64,000 nt of DNA from Rhyzopertha dominica (taxonomy: Eukaryota; Arthropoda; Insecta; Coleoptera; Bostrichidae): the NCBI GenBank assembly GCA_025024175.1, contig QCXZ01000045.1, positions 3,288,649 to 3,352,648 on the forward strand. The letters are read 5' to 3'. A model generated the notes under the pieces. That model saw only the letters and a list, made by a program, of their open reading frames with translations. It searched no databases and had not been told where the DNA came from. Shown here in pieces: positions 1 through 64,000 of the stretch; the first letter of the stretch is position 1, and every line of letters begins with the position of its first letter. The translations under genes were made by a program, and so were the position numbers.

Positions 1-135
1 CTCCTGTAATTTTTTCGTTAAGTTAATAATTTTCGAGTTATTTACTTATCGTATAGTATAAGAAATAAAAACGTAAATTTCATTTTGACAATTGGATGTG
101 GAAGTATTGATTCAATTTGCAGCAGTTTTTTGCCT
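1..135 (+). repeat. Interspersed repeat A, partial copy cut by the window edge
   Basis: This stretch matches the last part of the copy at 2451-3360, including the shared end around TTGGATGTGGAAGT (92-105) and the following TTGATTCAATTTGCAG. An internal block of roughly 115 bp present in the 2451 copy is missing here, so this is a deletion derivative. The left part lies outside the window. No coding capacity is seen. Confidence 0.75.
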
Positions 136-985
136 CATAAAAGAAAAGCGGAATTAAAAAGGCGCAAGATTTTGGTACAGCGTTACTTCATGATTATTTA
201 CCATCATATCGAGATGTTCCCCAGGGTTCAATGACAGGTCCTGCTGCATCGCAGGCGTAGAAGACTAATTAGCCGTCTTAAAATAGCCCATCATAATGAA
301 TCACATCGCGCCTTGTACGTGTAGATCTCCGGCGTGATAAACAATAACGACTAATCAATTATTCATTGTACCTCTGTTTGGAAGGAGGATGCTGCTTGAC
401 GCCAGCAAATCCACCTGAGGAGCTCTGACGTAGCCGGCTAGAAGAATTTCTGTTGTAAATGCCATCAACGCGGAATCGTGGGCCACAAACAAGATAATTT
501 CAGGATGAGAGCGTTGCATAATAAAATTTTTGGAATGCGATAAACAAAGTCATAACTCTAGGCGGAGCGTTGGTTTCCATTTTCGGAGATTTACTCGAGT
601 ATTTTTTCCGTTTCGGTGTGAAGTTGTAGTATGACTAATATATGTTTTTCATTAATGGCAAAATTATTTTTTAAGAACAAACGCAATTTCATTACCATAA
701 ATTTTGGGCCGTGCCCAGAATGAGAATGTCCCATATATATAACAAACCTGTACTATTAAAAAATGTCATTATACATCATTTCTGAATGTAAAACTAGGCC
801 ACTGAGCAGAATTATATGGAATTCGAACATGATGAAGAAGCCGCAAAAAATAAAAAACGACACTATGATAGTTAAAAACTTGTACTTGAAAATAGCTATG
901 ATTGCTTTTTACTTTTTACTTTGCTTTTTATTATTAACTTAATGTTTAATAAACATTTGCACAAAAAATAATCTTTTCAATATTT
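136..985. other. Unassigned intergenic DNA
   Basis: I see no exon-like open frame, known mobile-element protein or strong repeat here. It becomes very AT-rich towards the right, where the PLE remnant begins. Confidence 0.4.
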
Positions 986-1680
986 TTGCTGGAAAAAAAG
1001 AACATAATGCTGTACCATCCAAAATTTATAATACAAAATATTGATAAACTATATAAATTATTAATAGAAAATTCTTATCCTCGAAATCTCTTAACTAAAT
1101 TATTGTATAGTACTTCTGATAATAACATTCATAATTTAACAAATAGAAATTCTAATTTAAATTCAATAAATAATATTAAGTATGTAGTTATTCCTAATAT
1201 TTATGGCGTAAGCAATAAAATTATAAATGTTTTAAAAGACAAACGTTCTAAAATTACTGTTAAAATGTAAAAACTGTGGGCAAACTTTACACAAAATTGA
1301 AAACTAGAACTCCTATACCACTATGTTCAAATGTAATCTATAAATTAAATTGTAAAAATTGCTCTAAAACATATGTGGGTCAAACTTCTCAATGGTTAAA
1401 ATCAAGAGTTTCTTTACATAAAAGTGACATAAAACATGGTTTAACAAGATGTGCTTAAGCAAATCATGTTTTTAATTTTTCACATAGCATTGACTTTGAT
1501 AACAAAAATTTTAGCAACAGAATTATTTTATAAAATGGGCTAATAAAAGAAATGGTAAATATTAACAAACAGAAAGAACCAATTAATATAAAAAGTGGTA
1601 CTCAAAATTTAAGTGCAATTTATACAAATCTATTAACCTACCCGAACAAAAAAGATAGTTTTTTTGAAACCATTGATTAA
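986..1680 (+). pseudogene. Penelope-like element (PLE) remnant: 3' coding part with GIY-YIG endonuclease
   Basis: Two adjacent frames (986-1270 and 1276-1458) and an interrupted continuation to about 1680 encode the C-terminal half of a Penelope-type polyprotein. The first has the helical linker after the reverse transcriptase (IENSYPRNLLTKLL). The second starts the GIY-YIG nuclease with a cysteine pair and YVGQTS. The continuation keeps HVFNFSHSIDFDN and a tail ending near NLSAIYTNLL. Penelope elements use a reverse transcriptase joined to this nuclease to insert by target-primed reverse transcription. Here the reverse transcriptase is missing and stops separate the blocks, so it is a 5'-truncated dead copy. 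The linker closely resembles that of the remnant at 49880-50890, suggesting the same family. Confidence 0.8.
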
Positions 1681-2450
1681 TATATATTGTATCACTTTTT
1701 AATGCATCTCATGCAGTTCTAAATTTTAAAGTATCAAGATACGTTTTCCTTGTTTTTAAATAATTTATGTCAAAATTAATTTTATGACAGCCTTGTTAAT
1801 AATTGCACATTTTTGTTTATTATATTTATATGTTTATTATACACCATATGAATTAAATATTACAACTGGTTTTGTGAAGATTTTAAATTCTTGATTGTGG
1901 ACAGTTTTATTAGAATTCTCCCATTTGGTGAGTTTTATAATTTTAAATTTTGCTTCATGTTTTTATTGTCATATTGTATTTTAGAAACCCCGAAGAAGGT
2001 ACCATACAGTTCCGAAAGCTTGGCTAACAAATAAAGAGACAATAACATAACCAGCCTATTTATTGATCCAAACCCGTAATAAATCACATGTTCTACGGGA
2101 ACTACAGAAATATATGTATTAGTTATTGCTATACAACAAATCAAATAATTGTTGAAGGCTATTAAGTTGTTGATAGTCCTTGATACCAGGACATAAATTA
2201 TTAACATACGTACTTGTTTAGGTTGATTAAAATAATCTGAGTCTTCCAGTATAGTCTTATTCTTTTAAACAAATTCGGTATAAAATACATGTTCCCATAA
2301 TTATTTCACTGTGAATAACTTTATGTAAGTTATCCAGCCTTTTCAAACGTCTATTGAATGAAGCGACTAAAGCCACTAAAGTTTGAGTCTGCAGATGCAG
2401 AGTCACCAGTTGCGAAGTTTTCTGCAACAAATGTACGTCATTTTGTAATT
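1681..2450. other. PLE 3' flank and unassigned DNA
   Basis: It follows the PLE coding remnant and probably includes its 3' non-coding part, with a hammerhead-like motif near 1990. From about 2030 to 2450 I recognise nothing. Confidence 0.35.
1988..2022 (+). ncRNA. Degenerate PLE-type hammerhead ribozyme motif
   Basis: The pattern CCGAAGAAGG, a short spacer, then TTCCGAAAGCTTGG resembles the PLE hammerhead layout CTGATGAAGG..CC-GAAA-GCTT with two core substitutions. It sits about 300 bp downstream of the PLE coding remnant, where Penelope elements carry type I hammerheads in their terminal repeats. The core changes make self-cleavage unlikely. Confidence 0.35.
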
Positions 2451-3360
2451 ACTTCCACATCCAACGGATGGGAAGTATTGTATCGCGAAAAAAATGTTCA
2501 AAATTTTTTATTTGCTCATTCGCTTTAAAATGATCGAAAACGCAAAACAAATTTGAACAAAAAAAATTTTCTTGTCTGTGTGTCTAAATGTCGGTGTGTC
2601 GTGTGTCTGTGTATGCGGTTTTGTTTGTGGACACGATAACTTTCGAAAGACTTAATATATGAACTTGAAATTTGGCAAACGTATAAATCTTAACTACCCA
2701 AAGCAACCTATTGTTTGTGGGGTAAGCAGGGTATCGGAAAGGGGCCGAAATTGGGGGGTAACTACCCTTTTTGCAAATTTTTTTTTCTTTTAGTATGTGA
2801 TTAGTCTAGTATAATTGCGAGTATTATTCGTTCTTATAAATTTTCGGTGCAGCAAACTGTAGAAGATATTAGCAAAAAAGCGTCACTTAAAGAAAACTGT
2901 TTTTCCTAAATATCTCCGAATATATCTACTATATTCAAAAAATGAAAATTACCATCAGATATTAGGAAATAAAATTTCTCACAAAAAGTGTCTTAGAAAA
3001 TTTATCCAAAATTTTGACATTATCGAAATATTTCCAAAAAACCTATTTAGTACCCTGCTCGTACGATTTTTTTTTAAGTTTTGGTGTTAAGTATATAGAA
3101 AATCAAATTTCTGGTCAGAAAGCACTCTTGTAATTTTTTTGTTAAGTTAATAATTTTCGAGTTATTTGAAAAAAACAGATTTTAATAATTTATGTATTTT
3201 TGCTAATACATATCGCGAGGACTGTTTGTCTTAGAAAAAAATGTGTGGGGAGAAAAAAATGCTCAAAACCTGATTACTAATCGTATAGTATAAAAAATAA
3301 AAACGTAAATATTATTTTGACAATTGAATGTTGAAGTATTAATTCAATTTCCAGCGGTTT
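2451..3360 (+). repeat. Interspersed repeat A, fullest copy (about 0.9 kb)
   Basis: The unit starts with ACTTCCACATCC, which pairs with GGATGGGAAGT three bases later to make a terminal hairpin. It ends near TTGAATGTTGAAGT followed by an AATTCAATTTCCAGCGG tail shared with the other copies. Further copies are at 1-135, 9698-10445 (inverse) and 24895-26425 (split by another insertion). The interior is AT-rich with no conserved frame. The inverted ACTTCCACATCC / GGATGTGGAAGT ends suggest a non-autonomous DNA element, but shared sequence runs past the right inverted end, so the true termini and class are unsettled. Confidence 0.8.
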
Positions 3361-3422
3361 TTTGTTTAGATGTTAGATTTTCGTAACGGCTTGTCATCAT
3401 GCAAATACTAAGACAATATACA

Positions 3423-3863
3423 TGTCGGAATATAGGGGCGGTTACGAACGTAAACTCAGTAAGTCCGCCCAAAAACATAAATTTATTGTCCACAACACAA
3501 AATTAATAAACAAATGGAGCCAATAAACACTTATTTAAAACGTTAATTAACTAATTACAAATAATTGCTGCAAAACGTAAACGATCCGACGCTCCGACCC
3601 AAAAACCACCACTTGCGCAAGGCTCTAATCAGAATCTGAATTCAAATCTCCAAATGCCCACTCTCCAATGCAACAGATGTCTTTGTTTATATTATGGTTT
3701 TGTCGGAGCGCCGTTCCGTTCGCCAGACCATTTCTGACGCGTTCGCAGTATTATATAAAATCAAACAAAACTTTTAAATAAACAAAACAACTTATTCGGT
3801 TAGAACTAATCATAGGCGGAGATTTTACAGTGGCGTGGACCATGGGTGGACTTGGCGCCGACA
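3423..3863 (-). repeat. 3' LTR of the intact Gypsy element
   Basis: This 441-bp direct repeat of 8887-9327 is the 3' LTR because the genes run on the - strand. It has short inverted termini TGTCGG/CCGACA, a TATA-like TTATATAA near 3751-3758 readable on either strand, and on the - strand an AATAAA near 3481-3487 that could direct polyadenylation. Confidence 0.95.
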
Positions 3864-4093
3864 CGGCCATCCTGACATGTGCACGTCCTCGGGCACTAAC
3901 AATCATGAACTGTAAGAAAACAAATCAATTAGTTTCGCCCATTCATGCCACCCACTTTATTATCAAATTCTGTTTGCTCTCAGGAAATAAATTCAAATTC
4001 TATCCAAACTACACAGGACTCTAATTCATCTAATTGTATCGTCTTTGAACCACAAATTTTACAATTCATCCAATTAGTATCAATGTACCAACT

Positions 4094-4620
4094 GGGATCA
4101 ACTCATCCGATATTTGATGATACCGGGATCGACTTCTATCATTCATTTTCAATTGAGATCAACAATTATCATCTGGAAAGAAACCAGGATCGACCATCAT
4201 TCAGTTACACTTTGAACTGAGCTCGACATATCATCTGTATCTATAGTACAGGATCAACTCAAACTATTCTTCTGACAACGTCAGGTTCAACTAAAACTCC
4301 TCATCTGACTACACAGCCAGGATCGACTAAAACTTCTCATCTGACTACACAGCCAGGATCGACTAAAACTGCTCATCTGACTACACAGCCAGGATCGACT
4401 AAAACTTCTCATCTGACTACACAGCCAGGATCGACTAAAACTNCTCATCTGACTACACAGCCAGGATCGACTAAAACTGCTCATCTGACTACACAGCCAG
4501 GATCGACTAAAACTGCTCATCTGGCTACACAGCCAGGATCGACTAAAACTGCTCATCGGGCTACACAGCCAGGATCGACTAAAACTTCTCATCTGACTAT
4601 ACAGCCAGGATCGACATTCA
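4094..4620 (-). repeat. 36-bp minisatellite in the non-coding region before the Gypsy 3' LTR
   Basis: Nine copies of a 36-bp unit, each containing GCCAGGATCGAC, run from about 4297 to 4620. Single-base variants include a G/T alternation before CTCATCTG. Leftwards to about 4094 the GGATCGAC/ATCATCTG motif recurs at irregular spacing, looking like older decayed units. The array lies between the pol stop (4703) and the 3' LTR (3863), where some insect Gypsy elements hold an insulator or env. The - strand stays open through it only because the unit lacks stops and is a multiple of three long. Confidence 0.9.
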
Positions 4621-4702
4621 ACATCTGCCCAAGACAAACGTCCTTGCAGGATCGACATTGTGATAAACAAAAGCAAAATTTAAATTACACACCATTAGAT
4701 AA

Positions 4703-7700
4703 TTATTCCGCCGACACGGACCCATCCTCACTAGAGATGTCCGGTAAAACGGAAATGTCACCCTGTGCTTCAGGAACAGCAATCAGCTGATCGTGGGCAA
4801 ACTTAAAGGTTCGACCTTTGCCTTTTTCTGTAGGTTTAACCAATTCGTAACGATCGTTATCAAGTACCTTAACAATTTTGAAAGGACCTCTGTATTTACG
4901 GTCAAGTTTAGAAATCATGCGCTCATTAGATTTACTAAACACAAAATCACCAACGGAAAAGGGTTGTACTGTGGCTTTCAATGCATTTTTGCGAATAACA
5001 TCCTGTTCTGAAGAACGTACAATCTTTTCACTAGCAACAGTTCTAATAGCAGAAAAATCTAGAGGAGTGTCATCCAAGACGGAACACGTAATTTTACGTA
5101 ATTCCAAAGAACGGATTGAAACTCCAAATAACAGCTCAGCAGGACTAAATCCAGTTACTTTGTGTTTAGTACTATTAATTGCTAATTGCACTTCACCCAA
5201 ACTATCCTGCCAAGTCTTATCACTTTCCGTTTCAATACTCGTGAAAGTATTTTTTAAAGTCTGCATAACCCTCTCAACTTGACCATTAGCACGACTCGTG
5301 CAATGGGCAATTAAATGCAACTCAACATTATAATTAGTACAAAATTCACGAAAGTTGCTACTAGTGAAACATTTTCCCTGATCACTAATAATGCGCACGG
5401 GTGCCCCAAATAAATAGGTAAATTCTTTCAGACAATTAATAGCACAATCTGCCGTCAGCGAATTAATGCGTTTCAGAAAAACAAATTTAGTAAAAGCGTC
5501 AATGATGACAAAAACATACTCTTTGGTATCACTCTTTCCCGTTAATTTTCCTGAAATATCCACATGAATAGTATGCCAGGGTTGTGAAACTTTTGCAATT
5601 GGATGCATCTGAATTTGAGATTTCCCAGATTTGTTCTTAGAAGTTTTACAAATTAAACAATTATCAACAAATTTGCGAACGGTACGTGACATATGCGGAA
5701 ACCAATAAAGCTCGTAAATTTTCTCCAACGTCTTTTCCCAACCTAAATGTTTCAAGTCGGTATGTACGTGATTAATTACAGTCCAAGCCATAGAATTTGG
5801 AACAACTGGTAGACAATACGATCGATGGTTTCGTTGAATTTTTCGATACAAAATATTATTTCTGATGTCATATGTTTTGGCTATGTCAGGATCAAGTTCA
5901 TTTGCTCGGAGTGCGGTAACTGTTTTGTTTATTTCACTGTCACGTTGTTGGGCTACAGCTAACCAATCTTTATATCGGTCAATGTTCTGAACTGTTTTCG
6001 TTATTGCTGCTGACTTAGTTAAATCTGAGCTCACGTTCNCGTTGTTTATTTGTGGTGGATTGCGGGAAAAGAAGTCGGCATGTTTCATGCGTTTTCCGTC
6101 ACGGTAAAGAATATCAAAATCAAAAGCCTGTAAAACTGCCCACCAACGATGTGCTCTTGGAGTTAAATCTCGCTTTGTTCGGGATGCTTTTAATGAATTG
6201 CAGTCTGTGACAACTATAAAATGTCGTTGTACAAGGAAATGTCTAAAATGTTTAACAGCATTGACCACAGCCAATGTTTCTAATTCATATGAATGGTATC
6301 GAGATTCTGGTTCGGTAGTACGTTTACTAAAGTAAGCAACAGGATGAAGTTTACCATCTCTTTTATTAAACAAAACCGCACCGTAACCGTCACTGCTTGC
6401 ATCAGTATGCAATTCTATTGGAAGATTCGGATCAAAAATAGCAAGAACTGGTTCTGAAGTAAGCAACTGAATTATTGTATTTCGTGCTTCATCGTGTTTT
6501 GATGTCCATTCTATTTTCTTCGTAGTAGATGCAGTTAATCGATATAAAGGTGCTGCTATCCTAGAAAAATTTTTAATAAACTGACGGAAATAAGATGCTA
6601 AGCCCAAAAATTGACGCACTTGAGTAGATGTTTTTGGTATTGCAGAATTTACGAGAGCAGCTGTTTTTCGCGGGTTAGGACGTATCTTACCAGATTTCAC
6701 CAAATAGCCCAGGTATTCAATTTCAGATTTAAGGAATTTGCATTTTTGTAGATTAAATGAAAATCCTGCTTTCGCCAATGCTGTCATAACAATTTCCAGT
6801 CGTTCTAAGCCTTCTACAATTGAACTTGACGGTATTAATACGTCATCAATGTACACAACTGCAATATTGTTTCGCAAATCTCCAAGGGCTTTGTCAATGC
6901 ATCTTTGATAAACAGATGGTCCGTTTCGTACCCCAAAAGGCATTGTTAAATATTCAAATTTTCCATCTGGTGTCACAAAAGAGGTTTTCTCGATAGAATT
7001 TGGATGAACCGGTATTTGATGAAAACCGGCAGCCATATCCAAAGACGTAAAATAAAAAGCTCCGTGTAGTCTGTTAATCTGATCACTAATCAAAGGTAAA
7101 GGGTAGTTATCTGCTACGGTATTAGAATTTAGTTCCCTAAAATCAACGCATACGCGATCAGTACCATCTTTCTTTTTCACAAGTAATATGGGACTTGAAT
7201 AAGGAGATGAACTGGGCCGAATAATATTGGCATTCAAAAGCTGTTCCATTTTTGCTCGAACTATTTCGCGCTCTGCAGGTGCAAGTCGGTATGGTCTTCG
7301 TTGCACAAGTTTGTTTGGGTCTCGCAATCGAATTTCAAATTCACCTGTCTTTACACGCGTTTTCGGAACACCAATTACAAAATTATCTAAATATTTTGAA
7401 AGGAGTGATATCAAAGGCTGTTTGTCAACTAAATTTACATCAGTATCAATAGTATTTAGATCTATCTCATTCTGTTCACACAACTGTACATTTAATTCCC
7501 GAGTGAATTTCAAACCATCTGACCCAATTTCTACCCGAATCTGTTGCTCTATCAGATCTTTACCTATTACAACATTTGCTGACATAAAATATTCAGGTAC
7601 GACATAAAACAGCAGTTCAACTAACAACTGCCCTACTTCAACTGTAGTTAGAATTTGACAACAACACATAAAAGAGCCACAACCAACACCTTTTAGACAA

Positions 7701-8845
7701 GTGACATTATTAAAACGTTTTCCATCAAGATGGTGAGCTACAGCTTCTTTAACTAATGAACAATCTGACCCAGTATCAAACAGAAAAGGAAAGATCTCAC
7801 CGGATTTTAGTTTCAACGTTCCTTCTGGTAGATTGCTCCTCTCACACAGATTCACTCGTCTCTCAGGAACCCCTGTCTTCGCCTTGCTGGTGTCGTCGGT
7901 ACAATTGGGTGCAATGTGACCAGGTTTTCTGCACTTGAAACAGATGACATCCTTCGACTCTGCTTCATGGCTACCCTTCGAAGTTCGTGGCAGCAACCCC
8001 CTCTGACTGCTCCTACACTGGGCTGCACGATGTCCAACGCGTCCACATTTGTGACATTTTCCTTGGAACGATGTTTTGTCATTCTTTGTAGGTGGTGAAA
8101 CGGCTCGTCGCTTCCATCCAGTGTGATGACCGGAGGGAAATGGCGACGAACGTTTGGTCACCCTCCCTTGCAACATCGTACACATTTCTTTGGCGTCCTT
8201 TGGGCGTTCACTTTGATACTGACGTCGAACGAAACTATTTTTGGTGGAACCGAAGTAACAGGCCACAAGAACGGCAAATTCCTCGTCACTTCTTCTGTTT
8301 TTCAGCAGCCCAAGTATGATACGCATGGAATTTAACATTTCATCTATCAAAGGCGTATCTTCAGAGACTTGTGGTTTTCCGTTAACAGCTTCAGCAAACT
8401 GTTCAATCGGGTCGATTGGTTTTTCAAAAACTGCCAGAAATTCAGCACGTATTGTTGGCCAAGATTTTTCCGTAGGCTTAGCTGATATTAACCAACTTGC
8501 AGATTCTCCTTTCAAAGCATTAGACAACGCCATCACGAGTGTCATCTCATCAGGTTGATACTTTGTAACCCACATGTCGACAATGGCACACCATCCTTCA
8601 GGGTCTGCATACTTGGAAGTAGGCTCAAACACAGGTAGTGTCATCATCGGAGTACTTCTATGTCCAACATTTATCATCTGCTGCTCTAATAAGCGAATGC
8701 GCCCCAATGCCTCATCTTCAGTAGCATTTTGATGTGATGATGATTGTTCAGCTGCTGTTGTTTTATTTCTTTTTCGCGACATCACTCCAATTTGTACAGC
8801 ACACAAAACAGTTAAACAAAAGTTTTTTTTTATAAAAGTCACCAC
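4703..8845 (-). CDS. Gypsy Gag-Pol polyprotein, single uninterrupted frame
   Basis: This is the replication polyprotein of the LTR element, 1380 residues from the first ATG. Initiation may instead be at 8782 (MSRKRNKTT), which removes a hydrophobic 21-residue leader atypical of Gag. In order it shows Gag (to about 250), two CCHC zinc knuckles (264-277 and 302-315), an aspartic protease DTGS (357-360), and a reverse transcriptase with YIDD (665-668). RNase H follows with HTDASSDG (813-820), ELET (854-857) and TD (880-881). The integrase has an H-X4-H / C-X2-C zinc finger (1028, 1033, 1063, 1066) and D1096, D1155, E1191, the last two 35 residues apart. All catalytic residues are kept. The only ambiguity is one N near 6039. 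Gag and Pol are fused without a frameshift. No env follows. With near-identical LTRs it may be functional; exact lineage within Ty3/Gypsy is not assigned. Confidence 0.95.
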   Translation of the reverse strand: MVTFIKKNFCLTVLCAVQIGVMSRKRNKTTAAEQSSSHQNATEDEALGRIRLLEQQMINVGHRSTPMMTLPVFEPTSKYADPEGWCAIVDMWVTKYQPDEMTLVMALSNALKGESASWLISAKPTEKSWPTIRAEFLAVFEKPIDPIEQFAEAVNGKPQVSEDTPLIDEMLNSMRIILGLLKNRRSDEEFAVLVACYFGSTKNSFVRRQYQSERPKDAKEMCTMLQGRVTKRSSPFPSGHHTGWKRRAVSPPTKNDKTSFQGKCHKCGRVGHRAAQCRSSQRGLLPRTSKGSHEAESKDVICFKCRKPGHIAPNCTDDTSKAKTGVPERRVNLCERSNLPEGTLKLKSGEIFPFLFDTGSDCSLVKEAVAHHLDGKRFNNVTCLKGVGCGSFMCCCQILTTVEVGQLLVELLFYVVPEYFMSANVVIGKDLIEQQIRVEIGSDGLKFTRELNVQLCEQNEIDLNTIDTDVNLVDKQPLISLLSKYLDNFVIGVPKTRVKTGEFEIRLRDPNKLVQRRPYRLAPAEREIVRAKMEQLLNANIIRPSSSPYSSPILLVKKKDGTDRVCVDFRELNSNTVADNYPLPLISDQINRLHGAFYFTSLDMAAGFHQIPVHPNSIEKTSFVTPDGKFEYLTMPFGVRNGPSVYQRCIDKALGDLRNNIAVVYIDDVLIPSSSIVEGLERLEIVMTALAKAGFSFNLQKCKFLKSEIEYLGYLVKSGKIRPNPRKTAALVNSAIPKTSTQVRQFLGLASYFRQFIKNFSRIAAPLYRLTASTTKKIEWTSKHDEARNTIIQLLTSEPVLAIFDPNLPIELHTDASSDGYGAVLFNKRDGKLHPVAYFSKRTTEPESRYHSYELETLAVVNAVKHFRHFLVQRHFIVVTDCNSLKASRTKRDLTPRAHRWWAVLQAFDFDILYRDGKRMKHADFFSRNPPQINNXNVSSDLTKSAAITKTVQNIDRYKDWLAVAQQRDSEINKTVTALRANELDPDIAKTYDIRNNILYRKIQRNHRSYCLPVVPNSMAWTVINHVHTDLKHLGWEKTLEKIYELYWFPHMSRTVRKFVDNCLICKTSKNKSGKSQIQMHPIAKVSQPWHTIHVDISGKLTGKSDTKEYVFVIIDAFTKFVFLKRINSLTADCAINCLKEFTYLFGAPVRIISDQGKCFTSSNFREFCTNYNVELHLIAHCTSRANGQVERVMQTLKNTFTSIETESDKTWQDSLGEVQLAINSTKHKVTGFSPAELLFGVSIRSLELRKITCSVLDDTPLDFSAIRTVASEKIVRSSEQDVIRKNALKATVQPFSVGDFVFSKSNERMISKLDRKYRGPFKIVKVLDNDRYELVKPTEKGKGRTFKFAHDQLIAVPEAQGDISVLPDISSEDGSVSAE

Positions 8846-8886
8846 ACACTACTGCGAACGTAGAGGGTTGAATATCCCACTTCTGA

Positions 8887-9327
8887 TGTCGGAATATAGG
8901 GGCGGTTACGAACGTAAACTCAGTAAGTCCGCCCAAAAACATAAATTTATTGTCCACAACACAAAATTAATAAACAAATGGAGCCAGTAAACACTTATTT
9001 AAAACGTTAATTAACTAATTACAAATAATTGCTGCAAAACGTAAACGATCCGACGCTCCGACCCAAAAACCACCACTTGCGCAAGGCTCTAATCAGAATC
9101 TGAATTCAAATCTCCAAATGCCCACTCTCCAATGCAACAGATGTCTTTGTTTATATTATGGTTTTGTCGGAGCGCCGTTCCGTTCGCCAGACCATTTCTG
9201 ACGCGTTCGCAGTATTATATAAAATCAAACAAAACTTTTAAATAAACAAAACAACTTATTCGGTTAGAACTAATCATAGGCGGAGATTTTACAGTGGCGT
9301 GGACCATGGGTGGACTTGGCGCCGACA
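8887..9327 (-). repeat. 5' LTR of the intact Gypsy element
   Basis: This is the upstream LTR relative to the - strand genes and would hold the element's promoter. It matches the 3' LTR at all positions I compared except one, and is followed by the second TACA target duplication at 9328-9331. Confidence 0.95.
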
Positions 9328-9697
9328 TACATCTATAAATCTTTTATTTCTGTCCACAATTACTTGCAGAAGTAGACATTCTCGTCTAATGATCAGAGTG
9401 CTTACAACTATTTCAATGTAGCTTCCATCTATAGGACCTATGATACAAGCAAAATTCGAAATTCTTCTGTTATCGGTACAATTTATTTCCTTGCTAGCCA
9501 TTTAGTAGCAGTTGTTTTAATGGATAACCAAAAAATAAAACTCTTTTTAAGCGTCTGTGAGCTGAACTTAGGCACGTACTGTTAAATCTATCGAACATTT
9601 GACGAAAACTTTCTTGACTACTTAAGTACCCTAAAGCCATTAAAAAAGCTTTCTCATGAGTTATTTTCTCGCGTCCATTTTACAAGTAAAACCGCTG
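9328..9697. other. Unassigned DNA between Gypsy and repeat A
   Basis: Apart from the 4-bp target duplication at its left edge, I see no gene, repeat or recognisable protein remnant here. Confidence 0.4.
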
Positions 9698-10445
9698 TAA
9701 AATGAATCAACACATCCAATTGTCAATATGACATTTACCTACGCTTTTATTTCTTATACTGTACGATCAATAATCAGGTTTTGAGCATTTTTTCTCTCTA
9801 CATATTTTTTTCTAAGACAAACAGTTCTCGTGATACTAGCAAAAATACATAAATTTTTAAAATTGATTTTTTCCAAATAACTCGAAAATTATTAACTTAA
9901 CAAAAAAATTGCAACAATGCTTTTCGATCAGAAATTTGATTTTCTATATAATACTAAAATTTAAAAAAATCGTAGGAACAGGGCCCAAAATACGTTTTTT
10001 GGAAATATTTCGAAAATGTAAAAATTTTGAAAAAATCTCACCTTTTGTGAGAAATTTTATTTCCTACCTGACGGTATTTTCACTTTTTGAATATATTAAG
10101 TACTTCGGAGATATTTATGAAGACCCGTCTTTCAAGTGACGCTTTTTTGCTATCTTCTAAACAGTTTCCTGCACCGAAAATTTAAGGGACTATAATTAAT
10201 AATAAATTAATAAAAATTATACTACTAATCACATACTCAAACGAAAAAAAAATAAAAATTTGCACAAAGGGTAGCCACCCCTCAATTTCACCCCCTTTCC
10301 GATATCCTACCTACCCCAAAAACAATAGGTTTTTTGCTCAAATTTTGTTTTTTACGTTTTCGACCATTTTAAAGCGATTGAGCAAATAAAAATTTTTGAA
10401 AATTTTTTCGCAGTACAGTACTTCCCATCCGTTGGATGTGGAAGT
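9698..10445 (-). repeat. Interspersed repeat A, inverse copy
   Basis: The reverse complement follows the copy at 2451-3360 along its length, ending at 10445 with GTTGGATGTGGAAGT and the same terminal hairpin. Its other end is eroded (ACACATCCAATTGTC near 9710). With the copy at 2451 in the opposite direction, the Gypsy element lies between two inverted A copies. Confidence 0.85.
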
Positions 10446-10920
10446 AAAAAAAATAATGATACATTAAACGCAGAAATTCGTATTAACATTTTCACCTACT
10501 TACTTATAGATTTATGCTTTTTTTGTTTTTTAAAGTGAAACTTAAATTCTGTTTTGCTATGAACTACAGATTCTACATATTCCTATATTCTATTTTTGCT
10601 GGAAGTGTAATCTTTCTGGGGTTGCATTACACTTGAGCTTCAGTAATTTTACTTCTATATAACTGACTGCTTCAGTTTCCTTTAGAAAATACTGTTACAT
10701 GCTAATTAGTTTTCTTGTATAGAGAGGGTACCGTCGCTATATTGTCTCCAAATAATTGGAGAAAAGTTTACTACTTACGCTGTTGACATTTGGACCTAAC
10801 TTCACCATTGGACGCTCTAAGCGGCAATCGCTTTTTTTTATAGACAGAACCCAAGCTTTTCTTCACTCCTGATTTTTTTAGCAAACAAAATAATCTAAAA
10901 CCTATCTCTACCGATTCCTA
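10446..10920. other. Unassigned DNA upstream of a Gypsy gag remnant
   Basis: This would be the place of the 5' LTR and leader of the degenerate Gypsy that follows. I could not match any part of it to the candidate 3' LTR at 16586, so no 5' LTR is called. Confidence 0.35.
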
Positions 10921-11219
10921 CAGTTGGGAGCCCTAGGAGCCCTGCAAAAAGTTCAAGAAGAAATGAAAATAGAACTTGGAACAACTAAAGGAAGACATGA
11001 AAACAAATCAGAAGGAAATGAAAATAGGGCAAGAAGACATGAAAATCCAAGTTAAACGAACTAAAGGGGAAATGATAGATGGACAACAGAAACTGAAAAG
11101 TGAAATAGATGGACTTAAGTAAAATCAGGAGATGAGTCNACAAAACAGCAGATGAGATTAAAACAACAGTCGAAGCAGGAGTCCAANNCATCGGAGAGAG
11201 TCGATCGTATCGAAGACAA

Positions 11220-11502
11220 TAAAATGAATGTCTATGCTGTGCTGTCTACACCTCAACCAACTGCAGATATATCTATTTCGCTGTCATTACAGCTCATCAG
11301 TGCAGTTTAGGTCTAGTGTAGACAGCATGGCATAGAACTGGTTTTGCTTATATACCAAAGCAATGGTATGATGTAAGTAAGAATTTAAGATGGCTACAGG
11401 TCACTTCCTTTAGGAAGTAGTACCCGTTAAGACAGCTAGGTGGCTTTGTCATCATGTCAGTGGAATGCTGACAGATGGCATTGCCATCCTAAATTCTTAC
11501 TT
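11220..11502 (+). mobile_element. Hammerhead retrozyme insertion, copy 1
   Basis: A 283-bp insertion in the gag remnant, bounded by the 13-bp target duplication GTATCGAAGACAA (11207-11219 and 11503-11515). It starts TAAAATGAATGTCTATG and ends CCTAAATTCTTACTT, the two termini seen in the other full insertions. The 5' part is inverted and carries a complete hammerhead on the - strand. After a switch near GATGG/CTACAGG the rest is direct. It encodes nothing. Confidence 0.9.
11231..11336 (-). ncRNA. Type I hammerhead ribozyme, complete
   Basis: On the - strand the order is AACTGCA, CTGATGA, stem II GCTGT-AATG-ACAGC, GAAA, a short stem III (ATA-GATA-TAT), cleavage-site C (complement of 11266), then TGCAGTT pairing with the first block as the lower helix of stem I. 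An outer helix pairs TGTCTACAC with GTGTAGACA. All conserved core bases are present, so self-cleavage is predicted if transcribed. Confidence 0.9.
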
Positions 11503-11983
11503 GTATCGAAGACAAGTTTGGGAACGCAATCGCGACTGTAAAAGTGGACCTGGAGAAAGAAAACCCACGGAACATTTTTTGCCTGTGACTGGAAGCAGCA
11601 AAGGTAATCCACTGCTGTATGCTGTATGGTGGTCAGACTTCATTCGAGTCGTATGAAATGCCGTTCGAAGCGACTGGTGTGACGAACAACTGGGACGACT
11701 GAAAGAAGGCGATAGATTGGGTGCATGCTCATCGTGGACCAGATCTTGACTTGCTTCACATGCTACCTGTAGCCGACAGGACCTGGCCAAGCAAAAAGTC
11801 GGCGGAACTCTGTGAGACACTGAAACAAACGTAATAAACTATGCAAGACGTATGACTTCCAACTGCTGTGGGAAACCAGAACATGTGAAGAACTGCAGAA
11901 TGGTGCTTCAGTCTGCCTCCAGACATCACGGGCAACGGTATGATTGCAACAAAATACAAAATCATCCAGGAAGGCACCATTCG

Positions 11984-12960
11984 CTCATCATGGCGGGCGG
12001 AAGGTAGCACGCGTCCCCTGTATCGCAGTGTAAAAGGTGTAAAAGTGAAGTACTAAATGCATTGGTGTGTGTAAAATGCGGTAGCAGATACCATCCGAGT
12101 TGTGCAAAGAGGATAGCGAAGGGTGAAGTCGCGGATGGGACGGCATTTGAATGCTGTGTTGAATGCATGTGGCATCAAACAACTACGACCTAACGGATAT
12201 TTTCGGGGAAGTACAACAAACTCAAGAAGAATACAAAATGTTTTTATACATAATTAAGCAAAAAGACACAATTATCACAAAGAACTACGCGAAAAAATTG
12301 AATTACTCGATGATAAAATAGCATTGCTAACCGAGCTAAACAACATTAGAGTTAAACTAAATAATCAAAAACACAAAATCGCAGCACCGTGCACCATCGA
12401 ACAATCACAGGTAAAAAAAGTAGAATCTACAAAAACTTTATCAAACGTAAACAAGAAACAATCCTTGATTGCAAACAATGAACTTGCATCTACTGTTGGA
12501 AATGGAGAACCGGCAAACACTAAGAACAAGGGTGAAATTATTGCCATACAGAGAGAAGCCAGTTCGGCGAGATCGGGGGTAGCTCTTGCTGATTTGTCAT
12601 CCACGAGTACGCTACCTGTGGAGAAGAACAATGAGAAGGATTCCTAGTCGACAGCGGTCAGGAGAAAGACGGCCTCAAAAACAAAAACCGCTATTATTGG
12701 AACAACTGATGACAATTATAAAGGGCGCACCGAAGAAAATATTTTTGTTCGTAACTCGTCTTCACCCTGAGACGAATGCTGGACAGCTGGAAGGACATCT
12801 GCGTGGAAGGTTCCCTGCGGTTGAAGTTGAAGAAGAGAATTTATTCAAATTTCCGCAACACTATACCTCATATAAGGTTACATTGGACTTCGCCAGTTTG
12901 GACAGAGCGCATCAACCAGATTATGGCCTAGGGGTTCCGTAGTTACGCGGTTTATTCACC
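11984..12960 (+). pseudogene. LINE ORF1: PHD zinc finger plus RNA-binding-like domain
   Basis: The first ATG (11984) is followed at once by a stop, but from about 12027 the frame encodes a PHD-like finger. Its cysteine/histidine series is C-X2-C, then C-X2-C (CVKCG), HPSC, and a final C-X2-C pair (about 12030-12165). A low-complexity linker follows (12324-12647). A second domain (about 12740-12960) has FVTRLHPET and HYTSYKVTLDF, as in the ORF1 proteins of insect Jockey/CR1-type LINEs. ORF1 proteins bind the element RNA and help insertion. The part around 12650 needs a frame change, so this is not a working gene. Confidence 0.7.
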
Positions 12961-13059
12961 GCAGACAGCAGCGCGATCGGGTGCAATAGTGGAACAGGGT
13001 GATAGACATTTGACAAAAGTGGGACGACATTTGCAAGGCAATAATAAACTGCATGTTTC

Positions 13060-15720
13060 TAAACGTCCCAATGTCCTACGTATAGTGCATCTAAATGTTC
13101 AGTGTTTGTACAATAAGGTTGATGAAATAGACGCCATCTTAGTAGACACGAATCTAAATCCTGACTTTTTGTGTTTCGGTGAAACCTGGACACCACTTGA
13201 TAAAATTCAACAGATAACATTAAATAACTATACCTATGTTACAAGTTTTAATAGGGTCTCTCATGTGCATGGTGGAGTAGCCGTATTCTGAAAAAAAAAT
13301 CATCAAACCACTATCATAGTACGTAATGATATTATGGAAAAATTTGCTATAGAAATGAATTTTGAAATATGTGCTTTCGAGTTAACTAAAACTAAACTAG
13401 TTGTAATTACTATCTATAGACCACCCAGGGGTAACATGGATATCTTTCTAACAGCAATCGATGATCTTATGTGTTCTCTGCGGGGGGGGGGCGGACGCTC
13501 TGTGGTAATAATAGATTATAACATGGATTTTAGCTTAAATAACAGGGGGATTGCGGTAGTGAGGGACGTCTTATTAACCCACGATCTAAAAGTGTTGCTG
13601 AATAAACCAACTAGGAAAAAAGCATGTCTAGATAATATCTTAACAAATATCGATAAAGCTAAACTAAAATCGGATATCTTGGATTGGCATATAAGCGATC
13701 ACAGTCCCATCTTTATAGAAATCGAGATGGATGCTCAACATACACATAAATTTTTGCGCCAAATAACCCCGATAACTGAGAGGGGCTTATTTAAATTCTA
13801 TAATCTGGTATATGATATAGACTGGCGGTTTGTTGGTGATGGTGCGCTTGGTCTGAATGAGAAGTGCGAAATGTTGAAGTGATCGTAAAGGCCGTTAAAA
13901 CGGCTTTTCCAAAAAAACTATAGAAGTTAAGCAGACTAACTCTGGTCTTAAATGGTTTTCTTCGGAACTTAAGGCCATGAGAGAAGCTATTGACGCCTTC
14001 TATCAAATGGCATGCTTGCTTAAAAATCAAAACAGCAAACAAAATTACAAGTTTGCCTAGAAGAGGTACAGAGCTGCAATTCAGCAAGCAAAAAAGGCAG
14101 TGCACCATGCAATATTAAAAGAATCCAGTAATAAAGCAAGGGATGCCTGGAATATAATAAACAACTACAGAAAAGCATTACTCGAGAAATTTCAGTTAAC
14201 GATAACCAGGAATACTATTGGCGGGAACTATTTAAGGGGAGAAATACTTGTAGTAGTTTTAATTTTGTGGAGGTGACAATCATTCAGGTTAGAGAGGCAA
14301 TTTTTAATTTGAAAAATTCAAAAAGCAAATATGTGGATGGGTTGAACGCCAAACTGATAAAGACGGTAGGAAATTTAGTTGGCGTTCCTCTAACAAGTCT
14401 TTTAAATTTATGCATTACCACCGCTACCTATCCAGACTGTTCCAAAGTTGCGAGAGTCTGTCCAATTTACAAAAAAGGGGCATTTGAAGAGCCCTCTAGC
14501 TACAGGCCTGTGTCGATTGTCCCAGTGCTCGGAAAGGTATTCTAAAAACTGTTAAAGAAACAAGTTGTGGATTATTTTGAGGGTAACAGCTTGCTGAGTA
14601 CAGCACAATGTGGCTTTCGTAGAGGTCGTAGCACTGTTAGCGCTATAAGTAAACTAAGCGAGATTGTAACCGAGGCATTTGAGTCGAAAGAGTATGTTGG
14701 TTCAGTGTTTTTAGATCTCTACAAGGCTTTCGACTGTGTGTCTCCCGGGACTTTAGTGGAGAAATTGCTTTATTATGGCTTTTCACATCGAAGTAAAGAT
14801 TTAATGCACTCATACTTATACAACAGAAAGTATCCATAAACAACCAGGAATCAAAATTACTTTCATGTAATGTAGGTGTGCCTCAAGGATCTGTATTAGG
14901 TCCAGTCCTTTTCATAATTTTTACAAATGACATGATTGATGATAAACTTATTGTTTATGCAGACGACACGACAATTATAGATAAAGCCAGCAATTTGAAT
15001 GTTGTTCTAGAGAGTCTTGGGGACGCACAGTCGAGAGCAAAGAAGTGGCTTATGGCAAACAAGTTGCGTCTAAATGAAGCCAAGACTCAAACGATGATAT
15101 TTGGCCTGCGGCAGATACCGATAGCTAACACAGATGTCAGGTTTCTTGGGGTGTATCTGGACCCAAAGCTTAGTTGGGAGACACACATCTCACATTTGTG
15201 CAAGAAAATCGCAACCAATATTTATGTACTCCGAAGACTGTCAGAGATTGTTTCTAGACATGTAATGGGGATGGCATTCCACGCGTTGATACAGTCTCAT
15301 GTAAATTACGCCTTGCTGATATGGGGGCACGCTCCGGATGCAAGCATGTGTGTTCGCCCTACAGCGGAGAGCGGTTAGAATAATTTCGGGAATGGGGTTC
15401 AGAGATAACTGCAGAGAAGCTTTTAAAGATTTAGGCATATTAACTTTAGCTAATGCATATATATATCAGTGTTTACTGCACATTAAGCAAAACTCGGAAA
15501 CACTACAGACACATTCAGATATACATGTATACGAAACTAGACAGAGATGACTTATACCCAGGATACAGAGGTCAAGGACGGGTATAAATTTCTATGGCCC
15601 TAAATTATTTAACAAACTTTCAACTAAGATAAAATCTTTAGATTACAAAAAATTCAAAAAGCAGATTAAGACATTATTGGTGGAAGGCGCATTCTATAAC
15701 ATCACCGAGTTTTTAAACTG
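13060..15720 (+). pseudogene. LINE ORF2: apurinic endonuclease and reverse transcriptase, frameshifted
   Basis: The endonuclease begins at about 13078 (RIVHLNVQCL) and continues FCFGETW-like (CFGETWTP), IYRPPRG, CLDNILTN and SDHSPI (to about 13720). It is interrupted by a stop at 13291 followed by an A run, and crosses a G-run near 13484. The reverse transcriptase starts near 14267 and shows PIYKKG, SSYRPVSIVP, QCGFRRGRS, FLDLYKAFD, VPQGSVLGP and the catalytic YADD (about 14960), then a C-terminal region to about 15550 and decayed sequence to 15720. ORF2 normally nicks the target and copies the RNA in place. At least six frame breaks make it inactive. Confidence 0.85.
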
Positions 15721-15883
15721 TACTATGTAGTAGATATGTACTTCATGTTATACATTTCGTACTGTTTACTATTATTGTGTTTATTATTATTGTATGTTGT
15801 TATATATTTCTTGGACGTGTGTAAATGTTTCTACAGGCTATCACGAATAAAATCATTATCATTATCATAACACGGTTACTGTA

Positions 15884-16540
15884 TCCAGAAATCCAAGTGG
15901 AAAATTCGGACATTACAAAGGGATGCAACAGGGCAAGTGCGATCAATGTAAGAAGAGTCACCATTAATAAAAGCGAATAGACTGCCGAAGGGTTCCGGAA
16001 GGCCCAGTCAGGAGACAGTGATATAAGTCCTATACTTAAGAGGAAAGAAGAAAGCAGACCACGACCTGGTTAAGAGGATATGTCCGTGGAGGGGATGGCG
16101 ATGGCGGGCTAGTGTCACCATGTTTTTGGTGGTGCTTAAGGAGTGTGTACGTGAACATTTCTACAGGGTGGCTTGTCGTGAAGATGTAGAGAAATGGTGC
16201 TGCAAGTGTGCAACTTACGCAGCCACAAAGGTTCCATCACCACGACCTAGTGAAAGGACGAAGCAGTACAACATGGGAGCTCCATTACGAAAGACTACCA
16301 GTGATTGCGCGAAATCTCGCTCTGAAGGNACGGCCATTCAAAGGCAGCTTAAAGAAGGAGATCTCGTGTGACTATAACCCACGAAGAAAGAAAGGACTTT
16401 AGCCTATGTTTTCGTCATCCTCGGAAGAACCCTAAAAGTAGTTATAAGAATTAACGACTTAATCTTTAGAATCCAGCGCAACCCAGGATCAATGAAGGTG
16501 GTACACTTGATTCGTTCAAGCGAGTACCACGCAAATCCCA
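15884..16540 (+). pseudogene. Late pol of the decayed Gypsy: pre-integrase linker, integrase zinc finger and C-terminus
   Basis: After the LINE tail, Gypsy coding resumes with DSDISPILKRKEESRPRPG (about 16015-16070), typical of the stretch between RNase H and integrase. Then come CREDVEKWCCKC (integrase zinc finger, about 16175-16210) and QYNMGAPLRKT. The catalytic DDE core is absent: the frame jumps to IQRQLKEGDLV and NDLIFRIQRN / KVVHLIR, the integrase C-terminal domain (about 16335-16525). A deletion therefore removed the catalytic residues. Continuity with the gag remnant at 10921-11960 is inferred from order and orientation. Confidence 0.75.
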
Positions 16541-16572
16541 AGGAATTGAACTGATCGGGACGATCTGTTTCT

Positions 16573-16930
16573 AAGGAGAGGGTAGTGTTACGTGCTAGCG
16601 AATAATCAGCGACATCTGCTGACCAGCAGGACACTGCAAGTAGTAATCTCAGCAACAGATAGATGGCAGGGAATGTCTTGATTCTCCAGCAAATTCTACC
16701 TATGGAATGTATGCGACGTTTAGAGATGTACTTCTAAAAAAGTCTAGAAAAAGGCGCGGGAAGTCTGTAATATAAAGTGTGAATTGTGAATTCGAATAGT
16801 GGTTAATTAGGCGAGCTCTAAGGGAAGGTTTAGCGAAACAAGTGTTTTTAGTGCTAGTGGTTAATTGCATTACTACAGTTGAAATAGTAGTGTTTTGAAC
16901 TAGTTCTGTTTAGACTTAAGTCAGAAACCT
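16573..16930 (+). repeat. Probable polypurine tract and 3' LTR of the decayed Gypsy
   Basis: AAGGAGAGGG (16573-16582) immediately precedes TGTTACGTGC (16586), the usual arrangement of polypurine tract and LTR start after Gypsy integrase. The right end is uncertain and no matching 5' LTR was found, so the boundary at 16930 is approximate. Confidence 0.45.
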
Positions 16931-17968
16931 GCAGTTTTCAATACCAATATAGACATTATGTAACAGTTTCACACATTAGACGTCTAGCTTCAGAATCGGA
17001 TGCAGCCTTGCACAACAGTTTATGTATGTCCTTGTATTCAATATCATACTTGAGAAATTTGTTAATTGTCTGACTATCGCTAATTCTGAATTCAAATAAT
17101 TATTAAATTGTTCACACAAAGATAAGAATAACAATTTTTAGTTTCAACAACCAGTTTTTTGCAGTCTTTCACTTTTCAGCAAAAATACTGATCAAACTAA
17201 TAAGAATCTTGATTTTTCAATATATACCCATGATCAGTAACACTGCCATGCTAGCAATAATAATTTTTTGCATTACGTTTCTATTTGAATAAACGCTATG
17301 TAATTATACTGTCATTTCATCATCTTTTAATAGACACGCTGATACGCCATTTTTCCGATAAGTGAACTGCAAATTTAATACGCTGAAACAATTGAGAAAC
17401 GATAAATAATTCATAACTGTCCATTGCTGACATCGTAATACCTGAGTCAACCCATATACATTGAACAGGTAGAGACCTCATAACGTAACATGCATAATAC
17501 GTATTTTGTAACAGATTATTTATAGGGAGTCAGTCTTCCTAAGTGTTAAAGGCACTGCCATACTTTCACTTGACAGCTGGTTCAGTGCGTTGTCGCTCTA
17601 ATTTTGAAATGGAAATTTACTGCTCCAAGTTTTGCTTTAAACGACTTCCACTCAGTTTAAACACACTACTACAATTCAATTCTGAATTTGAAGCTGCTGT
17701 AAAATTTTATTTGACTGGCAGTATGTTATAACTAATAAGCTTACTCACTGTTGAAATTCGAGACAATTTTCAAATATATCTAAATTCATTGAAAATTTTC
17801 CATATGATACAAGGAACTCGATAATAAAGAAGACAAAAAACAACAAAAACACACTTCTTTTGTTGAAATTAAGCATATTATTATATTCCACCCAACTGGT
17901 TATTTATTATTATAGAATTTAAAATGTCAGTGCATTAACAACCTTTCGTTCCTTTCACCTTACCATGT
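16931..17968. other. Unassigned AT-rich DNA
   Basis: No recognisable coding, RNA or repeat feature is seen. Short open frames lack similarity to known families and show no splice context. Confidence 0.4.
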
Positions 17969-18529
17969 TAGTCCAGTCATTTTAGGCATTTCAAACCCCA
18001 ATCTGCAGAAAAATTCCTAGCGAGCTCTACTCTGAAAACAGTTGATTTTACAGAAAAATGCAAGAGGCATTTACTAAGTTCCCAAACCTCTATGATATAA
18101 GCATATTTTTCACAAAAGGCCCAAGTATCAGATAAAAGTTTTGAAGACACTTACAAACATGAATAAAAAGCAATAATAGAGTTCACGCCTTGGTGTATGT
18201 TATACAATACCATATGTGAGTGCATTCTAGTCGCTTTTTTAAGTGCTCTACTTTGAAAAAGGTTAATTTTATAGAAAAATGCAAGAGGCATTTTTGTAGA
18301 CAAATTCACGACAAACAATTTTTATAATAACCTCTATTGACCTCCGAGCGATAGGTCGCGACATATTTGCGAGAAACTGTTTTTGTGACTTTTTGACGTT
18401 TATAACTATTTTAGCCGGCACGATATCAATGTTGATTTTTCACATCTTCATTCGCTGTAAAAAAGTTGTATACAAAAATTCAGCTCACTAGGAATTTTTC
18501 CACAGATAAAACCTCAAATGACTGGACTA
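17969..18529. mobile_element. Foldback/MITE-like element, about 561 bp
   Basis: The ends are imperfect inverted repeats. The left reads TAGTCCAGTCATTTTAGG and, further in, GAAAAATTCCTAGCGAGCT. The right is its reverse complement with few changes, ending TGACTGGACTA at 18529. Inside, a block of about 50 bp ending GCAAGAGGCATTT occurs twice in direct orientation (about 18025-18075 and 18245-18295). No transposase is encoded. The class and target duplication are not clear. Confidence 0.6.
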
Positions 18530-19179
18530 CGTATGTAGAGCATCTTGTATATTACTACATATTTTTTCAATTTTATACCAAACTAATTATTGAAGTATTA
18601 GGGAGGGTTACATAGTTACTAGTTACTAGTCTTTGTACGTTGGTAATAGTTGGTAGTAACAAATGATTAAAACTTAGGAAAACACTATGCCATTATGAAC
18701 TGAGAAAAATAAACTGACGTTTCGATTACTTGGCAGGAATTGAAAACGTTATTAAGACAAATAAAAAAGAGCCTCAAAAGTCCAACACAAAGTTTATCAA
18801 TGTTTGAATAGTGACAGTGTTTTATTGTCGCTGAAATCATTTACCGTCGTAATGGTGGTTTTAAATATCTACAAAAAAGAATTTTAGAATGCAACTTTTG
18901 TTAATTGTTTTACGATATCAAACTTTCTTCTCGCATAAGTATCACAAGCGGTGGTCATTGTTTACTAAACAATTCAGATTTATATTTCACCAGGAAATGG
19001 TTATTTATATAAACTGGTTAAAAACTTTAACTCAAAACTGAAGTCAGTGAGTATCTTTTTCGAGATTTATCAAGTTTTTGACGCTATAAATCATCCAAAA
19101 AACTTTTGTGTCCATCACACATGTGACCCCAATAGTCATAGCTGACGGACTAATAAAATATTGCTAAAATGACATCTGA
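18530..19179. other. Unassigned AT-rich DNA
   Basis: Nothing firm. A GAAACGTC string on the - strand near 18720 recalls the 3' half of PLE hammerheads, but no stem II or CTGATGA core is attached. Confidence 0.3.
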
Positions 19180-19330
19180 ATAAATGAAGGCTTTAAATGC
19201 AGATAAGTATGTCACAGCTACTAGAGCGGATAAGGGTTAAGCACCAGTAATCCAAGATAAGATATTATTAACAGTTCAAATGTCTAAATCGAAGCAAGTC
19301 ATTTTAACTATTTCTGTTTGCCATATATCA
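19180..19330 (+). pseudogene. Possible trace of a PLE reverse-transcriptase N-terminus
   Basis: A short frame reads MKALNADKYVTATRADKG, a stop, then APVIQDK, resembling the ADKG-centred motif near the start of Penelope reverse transcriptases. A GAAACGTC string follows about 0.7 kb downstream (near 20000), as at other PLE tails here. The match is brief and could be chance. Confidence 0.3.
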
Positions 19331-22300
19331 AAGCTGTACGATTTGCACAAAATTGATTAAACTAAAATCTCCTTATATAGGGATAACTCCTAGTTTCGTA
19401 AAAAAAATCTGCATATTTTATTAATGTATCAAATGACTCGTAGTTGAAAAACTGATACCCTAATTAGTTTTGAGGTGGTTTTCTTATTTACAAAAGTAAA
19501 TATACCAGAAATGATAGAATGTAGGAATAGTGGGAATTTTTAATTACCTAATATTTGAAAGGCAATTTTAGTAATTGAAATCGAAATAAACTTAATCCCG
19601 TAGAAATTTATAGTGAAAACCCCTTAAGTATTCAGCGTTATATACATTAATCCAATTTTCTTGGTTTACTTTATCAGGTAGTTCGTAGTTCGCAGGTATT
19701 TTTTCACGTTGGCGTTGTTTCTATCACGTCTCGTTTCCTTGGCGATTTGAATACTTTCAAAATTTTGTGCATCAGGCAATTTTTAAGGTATTTTTTTTTG
19801 TTTTATTATGACCGTGTCATCTTACGGTAATTACCAGCAGAGCAATTTTTATTATAATGCGATTAAAATGTACAACATACATATAAGATACCTACATTAT
19901 GCAGACATGCACAACATCCATGCCCTAGGTGCCTAGGTGATCATGAGCTGAACCACTTTAGAGGTACCTTTGACAAAAATTAGGAGTAACCGAAACGTCA
20001 GATTTGCTTTTTTGGTAGTTTTTAAATTCAGTCAGAGCGTTTTTCTGAAAATAATAAAATTATATTTATTATCGACATTGAAAGCATCATTGGCGTGCAA
20101 TTATTTTGATAGACTATTTTTTTCTTTTTGGTCATGTAAACATTTCTTAGCTGTACTTTTCGAAAGTAAATAAAGCATTATTACTCAAAATACATAGAAT
20201 CATGAAACTAGAAAAACAGTCACAACAGGAGATATAGGCAAGCGTAATAATTGTTTTAAAGGGGTATGTAGGCCAATAATTCGGTATGAAAACGTTGGAC
20301 CACATAACCGTTAAAACAATTATTACACATGATTATACAAATAGGCGATAACTGTGACATTTTCTTTTTCATTGAAACATCCACGAAAAGTTACAAGCTA
20401 CACATAAATATTTGATTAATGATATAAGAATACTTGCGAAAGAAATAATAAAATACAAGGAATATATAGACAAGTAAGCGAGTATTTTGAAAAATAACAT
20501 TACAACTTGTGTTGGTTTTCTGTTGCAGATAATCAGTATATATATAGTCCACCTATCGTCCAATAATCATATCATTCAAATTAATTTCATAACCAATTAT
20601 CGAGTCTTCTAGATAGTTCTGCAATTAAACTAGAACAAGTCGTCCGGTCAGTGTCCTATGATCATTGACTTGGCCTAATTGTTTTGAAAGTTATACAGAG
20701 CATTCTAGACTATCTGGGCTCGAATTCAACTGTTTCCTCGCTCATTGGTGTAGGTCAACGCATTCATGCAGCGGCAAAAATGACCATTACCTAACTGTAA
20801 TCTGCGCACCTATAATAACAGCAGCTGCATGCTGTTACTTGCGGTGAGTGACAGCTAATTGCAATATCTGATGCGTTGGGCTTGTACTACGATTTCCTGT
20901 GAACGATTAAGTTTATACGTAGGTACTAGTATCTCGTTAATCTCACATGGTCACATGTTGGTAATTTAATTTCGACATGTTCTTGTATTATCATCAAAGT
21001 GCTGGTCATGCACAACACAAAATGGTGTTTAATAAAGTTAAAATAGGTCAATGTTAATCGGTCACCCAAATTTTATTTATCTAACTAAAACAATTTACTT
21101 GATTGCTCTTTAGCATAATATATTTATTCTGAAGGTGTCGCACTTGAGTTTCTATATGAAACACTGGAAACTGATATTTGATTTTTTAGAAAATGGAAAT
21201 ACGTGTGCATACTTACCGATGTGGAATTCAGTAGCGGGTCTAGAAGAAGCTCTTACAGCGGAGGGGCTAACAACAAACCTGAGCAAAGGAAAGTTCGATA
21301 CAAAAACAGAAAATTATATTGTTGTTTGCTTGCGTCTATAATTTTTCAAATATTTACTAAAAATTTAGCGCTAAGTGGGAAATGCATGCAGTACTCATAT
21401 CAGGAAATTTCACTTCTTGCCGTAATATTGTTCTTTGTTAAAGTGCAGACAGGCTGCAGAGCATAAGTGACTCACACGCACTAATGAGTTACTAATTACG
21501 TTTTAAGATTCAATATTAAAGTCAGTTTTAAAATAAAATTGAGCAAATTTAAAGGAAGGTCAGGTTTACGGGGAAGAGCTCCTCCTTGGATCCGCCACTG
21601 GTGGAATTGTCATACAAACAGAATTTGTTAAGGGTGCTATATAGGCTTGAAGCTAGAAAAACTTAAAAACATATTTTGTAATGCGTAATTTTTTCCTCGA
21701 AATGACAGACTTATTTTCAATTAACTCTGCATATCAAAATTTATTACGCTTCAATACAAGGAAAACTAATGGCACACACCATACCAAACTGACTAGGAGA
21801 CTGTTAAAAAATTCATCTTTGAACAACTTCCTCCAAATTGCATCGGAAAAGTTAGCATAAAACTATGTCATTGGTGTAAAAGAACCGAAACAAGATAAAT
21901 GGTTAAATTGCATCAAATTTTGGAATTCTGCATTTTGCTCAAGACGTTTAACAAAGCCAGAGCACACACAGATGTCTTGCGTGTGTTCATTACGACGGTC
22001 GGCACCGAACTCCTAGAAAATACTGAAGATAATTCGGAACGACTGACATAACATAATAATACAATTTCATGTTCCTTTAAGGTGTTTGTTTTTTCCATTT
22101 TTCAAGTTGATAAGTTAGGAAAAGATGCACAGGTTGGTAAGTTATACGAAATATCTAAAAGTACAGCGAAGTTGTGCAAAAAATTTTAACCACCTTGTGT
22201 TATTCTAATAATACAATAAATAATATAAGTATCTTAATAGGAAGAGACTATTAAATAAAATATAATTAATAGCTACCTTGAACACTATATGGAAAAGTTT

Positions 22301-22338
22301 GTATATTACGTATAAACAGTCCAGTTCATTTATATTCA
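19331..22338. other. Long unassigned stretch
   Basis: I see no host exon with convincing splice signals and no recognisable mobile-element protein over about 3 kb. Open frames here are short and of biased, AT-driven composition. Confidence 0.35.
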
Positions 22339-22355
22339 ACTTCTATTCATTCATT

Positions 22356-22618
22356 AATGATAGCGAAATAGTACTATCTGCAGTTGGTTGAGGTGTAGAC
22401 AGCACAGCATAGACATGCATTTTAATGTATGTTGGTTCTTGCCCGTCAGCAAAAAGTGCCGTGGGGGCCTGCTGTCAAATTGAAGTATGCAGTTGCATGC
22501 CAATTTGTCAGGCTACAAGGTCACTTCCTTTAGGAAGTAGTTCCCGTTAAGGCAGCTAGGTGGCTTTGTCATCATGTCAGTGTAATGCTGACAGATGCCA
22601 TTGCCACCCTAAATTCTT
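22356..22618 (+). mobile_element. Hammerhead retrozyme insertion, copy 2 (5'-truncated, no inversion)
   Basis: Bounded by TTCTATTCATTCATT on both sides (22341-22355 and 22621-22635; up to 17 bp if the shared AC is counted). The insert starts inside ribozyme stem II (AATGATAGCGAAATAG) and runs in direct orientation to CCCTAAATTCTTAC. It keeps only the 3' half of the hammerhead (GAAA, stem III, cleavage site, TGCAGTT), so it cannot self-cleave alone. A variable 5' start with a constant 3' end is typical of target-primed reverse transcription. Confidence 0.9.
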
Positions 22619-22635
22619 ACTTCTATTCATTCATT

Positions 22636-23325
22636 CTAAGTTATAGTAGTATAGCAGTTCAAAGGATTACAATCTTCCTGTAACCATATTCTCTATCGAT
22701 ATAGATCTTCCAGGTATAGCAAAGTGTTTGGTACAATATATGTCATTTGATACCAAGCTGGTAGGTCTCATTACTTTAAAATCGATTCGCCAGACCTCCA
22801 AAACTGTCAATTAAAAAGGAAACAAACTATAACACTTTTGAAAAATAAAGTTACTGCTACATTAAGCTTGTTCCTCAATAATTATTTTCCATTACTGTCG
22901 ACTTTTGATCCGAACAGTTGAAACCAGGTGAGAGACATATAAAAGACAATGTGCTGCATATTTCAACGAGAGACAAATTCGAGTAAAATCGGGCAGATTT
23001 TATTTTGAAGCCTTAGGACACCTTGATGTATCAGTCAAAATGACTTACTTAATTTTTTAATAGGGAACAGAGGTCTAGTAATATCTCATTTTGAAGATCT
23101 TACAAAGCCATATCTAAAAATTTGTAGCAAAAAATGTTTTTTTTGTCAGGAAATGTTAATTACTATAAACACTAAAGAATTATATTTTTTTTAAACTTTA
23201 GTAGTTTTTTTTAATAAAACTAAAACACAACTTCGCATCGTATAAGTTGAATTATGTTCGTGAATTATTTGCATGGCATCGTCAGTTTGAAATTTGTAAT
23301 TAGCCATTACCTGAAGCTGAAAGTT
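22636..23325. other. Unassigned AT-rich DNA
   Basis: No feature recognised. Confidence 0.35.
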
Positions 23326-23595
23326 ACCTATAAAATGATATTTACCATCCAGGAATGTNCGGAAGCTGCGAGTTTATTTTGTAAGAATAACGTCTGTGCT
23401 AGAGCGACTTCTCGCAGCTTCAGTGGATTGCATTCGGATAAACCTGTCCATCGCAAATACATATTGGCACTTATGGAAAAATTTAAGAAGACTGGCTCGG
23501 TCAGAATCGGAAATATAAATCTGTCCGAGTTGTGGTTGATGAAGCTACCTCTGTATTCAAAATTATTCCTTCAGAGCTGTTATAGCGTGGTATAG
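23326..23595 (+). pseudogene. DDE transposase remnant (N-terminal helix-turn-helix), mariner/Tc1-like
   Basis: The frame reads MIFTIQEC, CKNNVCARATSRSFS, SDKPVHRKYILALMEKF and KKTGSVR, the DNA-binding start of a mariner/Tc1-like transposase family common in insects. After GSVR the next block (VRVVVDEA) needs a frame change. One N interrupts it at 23359. The later catalytic part of what looks like the same family is found as a separate fragment at 44440-44760. Dead. Confidence 0.65.
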
Positions 23596-23619
23596 TGTTT
23601 CTCCTTTCTTCTTACTTTT

Positions 23620-24470
23620 CATTGCTCCTCGCTGGCAGCATTTTCGATCTGAACTAAGCACCTCTCCTTGATGTTGTCTGTCGTTTGCGGCTACTATTGT
23701 ATTATATCTAGTTGGTGTGGACGGTCAATGTTGTGATGGAATTGTTAGTGGCCGCCTTACCGGGCATTGTCCCTGTTTGATATTTGTTTATTAACAGTGT
23801 TTTCAATACCTTGTTGGCCTTCATGCCATCATCCCTATTTATATTTTGCGTGTGTTTTTCTTTCAGCTTAGGTTTATTAGCCAAATGCTCTAAATAATAC
23901 CTTCGTATCCCCGAAATGGATTTTATGGCCCTGCTCCCCTCTATGGTGTTACAGATGATTTTAGGAGTTGGCATAAACTTTTGGTGTTCCTTGATCTTTG
24001 ATTTACCGAACGTGATCCCATCTCGGTGTAGTCTTTACAGCATTGTCAGTAGACATAAAGATTGTTTTAATGCTTTTACGCTTTAGTAGTCGGGATATTT
24101 TATCGGTGACATTGTGTAGATAATATGGCAAGCATATTGTGGGAACCGTATTATCTTTAGTTAACGTGAATATGACGTCGAATGTTGGGATTGATAGACC
24201 TATAGATATCACACGTTGGGTAACCATTCGCTGCCTGGATCCAAAATTTTTCTGTGCAGGATGGGATCGAACTTGGCATGATAGTATCTGTCAGTATGGG
24301 TTGGTTTTCTATATACCGTTTGATATTCTGGTGACTAACAGGTCCAGGAATGTTATGGAATTTCTTTCTTCCACTTCACACCAAAAATGCTTCATTAATT
24401 CAAACTGAACAACAGCTGAACACACCATTGAAGATACTGAAGCGAGGAGCAGTGAAACGTATCTAAAAAA
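23620..24470 (-). pseudogene. PLE C-terminal remnant with flanking tail motifs
   Basis: On the - strand, 24227-24003 encodes YYLHNVTDKISRLLKRKSIKTIF, and 23974-23708 encodes REYYLE-like and NINRDDGMKANKVLKTLL, matching the linker and the end of a Penelope GIY-YIG region. The nuclease centre is missing. AGCGAGGAGCA followed by GAAA occurs on the + strand near 24441-24458 and, altered, on the - strand near 23620-23640. The two copies flank the remnant in inverted orientation and recall PLE hammerhead tails. Sequence composition and protein differ from the PLE fragments at 986 and 35270, so this is another family. Confidence 0.6.
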
Positions 24471-24473
24471 TAT

Positions 24474-24780
24474 TTACACTCGACCACGGGATAACAGCCT
24501 AAAAGGAGAAAATTTGATTACATCTAACGCTGGCCTACCTTCGTTTAATGTCTTCATTTCTGATCTTATCTTTCCGTGAAATTCTGATTGCCCTTCTAAT
24601 CGCATCAATTTCCTTTTGCTTCTTTCAGTGAGTCGCCATGTTTTATATTCATACAGTAGTGTGTTTTTCACTAATGCCACGTGTATTTTATATTTTGTTT
24701 TCTGCTATTTCAGTGCTCTGTAGAATATCATTTATGCATCTGATAACAAGTTAGAAGTGTGAGCAATTTAAATCCAAAAT
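24474..24780 (-). pseudogene. LINE reverse-transcriptase C-terminal fragment
   Basis: The - strand encodes DILQSTEIAENK, LVKNTLLYEYKTWRLTERSKRKL and a helical tail, the conserved region after the reverse transcriptase in a common insect LINE type (LLYG.E.W motif). Its upstream reverse-transcriptase core is at 26432-27420 in the same orientation, and the two are separated by repeat A, which itself contains a retrozyme. I infer one LINE split by later insertions. Confidence 0.65.
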
Positions 24781-25364
24781 TATATGTACTTGTGCCCCCA
24801 ATAAGGGGGTGAATCATCTAGCGGGTGCTAGTAGACTAACCTCCTAATGGTGCAATTTGTCTGCAATTTGGCCGCTGGACCTCTTTGAGGATATCCCAGC
24901 AAAACAAAATTTGAGCAAAAACAAATTTCTTGTCTGTGTCTGTGGTTTTGTTTGTGGACACGATAACTTTCGAAAGACTTAATATATAAAGTTGAAATTT
25001 GGCAAACGTATAAATCTCAACTACCCAAAGCGACCTATTGTTTGTGGGGTATGTAGGGTATAAAGAAGGGCGCGAAATTAGGAGGTAACTACCCTTTTTG
25101 CAAATTTTTTTTTCCGTTTTAGTATGTGATTAGTAGTATAACTGCGAGTATTATTCGTTCTTATAAATTTTCGGTGTAGCAAACTGTTTAGAAGATATTA
25201 GCAAAAAAGCGTCACTTAAAGAAAACGGTTTTTCCCAAATATCTCCGAATATATTTAATATATTCAAAAAATGAAAATACCATCAGGTAGGAAATAAAAT
25301 TTCTCACAAAAAGTGTCTTGGAAAATTTATCCAAAATTTTGACATTTTCGAAATAAAATGCATG

Positions 25365-25448
25365 TCTATGCTGTGCTGCCTGCACCTCAACCAACTGCAA
25401 ATAAATCTATTTCGCTGTCATTACAGCTCGTCGGTACAGTTTAGGTCT
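25365..25448 (-). ncRNA. Hammerhead ribozyme, degenerate
   Basis: In the inverted 5' part of copy 3. The core reads CCGACGA instead of CTGATGA, the base expected to be the cleavage-site C is T, and the outer stem I strand is lost at the inversion junction. Stem II (GCTGT-AATG-ACAGC) and GAAA survive. Predicted inactive. Confidence 0.8.
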
Positions 25449-25471
25449 AGTGGTATATAGGCAAAACCGGT

Positions 25472-25577
25472 TCTATGCCGTGCTGTCTGCACTAGACCTA
25501 AACTGCACTGATAAGCTGTAATGAATGCGAAATAGACCTATCTGCAGTTGGTTGAAATGCAGACAGCACAGCATAGA
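25472..25577 (+). ncRNA. Hammerhead ribozyme, mutated
   Basis: Lower stem I AACTGCA/TGCAGTT and stem III ATAG-AC-CTAT are intact. The core reads CTGATAA (the catalytic G replaced by A), and the stem II 3' strand is AATGC instead of ACAGC. Loss of this G is expected to abolish cleavage. Confidence 0.85.
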
Positions 25578-25822
25578 AATGCATTTTAATGTATGTCGGT
25601 TCTTGCCCGCTAGCAAAAAGTACTGTGGGGGCCTGGTGTCAAATTGAAATATGCAGTTGCATACCAATTTGTCAGGTTACAGGTCACTTCCTTTAGGAAG
25701 TAGTAACCGTTAAGGCAGCTAGGTGGCTTTGTCATCATGTCAGTGTAATGCTGACAGATGGCATTGCCGTCTAAATTCTTACTTACATCATACCACTGCT
25801 TTGATATATAGGCAAAACCAGT

Positions 25823-25928
25823 TCTATGCCGTGCTGTCTGCACTAGACCTAAACTGCACTGATGAGCTGTAATGACAGTGAAATAGATCTATCTGCAGTT
25901 GGTTGAGGTGCAGACAGCACAGCACAGA
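25823..25928 (+). ncRNA. Type I hammerhead ribozyme, complete
   Basis: CTGATGA (25859-25865), stem II GCTGT-AATG-ACAGT closed by a G-U pair, GAAA, stem III ATAG-AT-CTAT, cleavage-site C at 25893, and TGCAGTT pairing with AACTGCA. The outer helix is TGTCTGCAC/GTGCAGACA, against TGTCTACAC/GTGTAGACA in the 57196 copy: an A-U pair replaced by G-C. This compensatory change supports the structure. Confidence 0.9.
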
Positions 25929-26431
25929 CATGCATTTTAAAATTTTAATGTATGTCGGTTCTTGCCCGCTAGCAAAAAGTACCGTGGGGGCCTGGTGTCA
26001 AATTGAAATATGCAGTTGCATGCCAATTTGTCAGGCTACAGGTCACTTCCTTTAGGAAGTAGTACCAGTTAAGGCAGCTACGTGGCTTTGCATCATGTCA
26101 GTATAATGCTGACAAATGGCATTGCCATCTAAATTCTTATTTTCGAAATATTTCCAAAAAACCTATTTTGGACCCTGCTCGTACGATTTTTAAAAAAATT
26201 TGGGTATTATATAAAAATTAAATTTCTGATCAGAAAGCATTCTTGTTTTTTTAAGTTAATAATTTTTGAGTTATTTGGAAGTATTTTGTTAATATCACGA
26301 GGACTGTCTTAGAAAAAATGTTTAGAGAGAAAAATGCTCAAAACCTGATTACTAATCGTATAGTATATAAGAAATAAAAACGTAAATGTCATTTTGACAA
26401 TTGGATGTATTGATTCAATTTGCAGAGGTTT

Positions 26432-27420
26432 TTATTTTATTGTTGCCCAACCTAAGGTATTTGCTCCAATTGGAAGGTATTTAGTTTTTTCTGTATTTAC
26501 TGTGATATCCCATTTAGCATATTCCTCAGTTATTTTTCGCATCATGTCATCTTTGTTATTTACAATTATGGTCTGATCATGGGCAAACTCTAGGGGTCTA
26601 AGTTGTATAAACATGTGTCACTTAGTTCCCATTCAGTGTCATTTTCGTTTCCAAAGATGTAAGGCTTGAGCTAGATAAATTTTTAATAGCGTTCGAGAGA
26701 TACAACATTCTATGTCCTTTAGTGAGACACCGTTGATGGCTTTTATATGTGATTTTGCTTCGTTGTTAAGATTCTGTACAGCTTTTGTCGGCTCTAAGTT
26801 AATTCTGGATTCGTGCAAAACTTCCCATAACTTTAACATAAGATCGATTAATGGTATATAAAAACTTTCTAGTTCATTGTCGATTTCGTCCCAATAATCT
26901 GTTTTAATGAAAATACATTATCTAATGTCCATAATCTTCCGCCTCTGAAACCATTCTGTGTATCTTCTTTGTAACTGGTGTATTACTCTTCAATTAGGTT
27001 TCTTAAATATACTTCAATACATTCTACTCATAAAGCTGGTGACAGAAATTCCCCGGGTTATTGAGCTCCCAATTTGTGGAAGAGATATACGCCTGCTTCC
27101 ATTGTTCAGGCACCTTTGTTATCATTCTGAACAGTTTTTCGCTTCCAGATTAAATGAGTTCCGCACATATTTCTTCTGGACCACATGCTCTTCTATTCTG
27201 TAAATAAATTATAGCGGTTTTAATTTTACTCGTGTCAACGTAAATTTCCTCTCCTTCAATATTTATCTCGGTCTGTAGGCGTTCTGATGGGTATACTGCT
27301 GTCTATCTTTTGACAGTAAGTTGGAATAGTGTTTCACCCATCTTTTGTGAGTTAATTACACATTGTGAAATAATTTTAACATCATTGATCGTACGTGCTT
27401 TCTTGTTTTAGTGTGGCATA
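26432..27420 (-). pseudogene. LINE reverse-transcriptase core, decayed
   Basis: Reading leftwards on the - strand, the sequence gives QNGFRGGR, TLDNVFSLKQII (about 26990-26900), then after degraded sequence FAHDQTIIV (catalytic FADD changed to FAHD) and ITEEYAKWDITVNTEKTKYLPIG (26590-26450). These are palm motifs of a non-LTR reverse transcriptase, with many stops and a mutated active site. Its C-terminal continuation is at 24780-24474. Confidence 0.65.
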
Positions 27421-28111
27421 TTAGCATTGCATTTAGAAATTTGCATACATGTATATTATGTATGTACTGATGATGATAAGATAAGTTCTGCACTGAAATT
27501 CAGACAACCATCATCCCTTGATACCGGCTTTTTGCTTACCACCAATCGATACTGAAAGAAGAATGGACGATCGCCACAAGCAGTAGTCGTGTAGAAAAAT
27601 TTTGTTTAATCGCTAAACGAATACCTACTGATTATTATTAAATTGTATAAAGCTTGCAAAACCTATACAATGACCTTGCGCGTGCTACGCTTCTTCGGAT
27701 GACCCAAAACTGCTTATTGAAAACTCAATAGTACACAATTCCCTACAATCCAAGGTCTCCAGATCTTACGTCAAAGAATTGTATTTGAGTGCGAGTCGTT
27801 CAATTCCACAGATCCTCAGAAATATAAGGAAAGCATTTGGGTCGTGACTCAACGTTTGTGTGGAAGGTGATGGGAACCATATTGAAAACTTAATGAATTG
27901 AAATTTGATATAATAATTCAAACAGCTTTTGACAAAAACACTTTTTCTAAAAATTATTTATCGTTTTTTATAAATAAGATTATTACTTAAACCATCTTTC
28001 CTATTCTAAAATTAAGGGTGGAAGATAGAAGGTTGTTCTGAGAACTTCGAGTGTTACGTCAAAACACTCTGTATAATTGGTTAAGTGGTACTGAAAGGTT
28101 GAATACTTATA
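27421..28111. other. Unassigned DNA
   Basis: No coding or repeat structure recognised. Confidence 0.35.
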
Positions 28112-28786
28112 TACAGGATTTCTATAAATGATTCGTGCATGGGGGGCGCTTATTGAAATTATCGATTAAATCAATTTGCCGCCTCACAGGAAAGTGAACA
28201 CAACTATTGCTTTGACGTATACTTGTCATCTGTCGATTTTTTTATTGTTTTATAAATTATAATGTGAGAAAATGCGTGGGAGTGTCTTTTTGAACATATT
28301 CAGTTAATAATCAACTTTAATGTTTCAGAAAGCTCACATATTGGAGCTGTGGGGTGACACGGTTTCGTTTAACTTTTAGGTTATGTTTCGTATTTGTGAG
28401 GTTATAGCTACAGTAAGCCTGTTAAATAATTGTACTATGATGGACTGAAAAATATTTTTAGCCTTCCACAATGGTAAAATTCACAAACTGATAACGTTAG
28501 CTGCACTCACAAAGCTTCCACAATGCAAGGGTGTAGACTGTAAAGGTTACTACAAGCCTGCTATACCAATAATTATTGTATTTTTTTGCATTTTACAGAA
28601 AAATATAACCGTAAGTTGTCGGAAAATCTTTATACAGCCATCAATTACGTGACTCTAACTTGATCTGCAACCTTCAGTACTATCGTCGTTTCGCCCTACT
28701 TATTGTAACAGTTACAAAAAGGCGGTACAAAGAGTTCCAAAATTAGCGTCGCCCGCTTTGCATAAATTATTTATAGAAACCCTGTA
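28112..28786. mobile_element. MITE-like element, about 675 bp, with TACAGG termini
   Basis: The left end TACAGGATTTCTATAAATG and the right end ATTTATAGAAACCCTGTA are inverted repeats of about 25 bp. A second block (GGGGGGCGC...GCCGCC) also recurs inverted further in. The TA at each end fits the TA target of Tc1/mariner-type elements, as does the TACAGG start. No transposase is present inside. Confidence 0.6.
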
Positions 28787-29428
28787 CATCAATATACAAA
28801 AAACCCTTATGTGTATCTGTATCAAAAACCTGTTTACTGCCCTAAGGAAGTCATTCTGTAAATTGGCAACAAGTAAAGGACCTCGTCAATTTACGCTTAA
28901 GAATCCGCCAGTTCTTTAAAGAAATAATGCATCTCCTGGAAATGATTACGTCGCATGTACATTTTTCCTACGCGTCCACTTTGTAGACCATTTCCGCAAA
29001 CCGACCTGCTATTACATTTCAAAATAGAAGTTACATCAACTCGCGTTTAGCTTCCGGCTACAGTGAAACGGCGACCGTGCAGAAAAACACACGGATTCAT
29101 CGATATTCTGACAAACCTTAATTGCTATTATCAACATGGATGAGTCACGTCACTTCACGGAGATTTTAACGAGTGTGAGAGCCAAATGAAGTCAATGACA
29201 AATACAGATGCACTTATAAATAACGTGATACTCACTGCCGTAAAAGAACTAATGTTTACATTGCGGATTGTATGGATGTGACGCGAACGTGAGGTGTCAT
29301 TGATGTCGTAATAATGTGTGACTTAGTGACTGGGATTTGCCTTCGGTCATCAGTTATTGTAAAAACAACCTGGGTATTCCTCGGTCAATTTTACGATTGG
29401 TTGTCTCGTAAAAAGTTTCATTTTGTTC

Positions 29429-29704
29429 TTAAAATAGTTCAATTAAACACTGATACGCATGATGTAATCTAGTATTGTTGGTAATTTCACTCATACTCAG
29501 GTTTACAGATAACGATTTCAGTTTCCACATCAAAAGAAGAGTAAAAAAATAATCAAAAAAAGGATGGTTCTTTGTAAATCTCGGTGACTTAACCCGGACT
29601 TCCCTCCTTCCCTCGGCCATAAACATGACCCTGTCCATCATATCCTTAATCCAAATATCACAATGCCATCCATATTTTGCATCAAAAATAAATTTCAAAG
29701 ACAC
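29429..29704 (-). pseudogene. Possible piggyBac-like transposase fragment
   Basis: The 91-residue frame contains LKFIFDAKYGWHCDIWI and HPFFDYFFTLLLMWKLKSL, which resemble the K-(x)-GY..D.Y and FDNFFTS..L...L blocks of piggyBac-family transposases. A TGT.R-like segment (EITNNTRL) follows at the expected place. The match is short, with no inverted termini found nearby, so it is tentative. Confidence 0.4.
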
Positions 29705-31089
29705 CAGTGAAGCAATACATGAAATTTTGTACGAAAAATTCGCATTTTTACCCCAAGGGCAATTACCCTAGCGATCCTAGCTAAAAAAGTTTTTTATACG
29801 TCTGCAGACCATAAGTTTACGTTGTAGTGTATGGCTCCTCTATGTGTTAATTATTATTTGTATTGCTTGGTTTAGTACGCGGTACGCGCATATCTGGCAT
29901 TCAGATAACCTAAAATCTAAAATATTGACGCGCATGACGGGAAATACATAACCTAGAAATTTGACGTTCCGTAATGTAGTAATCTTTAAGTGTGATGTGT
30001 GCATGTGTGTGATGATCGCGATCCGCGAAACGGCGAACAAAAGGTAGGAAGGAGATGATTTTCGAATGTTTAGAAAAATAAATAACGACGAAAAGTGAAT
30101 GATATGTTGCGAAAACGATCCGGACTTTTATAAGGTCAGATGAAAGCAATTTAGATTTTGTTAACTTTGATTTCATTAGCTTAGATCTTTGGGGGGTTTA
30201 TAGATTAGATTTGTACTGGTCAGGTTTTACTAGTTAGAATGTAAGGATTTTTGTTCTTGATTTTGTATTTATGTTTGTATGTTTTTATTTCCTTTAGATT
30301 TTTGCATTTGCATTCAACCTTTGGCTTTGCTGAATTCTTCTCTCGTATTTAACAGTTCATTTTATTTTTGTCTGTCCAATTGCTTGTTTATAATTTAATT
30401 ATTCATTTTGGTACTCAAAAGTATTATCTTCACTGCTTCGTTTAGATTTATTACATTTACCAACATGAGCCCGCTATGTCATATATGTATTTGATTTGAT
30501 GTTTTGAATGTTGTATGTGTTGTTATCTGTTTTAAATGTGTTTCTGTTATATAACATGTCTTTCTTGTCATGGTATATATATTTTGAATGTTTACATGAT
30601 CTTGATATTTGCTTTTTATCATTGTATTTTATGTGTCTCGTCTTTATTGTAATTATATGTATTTTTGCCATGTCCATGTTTTGATATTTAATTTTTATTA
30701 TTGTTGATTATGCCATGCTATTTGTGTGCCTGTGAATGTCGAGCTTTTCATATGGATTGCACTGATGCTACCCACCATATGGAGTACAGGTGTGAAGCGT
30801 TTTGTATAAGTGTATTCTTTTGAGATTGCCAAGTGCTATTCTCGATTATTAACTAAAGATGGGTGAGAGACGTCTTGGTTATTTATAGCGAAACGGTACG
30901 ACATTTTTACTGTGTGCTAGGTACGGGTATGACGATGCTTCCCTGCATCACGTATGCATGGATAGCGGGTTCATGGTTGAGCTAGTTGGGACGGAGGTTT
31001 TCTCTGCCGTGGCTCTTTTCCCTCCTATGGTCCCAGGTGAGTCACGGCACTCTATCAAGCTATGTAGGAGATTAAATCAATAAAGAACC
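29705..31089. other. Unassigned AT-rich DNA
   Basis: Nothing recognised. 30200-30700 is T-rich on the + strand, which produces accidental open frames. Confidence 0.35.
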
Positions 31090-32832
31090 CATAGATAAAG
31101 ACAAGACAAATAGATGGGAATCTCTCGGTGGTGGGGGGTGACCATACGGATTAGTTTAGCCTAGTGACACGGCAAATTTTTGGCGCTAGCATCTGCTTGC
31201 AGTACAGTGACTTTATAAAGTCACTGTGCTTACAGTTGGCGGCAGGTTGGCGGTTTAGTTATTTATTTGACAGTTGCGTCGGGACCAGTTTGTCAAGAAC
31301 GTATATCAGCACGTAAATAATTCAAATTTAAACTGTAATTTGTTAATAACAATAATGTTTAGCTTGCATAAAATATTCTTGAACTGCTGAATGTGCGAAC
31401 AGTTAGTAATTACAAGTAATTTCAACTACAAAGCGAGTTCTGACAGTTGCGGACGAGGAGGTGAGTTGTACTAGTTTTTGTAAAAATATATCTCAATAAC
31501 CGCATGGAAGTTACTATACATAGACTTGTTTTTCGATAAAGTAGTTCACACATAAAATGATGTAGGTACACTTGATGCTACAAAAGCTTATTATGAATTC
31601 TTAACATGTTTAAATGTTCTGCTTCTTCTCAAGAGTTAAAAATTGTTAAAAGTTAAATAAGTGAGTCGATTTGCACTTATATGGATGAGAAGCAATTTTA
31701 TTATATTATATTTGTGTACTTGGGCATTGCAAATCCGCTATCACAGTCATTTACAGCTTTAAGCTATGTAATTTTATCCATCCAAATGTAAATTGGTTCA
31801 CTTAAATATTTGTAAGGGTAGTACAGTTCTAGTAAATAGTAGCGTCCTGATGATAAATATTGCTGCGGCCGTAAAGTAATTTATTATATCTGAGTAAGTG
31901 ATACCTTTAATCGACATTCATTATACTATCACAACAGCAGCACTGATGTGAATATGTTTAATGGGTTGTTTTACTTCTAGATAGCGGACGAGGACGTACA
32001 CAATCTCAAAAAAATATCCCATAGCAAATTCAACATTAACTTGACAACAATTCAACATACTTTAACTTTTATCGAATGATACATCGTACAGTATACCAGC
32101 AATTTTTATTAATAACAAAACTTAAGACATGCTCTTGGCGTTTCTTGAAATGTAGTGTATGTACCTACCAAACTGGTCCCTTTGGGAAATCTTGCGTGGA
32201 TACCACCCCTTATTTATCACATACTCTTATATAATATTATAATAAAGACCCTTAGGAAATATTTTTATTTACAATGAAGGTCTGTTTAAAAAATGCATAC
32301 TTGTTTCAGATGTACCAAATATGACTGAAACGCTTTAAAAAAGATAGCTTATTTACGCTATCTGGTTTGTTACAAGCATTTCGGCGAGTTGTTTCGACTC
32401 CCTGGAGAAAAAACTTAAACGAAGACGTCTACCATACTTCTGTTTTATTGAAATATTTATAAATTGTACATTTATGATCATTATAACTATTTTGTGAATA
32501 CCAAACGGCTTTTGTTTTGTTTATCATCATTTAATTGCAAATTATTCTTAAGTAATCTCTTATTTAATTTGCAAGTAGTTTATTCCCGCGCCATTTGAAG
32601 TTATGTGACAAGTAACTTCGAAGAGGTAGTAATGGAACAAACTAGGTGCAAAGAAATTAAAAGAAATAAAAAATCTGACTTCCATGTTGTTGCTGCACCA
32701 TTTAAAGCAGTTTCCTATGTTATCGACTTGGCATATTCGTGTGTAGTTTAGCCTAGTGACACTGCAGGCGCTTTATATGAACCTACCCCCATCCTTAGAG
32801 TTTCCCATCTATTTATCTTGCCCTTGTCTATG
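31090..32832. mobile_element. Candidate inverted-repeat element, about 1.7 kb
   Basis: About 50 bp at 31090-31140 (CATAGATAAAGACAAGA, AAATAGATGGGAA) recurs as an imperfect reverse complement at about 32781-32832. The phrase TAGTTTAGCCTAGTGACAC also occurs directly, near 31152 and near 32746, just inside the inverted ends. The interior has a perfect 24-bp palindrome but no recognisable transposase. Likely non-autonomous. Confidence 0.5.
31204..31227. repeat. Perfect 24-bp palindrome
   Basis: ACAGTGACTTTA followed by its exact reverse complement TAAAGTCACTGT, with a TATA centre. It lies about 65 bp inside the left inverted repeat of the 31090-32832 candidate element. It could be a transposase or dimeric-factor site, or a by-product of hairpin repair. 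Confidence 0.9.
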
Positions 32833-34012
32833 AAAGAACCTTTGTGTTCATTTTTAGGGTTGCGGTAATCTTGTGTTTCATTGTCTCAACTTTCCCATTT
32901 CAGCTTTCCCAACAATGCATTCCAAATACAAGGTAGGTAAGTTTGACACAACATAGACCTGGGTAAAATTAACTAGACGATCATGCCAAATCACGCCAAA
33001 TTCATGTTAAATTGAAATATATTAAATTTTGATAGATATCAAAATTGACAACTATTGTCATTATAGTTTAATTTAGGTTACTGTTATTTGAGTTTGAAGT
33101 ATATCAAAACTGGGTATTGGGTATTGGGTAGAACCTTGGGGATATTACAACGTCCTATCAAAAATTTATAGCATGTTTAAACAATAAGACCAAATAATAA
33201 TAGCCTGTTTTTCCCTTAATAATAATAATCGTTTTATGCAATTCCCATATTAAAAGCAAGATTCAAATTTGGTATACAGGATTATTCACGACTAATGGTG
33301 TGCTAGATGTATTCAGAAGGATCTAATGCAGCCACATTCGTCAACTTTTAGATATAAACTTAATCGAGTTTTCGAAAATACCGTCTAGCTAAGAGAAGCA
33401 GCTTCTGAAAAATATTCAGTGACCAACGTTACGGCAGCCTTAAGTATGTTCGAGTAAACTTGCGAAACAAAATTTTCTTCGTACAGTTTGTAACAAATCC
33501 GATAAATCCAAGTCTGAATCGGCATTTGAAATGGACGCACTTGGGTGAACTATAAAATATGTAAAAACCAATGTTTGATTGTCTCTACTATACGTTACAC
33601 GATGAGTTATTACTCTTTTGAGCTTTGTAGAAACTAAAGAAAATTAGCTTCCATCAGGCTGGACTTCATAGTCATTATTGCTGGTAGATCAAGAACAGAT
33701 CATTAAAGCGTCTACACAACAACCGTTGCGTTGTATCAAGATATCGATGCTGTCTATACGTTTAAAGTTAGCTGTCAAAGATTTCACTGTAACAAATGCA
33801 CTAATATTGCTCCTGTTGCATTTAGATAAAATAACACCCCTGTACCTATTTAATACTCTCAAAAGTTTCACATTTGATTCTTTCTGGACGCAAGTATCAA
33901 ACTCGAATAAAATCGCTTAAAAAGGGAAACTATAAAAATACCAATAGTTTTAATCAAATAAATGGTCTTAATTTTACAATGGATAAACACCTCAACTTGA
34001 TATCCTACACTA
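32833..34012. other. Unassigned DNA
   Basis: No gene or repeat recognised. A GGGTATT unit is repeated about three times near 33110-33130. Confidence 0.35.
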
Positions 34013-34960
34013 TACGCTATTTTAGCTGCTGACGTAGATGTCGGCCATTTTACTGCGGTAGGTCAAAGTCCTGGATCAAAACAAACCGAGTTGCCATAAC
34101 ATGCGTAACGGAGCTCAGTGTTGGGTGCAATTTTGTAGCTTTAAAAGCATATTTAGAAGTGTTACTGTGTATATTTGAGTAGCTTACTCTCTTTCGTTTT
34201 ACTTCATAAGTATTACAAACAGAAATTACATGTAGTTTAGAACCCGGGTCAAAACAAACCAAGTTGTCATCACGTGCATGGGAGTTCGGCGTTTGGTGCA
34301 TTTTCTAGTGTTAAAAGATTATTTTAAAGTGTTAGTGTTTATGTTTGAATAGCCTACACTGCTTCGATTTACTTAGCAAGTATATTACAAATTGAAATTA
34401 CATTTAGTTACAATTTAGGTATTGTTGAAAAGCTTAACCTACAATATGTGTGGGTGTAGAGCATTACATCTTACATGTACCAGAAAATGGTAACGTTCTA
34501 TCCATGGATTTTCTCGTTATAATGAGAGATAAACGTATAAACTTTACAGCACTTATTTTAGATGGTTTTTCAACAATAGATTTCAACTTAAGATAATTTC
34601 GGTTTGGTAATATTTAATGAATAATAAAAAGGCATGTAAACCACTCAAAAAATACACAGTAACATTTCAAATTATTGATTTAAACTGTAACTTTGCTCTG
34701 AACATTGCGTGTTACTGTGTATTTTTTTTGTGGTTTAACAATACATTGTAATTTCGGTTTGTAATATTTGCTAAGTCAAGTGAAGGAGTGTAAGCTACTC
34801 AAGATACACACACAGTAACACTAAAATATTCTTTAACCACAAAAAATTGCACTAAAGACTGAACTCCCTTATGCAAGTTATGACAGCTTGGTTTGTTTTG
34901 ATCCGGGATTTTGACGTTCCGCAGCAAAATGGCCGACATCTATGTCACACTAAGCGTATA
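34013..34960. mobile_element. Foldback element, about 950 bp, with multi-unit arms
   Basis: It begins TATACGCT and ends AGCGTATA. Inside both ends lies GATGTCGGCCATTTT or its reverse complement, then a sequence around GGATCAAAACAAACC. In the left arm a unit of about 180 bp is present twice in tandem (about 34070-34245 and 34246-34430, each starting near CAAAACAAACC). On the right, inverted versions occupy about 34590-34935. TA-flanked ends fit a Tc1/mariner-type MITE or foldback element. No protein is encoded. Confidence 0.7.
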
Positions 34961-35269
34961 ATGGATATTATAATTTTCTTGGAAAACACTGCGACAGTCA
35001 AATTAAAACAAAAGAAACTGATATATCTCTAAAATTGTTTACGTTTGAAATACCTTATCAAAAACTAAAATTGAGTGACAAATTAAAAATGTGATAATAT
35101 ACAGGGTATTCTACATAACAGCGAAGCTAGTATCAACTTCCAGTATAAGCGGAAGTTATACAAGATTAACAACATTTTTTTCTAAATAAATCACCTGAAA
35201 CAACATATATTTTTAAAACGCCACAGAAGTAGACACGGATTCCTTTTTGTGAGGTAACTATATTAACAC

Positions 35270-36170
35270 TATAGCTCTTTAAATACCAAGAGACAAAATA
35301 AACGAAATTTTAAATTTGTTTAATAGTTATCACCCAAAATTACAATTTACCATAGAGACAGAAAAGAAAAACACAATTAACTATCTAGACCTTACACTAA
35401 TTAAAAAAGATAACAAAATTCTCACAAAATGGTATTCAAAACCAACTGCATCGGGAAGACTACTAAATTACAATTCTAACCACCCCTACAGACAAAAAAT
35501 AGCTGTCCTAAACAACACCATACAACGAATAATAAAATTAACTAGTCCAGAACTTAGAATTGAAACTTTACATGCCACTGCTAAAATACTAAAAAATAAC
35601 AACTACCCCACTAAATTAATAAGTAACTCAATAAAACAACAAACAGAAAAACTATACAATAGTATTCAATACGAAAAACAAGAAAAAAACACAAACATGA
35701 CATACTTAACCTTACCATATATACCACCACTCACTCAAAAAATAAAAAACCTACTAAAACCACATAACTTCCAAATTACATATAAACCAATTAACACAAT
35801 TAAACAATTCTACACACCGTTAAAAACAAAAATACCAAAAGAAACAAGAATACACACAATATACAGTATAAAATGTAAAGAATGTAACAAGCAATATATA
35901 GGACAGGCAGGACAATACTTAAAAAACAGACTACAACAACATAAAAATGATAACAACTACACANCTTTAAAAAAACATCAAGAACAAACTGACCACACTT
36001 TTGACTTTGATAATACCAAAATTATTACTACGGAATAACATAAACAAAAAATACAATTTTTAGAAATGATACATATTCAAAAAAACTAAACACATATGTA
36101 AACGACAGGACTGACACACAAGGACTAAGTAATACCTACTATACCGTCATTTAAACACACCCTCTCACCG
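35270..36170 (+). pseudogene. PLE remnant: linker and GIY-YIG endonuclease, best preserved
   Basis: A 240-residue open block starts after PRDKINEILN. It contains FNSYHPKLQFTIE, NYLDLTLI, SNHPYRQK, a long helical linker, then the GIY-YIG region with KCKECNKQYIGQAGQYLKNRLQQHKND and DHTFDFDNTKI (one N at 35964). A stop truncates the tail near 36038, and decayed tail sequence continues to about 36170. The reverse-transcriptase catalytic part is absent, so it is 5'-truncated, as usual after incomplete reverse transcription. A hammerhead-like tail motif follows at 36295. The nuclease normally nicks the target for the element's own insertion. Confidence 0.85.
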
Positions 36171-36294
36171 TCACATTTACCATCCACCATGATAGCAAAG
36201 GAACAAACTTGAAGGTACATTTTATATTAATATCAAAATTGTAAATGTCATATTGATTTTCATAATAATTTGTCAATCTACAAAATAAAAATAT

Positions 36295-36327
36295 TCGACA
36301 AAGACCTAAATTATAGGTCGAAACGTC
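36295..36327 (+). ncRNA. PLE-type hammerhead, core decayed
   Basis: AAGACCTAAATTATAGGTC forms a perfect 5-bp stem II, followed by GAAACGTC, the very short stem III and cleavage site typical of PLE hammerheads. The upstream core reads TCGACAA where CTGATGA is expected, the differences being transitions. It lies about 260 bp after the PLE frame, as expected for a PLE terminal repeat. Inactive as it stands. Confidence 0.6.
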
Positions 36328-36786
36328 ATATTATTAGAAAAAAGTGTCTTTAATTTATAAAAATAAGGAGCCAGAACCTACAAATAAATACAATAAGAAA
36401 AATTAACACAAAAGGACTCCACAAAATAAACATCAAAATCTCTATAGAGCACGATAGTATCAAGTCATGATTGAAGATTGAAGATTGAAAAGGAATCAAT
36501 ATTTTGTTGTCATTAATATAACGAAAAACTTGAGCTGTTGATAGAATAGGCAAAATGCTAAGAAGTCTAAAATTATTATTTTATTTATTACTATAGTTTC
36601 CTACATTATGGCAATTTTTAGAACTATTGAAATATAGATATCCGTTTAAAGAAACATAAATATGCAACAAAACTGCAGCAGATAAATAGACATGAAAAAA
36701 AATGTACCTGAGGAAAAATATTATATTATAAATAAAATAGTAAGCGAATTCATAGAAATTGTATGATATCCTAGTAACTGCATGTT

Positions 36787-36910
36787 GTTTTCCGGGCTGG
36801 TTCCCACGTTGGTTGCTGAAACTGTTTCGGAGCTACTTCTCAGGAAGACACCGTCATGAGTGTCGAAACGTCAAGGTCAAATAACCAACGTGGGAATAAG
36901 CCCGGAAAAC
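36787..36910 (+). ncRNA. Hammerhead-like motif enclosed by a 28-bp inverted repeat
   Basis: GTTTTCCGGGCT...CCCACGTTGGTT (36787-36814) pairs with 36883-36910, with two mismatches. Between them are GACAC (36847-36851) and GTGTC (36860-36864) as stem II, then GAAA and CGTC (36865-36872). CTT before the core can pair with AAG after the cleavage site. The CTGATGA box is replaced by CTCAGGA, so cleavage is doubtful. The whole has the layout of a type I hammerhead with a long stem I, plausibly a lone PLE terminal repeat. Confidence 0.55.
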
Positions 36911-39285
36911 TATCATGTCTTCGACAACAACCACGGAAGCCTTCAAACCAACTGCAATACTGTTTTGGAGACCAATTCTGTAGTTCTACGTTTGACTTGG
37001 TCTCTTTCAGTCGTTTACGATTACGTTTGAACGTTTCGGTATTAATATCTTTTCAGATAAAATATATTATATTTTATAGGTATTTGAAACTTCAATACGT
37101 TTTGTTGCTTTAAAAACAATTATCTTTCTTTTATTAATTTATTCATTCTGATACATTAAATAACACAGCTTCAGCATTAAACATTAAACACTACAACCAA
37201 CCAATAATATTTGTATGTTATTTGAATCCAAACGCATCACGTTAATAAAATATTTTTCAGTACAAACGCATAGTAGAAATCATAAACAAATGATAAATTA
37301 TGTAGATGTGTTTAACAAACCTTATTTTACTGTTAAATTAATGAGGAGTTCTGACATAAAAAAAACAAAACAAATGAGGAAAAAAGAAAGCATACCGGAC
37401 CTAAGTTTACCTATTATTTTAACTTACGACAAAATTGAAACTATATAATATGAAATTATGCAATCTTCGAAATATTACTATAATTATAATAAAACAGTCT
37501 AGTTTAGAACTTCCATTTTGCATTACTTTAGCGCCAGGCATTCGGCCATATTTCTTGTAGTATTTTCACACTGGTTGTAACTGTTAATTTGTATCCAAAA
37601 AATCGTAATTAAGGCACTTCATTACTTCTGTAAGTCTGCTAAAACAATAATTTAAAAACAGAATAATCTTAGCAACAGATAGAATTAGGTGCATTATTTT
37701 GTTAAAATATCGTTATGATCTTAATATTACATATTTTGTTACCTAAAGCCTTATTTATAACGGAAGTAACAGTAACATTATTTTCGAACAGCTTTCGTAA
37801 AGCTTCACTTTTTGGTGGTGTTGTAAACGATGGTTGATATAACTCAAATAACGCCAACAATTATATAATATATATAGAAAAGCAAATTTTGATGAAGGTT
37901 TTTAGTAACAAATATAAGATTGAAAAAATATATTGATGATATTACAATTCTTGTTAAGGGTTTATAAGGTTTGCCAAGACTCGCAAATATTTATTTGTTT
38001 AAAATTAATTGCATAATTACTACTTAAATTGATTTTGACCCCAAACGTAGTTTCCATAAATAAACCAAAATGCCGATGTCTAGAGTCCAATCCTAATATG
38101 AAAATGAAGCTGTGCTATAAAGATAAGCTACCATTTACAAGTATGACGTAGTGATGAAGTAATAGCGATTAATACCATAGATGCAAATAATAGCAAGTGT
38201 CAATCACAGCTACACTTGAAAGAAATAATTGTGGCGATGACTCAGTGAACCAAAAAAGAATTTTGTACTCATCGACCAGACTGCGAGTTATTAAGAAGAT
38301 TCCTGGAATAATATATGATATGGGTCCAAAGATAGTTAAAAACGACTATTCATTCATACATACGATACCTGAAGTAATAAAAAATACGCCAATATTCTTC
38401 CATTCATTGATTGTATCATGAGGATGAGCAGACTATTTCCAACACGTTAACCAACTATACCTTGAGAAAGCAAAAATTACAGACTGTCGTAATGCACTGA
38501 ACCTTGTGGTAACTACACAGTTGATTATTCTACCTCGGTTTTACACTTCCTTTTCATTAGAGATGTATACAGTCTAAAGCTATTTATTTCAACTAACAAA
38601 CGTTAACTACAATATAAGTAAGGCACAGCTGTACAAAAAGGTCTGTTGTATATAACCATCATCAATTTGTTTAATTTCGTATCCATACTTTCAATTTCAT
38701 ATATTTGTTCGATCAAGGTTGGTTCCAAACAAAGATGTCCTTTCGGTTCCCTTTGTACAGGATAATAACGTTCAAGGATATCAAAGCCATATAACATCTG
38801 TTCGAAATAGAAAGATGATTGATTTCGGCACTGTGGCGATACTAAGTGAAAACAAAGAAAAAATGACATGCAGATTGGAATAATAATGATTTGGCCTTGG
38901 TGACCACCAATACTCTCACAAAAAAAATGATGAATATCTTCATGTAAAGGATTTCATAGGTCGAGATCTAAAGGATCAATTAAAAGAGCAAATACAGCAA
39001 AATTTGTTTCGAGCGTTAATGATGAGATTAAGTCATCGAAATGTTAACCAACCGAAGCATTATCAAATATTGATATAATACTTATTCGAGAACAAACATA
39101 AAGACAAGATAAGAATACAGAACAACGTTCAATATGTACGTTCATCTCAAAAATGGGTATTAATTAGGTACATTAAAGAAGACAGTATTAAGTTTTAGAA
39201 TATTGATTTCTGGGGTGTACACAAATTAATTCATATGTTAACAATTCATTTTTAAAACGTAGTAAAATTATATATATTGTAATAT
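36911..39285. other. Unassigned AT-rich DNA
   Basis: No recognised protein, RNA or repeat. Several short open frames have no family resemblance or splice context. Confidence 0.35.
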
Positions 39286-39998
39286 CTACAAAAGCTTCAA
39301 ATTCGGGGGATTTCGACCTAATGTTATCCAATACGTACAGTACAAACGAAATCAAACTCTCACATTAGTCAACTTGAAAAAGCTTTATTTATCACTAAAG
39401 ATGAGTCAAAAACTTACAAAATTTACAATGCGGTTAGTCCAAGAATCTATGGAAATCCAAAGATTTACAAACCAAATACACCGTTAAGTCCAATAGTTTC
39501 AAGTATTAATAGTCCTACCTCAAAACTGGCAAAATTGTTATGTGATATTTTAACAAACACTTATAATACAAACAACAAGTATTACATAAAAGATACTTTC
39601 ACTGTCGCAGAAGAAGTTAGAGAAATGCAGGTACCACCAAATCATAAATTTATTTGGAAACTACCAAATACACCGCAGTAAAAGTGGTAGACAATGTTTG
39701 GGATAGGATAGATGCATTTTTCATGTGCTTAAGATTACAACAAAAACTAAAAGAAAACAGCTATTTATTGAAATGGTAACGTTTATATTAGAAAATAACT
39801 ATTTCAGTTTTGCGAATATTTTTTATAAACAACAAATAGGATGTGCAATGGGGTCTACCCTGAGTCTAATACTTCCACAGTACGTTATGGACGACTTGCT
39901 GGATACTTGTTTTCCAAAGTTACCTTTCAATTTAATATTTATTAAAAAATTCGTTGGCGATTTAATCCCCCGAATTTGAAGTTTTTGTAGATAATCAA
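39286..39998 (+). pseudogene. PLE reverse-transcriptase remnant with inverted 5' junction
   Basis: On the + strand, NPKIYKPNTPLSPIVSSIN, SPTSKLAKLL and YYIKDTF (about 39460-39600) are early PLE reverse-transcriptase motifs. Further on, GCAMGSTLSLILPQYVMDDL and FIKKFVGDL (39840-39965) give the palm, with the catalytic VDD changed to VGD. A 30-bp segment encoding PEFEVFVD at 39968-39998 occurs inverted at 39286-39311, at the left edge of the remnant. Stops and the altered active site show it is dead. The GIY-YIG part is absent. Confidence 0.75.
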
Positions 39999-40704
39999 TT
40001 GTGCGACCGCTATTTTCAACAAATAAATTTTAATTTATGGTTTACTTATTTATAGAACTGATAGATCAAGACAGGTCAAGAGTTCAGTAGGATGGATATA
40101 TTACGATTTTGTACATCATTTAAAAGCGTATCTAATTACTTTGTCACACAACACTATATAGTAATTCTTAAGTAGGTTAATCTTGACGACTAATTACAAA
40201 AATTCAGCCGTTTTACAATGCTTTAAACATAAAATTCAGTTTATAATAAGAAAATAGAAGCTGTTATTTTGAATATACTCGTAAAAGTGTATTTGAAATG
40301 CTTTAAGACACTATTTACTTTTGATTTTAGAATTTTAATCCAAAACATAGTCCGCTGTATATTTATAAGCTGAAATCTGCATTATGCACATTAACTATTA
40401 CAAAGTGATTATGTAGTAGATGCGTAAACAAGGGGGGTAAAGAGGATAATTAGCCCCCATCCCAAGACAAAATTGAACTGATAAGTTAGACAATTTAATT
40501 GGTCATACTGTCAGAGTGGTAATATTGGTTGGCTGTTTTGAAATTTGAATTTGAATTTGACATGTCTTTTAATATAAATTCGTATACAATTTTCGATAAT
40601 TATAAAAGAATAATGTTAAAATAACTGTCATCGTATAATCTCAAATTTGCTGTAAGTAAACACCATTGCATTTATTAATAGTGGGTAACTTAAAGAAATT
40701 GTCT
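39999..40704. other. Unassigned DNA downstream of PLE remnant
   Basis: No coding feature; it separates the PLE reverse-transcriptase scrap from the hammerhead at 40725. Confidence 0.35.
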
Positions 40705-40724
40705 TGTATTATATTGTAGTAGTT

Positions 40725-40756
40725 CTGATGAAGATCTAAAATAAAATCGAAAGCTC
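40725..40756 (+). ncRNA. PLE-type hammerhead ribozyme with intact core
   Basis: CTGATGA (40725-40731), an extra A, stem II GAT...ATC with a ten-base loop, GAAA (40749-40752) and GCTC, so stem III is only A-U and G-C with no loop before cleavage-site C40756. This minimal stem III is characteristic of Penelope hammerheads. Stem I is weak (GTT against GAC). The core bases are complete, unlike the other PLE motifs here. Activity would probably need a dimer, as known for hammerheads with such a short stem III. Confidence 0.65.
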
Positions 40757-41639
40757 GACGTTGGAGAAAAGAGTGTTCTTAGTTGAATAATAAAAGGTTG
40801 AATAACCCCAAAATATAAAAAGGTAATTCCAACTACGACCGCTACTATCTTGAATTAATAATTAGAAACATGTAATATATGTATATACATGCAGTATATA
40901 ACTAAAGTTTAATTCACTTCAAAAATATTTTTCTTAGAGAAGAATTAATTATTAATAATTCCACTTGAAGAAATATGGATCAGTTTTCAATTTTTAGTAT
41001 TTAGCTAATATTAACGCACTTCGTTATTTGATTGAAAATCTCTACATTGTGATATACCAGTTTACACCATTTCTATTCATGCCATTTGATCAAGATCTGG
41101 GAGAGCAAGAATCAGTTAGGGAAAAAATTAATTTTTGGAAGCAGTTAATAGGTAAAAGCGCACTTCATAAGCTTCGTTAATGATCATGGAAGCATGTGTA
41201 ACAAACAACAACTTAGCTGCTGAAGACATTTACACATTTACAACAAATTGAATAAAATAAACAAGCCAGGCAGATAACGGAAGTCGAGGAATCAGTAGGA
41301 CAGGAAAAAAAATCATGAAAATATGGGACACAGAGATAACAGAAATCCTGGAAGAGAAGTTCAGTACGTGAGAGAAACTAAGATAAAAGCTAGAACAAAA
41401 ACCTGGACCGGTTTTGTATACATGTATAATAATCAGAAGTTCGGAACAAAATTTCTAAATTAGTTAATGGTTTCTGAACCATTTTAATTTCAAATTAACT
41501 AACAGTTATAAAAAAGCATTTCTCTATGTAAATTGCTTAAATTATCTGGTCTATATTATCTTGAATAGTTTCTTCCAAGGTTCATCTGAGCATATGTTTC
41601 GTCTGCGATTTGTAGTTTTCTTCTTATTTGTCTTGCAAG
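40757..41639. other. Unassigned DNA
   Basis: No recognised feature. Confidence 0.3.
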
Positions 41640-42340
41640 GTGTTTGTGTTGCGGTTGGTAATGTTCTCAATGTATATTTGGTAGTTTCAGTCTTGCTGGA
41701 TTTTTTTTCTTGTATATACACTTGTCTAGATACACGGAACTACTTTACTGGAACGACAATCACAATAACAATGTAAAATCAAGAACGTAGCGCTAGAACA
41801 CTTTATGAACTTAAAATCTTAAAATTTAAAATAATTGTTTGGTTCCTGCTTATGTTGCTGTTTCTTGATGGTAAGTCGATACTTGAGTGATTTCGTATGC
41901 GCTTAACCATTAGCTTGTTGGATCTCTAGATGAGATGATATTACTCCACCGTAATTTTTCTCGTCTTGTGTATTACTTTCTTTTCCTTTCTATACATTGG
42001 AGCTTCTTTAGGAATTTTTTGTGGCTGGACTTCTTTCCATGTTTTCCTGGTTTCTGTACAGTGCTTTCTTACTTACTGCTTCTTTCTGCTCTTGTCACTA
42101 TGATTTCTTCTTTCAGCTTTTCTTGGGTGGCTTTTGTATTCTTGTTGGGTAGTGTTCTCCCCGTACATTTGGTGACTCAATGTGCTTCGAAGGCGGCTGC
42201 CGTATCCCGAGATTTTCTGTATCATAATTGTGTGATTCCTTGTATACACTTTTTTTTAGACNCACNGAACTACATCACTGTTACAACACCAACAATATCC
42301 ACAACACAAGAACCTAACACTAGAACATATTAGGAAGAGA
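41640..42340. repeat. Pair of diverged direct repeats, about 170-190 bp
   Basis: 41640-41800 and 42145-42335 align through GGTAATGTTCTC / GGTAGTGTTCTC, CTTGTATA-CACTT, GACACGGAACTAC-like and CTAGAACA blocks. The second copy has an insertion and two N bases. The frames across them are hydrophobic because of T-richness and do not resemble a known protein. They could be terminal parts of an unrecognised element. Confidence 0.35.
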
Positions 42341-43209
42341 TCTAAGACTTAATAGCAATTATTTGGTGTGTTACCGATCGTGAACTAACCACAAGCTGTA
42401 TTAATATTTGGGCTTATATACGTTGCCAGCATATTCCATTTTCCTTATATATCTATCTTATTGTTTTCTTTCGTTGATTCGTTGTTATTGTAAGAGATTA
42501 TTTTGTTTGTTTTTTTTCTGAAAGAACGCCTGAAAAGACGAAAGTAGTTTTTATTATTTTTCTGGTTAGTTGTTCGTTCTACTTGTTCCTACTACGGTAT
42601 GTATTTGTTTTTTGGGTATTGTTATAAAAAACGAATTGATGATGACATCATCGTTCAAAAACAGCTCAACATTTTGTATAAAATGTTTATGTCAAACGAC
42701 AATTTAAAAATGTAAAGAACCTGTTTGAGCGTTTTTCCTAAAAACATTACACAACTAGTTTATGAATTTAGTTACAATCTTTATGATCACTCTGTTTTAT
42801 GATGAACTGAAAAAACCCAAGCACCATGTGGTTATCTAGAAACTAACTACATAAAAATTGGTATTCGTAAAGAATATTCACGACAAATGTACGAAACTGA
42901 CTCGGTTAAATCTCACTAACCTAAGACAATTAGACTTGCGTTAGAACAACAATGGGAACCACGCAATTCATCATAACCACAGACAAACCACAAACAGATC
43001 GTTTTTTGTTTTGTTTTCCAGCACGTTTCTCAAATTAAACCGAAATTCCGCAAAAGCATTTGCATATTACGCAAGAACGTCCGCGTGTGGATCAAAACAC
43101 CAAAAAAACGAATGTCGCACGATCTGAAAAAAAAACGCATCATCATTGATAACAGACGCCAAAACACGGAATCCCCGAAGAAGCGGCCGGCAACGAGGAA
43201 TGCGGATAG
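42341..43209. other. Upstream flank of the Reg-5-like gene
   Basis: No coding sequence. Base composition becomes richer in CpG from about 43080, approaching the promoter. Confidence 0.35.
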
Positions 43210-43262
43210 TGACGTCATGGGCTGCTATAAAACTAATGAAAACAACTGGACGGAGAACAGTT
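43210..43262 (+). promoter_or_regulatory. Core promoter with CRE palindrome and TATA box
   Basis: TGACGTCA, the full cAMP-response-element palindrome, is at 43210-43217. CTATAAAA follows, with TATAAAA at 43226-43232. AACAGTTCG near 43256-43264 is a plausible initiator about 28 bp after the TATA box. The start codon at 43344 would then have a leader of about 85 nt. CRE sites bind CREB/ATF bZIP factors. Function is inferred from the motifs and position only. Confidence 0.6.
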
Positions 43263-43343
43263 CGAAACTGATCGGACGCGCGTTCGCAGCGTATAATTTT
43301 TGCGATTTGAAAAAAGTGCGATTTTGTAAAACAATCAGTCGAG

Positions 43344-43445
43344 ATGAAGGCGACGGCAGCAGTAATTTTGTGTGTTAGTGCCCTGGTTGGTCAGGCGATA
43401 TCTTCCTCCATACCTATGTGGGAATACCTCACCAAAGACGAAAAG
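43344..43445 (+). CDS. Reg-5: Exon 1 (coding part) of the Reg-5-like gene
   Basis: Starts at ATG 43344 after GTCGAG, encodes 34 residues including the signal peptide, and ends with AAG before the strong donor GTAAGT (phase 0). The upstream in-frame region lies in the 5' leader after the TATA box. Confidence 0.85.
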
Positions 43446-46400
43446 GTAAGTTGTCGAAGTATTTTCGTTTCATCGTGAGATTTTTGAAAGAAAAAAAGAC
43501 GCCGTTCCTAGTAGAACGTTTTGCTATTCTATTCTAGTTTACAAATACTTGTCATTTATATTTGCAAAAGTAGATAGTTACGAAGTTTTTGTGTCCAACT
43601 CACTTCGTCAGCTTTTGTAGTTTCCTTGTAAAAATATTTACGCTACAAAAGTAATTAAAAAATATAAATACGATTTAGATAATTTAGTTTTACAAGACGC
43701 TGAATACTAGAAATAGAACTGCATGAAAATAACTTCCACTAAATCAATATTCCAAATGTATCCATTCAAAAAATGCAAACAGCTGCTAAAAGAATATTAT
43801 AGCATAAGTACACATTTTATAAATTCCTCATATCAAACATTATAAAATGCAAACACGCTAGTTTAAAATATCCCAAGCTACATAACATATACAAAAAATA
43901 TTCCATAATCTCATTAAAAAGCATGTGCTCTGAATGAAATAATAAAATAAATTTTTGATGATGACTTAAGAATATTATACAGCAATTTATTGCAAAGGGC
44001 ACGCGCCTTATAAGACGGCAAACATCATCAACTCGACAATATGCAATGTGGTTTTGATAGAGACTCTGCTACAGTACTCTGCTGCTAGAGAAAATGTTGC
44101 ATGCGGAACTGAGTCTAAAAAAAGAGACGATGCATGTTGGGTCCCAAGTTCCAAAAATGCTAACGGCGCTGCGGAGAAACATTAGCGATCGTTAGTCGAG
44201 ATCTCGATGAATATAAGCGAGAACGAATCAGGAAGAACTTAATTTTCGAAATTAAATATAATGATCTATTTGATAAAAAGCTTTATAAAAATTAATATAC
44301 AAGGTGTCTTATTCTGTGACTGTAGGTGTCTACAAAATCATTTATTTGTTGATAAAACCTAAATTATATCTAATTTAATAAAAGATAGTGATAAAAATGA
44401 CCCAGGAATCAAAGATTTATTGAGAAAACAAAAAATGTTCATTGGCAATAACATAATCTCCTACAAATTACGCCCCATACGTTGATTGACTGTCGACAGT
44501 TTCACTAAAATTGAGATTTTGGGGACAGTATTAATGGAGATGCGTCTGTTGACAGAACAATTTTTATGGGACGTTTTCATCACTGAACAGAACGTAATTG
44601 AAAAAGTGCGGCTTCCTTCTAATTGCATTAATAGTCCATTCACAAAATTGCATTCTTAGGACATAGTCTTCTTCGGGCAGTTCTTGTAGGAGTTGTATGT
44701 GGTATTATGGGTGCCATTTATTGTTATTCGTAATTCTCCAAAAACTAAATTATGTTGGGCCTTTTTTATGCCCTAACGAATGACGAAAACCGCATATCGC
44801 TATCTTTATTCATCATTTTTTAGTATGGTGAGAACGACAAATTAAAAAAAAAACATCAGGCGGCCTAACTATAGGAAATATTTCATCATTTCCACAGAGA
44901 ATTCGAAAATGCAATTGGGAACTGGGACGCCCAATATAAATGAAAATATTTTTAGGTTATAGAGCTTTAAAAATAAGATAGAGTTTGAATTTTTTCCTAA
45001 AACATTGAAAAATGTCGCACTGAGACACAAATTTTATGTTGAAATATTATAAGGAACTGTGTCGGTTTGAATTGTTTCTCTTAGGTATACATATATATGC
45101 CAAAATAATGGATGATATTGCTAGTAGCCTTATTCCAATTGCATAAGACATTGCAGTTTTAGAATTTTAGTTTAGTGAGGACATCAAAAATCTTTTGTTT
45201 GTTCGTAGCGCTTTATATCAGATGGAAATAAATGTGAAAAGTGTTTCAAGTCTAATACATATGAATGAAAATTTTTAAAAGAAACGACGCAATAAAAATT
45301 TAAGAACGGAAACGCTACGATTATTTTCGGCTGACTATATCAAAGCACATTATACGAATTCTTTTTTCATATTCCAAGCAAGTTTGATGATTTCGTGGTC
45401 ATTCAGTGAATCTCCTCGTGTAAACTGCGTGGTTTAAATTTAACTCGACTTTTGGCGAAAGCAAACATCAGGACTAACAACCGAAACGCCCGTTTCACAC
45501 CCATTACCGTGCAAATTCGCGCTTGCCCATGCGAAAAGAAGAATGCACACGCAGATGCCTGCGAAAGTAGGCTAACAGTTTTCGTCCGTCGTTGACCGTC
45601 AAGTCTTTTTCCCTTCACTTGAAAAACGACGTTGTTCTTCTTTCGTGGGTTGTAAATGTCATGCTGGGCAATGAATTTTTCCTCTGGACGACTTTCTCGC
45701 GTCGGCGTAACAAAATAGAAATGCTAATGGCTCTGGACTGGTTGAGAACGACGACATGGTTATTAGATTTGGAAACGTGTGGAACTTTCGATTTTCAAGT
45801 ACGGTTAGTTGCAGCTATATGATAAAACAGGTCACTAACAAGTAAAGCAGAATCCATACAAAACCCCAATTTTTTGCAATTAATTAAAGACTTGAGGCTC
45901 CAGTACGTTACATCTTACAAGGTGTATTGACAAAAAGTTAGTTTGGAGTATAACATGATTTATCTGCTTTCTCGATTTACCTCACGGTAAAAAGCTGCAA
46001 AATGTGGCAAAAAGTCGATCAATAATAAAGTGTTTAATGAAGCATATGTGGTCTGTCATATCTCGGTAACCTCCCTCATATTAATGACAGAGTCCTGTTG
46101 CCATAACAATGCATTTTGACTTTTCAGAAGTGTTATTAAAAAGTTTCACATCAAAAGGTTATATTTATATTTTTATGAACAAATTTAATTATTGAGCTAC
46201 CATAAAGTATCTGCACCTAAAAGGGTTATGATGTATATGGTCAATACGTTTCATGATGCTGGCCCATTTTCATGCCATCGTCTTGGATTGCTTCTCTTTT
46301 AAAAGGAAATTTTTCATTCAAGACGATTAGAAGCCTGGGAGAGCTATTTCTATGTCAACCCCAGAAAACAGCGATGCAGTCCATTACATGATATTATTAT

Positions 46401-49400
46401 CAATTCGACAAATTGGGCTAAAACATAGCTGAGAGACTGGACATTTCATATGAACGAGTTCATCACGCTGTGCATGTTGATTTGCGTATAAAAAAAATTC
46501 TGCGAAACTGATTCCAAAAATAGTTAATGAAATTGAAGCACTCTGACTCTCCAAGACCACAAAACTTTCGGGTCCATCGGCTGAAAAAGTTCTTGCTTCA
46601 GTTTCTTTTTTTTTTGGGATTGTCATATTCATTGACCATCGGGAAAANGAAAAAAACAACAAAAAGAGATCATTATTCACAATGCAAAAGACGCGGAATT
46701 GGCACCAAATGCGTCTTGTTCTTGCAGGACAATAATGCACCTGTACCAAGTCGCACACTGCAATAAACAAAATTATCGATTTGAGGTTAGAACCAGTAGA
46801 TCGTCCTCCATATTCATCTTACACCTATTTCCCAAATGAAAAAAATTGAAAAGGTTTTTCCCAACGAAGAATTTATGGAGAAGAAGAAGAAATTTTTTAC
46901 TTAAGGGTTGGACTATGTTGAGTAATAAAAAAAGTTTTTTTTTTAATTAAAGCCTTTTTGTATTAGGCTGACGACTTATCAGTACCCCCTCGTATGTAGC
47001 GTGCTGAACACTATACGTGAGCAGTTTATCGTTTAGATATGTGAGCCAGAAAATTGTGGAAGATAGGATCACTTTGTAAAATAAATAATCTTAAATAACT
47101 TACTTTAAACTTTAGCAGGACTAGAACTAAGAATATTATAGTCGAAAATATAAACATTGCAGTCACCGACAATTTTATCCAAGCTCTTAACAGCAGGAAT
47201 TAATTGAAAATGCATTTTCTATAGGAAATACTTTAGAAATGTATTTCGTACGCTCTCTGTTCTCACAATGTTAATGCTATATGTAGAATATGTAAGTTAC
47301 TAAGACAAAAAAATTGTCAGTAAAACTGATTTTTCAGCACTTATTTTGATACAAAACTATCTATGACCAAACATTTTTCCGACAGATAAGCATTACTTTA
47401 CGTACAGGTATTTATGTACATATGTGCAAGTTTTTTAATAGATATGTGGTGATGTCGAATGTGTTCACGTTAAATTGATTTACGTTCTTCAATTCAGTTT
47501 GTAGCACCTCTGTACTTGTCAACTCTACGTAACTGATAAATTGTTACACAAAAAATTAGCGCCTGTATGTGTATTCTGCAAAGCAAGCGGCACTGTTTTA
47601 AGTTTTGATTGTTTGTAACTTTCTGTTTGCCCCACTTTTGCCAGATTCACCATTTAAATTTATAAAAACCGTCCTATACTCCAAATAACAGTACCATTCA
47701 AACTTAACACCTGATGTTAGAAAAAAAACATAAACTGCAAAGGTATTTTGAAGTGCATACCCATCTATGCATTTTATGTTTTTTTATCAGACTTATGTTT
47801 AATTATTGTCAGAAAATATTTGCAATTGTGACATACATTATTTAATTGATAAGCAGGCAATGGATCTGAAAAATATTTGTATTAACTTGGATCGGGAATC
47901 GAACACGAGACCTCTGTGTTAACACCGGAGTGTGCATTAACTGCATTACTAAAGCCTTGGTTTGATTCACATATAACGACATCGCCATTTGTAAACCTGC
48001 TGAATCGCTCGTCGCTCAGTATTTGCAAACTATAAAAACGATTTTTTTTTCTTGTAGATGGGGTATCTCTATTCGATGTTCAAGAATCAAGTAGATGAAT
48101 TCTGTGAGTTCTCGGAAATGGACAACTGCAAAGACGAGCTGACTAGATACGGACTAAAGAGACTGAGGGAAATGGACGAAAACAGCTTGGACGAAATGGA
48201 TCCCTACCAAAGAGGAGCCAATTCAATAAGTAAGTTACCTCGAGGAGATTTGCAATATCGTACTTTCCGCAATTAAAATGTGTTACTGTACGTTATCCAT
48301 GGAATTGATATGTGGTAAATATTAGGTATTCAGGCAGTTTCACACAAGAGCACTAACATATAAGAATATTCTTATCTTAATAATTACAATCAAATATTTC
48401 TGATAACTCTTAGCCAACTTTGTCAGCGTAATTATTGTAAATGAAGTTTCGGCAGGTGAATTTTATAATTTACAGAATTATACAGCATAGGTAGCAACAG
48501 ACATTTCGTAGCTTATCACCTTGTTTACGCTATATCAAGTGTTTACATTAATTGATTTGTTAACTTTATAAAACGTGGTTCTATTAGTGTGTTTCGCAAT
48601 TATTCAGATGAAACTATAAATCTAAAGAGATCCTTATTTATGAATTCTTTATTCTCAGTGTTATTGAAAAAGTCTTCAACTCTTATATTAAAAACTAATA
48701 ATAACATAAGAGATTAGAAAGTCTAGCAGATGGTTTTTAAGCAAATGATAGAAATCTGTCCTTGTAAGTATTGTCTACAAATATGACTAGCTAAATGAAC
48801 GCTAATCCACGAAAGGTCAAAAATTTGCCTAATAATGCATATAGGCTTTCACCGCACAAAGGATTTGTTCAAATCCCAAACGAACATGTTAGTCATTGCT
48901 GCGTGAAAGTTATTTTCTACTCGGTAAATTACGTGACCAAATTTGTGAATCAGACAGGGTCATTGTTTGGTAATAGTATGAAGGCCATATTTGGCTCATA
49001 ACAGAATGATATAAAACGTTTCTTCTGAGTAGTTTATCCGATTTAGATAATAACCTCACAAATTCTTCTAATCTTGCATTATTTCTGGCAATAGTCTAAG
49101 GCGTTTGCGTATATCTTTAAATCTGATTTGGCAGAAATAAGAACGTGGTAATACAGGGTCCAACATTTAACACAAACTTTGATTCGTCAGGATTATTTGC
49201 GTCCAGCAGACCATCATTTATTCGCTATGGGGATCGTTTTTGTCAATTCCTGGATGATTCTAATCTATATAGTTGAGATTTTTCAGCTTTGGGAATTTTA
49301 CTACTGAGGTTGCCTAATTTCGAGTTCACAGGCTAACTTCTTAGTATAAAATATTAGAGTTTTCTTAAACAGCCAATAAATAGTACATTAAGAACCTCTT

Positions 49401-52400
49401 CGCTGAGTGCACCCAATTGATGAATACCTGTTTTTCTTGGAAGTCCGTTTTTTCCAGAACTGTTTCTACAAAGATAGGAATATAGAAGTCATAAGAAAAA
49501 ACATAGAAAGTAGCTTGAACAAGAGAGAGATATATCTGGTTGAAGTCAAACTTAATAGTCCCTTATTTGTCAGTAGAGCAAAGCTATCAGATATTAAAAC
49601 AAATGGGCAGGAAAAAAACGTGTTTGAAATGCCACATAGANAAGATAATAAAGAAAATAATAGGGGTTTTGGGGAGNAATATTTACAATGTTTATGTGCA
49701 CCCGCACCTTGCTTACTTGAACTCGATATGGCAGGTNGCCCAAGAATGCACATTACGACNGCACAAACACTGCAAAATAAAGNTATTAAGATAATTCACA
49801 ACTTAAAATACTGTATCTCCATAAAGTAACTATACGATTCTCAACGGATCGGACTGTTGGATAGGTCTGGGTTTAATATTATATATTACATTATATTTGC
49901 TAACAATAAACAGTTACCACAAGGTTATGTGATATTATCTTTAGATGTTGCGAATTTGTTTGGAAATATTTCATTTGAATTGATAAATACTGTAATTAAA
50001 GCAAAATGGAATTGAATTAGTGAACAGTGTACAGGAAAACCTAAAAATGTTTTTTTAGGAATAATTAATTTTGTTTTAAATAATAACTTTTTCAGTTATA
50101 AGGGTAATTATTTTATTCAAACTTTCGGTTGTGCAATGGGTTCAAAATTAAGTCCAGTTATATCGCAATGCATAATGGATTATCTTACCTAAATTAACAT
50201 ACAAATCTGATGTTATAGAGAAATTTGTAGATGATATTATACTTTCTATTCCTGAAAATAGAGACGTAGAAATTTTAGAGGTTGTTAATAATTTTAATGA
50301 AAATATCAAATTTAGAATCGAAAACGAAAGAAATTTCTCGGTTCCATTTTTAGACACTCTAGTTATAAGAAAAAAAATCAAAATTTAATAAAGTTGGATT
50401 GGTACAGAAAATAAGCATCTGGTAGATATATTAATTATCACTCATTATAAAATGTCGATTTATCAAAGACATGAAACGTAGGATTGAAAGAATATGTCAT
50501 GAGGATTATATGAATAAAAATTTGGAAGTACTTGAAAATTTCTTAATACAAAATTCTTATCCTAAATCAGTGATTCGTAAAATACTATATAATCAAGATT
50601 CAGGGGCATTTATTAACACTATTTCAATAAATCAAAATAATACGGACAGTACACAAAATTTAATGCATTATGCAAGTTTACCTTATTATTCAAATTAAAC
50701 TGACAATATAATTAAATTTTTTAAAGGTGAAAACATTAAAGTTGCTAAAAAACAGTAAAAAGTATTTAGTAAATTAAAAGACTTCACAATATTTTAAAAA
50801 TCGTGTTTCATTACATAAAATTGACATTAAGTGTAACAAGCAGAGATGTGCATTTACCAGCCATTTTGATAATATAAAAATTTTAGATAAATAACAAAAT
50901 TTATTTAAAGCTCTTTTCTGGAAATGGTATGCATCTATGAAAAACAAAATTTCAAAGTTTAAGTGTAATTTATTCATATTTATTTTCATATACCCCACAT
51001 AAAGGTCCTTTGGTTAAATAAATTAATCGTACAAATAAAAATATCAGTTTGTTTGTGAATAAATTTATACTTTGTCAACTTTCAATTTCATGTCATATTC
51101 AAAAATTAATGTTCTAGTTGTGTAATCTTTTTAGACTCTGTAGGTATTGTTACTAGTTTTATATTTATATGCATGTTGCAGTATGTAACAGAATAAATCA
51201 GTCGAAAGCTTAAAAATATTGAGCAATCATTAAAATCGATAAATCGTAATAAACTCAAGAAATATTATATTATATATTTCCTGCACAGCAAGTGAACAGG
51301 CAGGACTCTTGTTTTTGTTACTACATAAAATTTTCTCAACACGTTTAGGACAGAAACGACCCAAATGCAGATCAGTGCCATCGATAAAGAAAACCTCGCG
51401 GAGGTTTCAAGTTGTTCATAAAATATTCCCGCCGAAGCAATCTCCAATTACTATTATGTGGCTTTTCCCTCGTTTTAAGACACTACGTATTAATTACAGT
51501 CTTCAAGGCCAGCCCAGCAGATCAAATATAATGACACAATGTCGAAACTAAAATTATATATTTGGAGTCGATTCGCTACCGATCAAAATGGTCATGTGCG
51601 CGCAACAAAACCGACAATTTTAGAAAACCTTGCGCAACGCCACATCCTTCTTCTCGATCTTCATTCGTTACTTGGAAAAATGCGTCGAGCGTGCCTCATT
51701 AAAACACATGAGCGTCTAATTTCATACATGGCCTGCGCCGCCTACTGCGGATCGTGAGAAAACAATTGCTAATCTAGACGACCATCGCAAACCAGGATTT
51801 TCTATTGCGATGTCCATGTTCGCGGTCGCCTTAAAAAGGACCGACCTTGTGAGAGTGCCTCCGTGGATGTAAGGTCACAGGGGTTAAGGAACATTTTTAC
51901 TTTCTGTTTCGCCTTCGTTGTACACATTTCGCTTTCATGATCTGAATGGGGGCGATGGTGAAAACGCCTGGTTGAAAGTGAAAATCGTGCTCGCGAAATA
52001 ACCAGAAGACTCTAAGCGAAGAAGAAATACATACCCGACTGGCCTAGCATTTAAAACCAACAAAATTTTATTTATTGAACCACATTTTGTTTAAAACATT
52101 TATTATAGGGTTATCAAATATAATTTTTTTAATTAATTTTTTTTCAGTAGGTGTTTTAACGAACATTGGGCTAATGGTGGTAATAAATAGGGCGGCTGAA
52201 TTCATAATCGATTTCATCAATTTTTTACAGTCGTATACACAGTATCACCTTTAGGTCAATTGATATTAAAAATTTTGAAGAATGCATGTCTATGCTGTGC
52301 TGTCTACACCTCAACCAACTGCAGATAGTACTATTTCGCTGTCATTACAGCTCATCAGTGCAGTTTAGGTCTAGTGTAGACAACACGGCATAGAACTGGT

Positions 52401-55400
52401 TCTGCAGTTGGTTGAGGTGTAGACAGCACAGCATAGACATGCATTTTAATGTATGTTGGTTCTTGCCCGTCAGCAAAAAGTGCCGTGGGGGCCTGCTGTC
52501 AAATTGAAGTATGCAGTTGCATGCCAATTTGTCAGGCTACAGGTCACTTCCTTTAGGAAGTAGTTCCTGTTAAGGCAGCTAGGTGGCTTTGTCATCATGT
52601 CAGTGTAATGCTGACAGATGGCATTGCCATCCTAAATTCTCAATTTTGAAGAATGTTTCTAATTAAACTTGTGTCGGATATAGCTCTCTGTGTAGTAAAA
52701 TTGTTTTGCATTATACGGGGGCTTTACCAAACCTTTTTTAATGCAACATTGTATATTTTTGAACAAAAACACATGCGGTGTCATTTTGAACCGTTTCGGC
52801 CTTATTTGAAGTTTGTTCAAAATATGACGTTAGCAAAGCACCGGAGAAAGCAAAATATGTCTAAAAATGAGAAAGGAAGATAGCGCATAAAAAGATCTTC
52901 AGTTCTCGGATTAAACGTTTTCGGTTCCCTGGAACAGTTTTCTAATAAAAAACGAAAAAATAGACGAGTACGAAAGTTATTTTAAGAAGCGATTTTAAAT
53001 CTATTATAGTATCAAGCAACGATCTATGAGACTGACTTATGCAGAGGGTTTTACAGCTTGATGGTCGGCCGTCGTAAACTAATGTAGTGTAAATGAGGGT
53101 TTTTACAATCTTATGGTCGGCCGTCCTAAACTACTGGAATTAGTGACACGCTTCAAAGTTCCTAAATCGGCCGTATTCAAAAAATCTTGTTGACTAAAAT
53201 TTTAACTTTTCCACTATAAATTTTTGAAATTTGTTAGTTGTGATAATTTAGCAATCAATAAAACATAGAAGCTTTTCTAACAAATTTTATTTAATGCAGA
53301 CCTAATGCTAACTGGCGCGACCCGTGATCTATTTTTATTTGATACTTAATTGTGTTTAAATTTTCCGATGTATAAAATAAAAGCCTTTGCATGTCATAAC
53401 GAATTTATACTTATTTAATATAAAAAACATACAAATTAGTAAGTAGAAAATTATTTACATTTGTTAGAAAAAATTTACAATAGTGCACAATATCGATTAT
53501 GTTCATTACAGCTTGTTAATAAGCACATTACAAGAGTCCCTAACTAAAAAAAAATTAGTCACTATCACTTTCACTGATAAAATCACGATTAACTTCTATT
53601 ATTAATTCTTATACATGATTCGCTCTGTACCGATTTTCAATGTCCAGTACATGCCGCACTGAATTTCTCTATGCATCGACACTTGTTATTTCAGCTTCGT
53701 GTCTAATTTTTAGCAGCATTTCATTGCTAAATTTTCCACCGGTGTTCACTCGTCGAATTCTTTGTTTCAACTGCCCACATATCGTTTCAATGGGGTTATA
53801 AATGCAATGATATGGGAGTAATCGTATAATGGTGTGTCCACATTCAGAAGCGAGAATGTCAATTTTAAATTTCTTCGAACATTTTTTTGTGCCAAGCACT
53901 TCCAACAATTGTTTTTTTAGTGTAGTCCTCTTCGAAATATAAAGCCTTATTAGTTGTTGTATTTGGAATTTTACCCAGTTGCTCCAAATGGTAACTAGCG
54001 TTGTCCATTACTATAACGCTGTTTGGTGGCAATTTGAGTAATAAAATGTTTTTGAACCAATTTTCATATCAGAATGATAATCGGCGCTTGCTTCTTTTAA
54101 GTTTTTACATCCAAGATACAAGATAAATTAGGAAAGAATACGATTTAGTCATACATTAAAAGCTATTAGATGAGAAATATTTGTAGTTCAAATAATGCTC
54201 ATTGATTTATGTGTACGGAAAAAAATTCTAAAAAGCCTAAACACAATATTTGGACACGGTACACTCCGCTGCAAAACAGTGGAACGTGCCGAACCCGTCT
54301 GTTATTTACGACAGCTTCAGGTAATACTTGTAAACCATTGTGAGCGGTAATCGACTGTTCGTATAATGAGTCTCCTGGATCGTTGCTTGAAAACCTCTAG
54401 TTCCTGAGAAAAAAAGCAAAGTTCTGTTCATTCTGAATAGATACATTTACTACGTAAGTGACTACGGTGTTTAAAATTTCTGAATTTTAAAATGTTGGTG
54501 CAAGTCAAATTGGTCTAAATTAAGCTATTGTTTTATTTTACTGTTGAACTGAGAGTATAATACTCGATGTTGGCACACAAATCTTAATATTTCGTGAGAT
54601 TATACGAGTAAAGTCGCAGATTTATAGTTAAAAATTAACTTGTTTGAATTATACCTAATTATATGGGGCTTGTACGGCGATACAAACACTGTAATAATTT
54701 TGAACAAATATTGTTCAGTTTTGGTGTTTTTTTTTATTTGCTGACATATTTTTAGTTTAAAGTAAATGTAGGTAAAGTAGGTACATATATTCACGAACTG
54801 CCTTCCTCTAAGTCGCAAATCGAACCTCGTATAATAAATCTTATTAATAAGTATAGCAAACCAGAAGCACGTTTAAGCGACAAAATATATATAATACCCA
54901 GTGTTTTAAAAATGTCTAACGCNGGAACCTGTCAGCCGATGAGCNGAATTACGAGTTACAGGAAACCAGTTGGCGAATACACTATTATGTAACTACCTTC
55001 GTCTACGATTACGTTAATAATTTGAATATTACAAATGTGGGCTCCAATCACTAAATACTGCGTGAAATATTTTTAATTTTTTGGAACNGTTTTGTTACGC
55101 GATAAAATTATAAAATAATTACAAATTNTGATGGTGTTGGTTGTTAGCTAAAAGGATATCATCGCTTTGACCCTTAAGGAAGGCACAGCTGATTAGTAAT
55201 TTTACCAACAGAGGTGGTTTGATAATATGAAATTGAAGTCAAAAAGGCATGATTTTCTAGAACTTATTTTTTGAAGTGTATATCTGTAATTATTACAGGA
55301 CTTCCAAATATTTATTTCCTAGAAATTCTGTGTTTTAAACTTAGCCGACATGATTTTAACTTCTTGATGTCATCTTTACGATCTTTCGATGTTGTAAACC

Positions 55401-58400
55401 ATTCGTTTCTTGTTGCAAAACTCGATAAATTAGGGTTACATGATGACTTATTGAAATTATTTACCCATCTTTCAACTAATCGTTGTAGCTTAACACAAGG
55501 GTCTAATCTAAGTCCTAGTTGTTGAGGATTTACACGAATGATGTGCTGTCACAGCCCGCGTGTAGTCTTTTTAATATATAACAACAATGCCCTGAAAGCC
55601 AACATAAACAAATGCGAAGTTGTAACATTTTCTTGCTTATCATATTTATATATATTTTTTCAATCTCTTCTGCTGCACTTTGTGGGGAGGGGTGTCTTCT
55701 GGCATTAACGAACAAACGGCCTTTGTCAGAACTGAATAAGTTATAATTGACCTAATAACGCTAACGTGTCATGTGTAATTACCTCGATGTCTATTGCTGA
55801 TAAATGTTAGTCGCGATACCAACCTCTATCAACAATGTATCCTACTCCTTTCGGCCTTGCGGTGGCATACAATTAAATATGAAATTACCGATTTTGCGGA
55901 CAAGGCAACCATCCATCAACGAGTATTCCCAACAATAAATTCTATTTAAATGTCGGTTGTCGCACTTCAGCTACCGACGATGTATTTAAAAGTATAATTT
56001 GGAAGTTCCGGCGCGAACTTTTGTATTTTTTGGGAAGTGGGGCGTGACTGTGTTGAAATTTAGAATTATGGCTTTCCAGCTTTTGATTTATTTGAGGACG
56101 AAATTTGCTATCCTGTTGAACAGGATCGCCTTGAGTTTTGCAGGCAGTTGGAAATCCAGTTTTGTTTTAAGGTCGTTTCGAGCAAAAACTGCCGCATCCT
56201 GGATTTTTGTTTTCGTTTTTTTTTTGTGCATAATGGGATGATTCAATCTCTTCCGATAACGACAGTATAAAACTCAGGTTCAAAGTTTCTGCTGTTATTT
56301 TCTGGCTAGTATGTGTATTAAGATTGTTACTCTACCGCCTCCACTGTTTAAATGTATTTAAAAAGTAGGTACCTAAGCATCATGTTGTGTCTCTCTACTA
56401 GTCTATACTTTGTAAAAGTCGCAAATAAATGAACTAACTGGCACTGTTACTGCTAATAAGTGATCCAACGCCATGTGATAAGATAACCTATAGTCCATTA
56501 TAGCACATGATGCGAACTTACTACTGCAGAAAATTTTGTAAATTTTGCAAAATGATACTACTTTAGTAGTACTTAAATTATAATAATAAACAACTTTATG
56601 AGCTCCAGTTTAAGTATAACTCAGCGTTTTACAATCATAGCTCTTCATATTCGTCTTAAAATTAAAGAAAAAATGAACTTTTCTTTTGAACATGTGGTCA
56701 CAGTGGTCGAATTTCTAACTTCTACTGACAAAGTATTGTTTAACCATATTCCATCACAAAATATTTTTCGTTGATATATATTTATGTGTGTAAGCTCAAC
56801 ATTAAGCAGTATAGTTTATGCCTAATATTATGAGAGATTGTACGTTTAGCTATTTTAACGTTTCTAACATATTTTTAATAAATATATATCTATTAGGTTT
56901 TATAGCATGCATCGCCTTATTTCTCGGTTTTTCACAGTAATAAAGTGGGATAGCACAATTGCATTATACACTTTTATAAGTGTCTGGTTTCCTAAATTAT
57001 AACTCAGTCTTCCAGTCACACCGACTTTCTGAAAAATCTTTTTTTTGCTAAATAATCTGCATTTTTTCTGAACTGTAGTTTGTTATACATAACCACACCT
57101 AAATATTTAATATTACAGACATTTCAACTACCTCACTCTGTCTATGTAAAGCCTGTATATTTTAGTGTTTGTTTACATTGATTACTATTGCCTTGAAAGT
57201 AAGAATTTAGGATGGCAATGCCATCTGTCAGTATTACACTGACATGATGACAAAGCCACCTAGCTGCCTTAACGGGAACTACTTCCTAAAGGAAGTGACC
57301 TGTAGCCTGACAAATTGGCATGCAACTGCATACTTCAATTTGACAGCAGGCCCCACGGCACTTTTTGCTGACGAGCAAGAACCAACATACATTAAAATGC
57401 ATGTCTATACTGTGCTGTCTACACCTCAACCAACTGCAGATAGTACTATTTCGCTGTCATTACAGCTCATCAGTGCAGTTTAGGTCTAGTGTAGACAACA
57501 CGGCATAGAACTGGTTTTGCTTATATACCAAAGCAATGGTATGATGAAAGTAAGAATTTAGGATGGCAATGCCATCTGTCAGTATTACACTGACATGATG
57601 ACAAAGCCACCTAGCTGCCTTAACGGGTCACTTCCTTTAGGAAGTAGTTCCCGTTAAGGCAGCTAGGTGGCTTTGTCATCATGTCAGTGTAATACTGACA
57701 GATGGCATTGCCATCCTAAATTCTTACTTTCATCATACCATTGCTTTGGTATATAAGCAAAACCAGTTCTATGCCGTGTTGTCTACACTAGACCTAAACT
57801 GCACTGATGAGCTGTAATGACAGCGAAATAGTACTATCTGCAGTTGGTTGAGGTGTAGACAGCACAGTATAGACATGCATTTTAATGTATGTTGGTTCTT
57901 GCTCGTCAGCAAAAAGTGCCGTGGGGCCTGCTGTCAAATTGAAGTATGCAGTTGCATGCCAATTTGTCAGGCTACAGGTCACTTCCTTTAGGAAGTAGTT
58001 CCCGTTAAGGCAGCTAGGTGGCTTTGTCATCATGTCAGTGTAATACTGACAGATGGCATTGCCATCCTAAATTCTTACTTTCATCATACCATTGCTTTGG
58101 TATATAAGCAAAACCAGTTCTATGCCGTGTTGTCTACACTAGACCTAAACTGCACTGATGAGCTGTAATGACAGCGAAATAGTACTATCTGCAGTTGGTT
58201 GAGGTGTAGACAGCACAGTATAGACATGCATTTTAATGTATGTTGGTTCTTGCTCGTCAGCAAAAAGTGCCGTGGGGCCTGCTGTCAAATTGAAGTATGC
58301 AGTTGCATGCCAATTTGTCAGGCTACAGGTCACTTCCTTTAGGAAGTAGTTCCCGTTAAGGCAGCTAGGTGGCTTTGTCATCATGTCAGTGTAATACTGA

Positions 58401-60165
58401 CAGATGGCATTGCCATCCTAAATTCTTACTTTCATCATACCATTGCTTTGGTATATAAGCAAAACCAGTTCTATGCCGTGTTGTCTACACTAGACCTAAA
58501 CTGCACTGATGAGCTGTAATGACAGCGAAATAGTACTATCTGCAGTTGGTTGAGGTGTAGACAACACAGTATAGACATGCATTTTACTATTGCCTTGGTT
58601 TAACTTGCATTTATGTCTATTGCAATTAGACAGTGCAGTTGATTATATAATTATTTATGAAGTGTTTTAATCGAGACATCTGCAACTTTTATATTTCTAA
58701 ATATTTTGGAAAATTTTTTAGAATGTGCTGAGTATACACAATATTTATTCAAATATTTATTGCAATTGAACATATACACTTATTTTTCAGTGCAGTTGAC
58801 ATAGACTTAATAGATACCCCAATGCACTCTATGGTTTGTTATTCCTATACTTAGGTCAATTAATTTGATAGCATCATCTATGATTAGTTGCCTCTAATGT
58901 TTTTCAAAAATTGAGTTCAGAAACTGTATTCTTTAAATGACCATTCAAGAGGAAGTATAATGGTATCAAGTCCATCTATTCAGGAGCTGCCATTTAAAAA
59001 CTCTGGCTCTTGGATAAAACATAATATGGAGGCACTCCATATTGTTAACATTTTAACTCATACATGTAATAGTCGTCATTTTCTATTATTTATATAAATG
59101 TTAATTCAACGTAATTTTGTAACAATTTCAAATACATTTTTACAGTTAGATTGCCAGACAGGAAAAATCCAACAATATGAACGCAAAAAATAACTGCCCT
59201 GATTCTAAACACTCTTCACTAATTTCGTCATGATCATCTTATGGGTTTAGAATAGAATATCAGTTAAAGAAATAAGTTTTGACAAATACAATTGTCAATT
59301 TTGTAGATATTTCGCAGTTAACACCAAAAATTATGTTAAAATAAGGGTTCTACTGGTAAACACTATTTATTAAAAAAACACAAAGACTAATGGACAATAA
59401 TATGAGCTGAACAATTAGCTTAAATCTTCTAGCCACTTTAGTAGGAAAAACCAATTAAGAATTTAAAAACCGCATCTGATACGGAAGTCTCAAACAAACT
59501 TTTATAAAGTTACAAATTTGGTGAATTGATAGGTTCATTACAATATTCCCTAACAGCTGACAGTTATTTTCAATCCACAATATCTGTACAGTAACACACA
59601 ACTTATTTTGCAACCACATAATTCCATCATGTACGTTGAACTCACATTAATCATGTTCTTTTCTTTTGCAGTATGGAACTCCATGACTGAGGGCCATGAA
59701 ATGATGAAAACCAGCCCTCCGAAACAACAAAGAAGTACAACAACCTCCAAACCGAACAACATCGACGATGAAAGCTTCAGTGACAACACATTTGGTTCTC
59801 TAGGGGAAGCTTCCGCCAAAATCGATAATGTCTATCGTGTTCCTCCACCTAAAGACTTTGTGTACCCCAACTCAATCCAAGAGAGGCCCCTCGAGAGTTA
59901 CCAGACTGGAAATGCACTGTACGTCTACCCAAAAAATTCAATTTCAAACGAAAAGAGAACTACTACTTTTGTGAGGATGCCATCCACGACTTTGACACCT
60001 CCACCTCTTCCAATAAGAAGACAGCAAGAATTCCAAGAAGGACCACTTATTGTTAGGGTTTACCCCGATGGCAGACCCGTTAAAGACCCTGAACAAAACC
60101 TCGTGCCACAAGACGAAGACTTGAGGCAGTACATGTTGGCTAAAGTTAAACTTCCAGAGTATTAG
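43344..60165 (+). CDS. Reg-5: Secreted protein resembling rhythmically expressed gene 5 protein (Reg-5), three coding exons
   Basis: Joining 43344-43445, 48058-48229 and 59672-60165 gives 255 residues with no phase conflict. Residues 1-18 or so form a signal peptide (KATAAVILCVSALVG). The mature N-terminus SSIPMWEYLTKDEK continues into a helical domain with two cysteines (FCEFSEMDNCKDEL) and DPYQRGAN. A Thr/Pro/Gln-rich linker follows, then a C-terminal region with VRVYPDGRPV and DEDLRQYMLAKV. From memory of the family, IPMWE..L...EKM, DPYQRGA and the PDG motif match insect Reg-5, a clock-cycling secreted protein of unknown biochemical function. Introns of 4.6 and 11.4 kb are full of transposons. 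No frame damage is seen. The splice assembly is firm; the family name is less so. Confidence 0.8.
44440..44760 (-). pseudogene. Mariner/Tc1-like transposase remnant, catalytic region
   Basis: The - strand gives YHIQLLQELPEEDYVLRMQFCEW, then NYVLFSDEN with the second catalytic aspartate, and a sequence near SQSTYGA where QSVNVWAG-type text is usual. This is the middle of a DDE transposase whose N-terminal helix-turn-helix type matches the scrap at 23326-23595. Stops and frameshifts are present. It lies antisense in intron 1. Confidence 0.6.
46500..46920 (+). pseudogene. Mariner-type transposase remnant, C-terminal half
   Basis: Across frame changes: SPRPQNFRVHR (46545-46580), a block resembling VLASVFFxxD, LFLQDNNAPVP (46718-46750, the DNAP/H region), then DRPPYSSY (46798-46820), in place of the mariner HPPYSPDL motif, and the final FFT-rich tail. 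It has an N and several stops. A dead mariner copy in intron 1, different from the fragment at 44440. Confidence 0.65.
48058..48229 (+). CDS. Reg-5: Exon 2 of the Reg-5-like gene
   Basis: Preceded by a T-rich tract and TTGTAG, ends before GTAAGT. Its 172 nt give 57 residues plus one base (phase 1), which combines with TA of exon 3 to encode Ile. It carries the two-cysteine helical domain and DPYQRGAN. Confidence 0.88.
49407..49829 (+). pseudogene. LINE reverse-transcriptase C-terminal fragment
   Basis: In shifting frames the sequence gives VYVHPHLAYLNSIWQ and TLQNKXIKIIHNLKY, the post-polymerase region of Jockey/CR1-type LINEs. It includes several N bases (49641, 49677, 49737, 49760, 49782). 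The upstream part is degraded. Not functional. Confidence 0.5.
49880..50990 (+). pseudogene. PLE remnant: reverse-transcriptase core and linker
   Basis: Across stops: VILSLDVANLFGNI (about 49925), GCAMGSKLSPVISQCIMDYL (about 50130-50185), KFVDDIILSIPEN (50220-50265, catalytic aspartates kept), FRIENERNFSVPFLDTL, then the linker FLIQNSYPKSVIRKIL (50540-50590). The GIY-YIG region is only faintly visible after 50760. The linker is closely similar to the remnant at 986-1680, so the two likely belong to one family and together span most of the protein. Multiple frame breaks make it inactive. A weak GTCGAAAGCTT near 51200 may be its hammerhead tail. Confidence 0.75.
51290..51900. other. CpG-rich intronic block of unknown origin
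   Basis: 51540-51870 is noticeably richer in G+C and CpG than its surroundings, and two + strand frames of 72-80 codons cross it without resemblance to a family I know. It may be a conserved regulatory block or an unrecognised element. Confidence 0.3.
52285..52641 (+). mobile_element. Hammerhead retrozyme insertion, copy 4
   Basis: A 357-bp insert between 14-bp duplications AATTTTGAAGAATG (52271-52284 and 52642-52655). The first part (to about 52401) is inverted and carries a complete - strand ribozyme. The second part is direct and starts at CTGCAGTTGG next to the ribozyme cleavage site. The two form a 40-bp perfect inverted repeat around a loop of about 100 bp. The insert ends CCTAAATTCTC. 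Confidence 0.92.
52289..52394 (-). ncRNA. Type I hammerhead ribozyme, complete
   Basis: - strand: CTGATGA (complement of 52352-52358), stem II GCTGT-AATG-ACAGC, GAAA, stem III ATAG-TA-CTAT, cleavage-site C at 52324, and stem I AACTGCA/TGCAGTT with outer helix TGTCTACAC/GTGTAGACA. The next direct segment begins immediately past the cleavage-site sequence of a second monomer. Confidence 0.9.
53046..53145 (+). repeat. Two tandem units of about 54 bp with GGTCGGCCGTC
   Basis: GGGTTTTACAGCTTGATGG and GGGTTTTTACAATCTTATGG each lead into GGTCGGCCGTC and TAAACTA. A third, shorter TCGGCCGT appears at about 53166. The units lie about 500 bp from the transposase fragment at 53669 and could be terminal repeats of that element; this is not proven. 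Confidence 0.6.
53669..54065 (-). pseudogene. DDE transposase remnant (IS630/Tc1-type endonuclease domain)
   Basis: The - strand encodes PPNSVIVMDNASYHLEQLG (about 54035-53980), with the second catalytic aspartate in VMDNASYH. Over a frame change it continues IIRLLPYHCIYNPIETICGQLK (53840-53770), where the third acidic residue is the E of NPIE. A frameshift near 53910 separates the two parts, and the first catalytic aspartate is not visible. It belongs to the DDE_3-type group found in many insect DNA transposons. Antisense in intron 2. Confidence 0.65.
55371..55640 (+). pseudogene. LINE reverse-transcriptase scrap with internal deletion
   Basis: SLRSFDVVNHSFLVAKLDKLG (55375-55440) corresponds to the DxxxAFDxVxH palm motif of Jockey-like LINEs and is followed by TQGSNLSPSC (the PQGSxLSP motif). 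A stop follows, and then FLIYNNNALKANINKCEVVTF (about 55565-55630), i.e. the sequence jumps past the YADD motif. A heavily deleted copy. Confidence 0.55.
57404..57509 (-). ncRNA. Type I hammerhead ribozyme, complete (antisense to the next three)
   Basis: Mirror copy of the ribozyme at 57768-57873. All core elements are present on the - strand, with cleavage-site C opposite G57439. Confidence 0.93.
57768..57873 (+). ncRNA. Type I hammerhead ribozyme, complete
   Basis: AACTGCA (57797-57803) pairs with TGCAGTT (57839-57845) as lower stem I. CTGATGA is 57804-57810, stem II GCTGT/ACAGC encloses AATG, GAAA is 57825-57828, stem III is ATAG-TA-CTAT, and the cleavage-site C is 57838 (an AUC triplet). 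An internal loop (TAGACCTA against GGTTGAG) leads to an outer helix of up to 21 bp with one mismatch (57768-57788 with 57853-57873). Every base required for catalysis is present. The loops of stems I and II are where tertiary contacts form in known type I hammerheads. Confidence 0.95.
58119..58224 (+). ncRNA. Type I hammerhead ribozyme, complete
   Basis: Identical in arrangement to the ribozyme 351 bp upstream; cleavage-site C at 58189. Cleavage here and at 57838 would release a 351-nt monomer with 5'-OH and 2',3'-cyclic phosphate ends, suitable for RtcB-type ligation into a circle. Confidence 0.95.
58470..58575 (+). ncRNA. Type I hammerhead ribozyme, complete
   Basis: Third direct ribozyme, cleavage-site C at 58540, just before the end of the insert. 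The outer helix contains one change (ACAAC in place of ACAGC). Confidence 0.93.
59672..60165 (+). CDS. Reg-5: Exon 3 (last coding exon) of the Reg-5-like gene
   Basis: Acceptor TTCTTTTGCAG, then 494 nt to a TAG stop at 60163-60165. It encodes WNSMTEGHEMM, the Thr/Pro-rich linker, YRVPPPKDFVYP, a QEFQEGPLIVRVYPDGRPV block and the C-terminal YMLAKVKLPEY. Confidence 0.9.
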
Positions 60166-61128
60166 AGAGCTTCGAACTAATAGATGTTTAAGTTTTAGTC
60201 TCCTTGAATAGCGTTAGAAACGTGGTGTTTGTAAAATAACATGTCTACTACATATTCCAAAACATGTTTCCGAAAATGTAATGTTTAGATTGATTATCCA
60301 TTATATAAACTGGTATTCCTGATTGCTATTTACGATACAAGAATATGAACACCATGTTTGAACGATATTGTGATGTGATATAGATTGATATTAATATCTG
60401 TTTAAGTTATTTATTATTTAATGAGAGTGTGTTTGTTATGTAATATTTATGTGTGAATGCTATTTTGTAGTAAATATTTATATCACTTGAGCACGATAAG
60501 GATTTTGAAACTACATACCTACAAATTGTTATTTTTAATCATCGTGAGGTGATGTAAGTATTCCAGATTTGCTGGAAAATTTGTTGTATATAAATGATGG
60601 GCGACGTGTTTTTGTATCCTACTTTTGTATTTAATTAAAATGACATGCTTGATAATCGTTTTTGTTACTATTCCACTCCATTTTTACAAAATACAACTCA
60701 ACAAGCCTTAGACAAAAAACGTCATTTGAATGACATCTTACAAGTTTTTATTGTATGTTCAACCAGTGGATCTAAAGAAATGCACTATCGGTAATTTTGC
60801 AGTATTGAAATAGTACTACAATATTCCGTAACTGAAGTTGGAAAAACTACTACTGCTAATAAGAACTGTGGAAACTTATTATTTTTATATATTTATATAA
60901 ACCATAAAGGTTCTTTCATACCACCAGAAAGAACCCAAAAAAATCATTGACTCTTGTAGTTGTCATGCAGTTTGACTTACACGGCAAAAAAGCACTATAA
61001 CTGTAATACTCTAAAAGTAATACCTACTACAGAAATTAAAGTAAAAAGTAGCTACCTCTGAGATATATTTGGCCATAGTTGTACTTTAAATAATGTAAAA
61101 TCTGTGGATTTTAAAGTTACTTGAGAAG
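60166..61128 (+). other. 3' UTR of the Reg-5-like gene and intergenic DNA
   Basis: Non-coding. The UTR probably runs to the polyadenylation signal at 60634; beyond that I recognise nothing until the LINE scrap. Confidence 0.5.
60634..60639 (+). terminator. Candidate polyadenylation signal ATTAAA
   Basis: ATTAAA, the commonest variant signal, about 470 bp after the stop codon. No AATAAA was found earlier in the UTR. A T-rich stretch follows within about 20 bp. Confidence 0.4.
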
Positions 61129-61488
61129 ATGGAAGAATTTCAGATACCCACCAAACTCATAAATCTGATGAAAATGACTTTAGAGGTTACAAGAAGCAGA
61201 GTTACAGAAGGAGGAACATTTTCTAATGAATTTGATATAAAAACTGGTCTTAGACAAGCAGATCTAATGTCAATGCTGCTATTTAACATTGCATTGGAAG
61301 CGATTATGAAAGATAGTCAGCTAAACAAGACAGGAAGTATTATGTACAAAGATCATCAGGTTGTAGCTTACGCTGATGATGTCACAATAATAGCAAGAGA
61401 CAAAGGTACATTGGCAAAAGCGGCAAGTAAACTAATTTCAGCTGCAAAGAAAATGGAACTCCAAATAAATGGAGAAGTCAGTTCATGA
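61129..61488 (+). pseudogene. LINE reverse-transcriptase fragment
   Basis: One open block of 119 residues contains GLRQADLMSMLLFNIALEAIM, matching G.RQGD.LS.LLFN.ALE, and VVAYADDVTIIARD with the catalytic YADD. It ends in SAAKKMELQINGE, the region just after the palm. It has no flanking endonuclease or C-terminal domain and stops at 61486-61488. A truncated non-LTR element, of a type different from the LINE at 11960-15883. Confidence 0.65.
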
Positions 61489-62587
61489 GAATAGGAATGG
61501 GGGAAGCAGTGGCATACCCAGAAAATTGGGCAGTGGGGGTTGATGTCTACTGTGGGAGGGGAGAAAGAACAGCAACACTGTATATTTCTCAAATATCGCT
61601 TGATATCTCAGTTTCTAGAATGTTTTCTTATTTTTTTTTAAAGTGATCCTTCATGGGCTGGGAAGTGTCTAAAACAGAACCCACAATATGCGCATGCCAC
61701 TGTGTAACATGCGTTATAAATCACACTACTCTGCCCTGTGCCATGTAGATATCTGCTAAGGGGACATTAGGTCCTTTGCAATGAATGTTGTTTGAATTCG
61801 TTATCACATGACAGTCTAAAGTCTATATTTGTGCCGAGGATTTGGCACAGGTACTATTTTTTCGTTTTCCATGTCAGTCAATTTCCAATGGTGTAATTTT
61901 CATTTCATTATCAAATGAACTCGAACATGTGAAAATTACGTCACTGGAAACGCCACTGTTTTTATACTTTGCACAGGATAATGCACGGCACAGATGCCAT
62001 TCGACAATGTACCTACTACTAAACATAGCTTAAAGGAAAGGAAACAATCAAAAAATAGTGTATAATTAAATGATAATGTGCACCAAAATTCAAATCTTCA
62101 ATAAAAATATAATAAAAACAGATTTTTTGGCATTTTAAGATTCAAATATTTTAATGGGGAGGACTAAAACAAAAAATTCTGTGAGGACTTTTCCTAAAAT
62201 ATCTTCTAGGACACCCCCTTCATATATTCTAACATCATTATAATATGCCCTTTATATTAATGGATCAATATAATTTGCTCTTTATTGAATGTATTAAATG
62301 ATCCAAAGTATTGACATCTTCATTATAGCATTACTATCGCCAATTAAAACCGAAACTAGACTAGAATTATAGTTTAAAACTAACAATAAAAGTAATAAAT
62401 AATTATCAATGACTTAAATGTTCTTTATTATATCACTATAACAATTTAAAAAAATTATGGGTTTTAAAGATATTAACAACATATTGAACCTAAATAATAT
62501 GACAACAACATTATAAATAAACACTGAACACACATGTAAGTGAGAAAAACAGAATATCATAATTACAAAAAAATAAATTACATCTTT
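61489..62587. other. Intergenic DNA between convergent genes
   Basis: No recognisable coding or repeat structure. It lies beyond the 3' end of RAD54 and downstream of the LINE scrap. Confidence 0.4.
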
Positions 62588-62740
62588 TTATTCACTGTAG
62601 TCAGAATCACCGGTGTCATCCTTTTCATCATATTCAGGATCATCTTCCTCTTCAACTTTTGGTTTTACTTCCTGACAAGCAGACTTTTGATGGAAAACAA
62701 ATGATATGTATTTTGACATGTCCCAAATTTGTTTAAGTAC
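62588..62740 (-). CDS. RAD54L: RAD54 terminal exon
   Basis: Acceptor TTTTCAG, 50 codons plus TAA. It encodes the last helix ending FVFHQKS and an acidic tail ([14 protein letters not shown]). AATAAA on the - strand overlaps the stop codon, so the real polyadenylation site may lie further left. Confidence 0.93.
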   Translation of the reverse strand, partial: VLKQIWDMSKYISFVFHQKSACQEVKPKVEEEDDPEYDEKDDTGDSDYSE

Positions 62741-63521
62741 CTGAAAATATATTCAACCCTTGAAACTTGCAAATTACAAATAAACTAAAACAAATCCCAA
62801 AATCAAATTATATTGTATGTATACATTTTTCAGTTTCCTTACATAAACTAAGATACCTACATACTTGACAGTCAAGTTGAAAAAACTTTTGCTTACCATA
62901 TCTGCCAGAGCATTGGTCTTACTCCAACAGTGATACCAGTTAGCCAAATCTGAAGTGCAATCAGCATCATCAGGTGGATTTTTGACCTGAATCTTATTTA
63001 TGCACCTTGTACACTTCAACTTGGCGTGAGTATCAGATTCGGTGTTCTCCAATTTAAAAAGATCTCGTAACTCGGCAACACTGAAGTGCCGTAATGTGTC
63101 CTCATTATTGTCAACCACTGTTGAGCTCAAAGCCTTCTTGTGTGCCTGTCTTTGGAATATCTTTTCTTCTATTGTACCAGTCTACAAAACATTTAATCAA
63201 TTTAATTTTAACTGTCATAATTTTAACCATGCTTCACCTATAAAAAAAAATCTACTTACCGCTAAAAATCTATAAATAAAGCAAGGTTTCTTTTGCCCAT
63301 CTCGCCACACTCTGGCCATAGCCTGGTCATCGTTGNCTNGATTCCANTCAGGATCAAACATTACAAGTCGATTTGCACCGATCAGATTCAGACCGCAACC
63401 TCCTGCCTTAGAACTTAACATAAATATGAATTCCTGTGATTCTGGGTTGTTAAAGCTTTCGACAACTTTTGCACGTTTCTTGATTGTCATCGATCCATCT
63501 AGTCTTACATATGAATAACCC
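62588..63521 (-). CDS. RAD54L: DNA repair and recombination protein RAD54, last three exons
   Basis: RAD54 is a nuclear SNF2-family ATPase that moves along double-stranded DNA and assists RAD51 in strand exchange during homologous recombination. Three exons on the - strand (63521-63260, 63181-62897, 62740-62588) join in phase. They encode [17 protein letters not shown], then helicase motif V ([16 protein letters not shown]), motif VI ([11 protein letters not shown]), [11 protein letters not shown] and [11 protein letters not shown]. The C-terminal zinc motif follows (CTRC, DCTSDL, WYHC). The protein ends in SFVFHQKS and an acidic tail, finishing at TAA 62588-62590. Order and motifs match RAD54L (Drosophila okra) rather than other SNF2 proteins. 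Three N bases fall in motif V-VI sequence (63336-63348). Upstream exons lie beyond the window. Confidence 0.95.
62897..63181 (-). CDS. RAD54L: RAD54 penultimate exon
   Basis: Acceptor TTTTGTAG, donor GTAAGC, 95 complete codons in phase 0. It begins [17 protein letters not shown] and holds the C-terminal zinc-binding motif. Confidence 0.95.
63260..63521 (-). CDS. RAD54L: RAD54 exon with helicase motifs V and VI
   Basis: Acceptor TTTTTCTAG, donor GTAAGT. The first base completes a codon from the upstream exon, and the remaining 87 codons read through to CFIYRFLA. Contains [11 protein letters not shown] and ARVWRDGQ. Confidence 0.95.
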
Positions 63522-64000
63522 CTAGAAAAATAATCGTTCTTTAAAAGCTGTTTTCAATTATCACATGCTAATAATTGAGAAGCCTTTTTCGAAAAATAAT
63601 ACACTTATTATTTGTTGTAACCTCCATTCTGTTTGCTTCTGATTATAATTAATTATAATAAGTGCCTGTTTATTAATAGTTTTAGGTCAACTTATGTGCA
63701 ATAACCATTAAGAAAAAATTTTAATACAGCTAGAATCCACTTAATTGTATAGCGATTCTTATGTTAGAAGAACTATGTTTTTACTTTATAAAGGTTTTCT
63801 TAAATCTCAATACCCTCTCTACCAAACTTATCTTTGTTTCTATTATACCGGAAAGGCACACCGATAGAATAGATGGAAGATAGAAAGTGCTATTTTAGTG
63901 CATATGGTTTGTATCCTTTCATAAGAAGGTGCCATGACATAATTCAAACATGGATAACTTCATAGTNCTATAATTGTTTGTATATGTTTAGGTGCAGAAT
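63522..64000 (-). other. RAD54 intron, partial
   Basis: No further exon is visible before the window ends. AT-rich, nothing recognised. Confidence 0.6.

Follow-up and report, generated by a model that had tools for sequence, protein, structure and literature searches.

The window analysed here is a 64,000-nucleotide stretch of the genome of the beetle Rhyzopertha dominica (contig QCXZ01000045.1, positions 3,288,649 to 3,352,648), and all coordinates refer to it unless another contig is named. A gene on its forward strand was located by tblastn with beetle Reg-5 proteins, with exon 1 at 43362-43451, exon 2 at 48058-48228 and the last exon at 59671-60162. The named relatives of the last exon are beetle proteins, and several of them are called rhythmically expressed gene 5. 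The last intron contains two retrozyme insertions, i.e. the focal insertion of this study (E, 57196-58583) and locus D at 52281-52646. An earlier note on this DNA had placed E in a host intron, and the forward-strand Reg-5 exons on either side of it, 48058-48228 and 59671-60162, bear this out.

Other mobile elements are found in the window as well. An LTR retrotransposon at 3422-9327 has 442-bp repeats (3422-3863 and 8886-9327) that are 99.8% identical, with a 1380-aa gag-pol-like ORF on the reverse strand between them, and a 36-bp unit is repeated about 10 times inside the element at 4249-4615. A broken LINE at 12324-15378 retains RVT_1 pieces and an Exo_endo_phos_2-like piece, the latter below the cut-off. 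The C-terminal piece of a Penelope-like element (PLE) with a GIY-YIG domain, a candidate type of mobiliser for the retrozyme, lies at 35283-36035 on the forward strand. The sequence GTCGAAACGTCA occurs twice downstream of the PLE ORF (36317-36328 and 36862-36873) and resembles the small hammerhead of PLEs in its 3' half.

The focal insertion is 1388 bp long and is flanked by 14-bp target duplications TTACTATTGCCTTG at 57182-57195 and 58584-58597, neither of which is assigned a strand. Its monomers have a period of 351 bp, a GC content of 42% and intact type I hammerhead parts. The earlier note had reported these coordinates, the period, the hammerhead parts, a cleavable C at 57838 and the duplications, and all of them were found in the sequence. 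It had also described a tandem array. The 351-bp hammerhead units are indeed there, but the array is not a plain tandem since its left 432 bp are inverted and it has two fixed outer ends. The left arm (57196-57627, reverse strand, 432 bp) starts at monomer position ~243-245, counting from the hammerhead cleavage site as in all monomer positions given here. The right arm (57626-58583, forward strand) ends at monomer position ~43-46 after about 2.7 laps. The two arms have GG at 57626-57627 in common at their junction, and the inverted arm shows exact complementarity of 434 bp to 57650-58083. The monomer copies differ from each other at a single position, 58564.

Hammerhead cores lie at 57804, 58155 and 58506 on the forward strand and at 57473 on the reverse strand, the last one being absent from the earlier note. 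The three forward hammerheads span 57797-57845, 58148-58196 and 58499-58547, with cleavage after 57838, 58189 and 58540, respectively, and the reverse one, within the left arm, spans 57432-57480. The list of open reading frames has none of 100 aa or more within 57196-58583, so the insertion is non-coding, and no LTR pair was seen at E in the repeat comparison of the window. E is recent and retrozyme-like, with type I hammerheads, and belongs to a kind of insertion already described for metazoans. The identity proposed in the earlier note thus holds as far as a type I hammerhead retrozyme-like element in a host intron is concerned, and has to be amended in that the element is head-to-head and is one of many insertions.

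No Rfam family matches anywhere in the window at gathering scores. The closest one for the hammerheads of E is Hammerhead_HH9 (RF02275) with 28 bits and an E-value of 2e-4, its gathering score of 52 not being reached. A match to mir-2013 over the junction of E (38 bits versus 70) was rejected, as it follows the palindrome created by the inversion.

The core CTGATGA and GAAA are kept in 156 of the 165 hammerhead spans of the family. Stem III is the palindrome ATAGTACTAT, and at least 21 of the 165 spans have the variant ATAGATCTAT, which is again palindromic; the change from GTAC to GATC in these spans keeps the self-complementarity. We regard the kept palindrome as a hint of selection for a double hammerhead, though the change may go back to a single inherited event. 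In the predicted fold of the forward transcript of E, hammerhead 1 is buried in a hairpin with the inverted arm, while hammerheads 2 and 3 pair as a double hammerhead through the stem III palindrome. Such a double hammerhead would free at most one monomer, 58190-58540, according to this prediction. Amphibian retrozymes are reported to be more active as dimers in the accessible text of PMC7229834. The earlier note had suggested that transcription of the Reg-5 gene through E releases 351-nt monomers. This appears doubtful because the predicted fold buries hammerhead 1 and pairs hammerheads 2 and 3 with each other.

The window holds five loci of the retrozyme family, E and four more found with the monomer as a query, and each has its own target duplication of 12-17 bp. 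Locus A is two-armed (11216-11502, reverse strand) with 13-bp duplications at 11207-11219 and 11503-11515. Locus B (22355-22622, forward strand) is one-armed and ends at monomer position 242; its duplication measures 13-17 bp, with 17 bp exact at 22339-22355 and 22619-22635. Locus C is two-armed (25354-26144, reverse strand) with 12-bp duplications at 25344-25355 and 26139-26150. Locus D, in the same Reg-5 intron as E, is also two-armed (reverse strand) with 14-bp duplications at 52271-52284 and 52642-52655. Two paralogous repeats, 2604-3368 and 9688-10331, are empty counterparts of the locus C site. They belong to a repeat family with three copies in the window, the third being 24931-26439, and this family is the source of the empty sites for locus C.

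We searched the 479-Mb genome (138 contigs) with two monomer queries and obtained 2073 and 2746 first-look candidates, of which 40 were scored in each search. Judging from these relatives, the retrozyme pattern of E is not due to chance, because there are four more family insertions in the window and 2073 and 2746 candidates in the genome. The best 40 of each search were grouped into 78 loci outside the window. Our sample consists of 63 loci, i.e. 58 of these 78, comprising all 39 from the first search and 19 of the 39 from the second, plus the five window loci. One further locus (L035) was found in 136 kb of flanking sequence.

Forty-four of the 63 loci are two-armed and head-to-head with the sense strand outward, and none of the 63 is tail-to-tail. 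The outer ends of 40 of the 44 two-armed loci are one at ~47 and one at ~242, counting one arm start within 40-56 and the other within 234-262, and the same site is found at both ends in none of the 44. Were the site at each end picked independently and with even odds, all 40 of 40 pairs would be mixed with a probability of 2^-40. The exceptions are L048, which is broken by later DNA yet reaches position 48 beyond it, L074, which is cut by the edge of the fetched sequence, and L077 and L088, each of which has one end at neither site. The 19 one-armed loci end at ~47 in nine cases, at ~242 in nine and at 218 in one (L050). The share of two-armed loci is 25 of the unselected 39 from the first search and 15 of the 19 from the second, where the picking of loci may have raised it. 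We considered Pol III termination at the TTTT of positions 43-46 as the cause of the ~47 end, and dropped it because the arms read through TTTT and a T run of this sort is missing at the second end. The head-to-head layout with two fixed outer ends is the rule of this family.

Exact target duplications of 10-17 bp, most commonly 13 bp, are present at 42 of the 63 loci (36 of the 44 two-armed and six of the 19 one-armed). The other 21 loci, 13 of the 19 one-armed among them, have no duplication of 9 bp or more, with none at all at 15 and 6-8 bp at six. When flanks were mispaired as a control, a duplication of at least 9 bp appeared in one of 620 pairs. Head-to-head repeats are difficult to assemble, and one could ask whether a DNA-level rearrangement, the inversion of a satellite or an assembly error created the layout. 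Against this stand the five different target duplications of the five window loci, the empty sites of locus C and the duplications at 42 of the 63 loci, and we find such an origin barely credible.

The 72 nicks of 36 two-armed loci follow the motif N^(G/T/A)TT, alike on both strands; 58 of the 72 have T at +2, and 57 have T at +3. Given the same motif on two strands together with the duplications, both cuts look to be of one kind, placed about 13 bp apart, and would leave 3' overhangs able to prime.

The inner ends of the arms inform about the template. They are evenly spread round the circle (107 ends, KS p 0.39), the longest arm reaches 2365 nt or 6.7 laps, and three of the 107 ends fall near the cleavage site versus 3.35 expected, i.e. 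there is no excess. For this lack of an excess at the cleavage site we dropped a cleaved linear monomer as the template. With spread inner ends and arms of several laps, a circle or an uncut multimer fits as the template, and the two are not told apart. The junctions show microhomology: the median overlap between arms is 3 bp in the 39 two-armed loci that consist of two plain segments, compared with 1 bp in 400 mock junctions (p 4e-5).

From E alone, it was attractive to think that priming took place at one end only and that the first cDNA then folded back and primed itself to give the inverted arm, since a hairpin is found at the junction of E (monomer positions 143 and 136). An explanation of this type has been given for rotifer PLEs, some copies of which are inverted or carry a tail at one of their ends, features attributed to self-priming in the accessible part of PMC3846280. 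The other loci made us drop it. Fold-back predicts adjacent inner ends and an arbitrary outer end, whereas we found spread inner ends and a fixed outer end; moreover the hairpin of the E cDNA is no stronger than those of shuffled sequences (z -0.78). We thus consider fold-back very improbable and keep priming at both ends as our reading.

The two start sites differ in the predicted circle folds (n=47). The unpaired probability is 0.97-1.0 at positions 43-46, which are followed by paired positions 47-48, and averages 0.80 over positions 236-246. The site at ~43-48 would thus be the edge of a hairpin loop, partly open, and the one at ~238-246 an open stretch.

The arms of one insertion agree in their alleles in 53 of 53 comparisons in one subfamily (3 variable positions) and in 41 of 45 in the other (7 variable positions), or 94 of 98 overall. 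The agreement between loci is 67% and 65%, and in each subfamily none of 2000 permutations reached the within-insertion value. The distances between arms gave medians of 1.7% within and 3.7% between insertions and so point weakly in the same direction, but an arm had its partner from the same insertion as its strictly closest relative in just 8 of 41 cases. This test is not clear, partly owing to alignments over-extended at junctions; the shared-variant test came later. Because the arms of one insertion share alleles, priming on both strands probably used a single RNA or sister RNAs. Shared alleles mean like sequence and do not prove a single molecule, and each strand may have been primed on an RNA molecule of its own, both molecules stemming from one source locus or burst; abundant retrozyme circles are reported in the accessible text of PMC7229834. 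Still, the rule of one end at each site is most easily obtained with one RNA offering two sites to one enzyme pair, so we rate separate molecules as a possible but less likely course and proceed with the same or sister RNAs.

The PLEs of this genome were compared with the retrozyme. The window PLE protein gave 151 genome matches among 150 scored candidates, and seven listed copies have open frames of more than 800 aa. Among the 150 matches listed, neighbours within 6 kb of each other are arranged -/+ (C-terminus outward) in 24 pairs and +/+ in five, with no +/- and no -/- pairs; one of the five +/+ pairs, on contig C41, has overlapping members that are probably fragments of one copy. Both ends could be read at two PLE insertions, one from each of two families. 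By eye, each of the two has one short end and one end with a tail of about 40 nt, duplications of 11-12 and 13-14 bp, and ^GTT at one of its two nicks. The retrozyme monomer has no 10-mer in common with the 3' regions of the two PLEs, a point against its mobilisation by a PLE-type enzyme. PLEs of the second family, about 55% identical to the window PLE, occur on contig C53 near 5903651-5911767 and 24360569-24364217 as tandems with 826-aa frames about 2.93 kb apart, an arrangement that suggests a circular or multimeric template for the PLE RNA as well.

The same two-ended insertion could instead have been made by the machinery of a LINE through twin priming, which has reportedly been described for L1. 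LINEs are present in the window and the genome, and LINE insertion is also compatible with duplications of 10-17 bp and with joins by microhomology. Twin priming, however, uses varying internal sites, whereas the second-strand site of the retrozyme is fixed at ~242 in 40 of 44 loci, and the nicks are alike on both strands. In addition, PLE neighbours are head-to-head, while the 150 matches of a LINE query included one close pair, on the same strand, and no inverted one, a weak control since most of these matches were distant. LINE machinery is therefore an unlikely agent in our view, and a PLE-type enzyme remains our preferred one.

The properties of a PLE protein from a lizard are in line with this preference. 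According to the accessible text of PMC11167929, the purified protein has a preference for AT-rich DNA with ATT, where it cleaves each of the two strands and extends it, and uses two internal start sites, the tail being the stretch between them. PLEs have also been put forward as a strong candidate mobiliser of retrozymes, on account of their co-occurrence and common type I hammerheads (PMC7229834, as far as its accessible text goes).

We think it likely that E is a metazoan retrozyme of the non-autonomous, presumably circle-forming type, and that PLE-type target-primed reverse transcription from both target strands copied its RNA circle. In such a process a multimeric RNA would cut itself at the hammerheads and be closed to a 351-nt circle, as suggested by the family. 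An endonuclease would make two like nicks at N^(G/T/A)TT about 13 bp apart and leave 3' overhangs, as the duplications and the motif indicate. One overhang would then prime at ~43-48 and the other at ~238-246; the pattern of the two sites is observed and the enzyme is putative. Extension of each primer would then proceed along the circle over less than one lap or as many as 6.7, as the observed arm lengths have it. The two cDNAs, of one sense and on opposite strands, would be joined mid-insert by microhomology, which accords with the structure of the insertions, the order of events being our suggestion. The end product would be the head-to-head array between duplicated target DNA that is seen at these loci.

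The sequences themselves display the insertion structure, the rule of the two sites, the duplications, the motif at the nicks, the alleles common to both arms, the microhomology and the parallels with PLEs, while circle formation, the dimer, simultaneous priming and the PLE as the enzyme are elements that we infer. We lean slightly towards the more specific proposal that a PLE-type dimer copies one circle with both halves simultaneously, each half having its own fixed loop and target strand, so that a complete insertion would be head-to-head with an end of either type. If true, this would be the normal insertion route of PLEs, their inverted repeats and their tails on one side would be explained without self-priming, and PLEs would be the drivers of the animal retrozymes. 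The retrozyme insertions hence bear on two questions, i.e. the mover of the animal retrozymes and the origin of the inverted copies and tails of PLEs. The two are linked because a hammerhead circle and two PLE copies of one genome have a like head-to-head layout, a single start site at each end and a like target. The rule predicts starts at about 43-48 and 238-246, the nick motif and overhangs of ~13 nt. Studies of target-primed insertion would also gain a small template in such a circle, with priming at two defined loops. Hammerhead retrozymes of animals, insects included, are known, and a two-ended insertion of a retrozyme was not found described in the literature searched, which did not cover preprints and most subscription papers; the two-ended insertion rule is apparently new in this sense.

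The family resembles the metazoan retrozymes of PMC7229834, whose accessible text names insects among the hosts of such repeats, in its type I hammerhead, tandem monomers (about 170-400 nt there), low GC, absence of LTRs and duplications of over 4 bp. In that text they are described as tandem repeats, without a head-to-head layout or a fixed pair of start sites. The hammerhead repeats of newt and axolotl are similar in having monomers of about 330-350 bp and a short palindromic stem III; the same text describes no insertion anatomy for them, and in our family the palindrome varies from GTAC to GATC. Plant LTR retrozymes are likewise hammerhead-bearing, non-autonomous and associated with RNA circles, but differ in their type III hammerhead, LTR features and 4-bp duplications (PMC7229834 and PMC7761336, accessible portions).

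PLEs with a GIY-YIG endonuclease share with the retrozyme the head-to-head copies, the AT-rich target and the duplications (accessible parts of PMC3846280 and PMC11167929). The duplications are 8-10 bp in rotifer PLEs, as given in the available portion of PMC3846280, and 11-14 bp in the two PLE copies of this genome. PLEs encode their enzyme whereas the retrozyme lacks any ORF reaching 100 aa. The retrozyme has one start site per strand, while the available text on the lizard PLE (PMC11167929) indicates that its start sites do not differ by strand, which speaks against the PLE reading. The two sites are about 40 nt apart in PLEs and ~195 or 156 nt apart on the retrozyme circle. The retrozyme nicks at N^(G/T/A)TT resemble, at the level of the motif, the preference of the lizard PLE for ATT (accessible text of PMC11167929).
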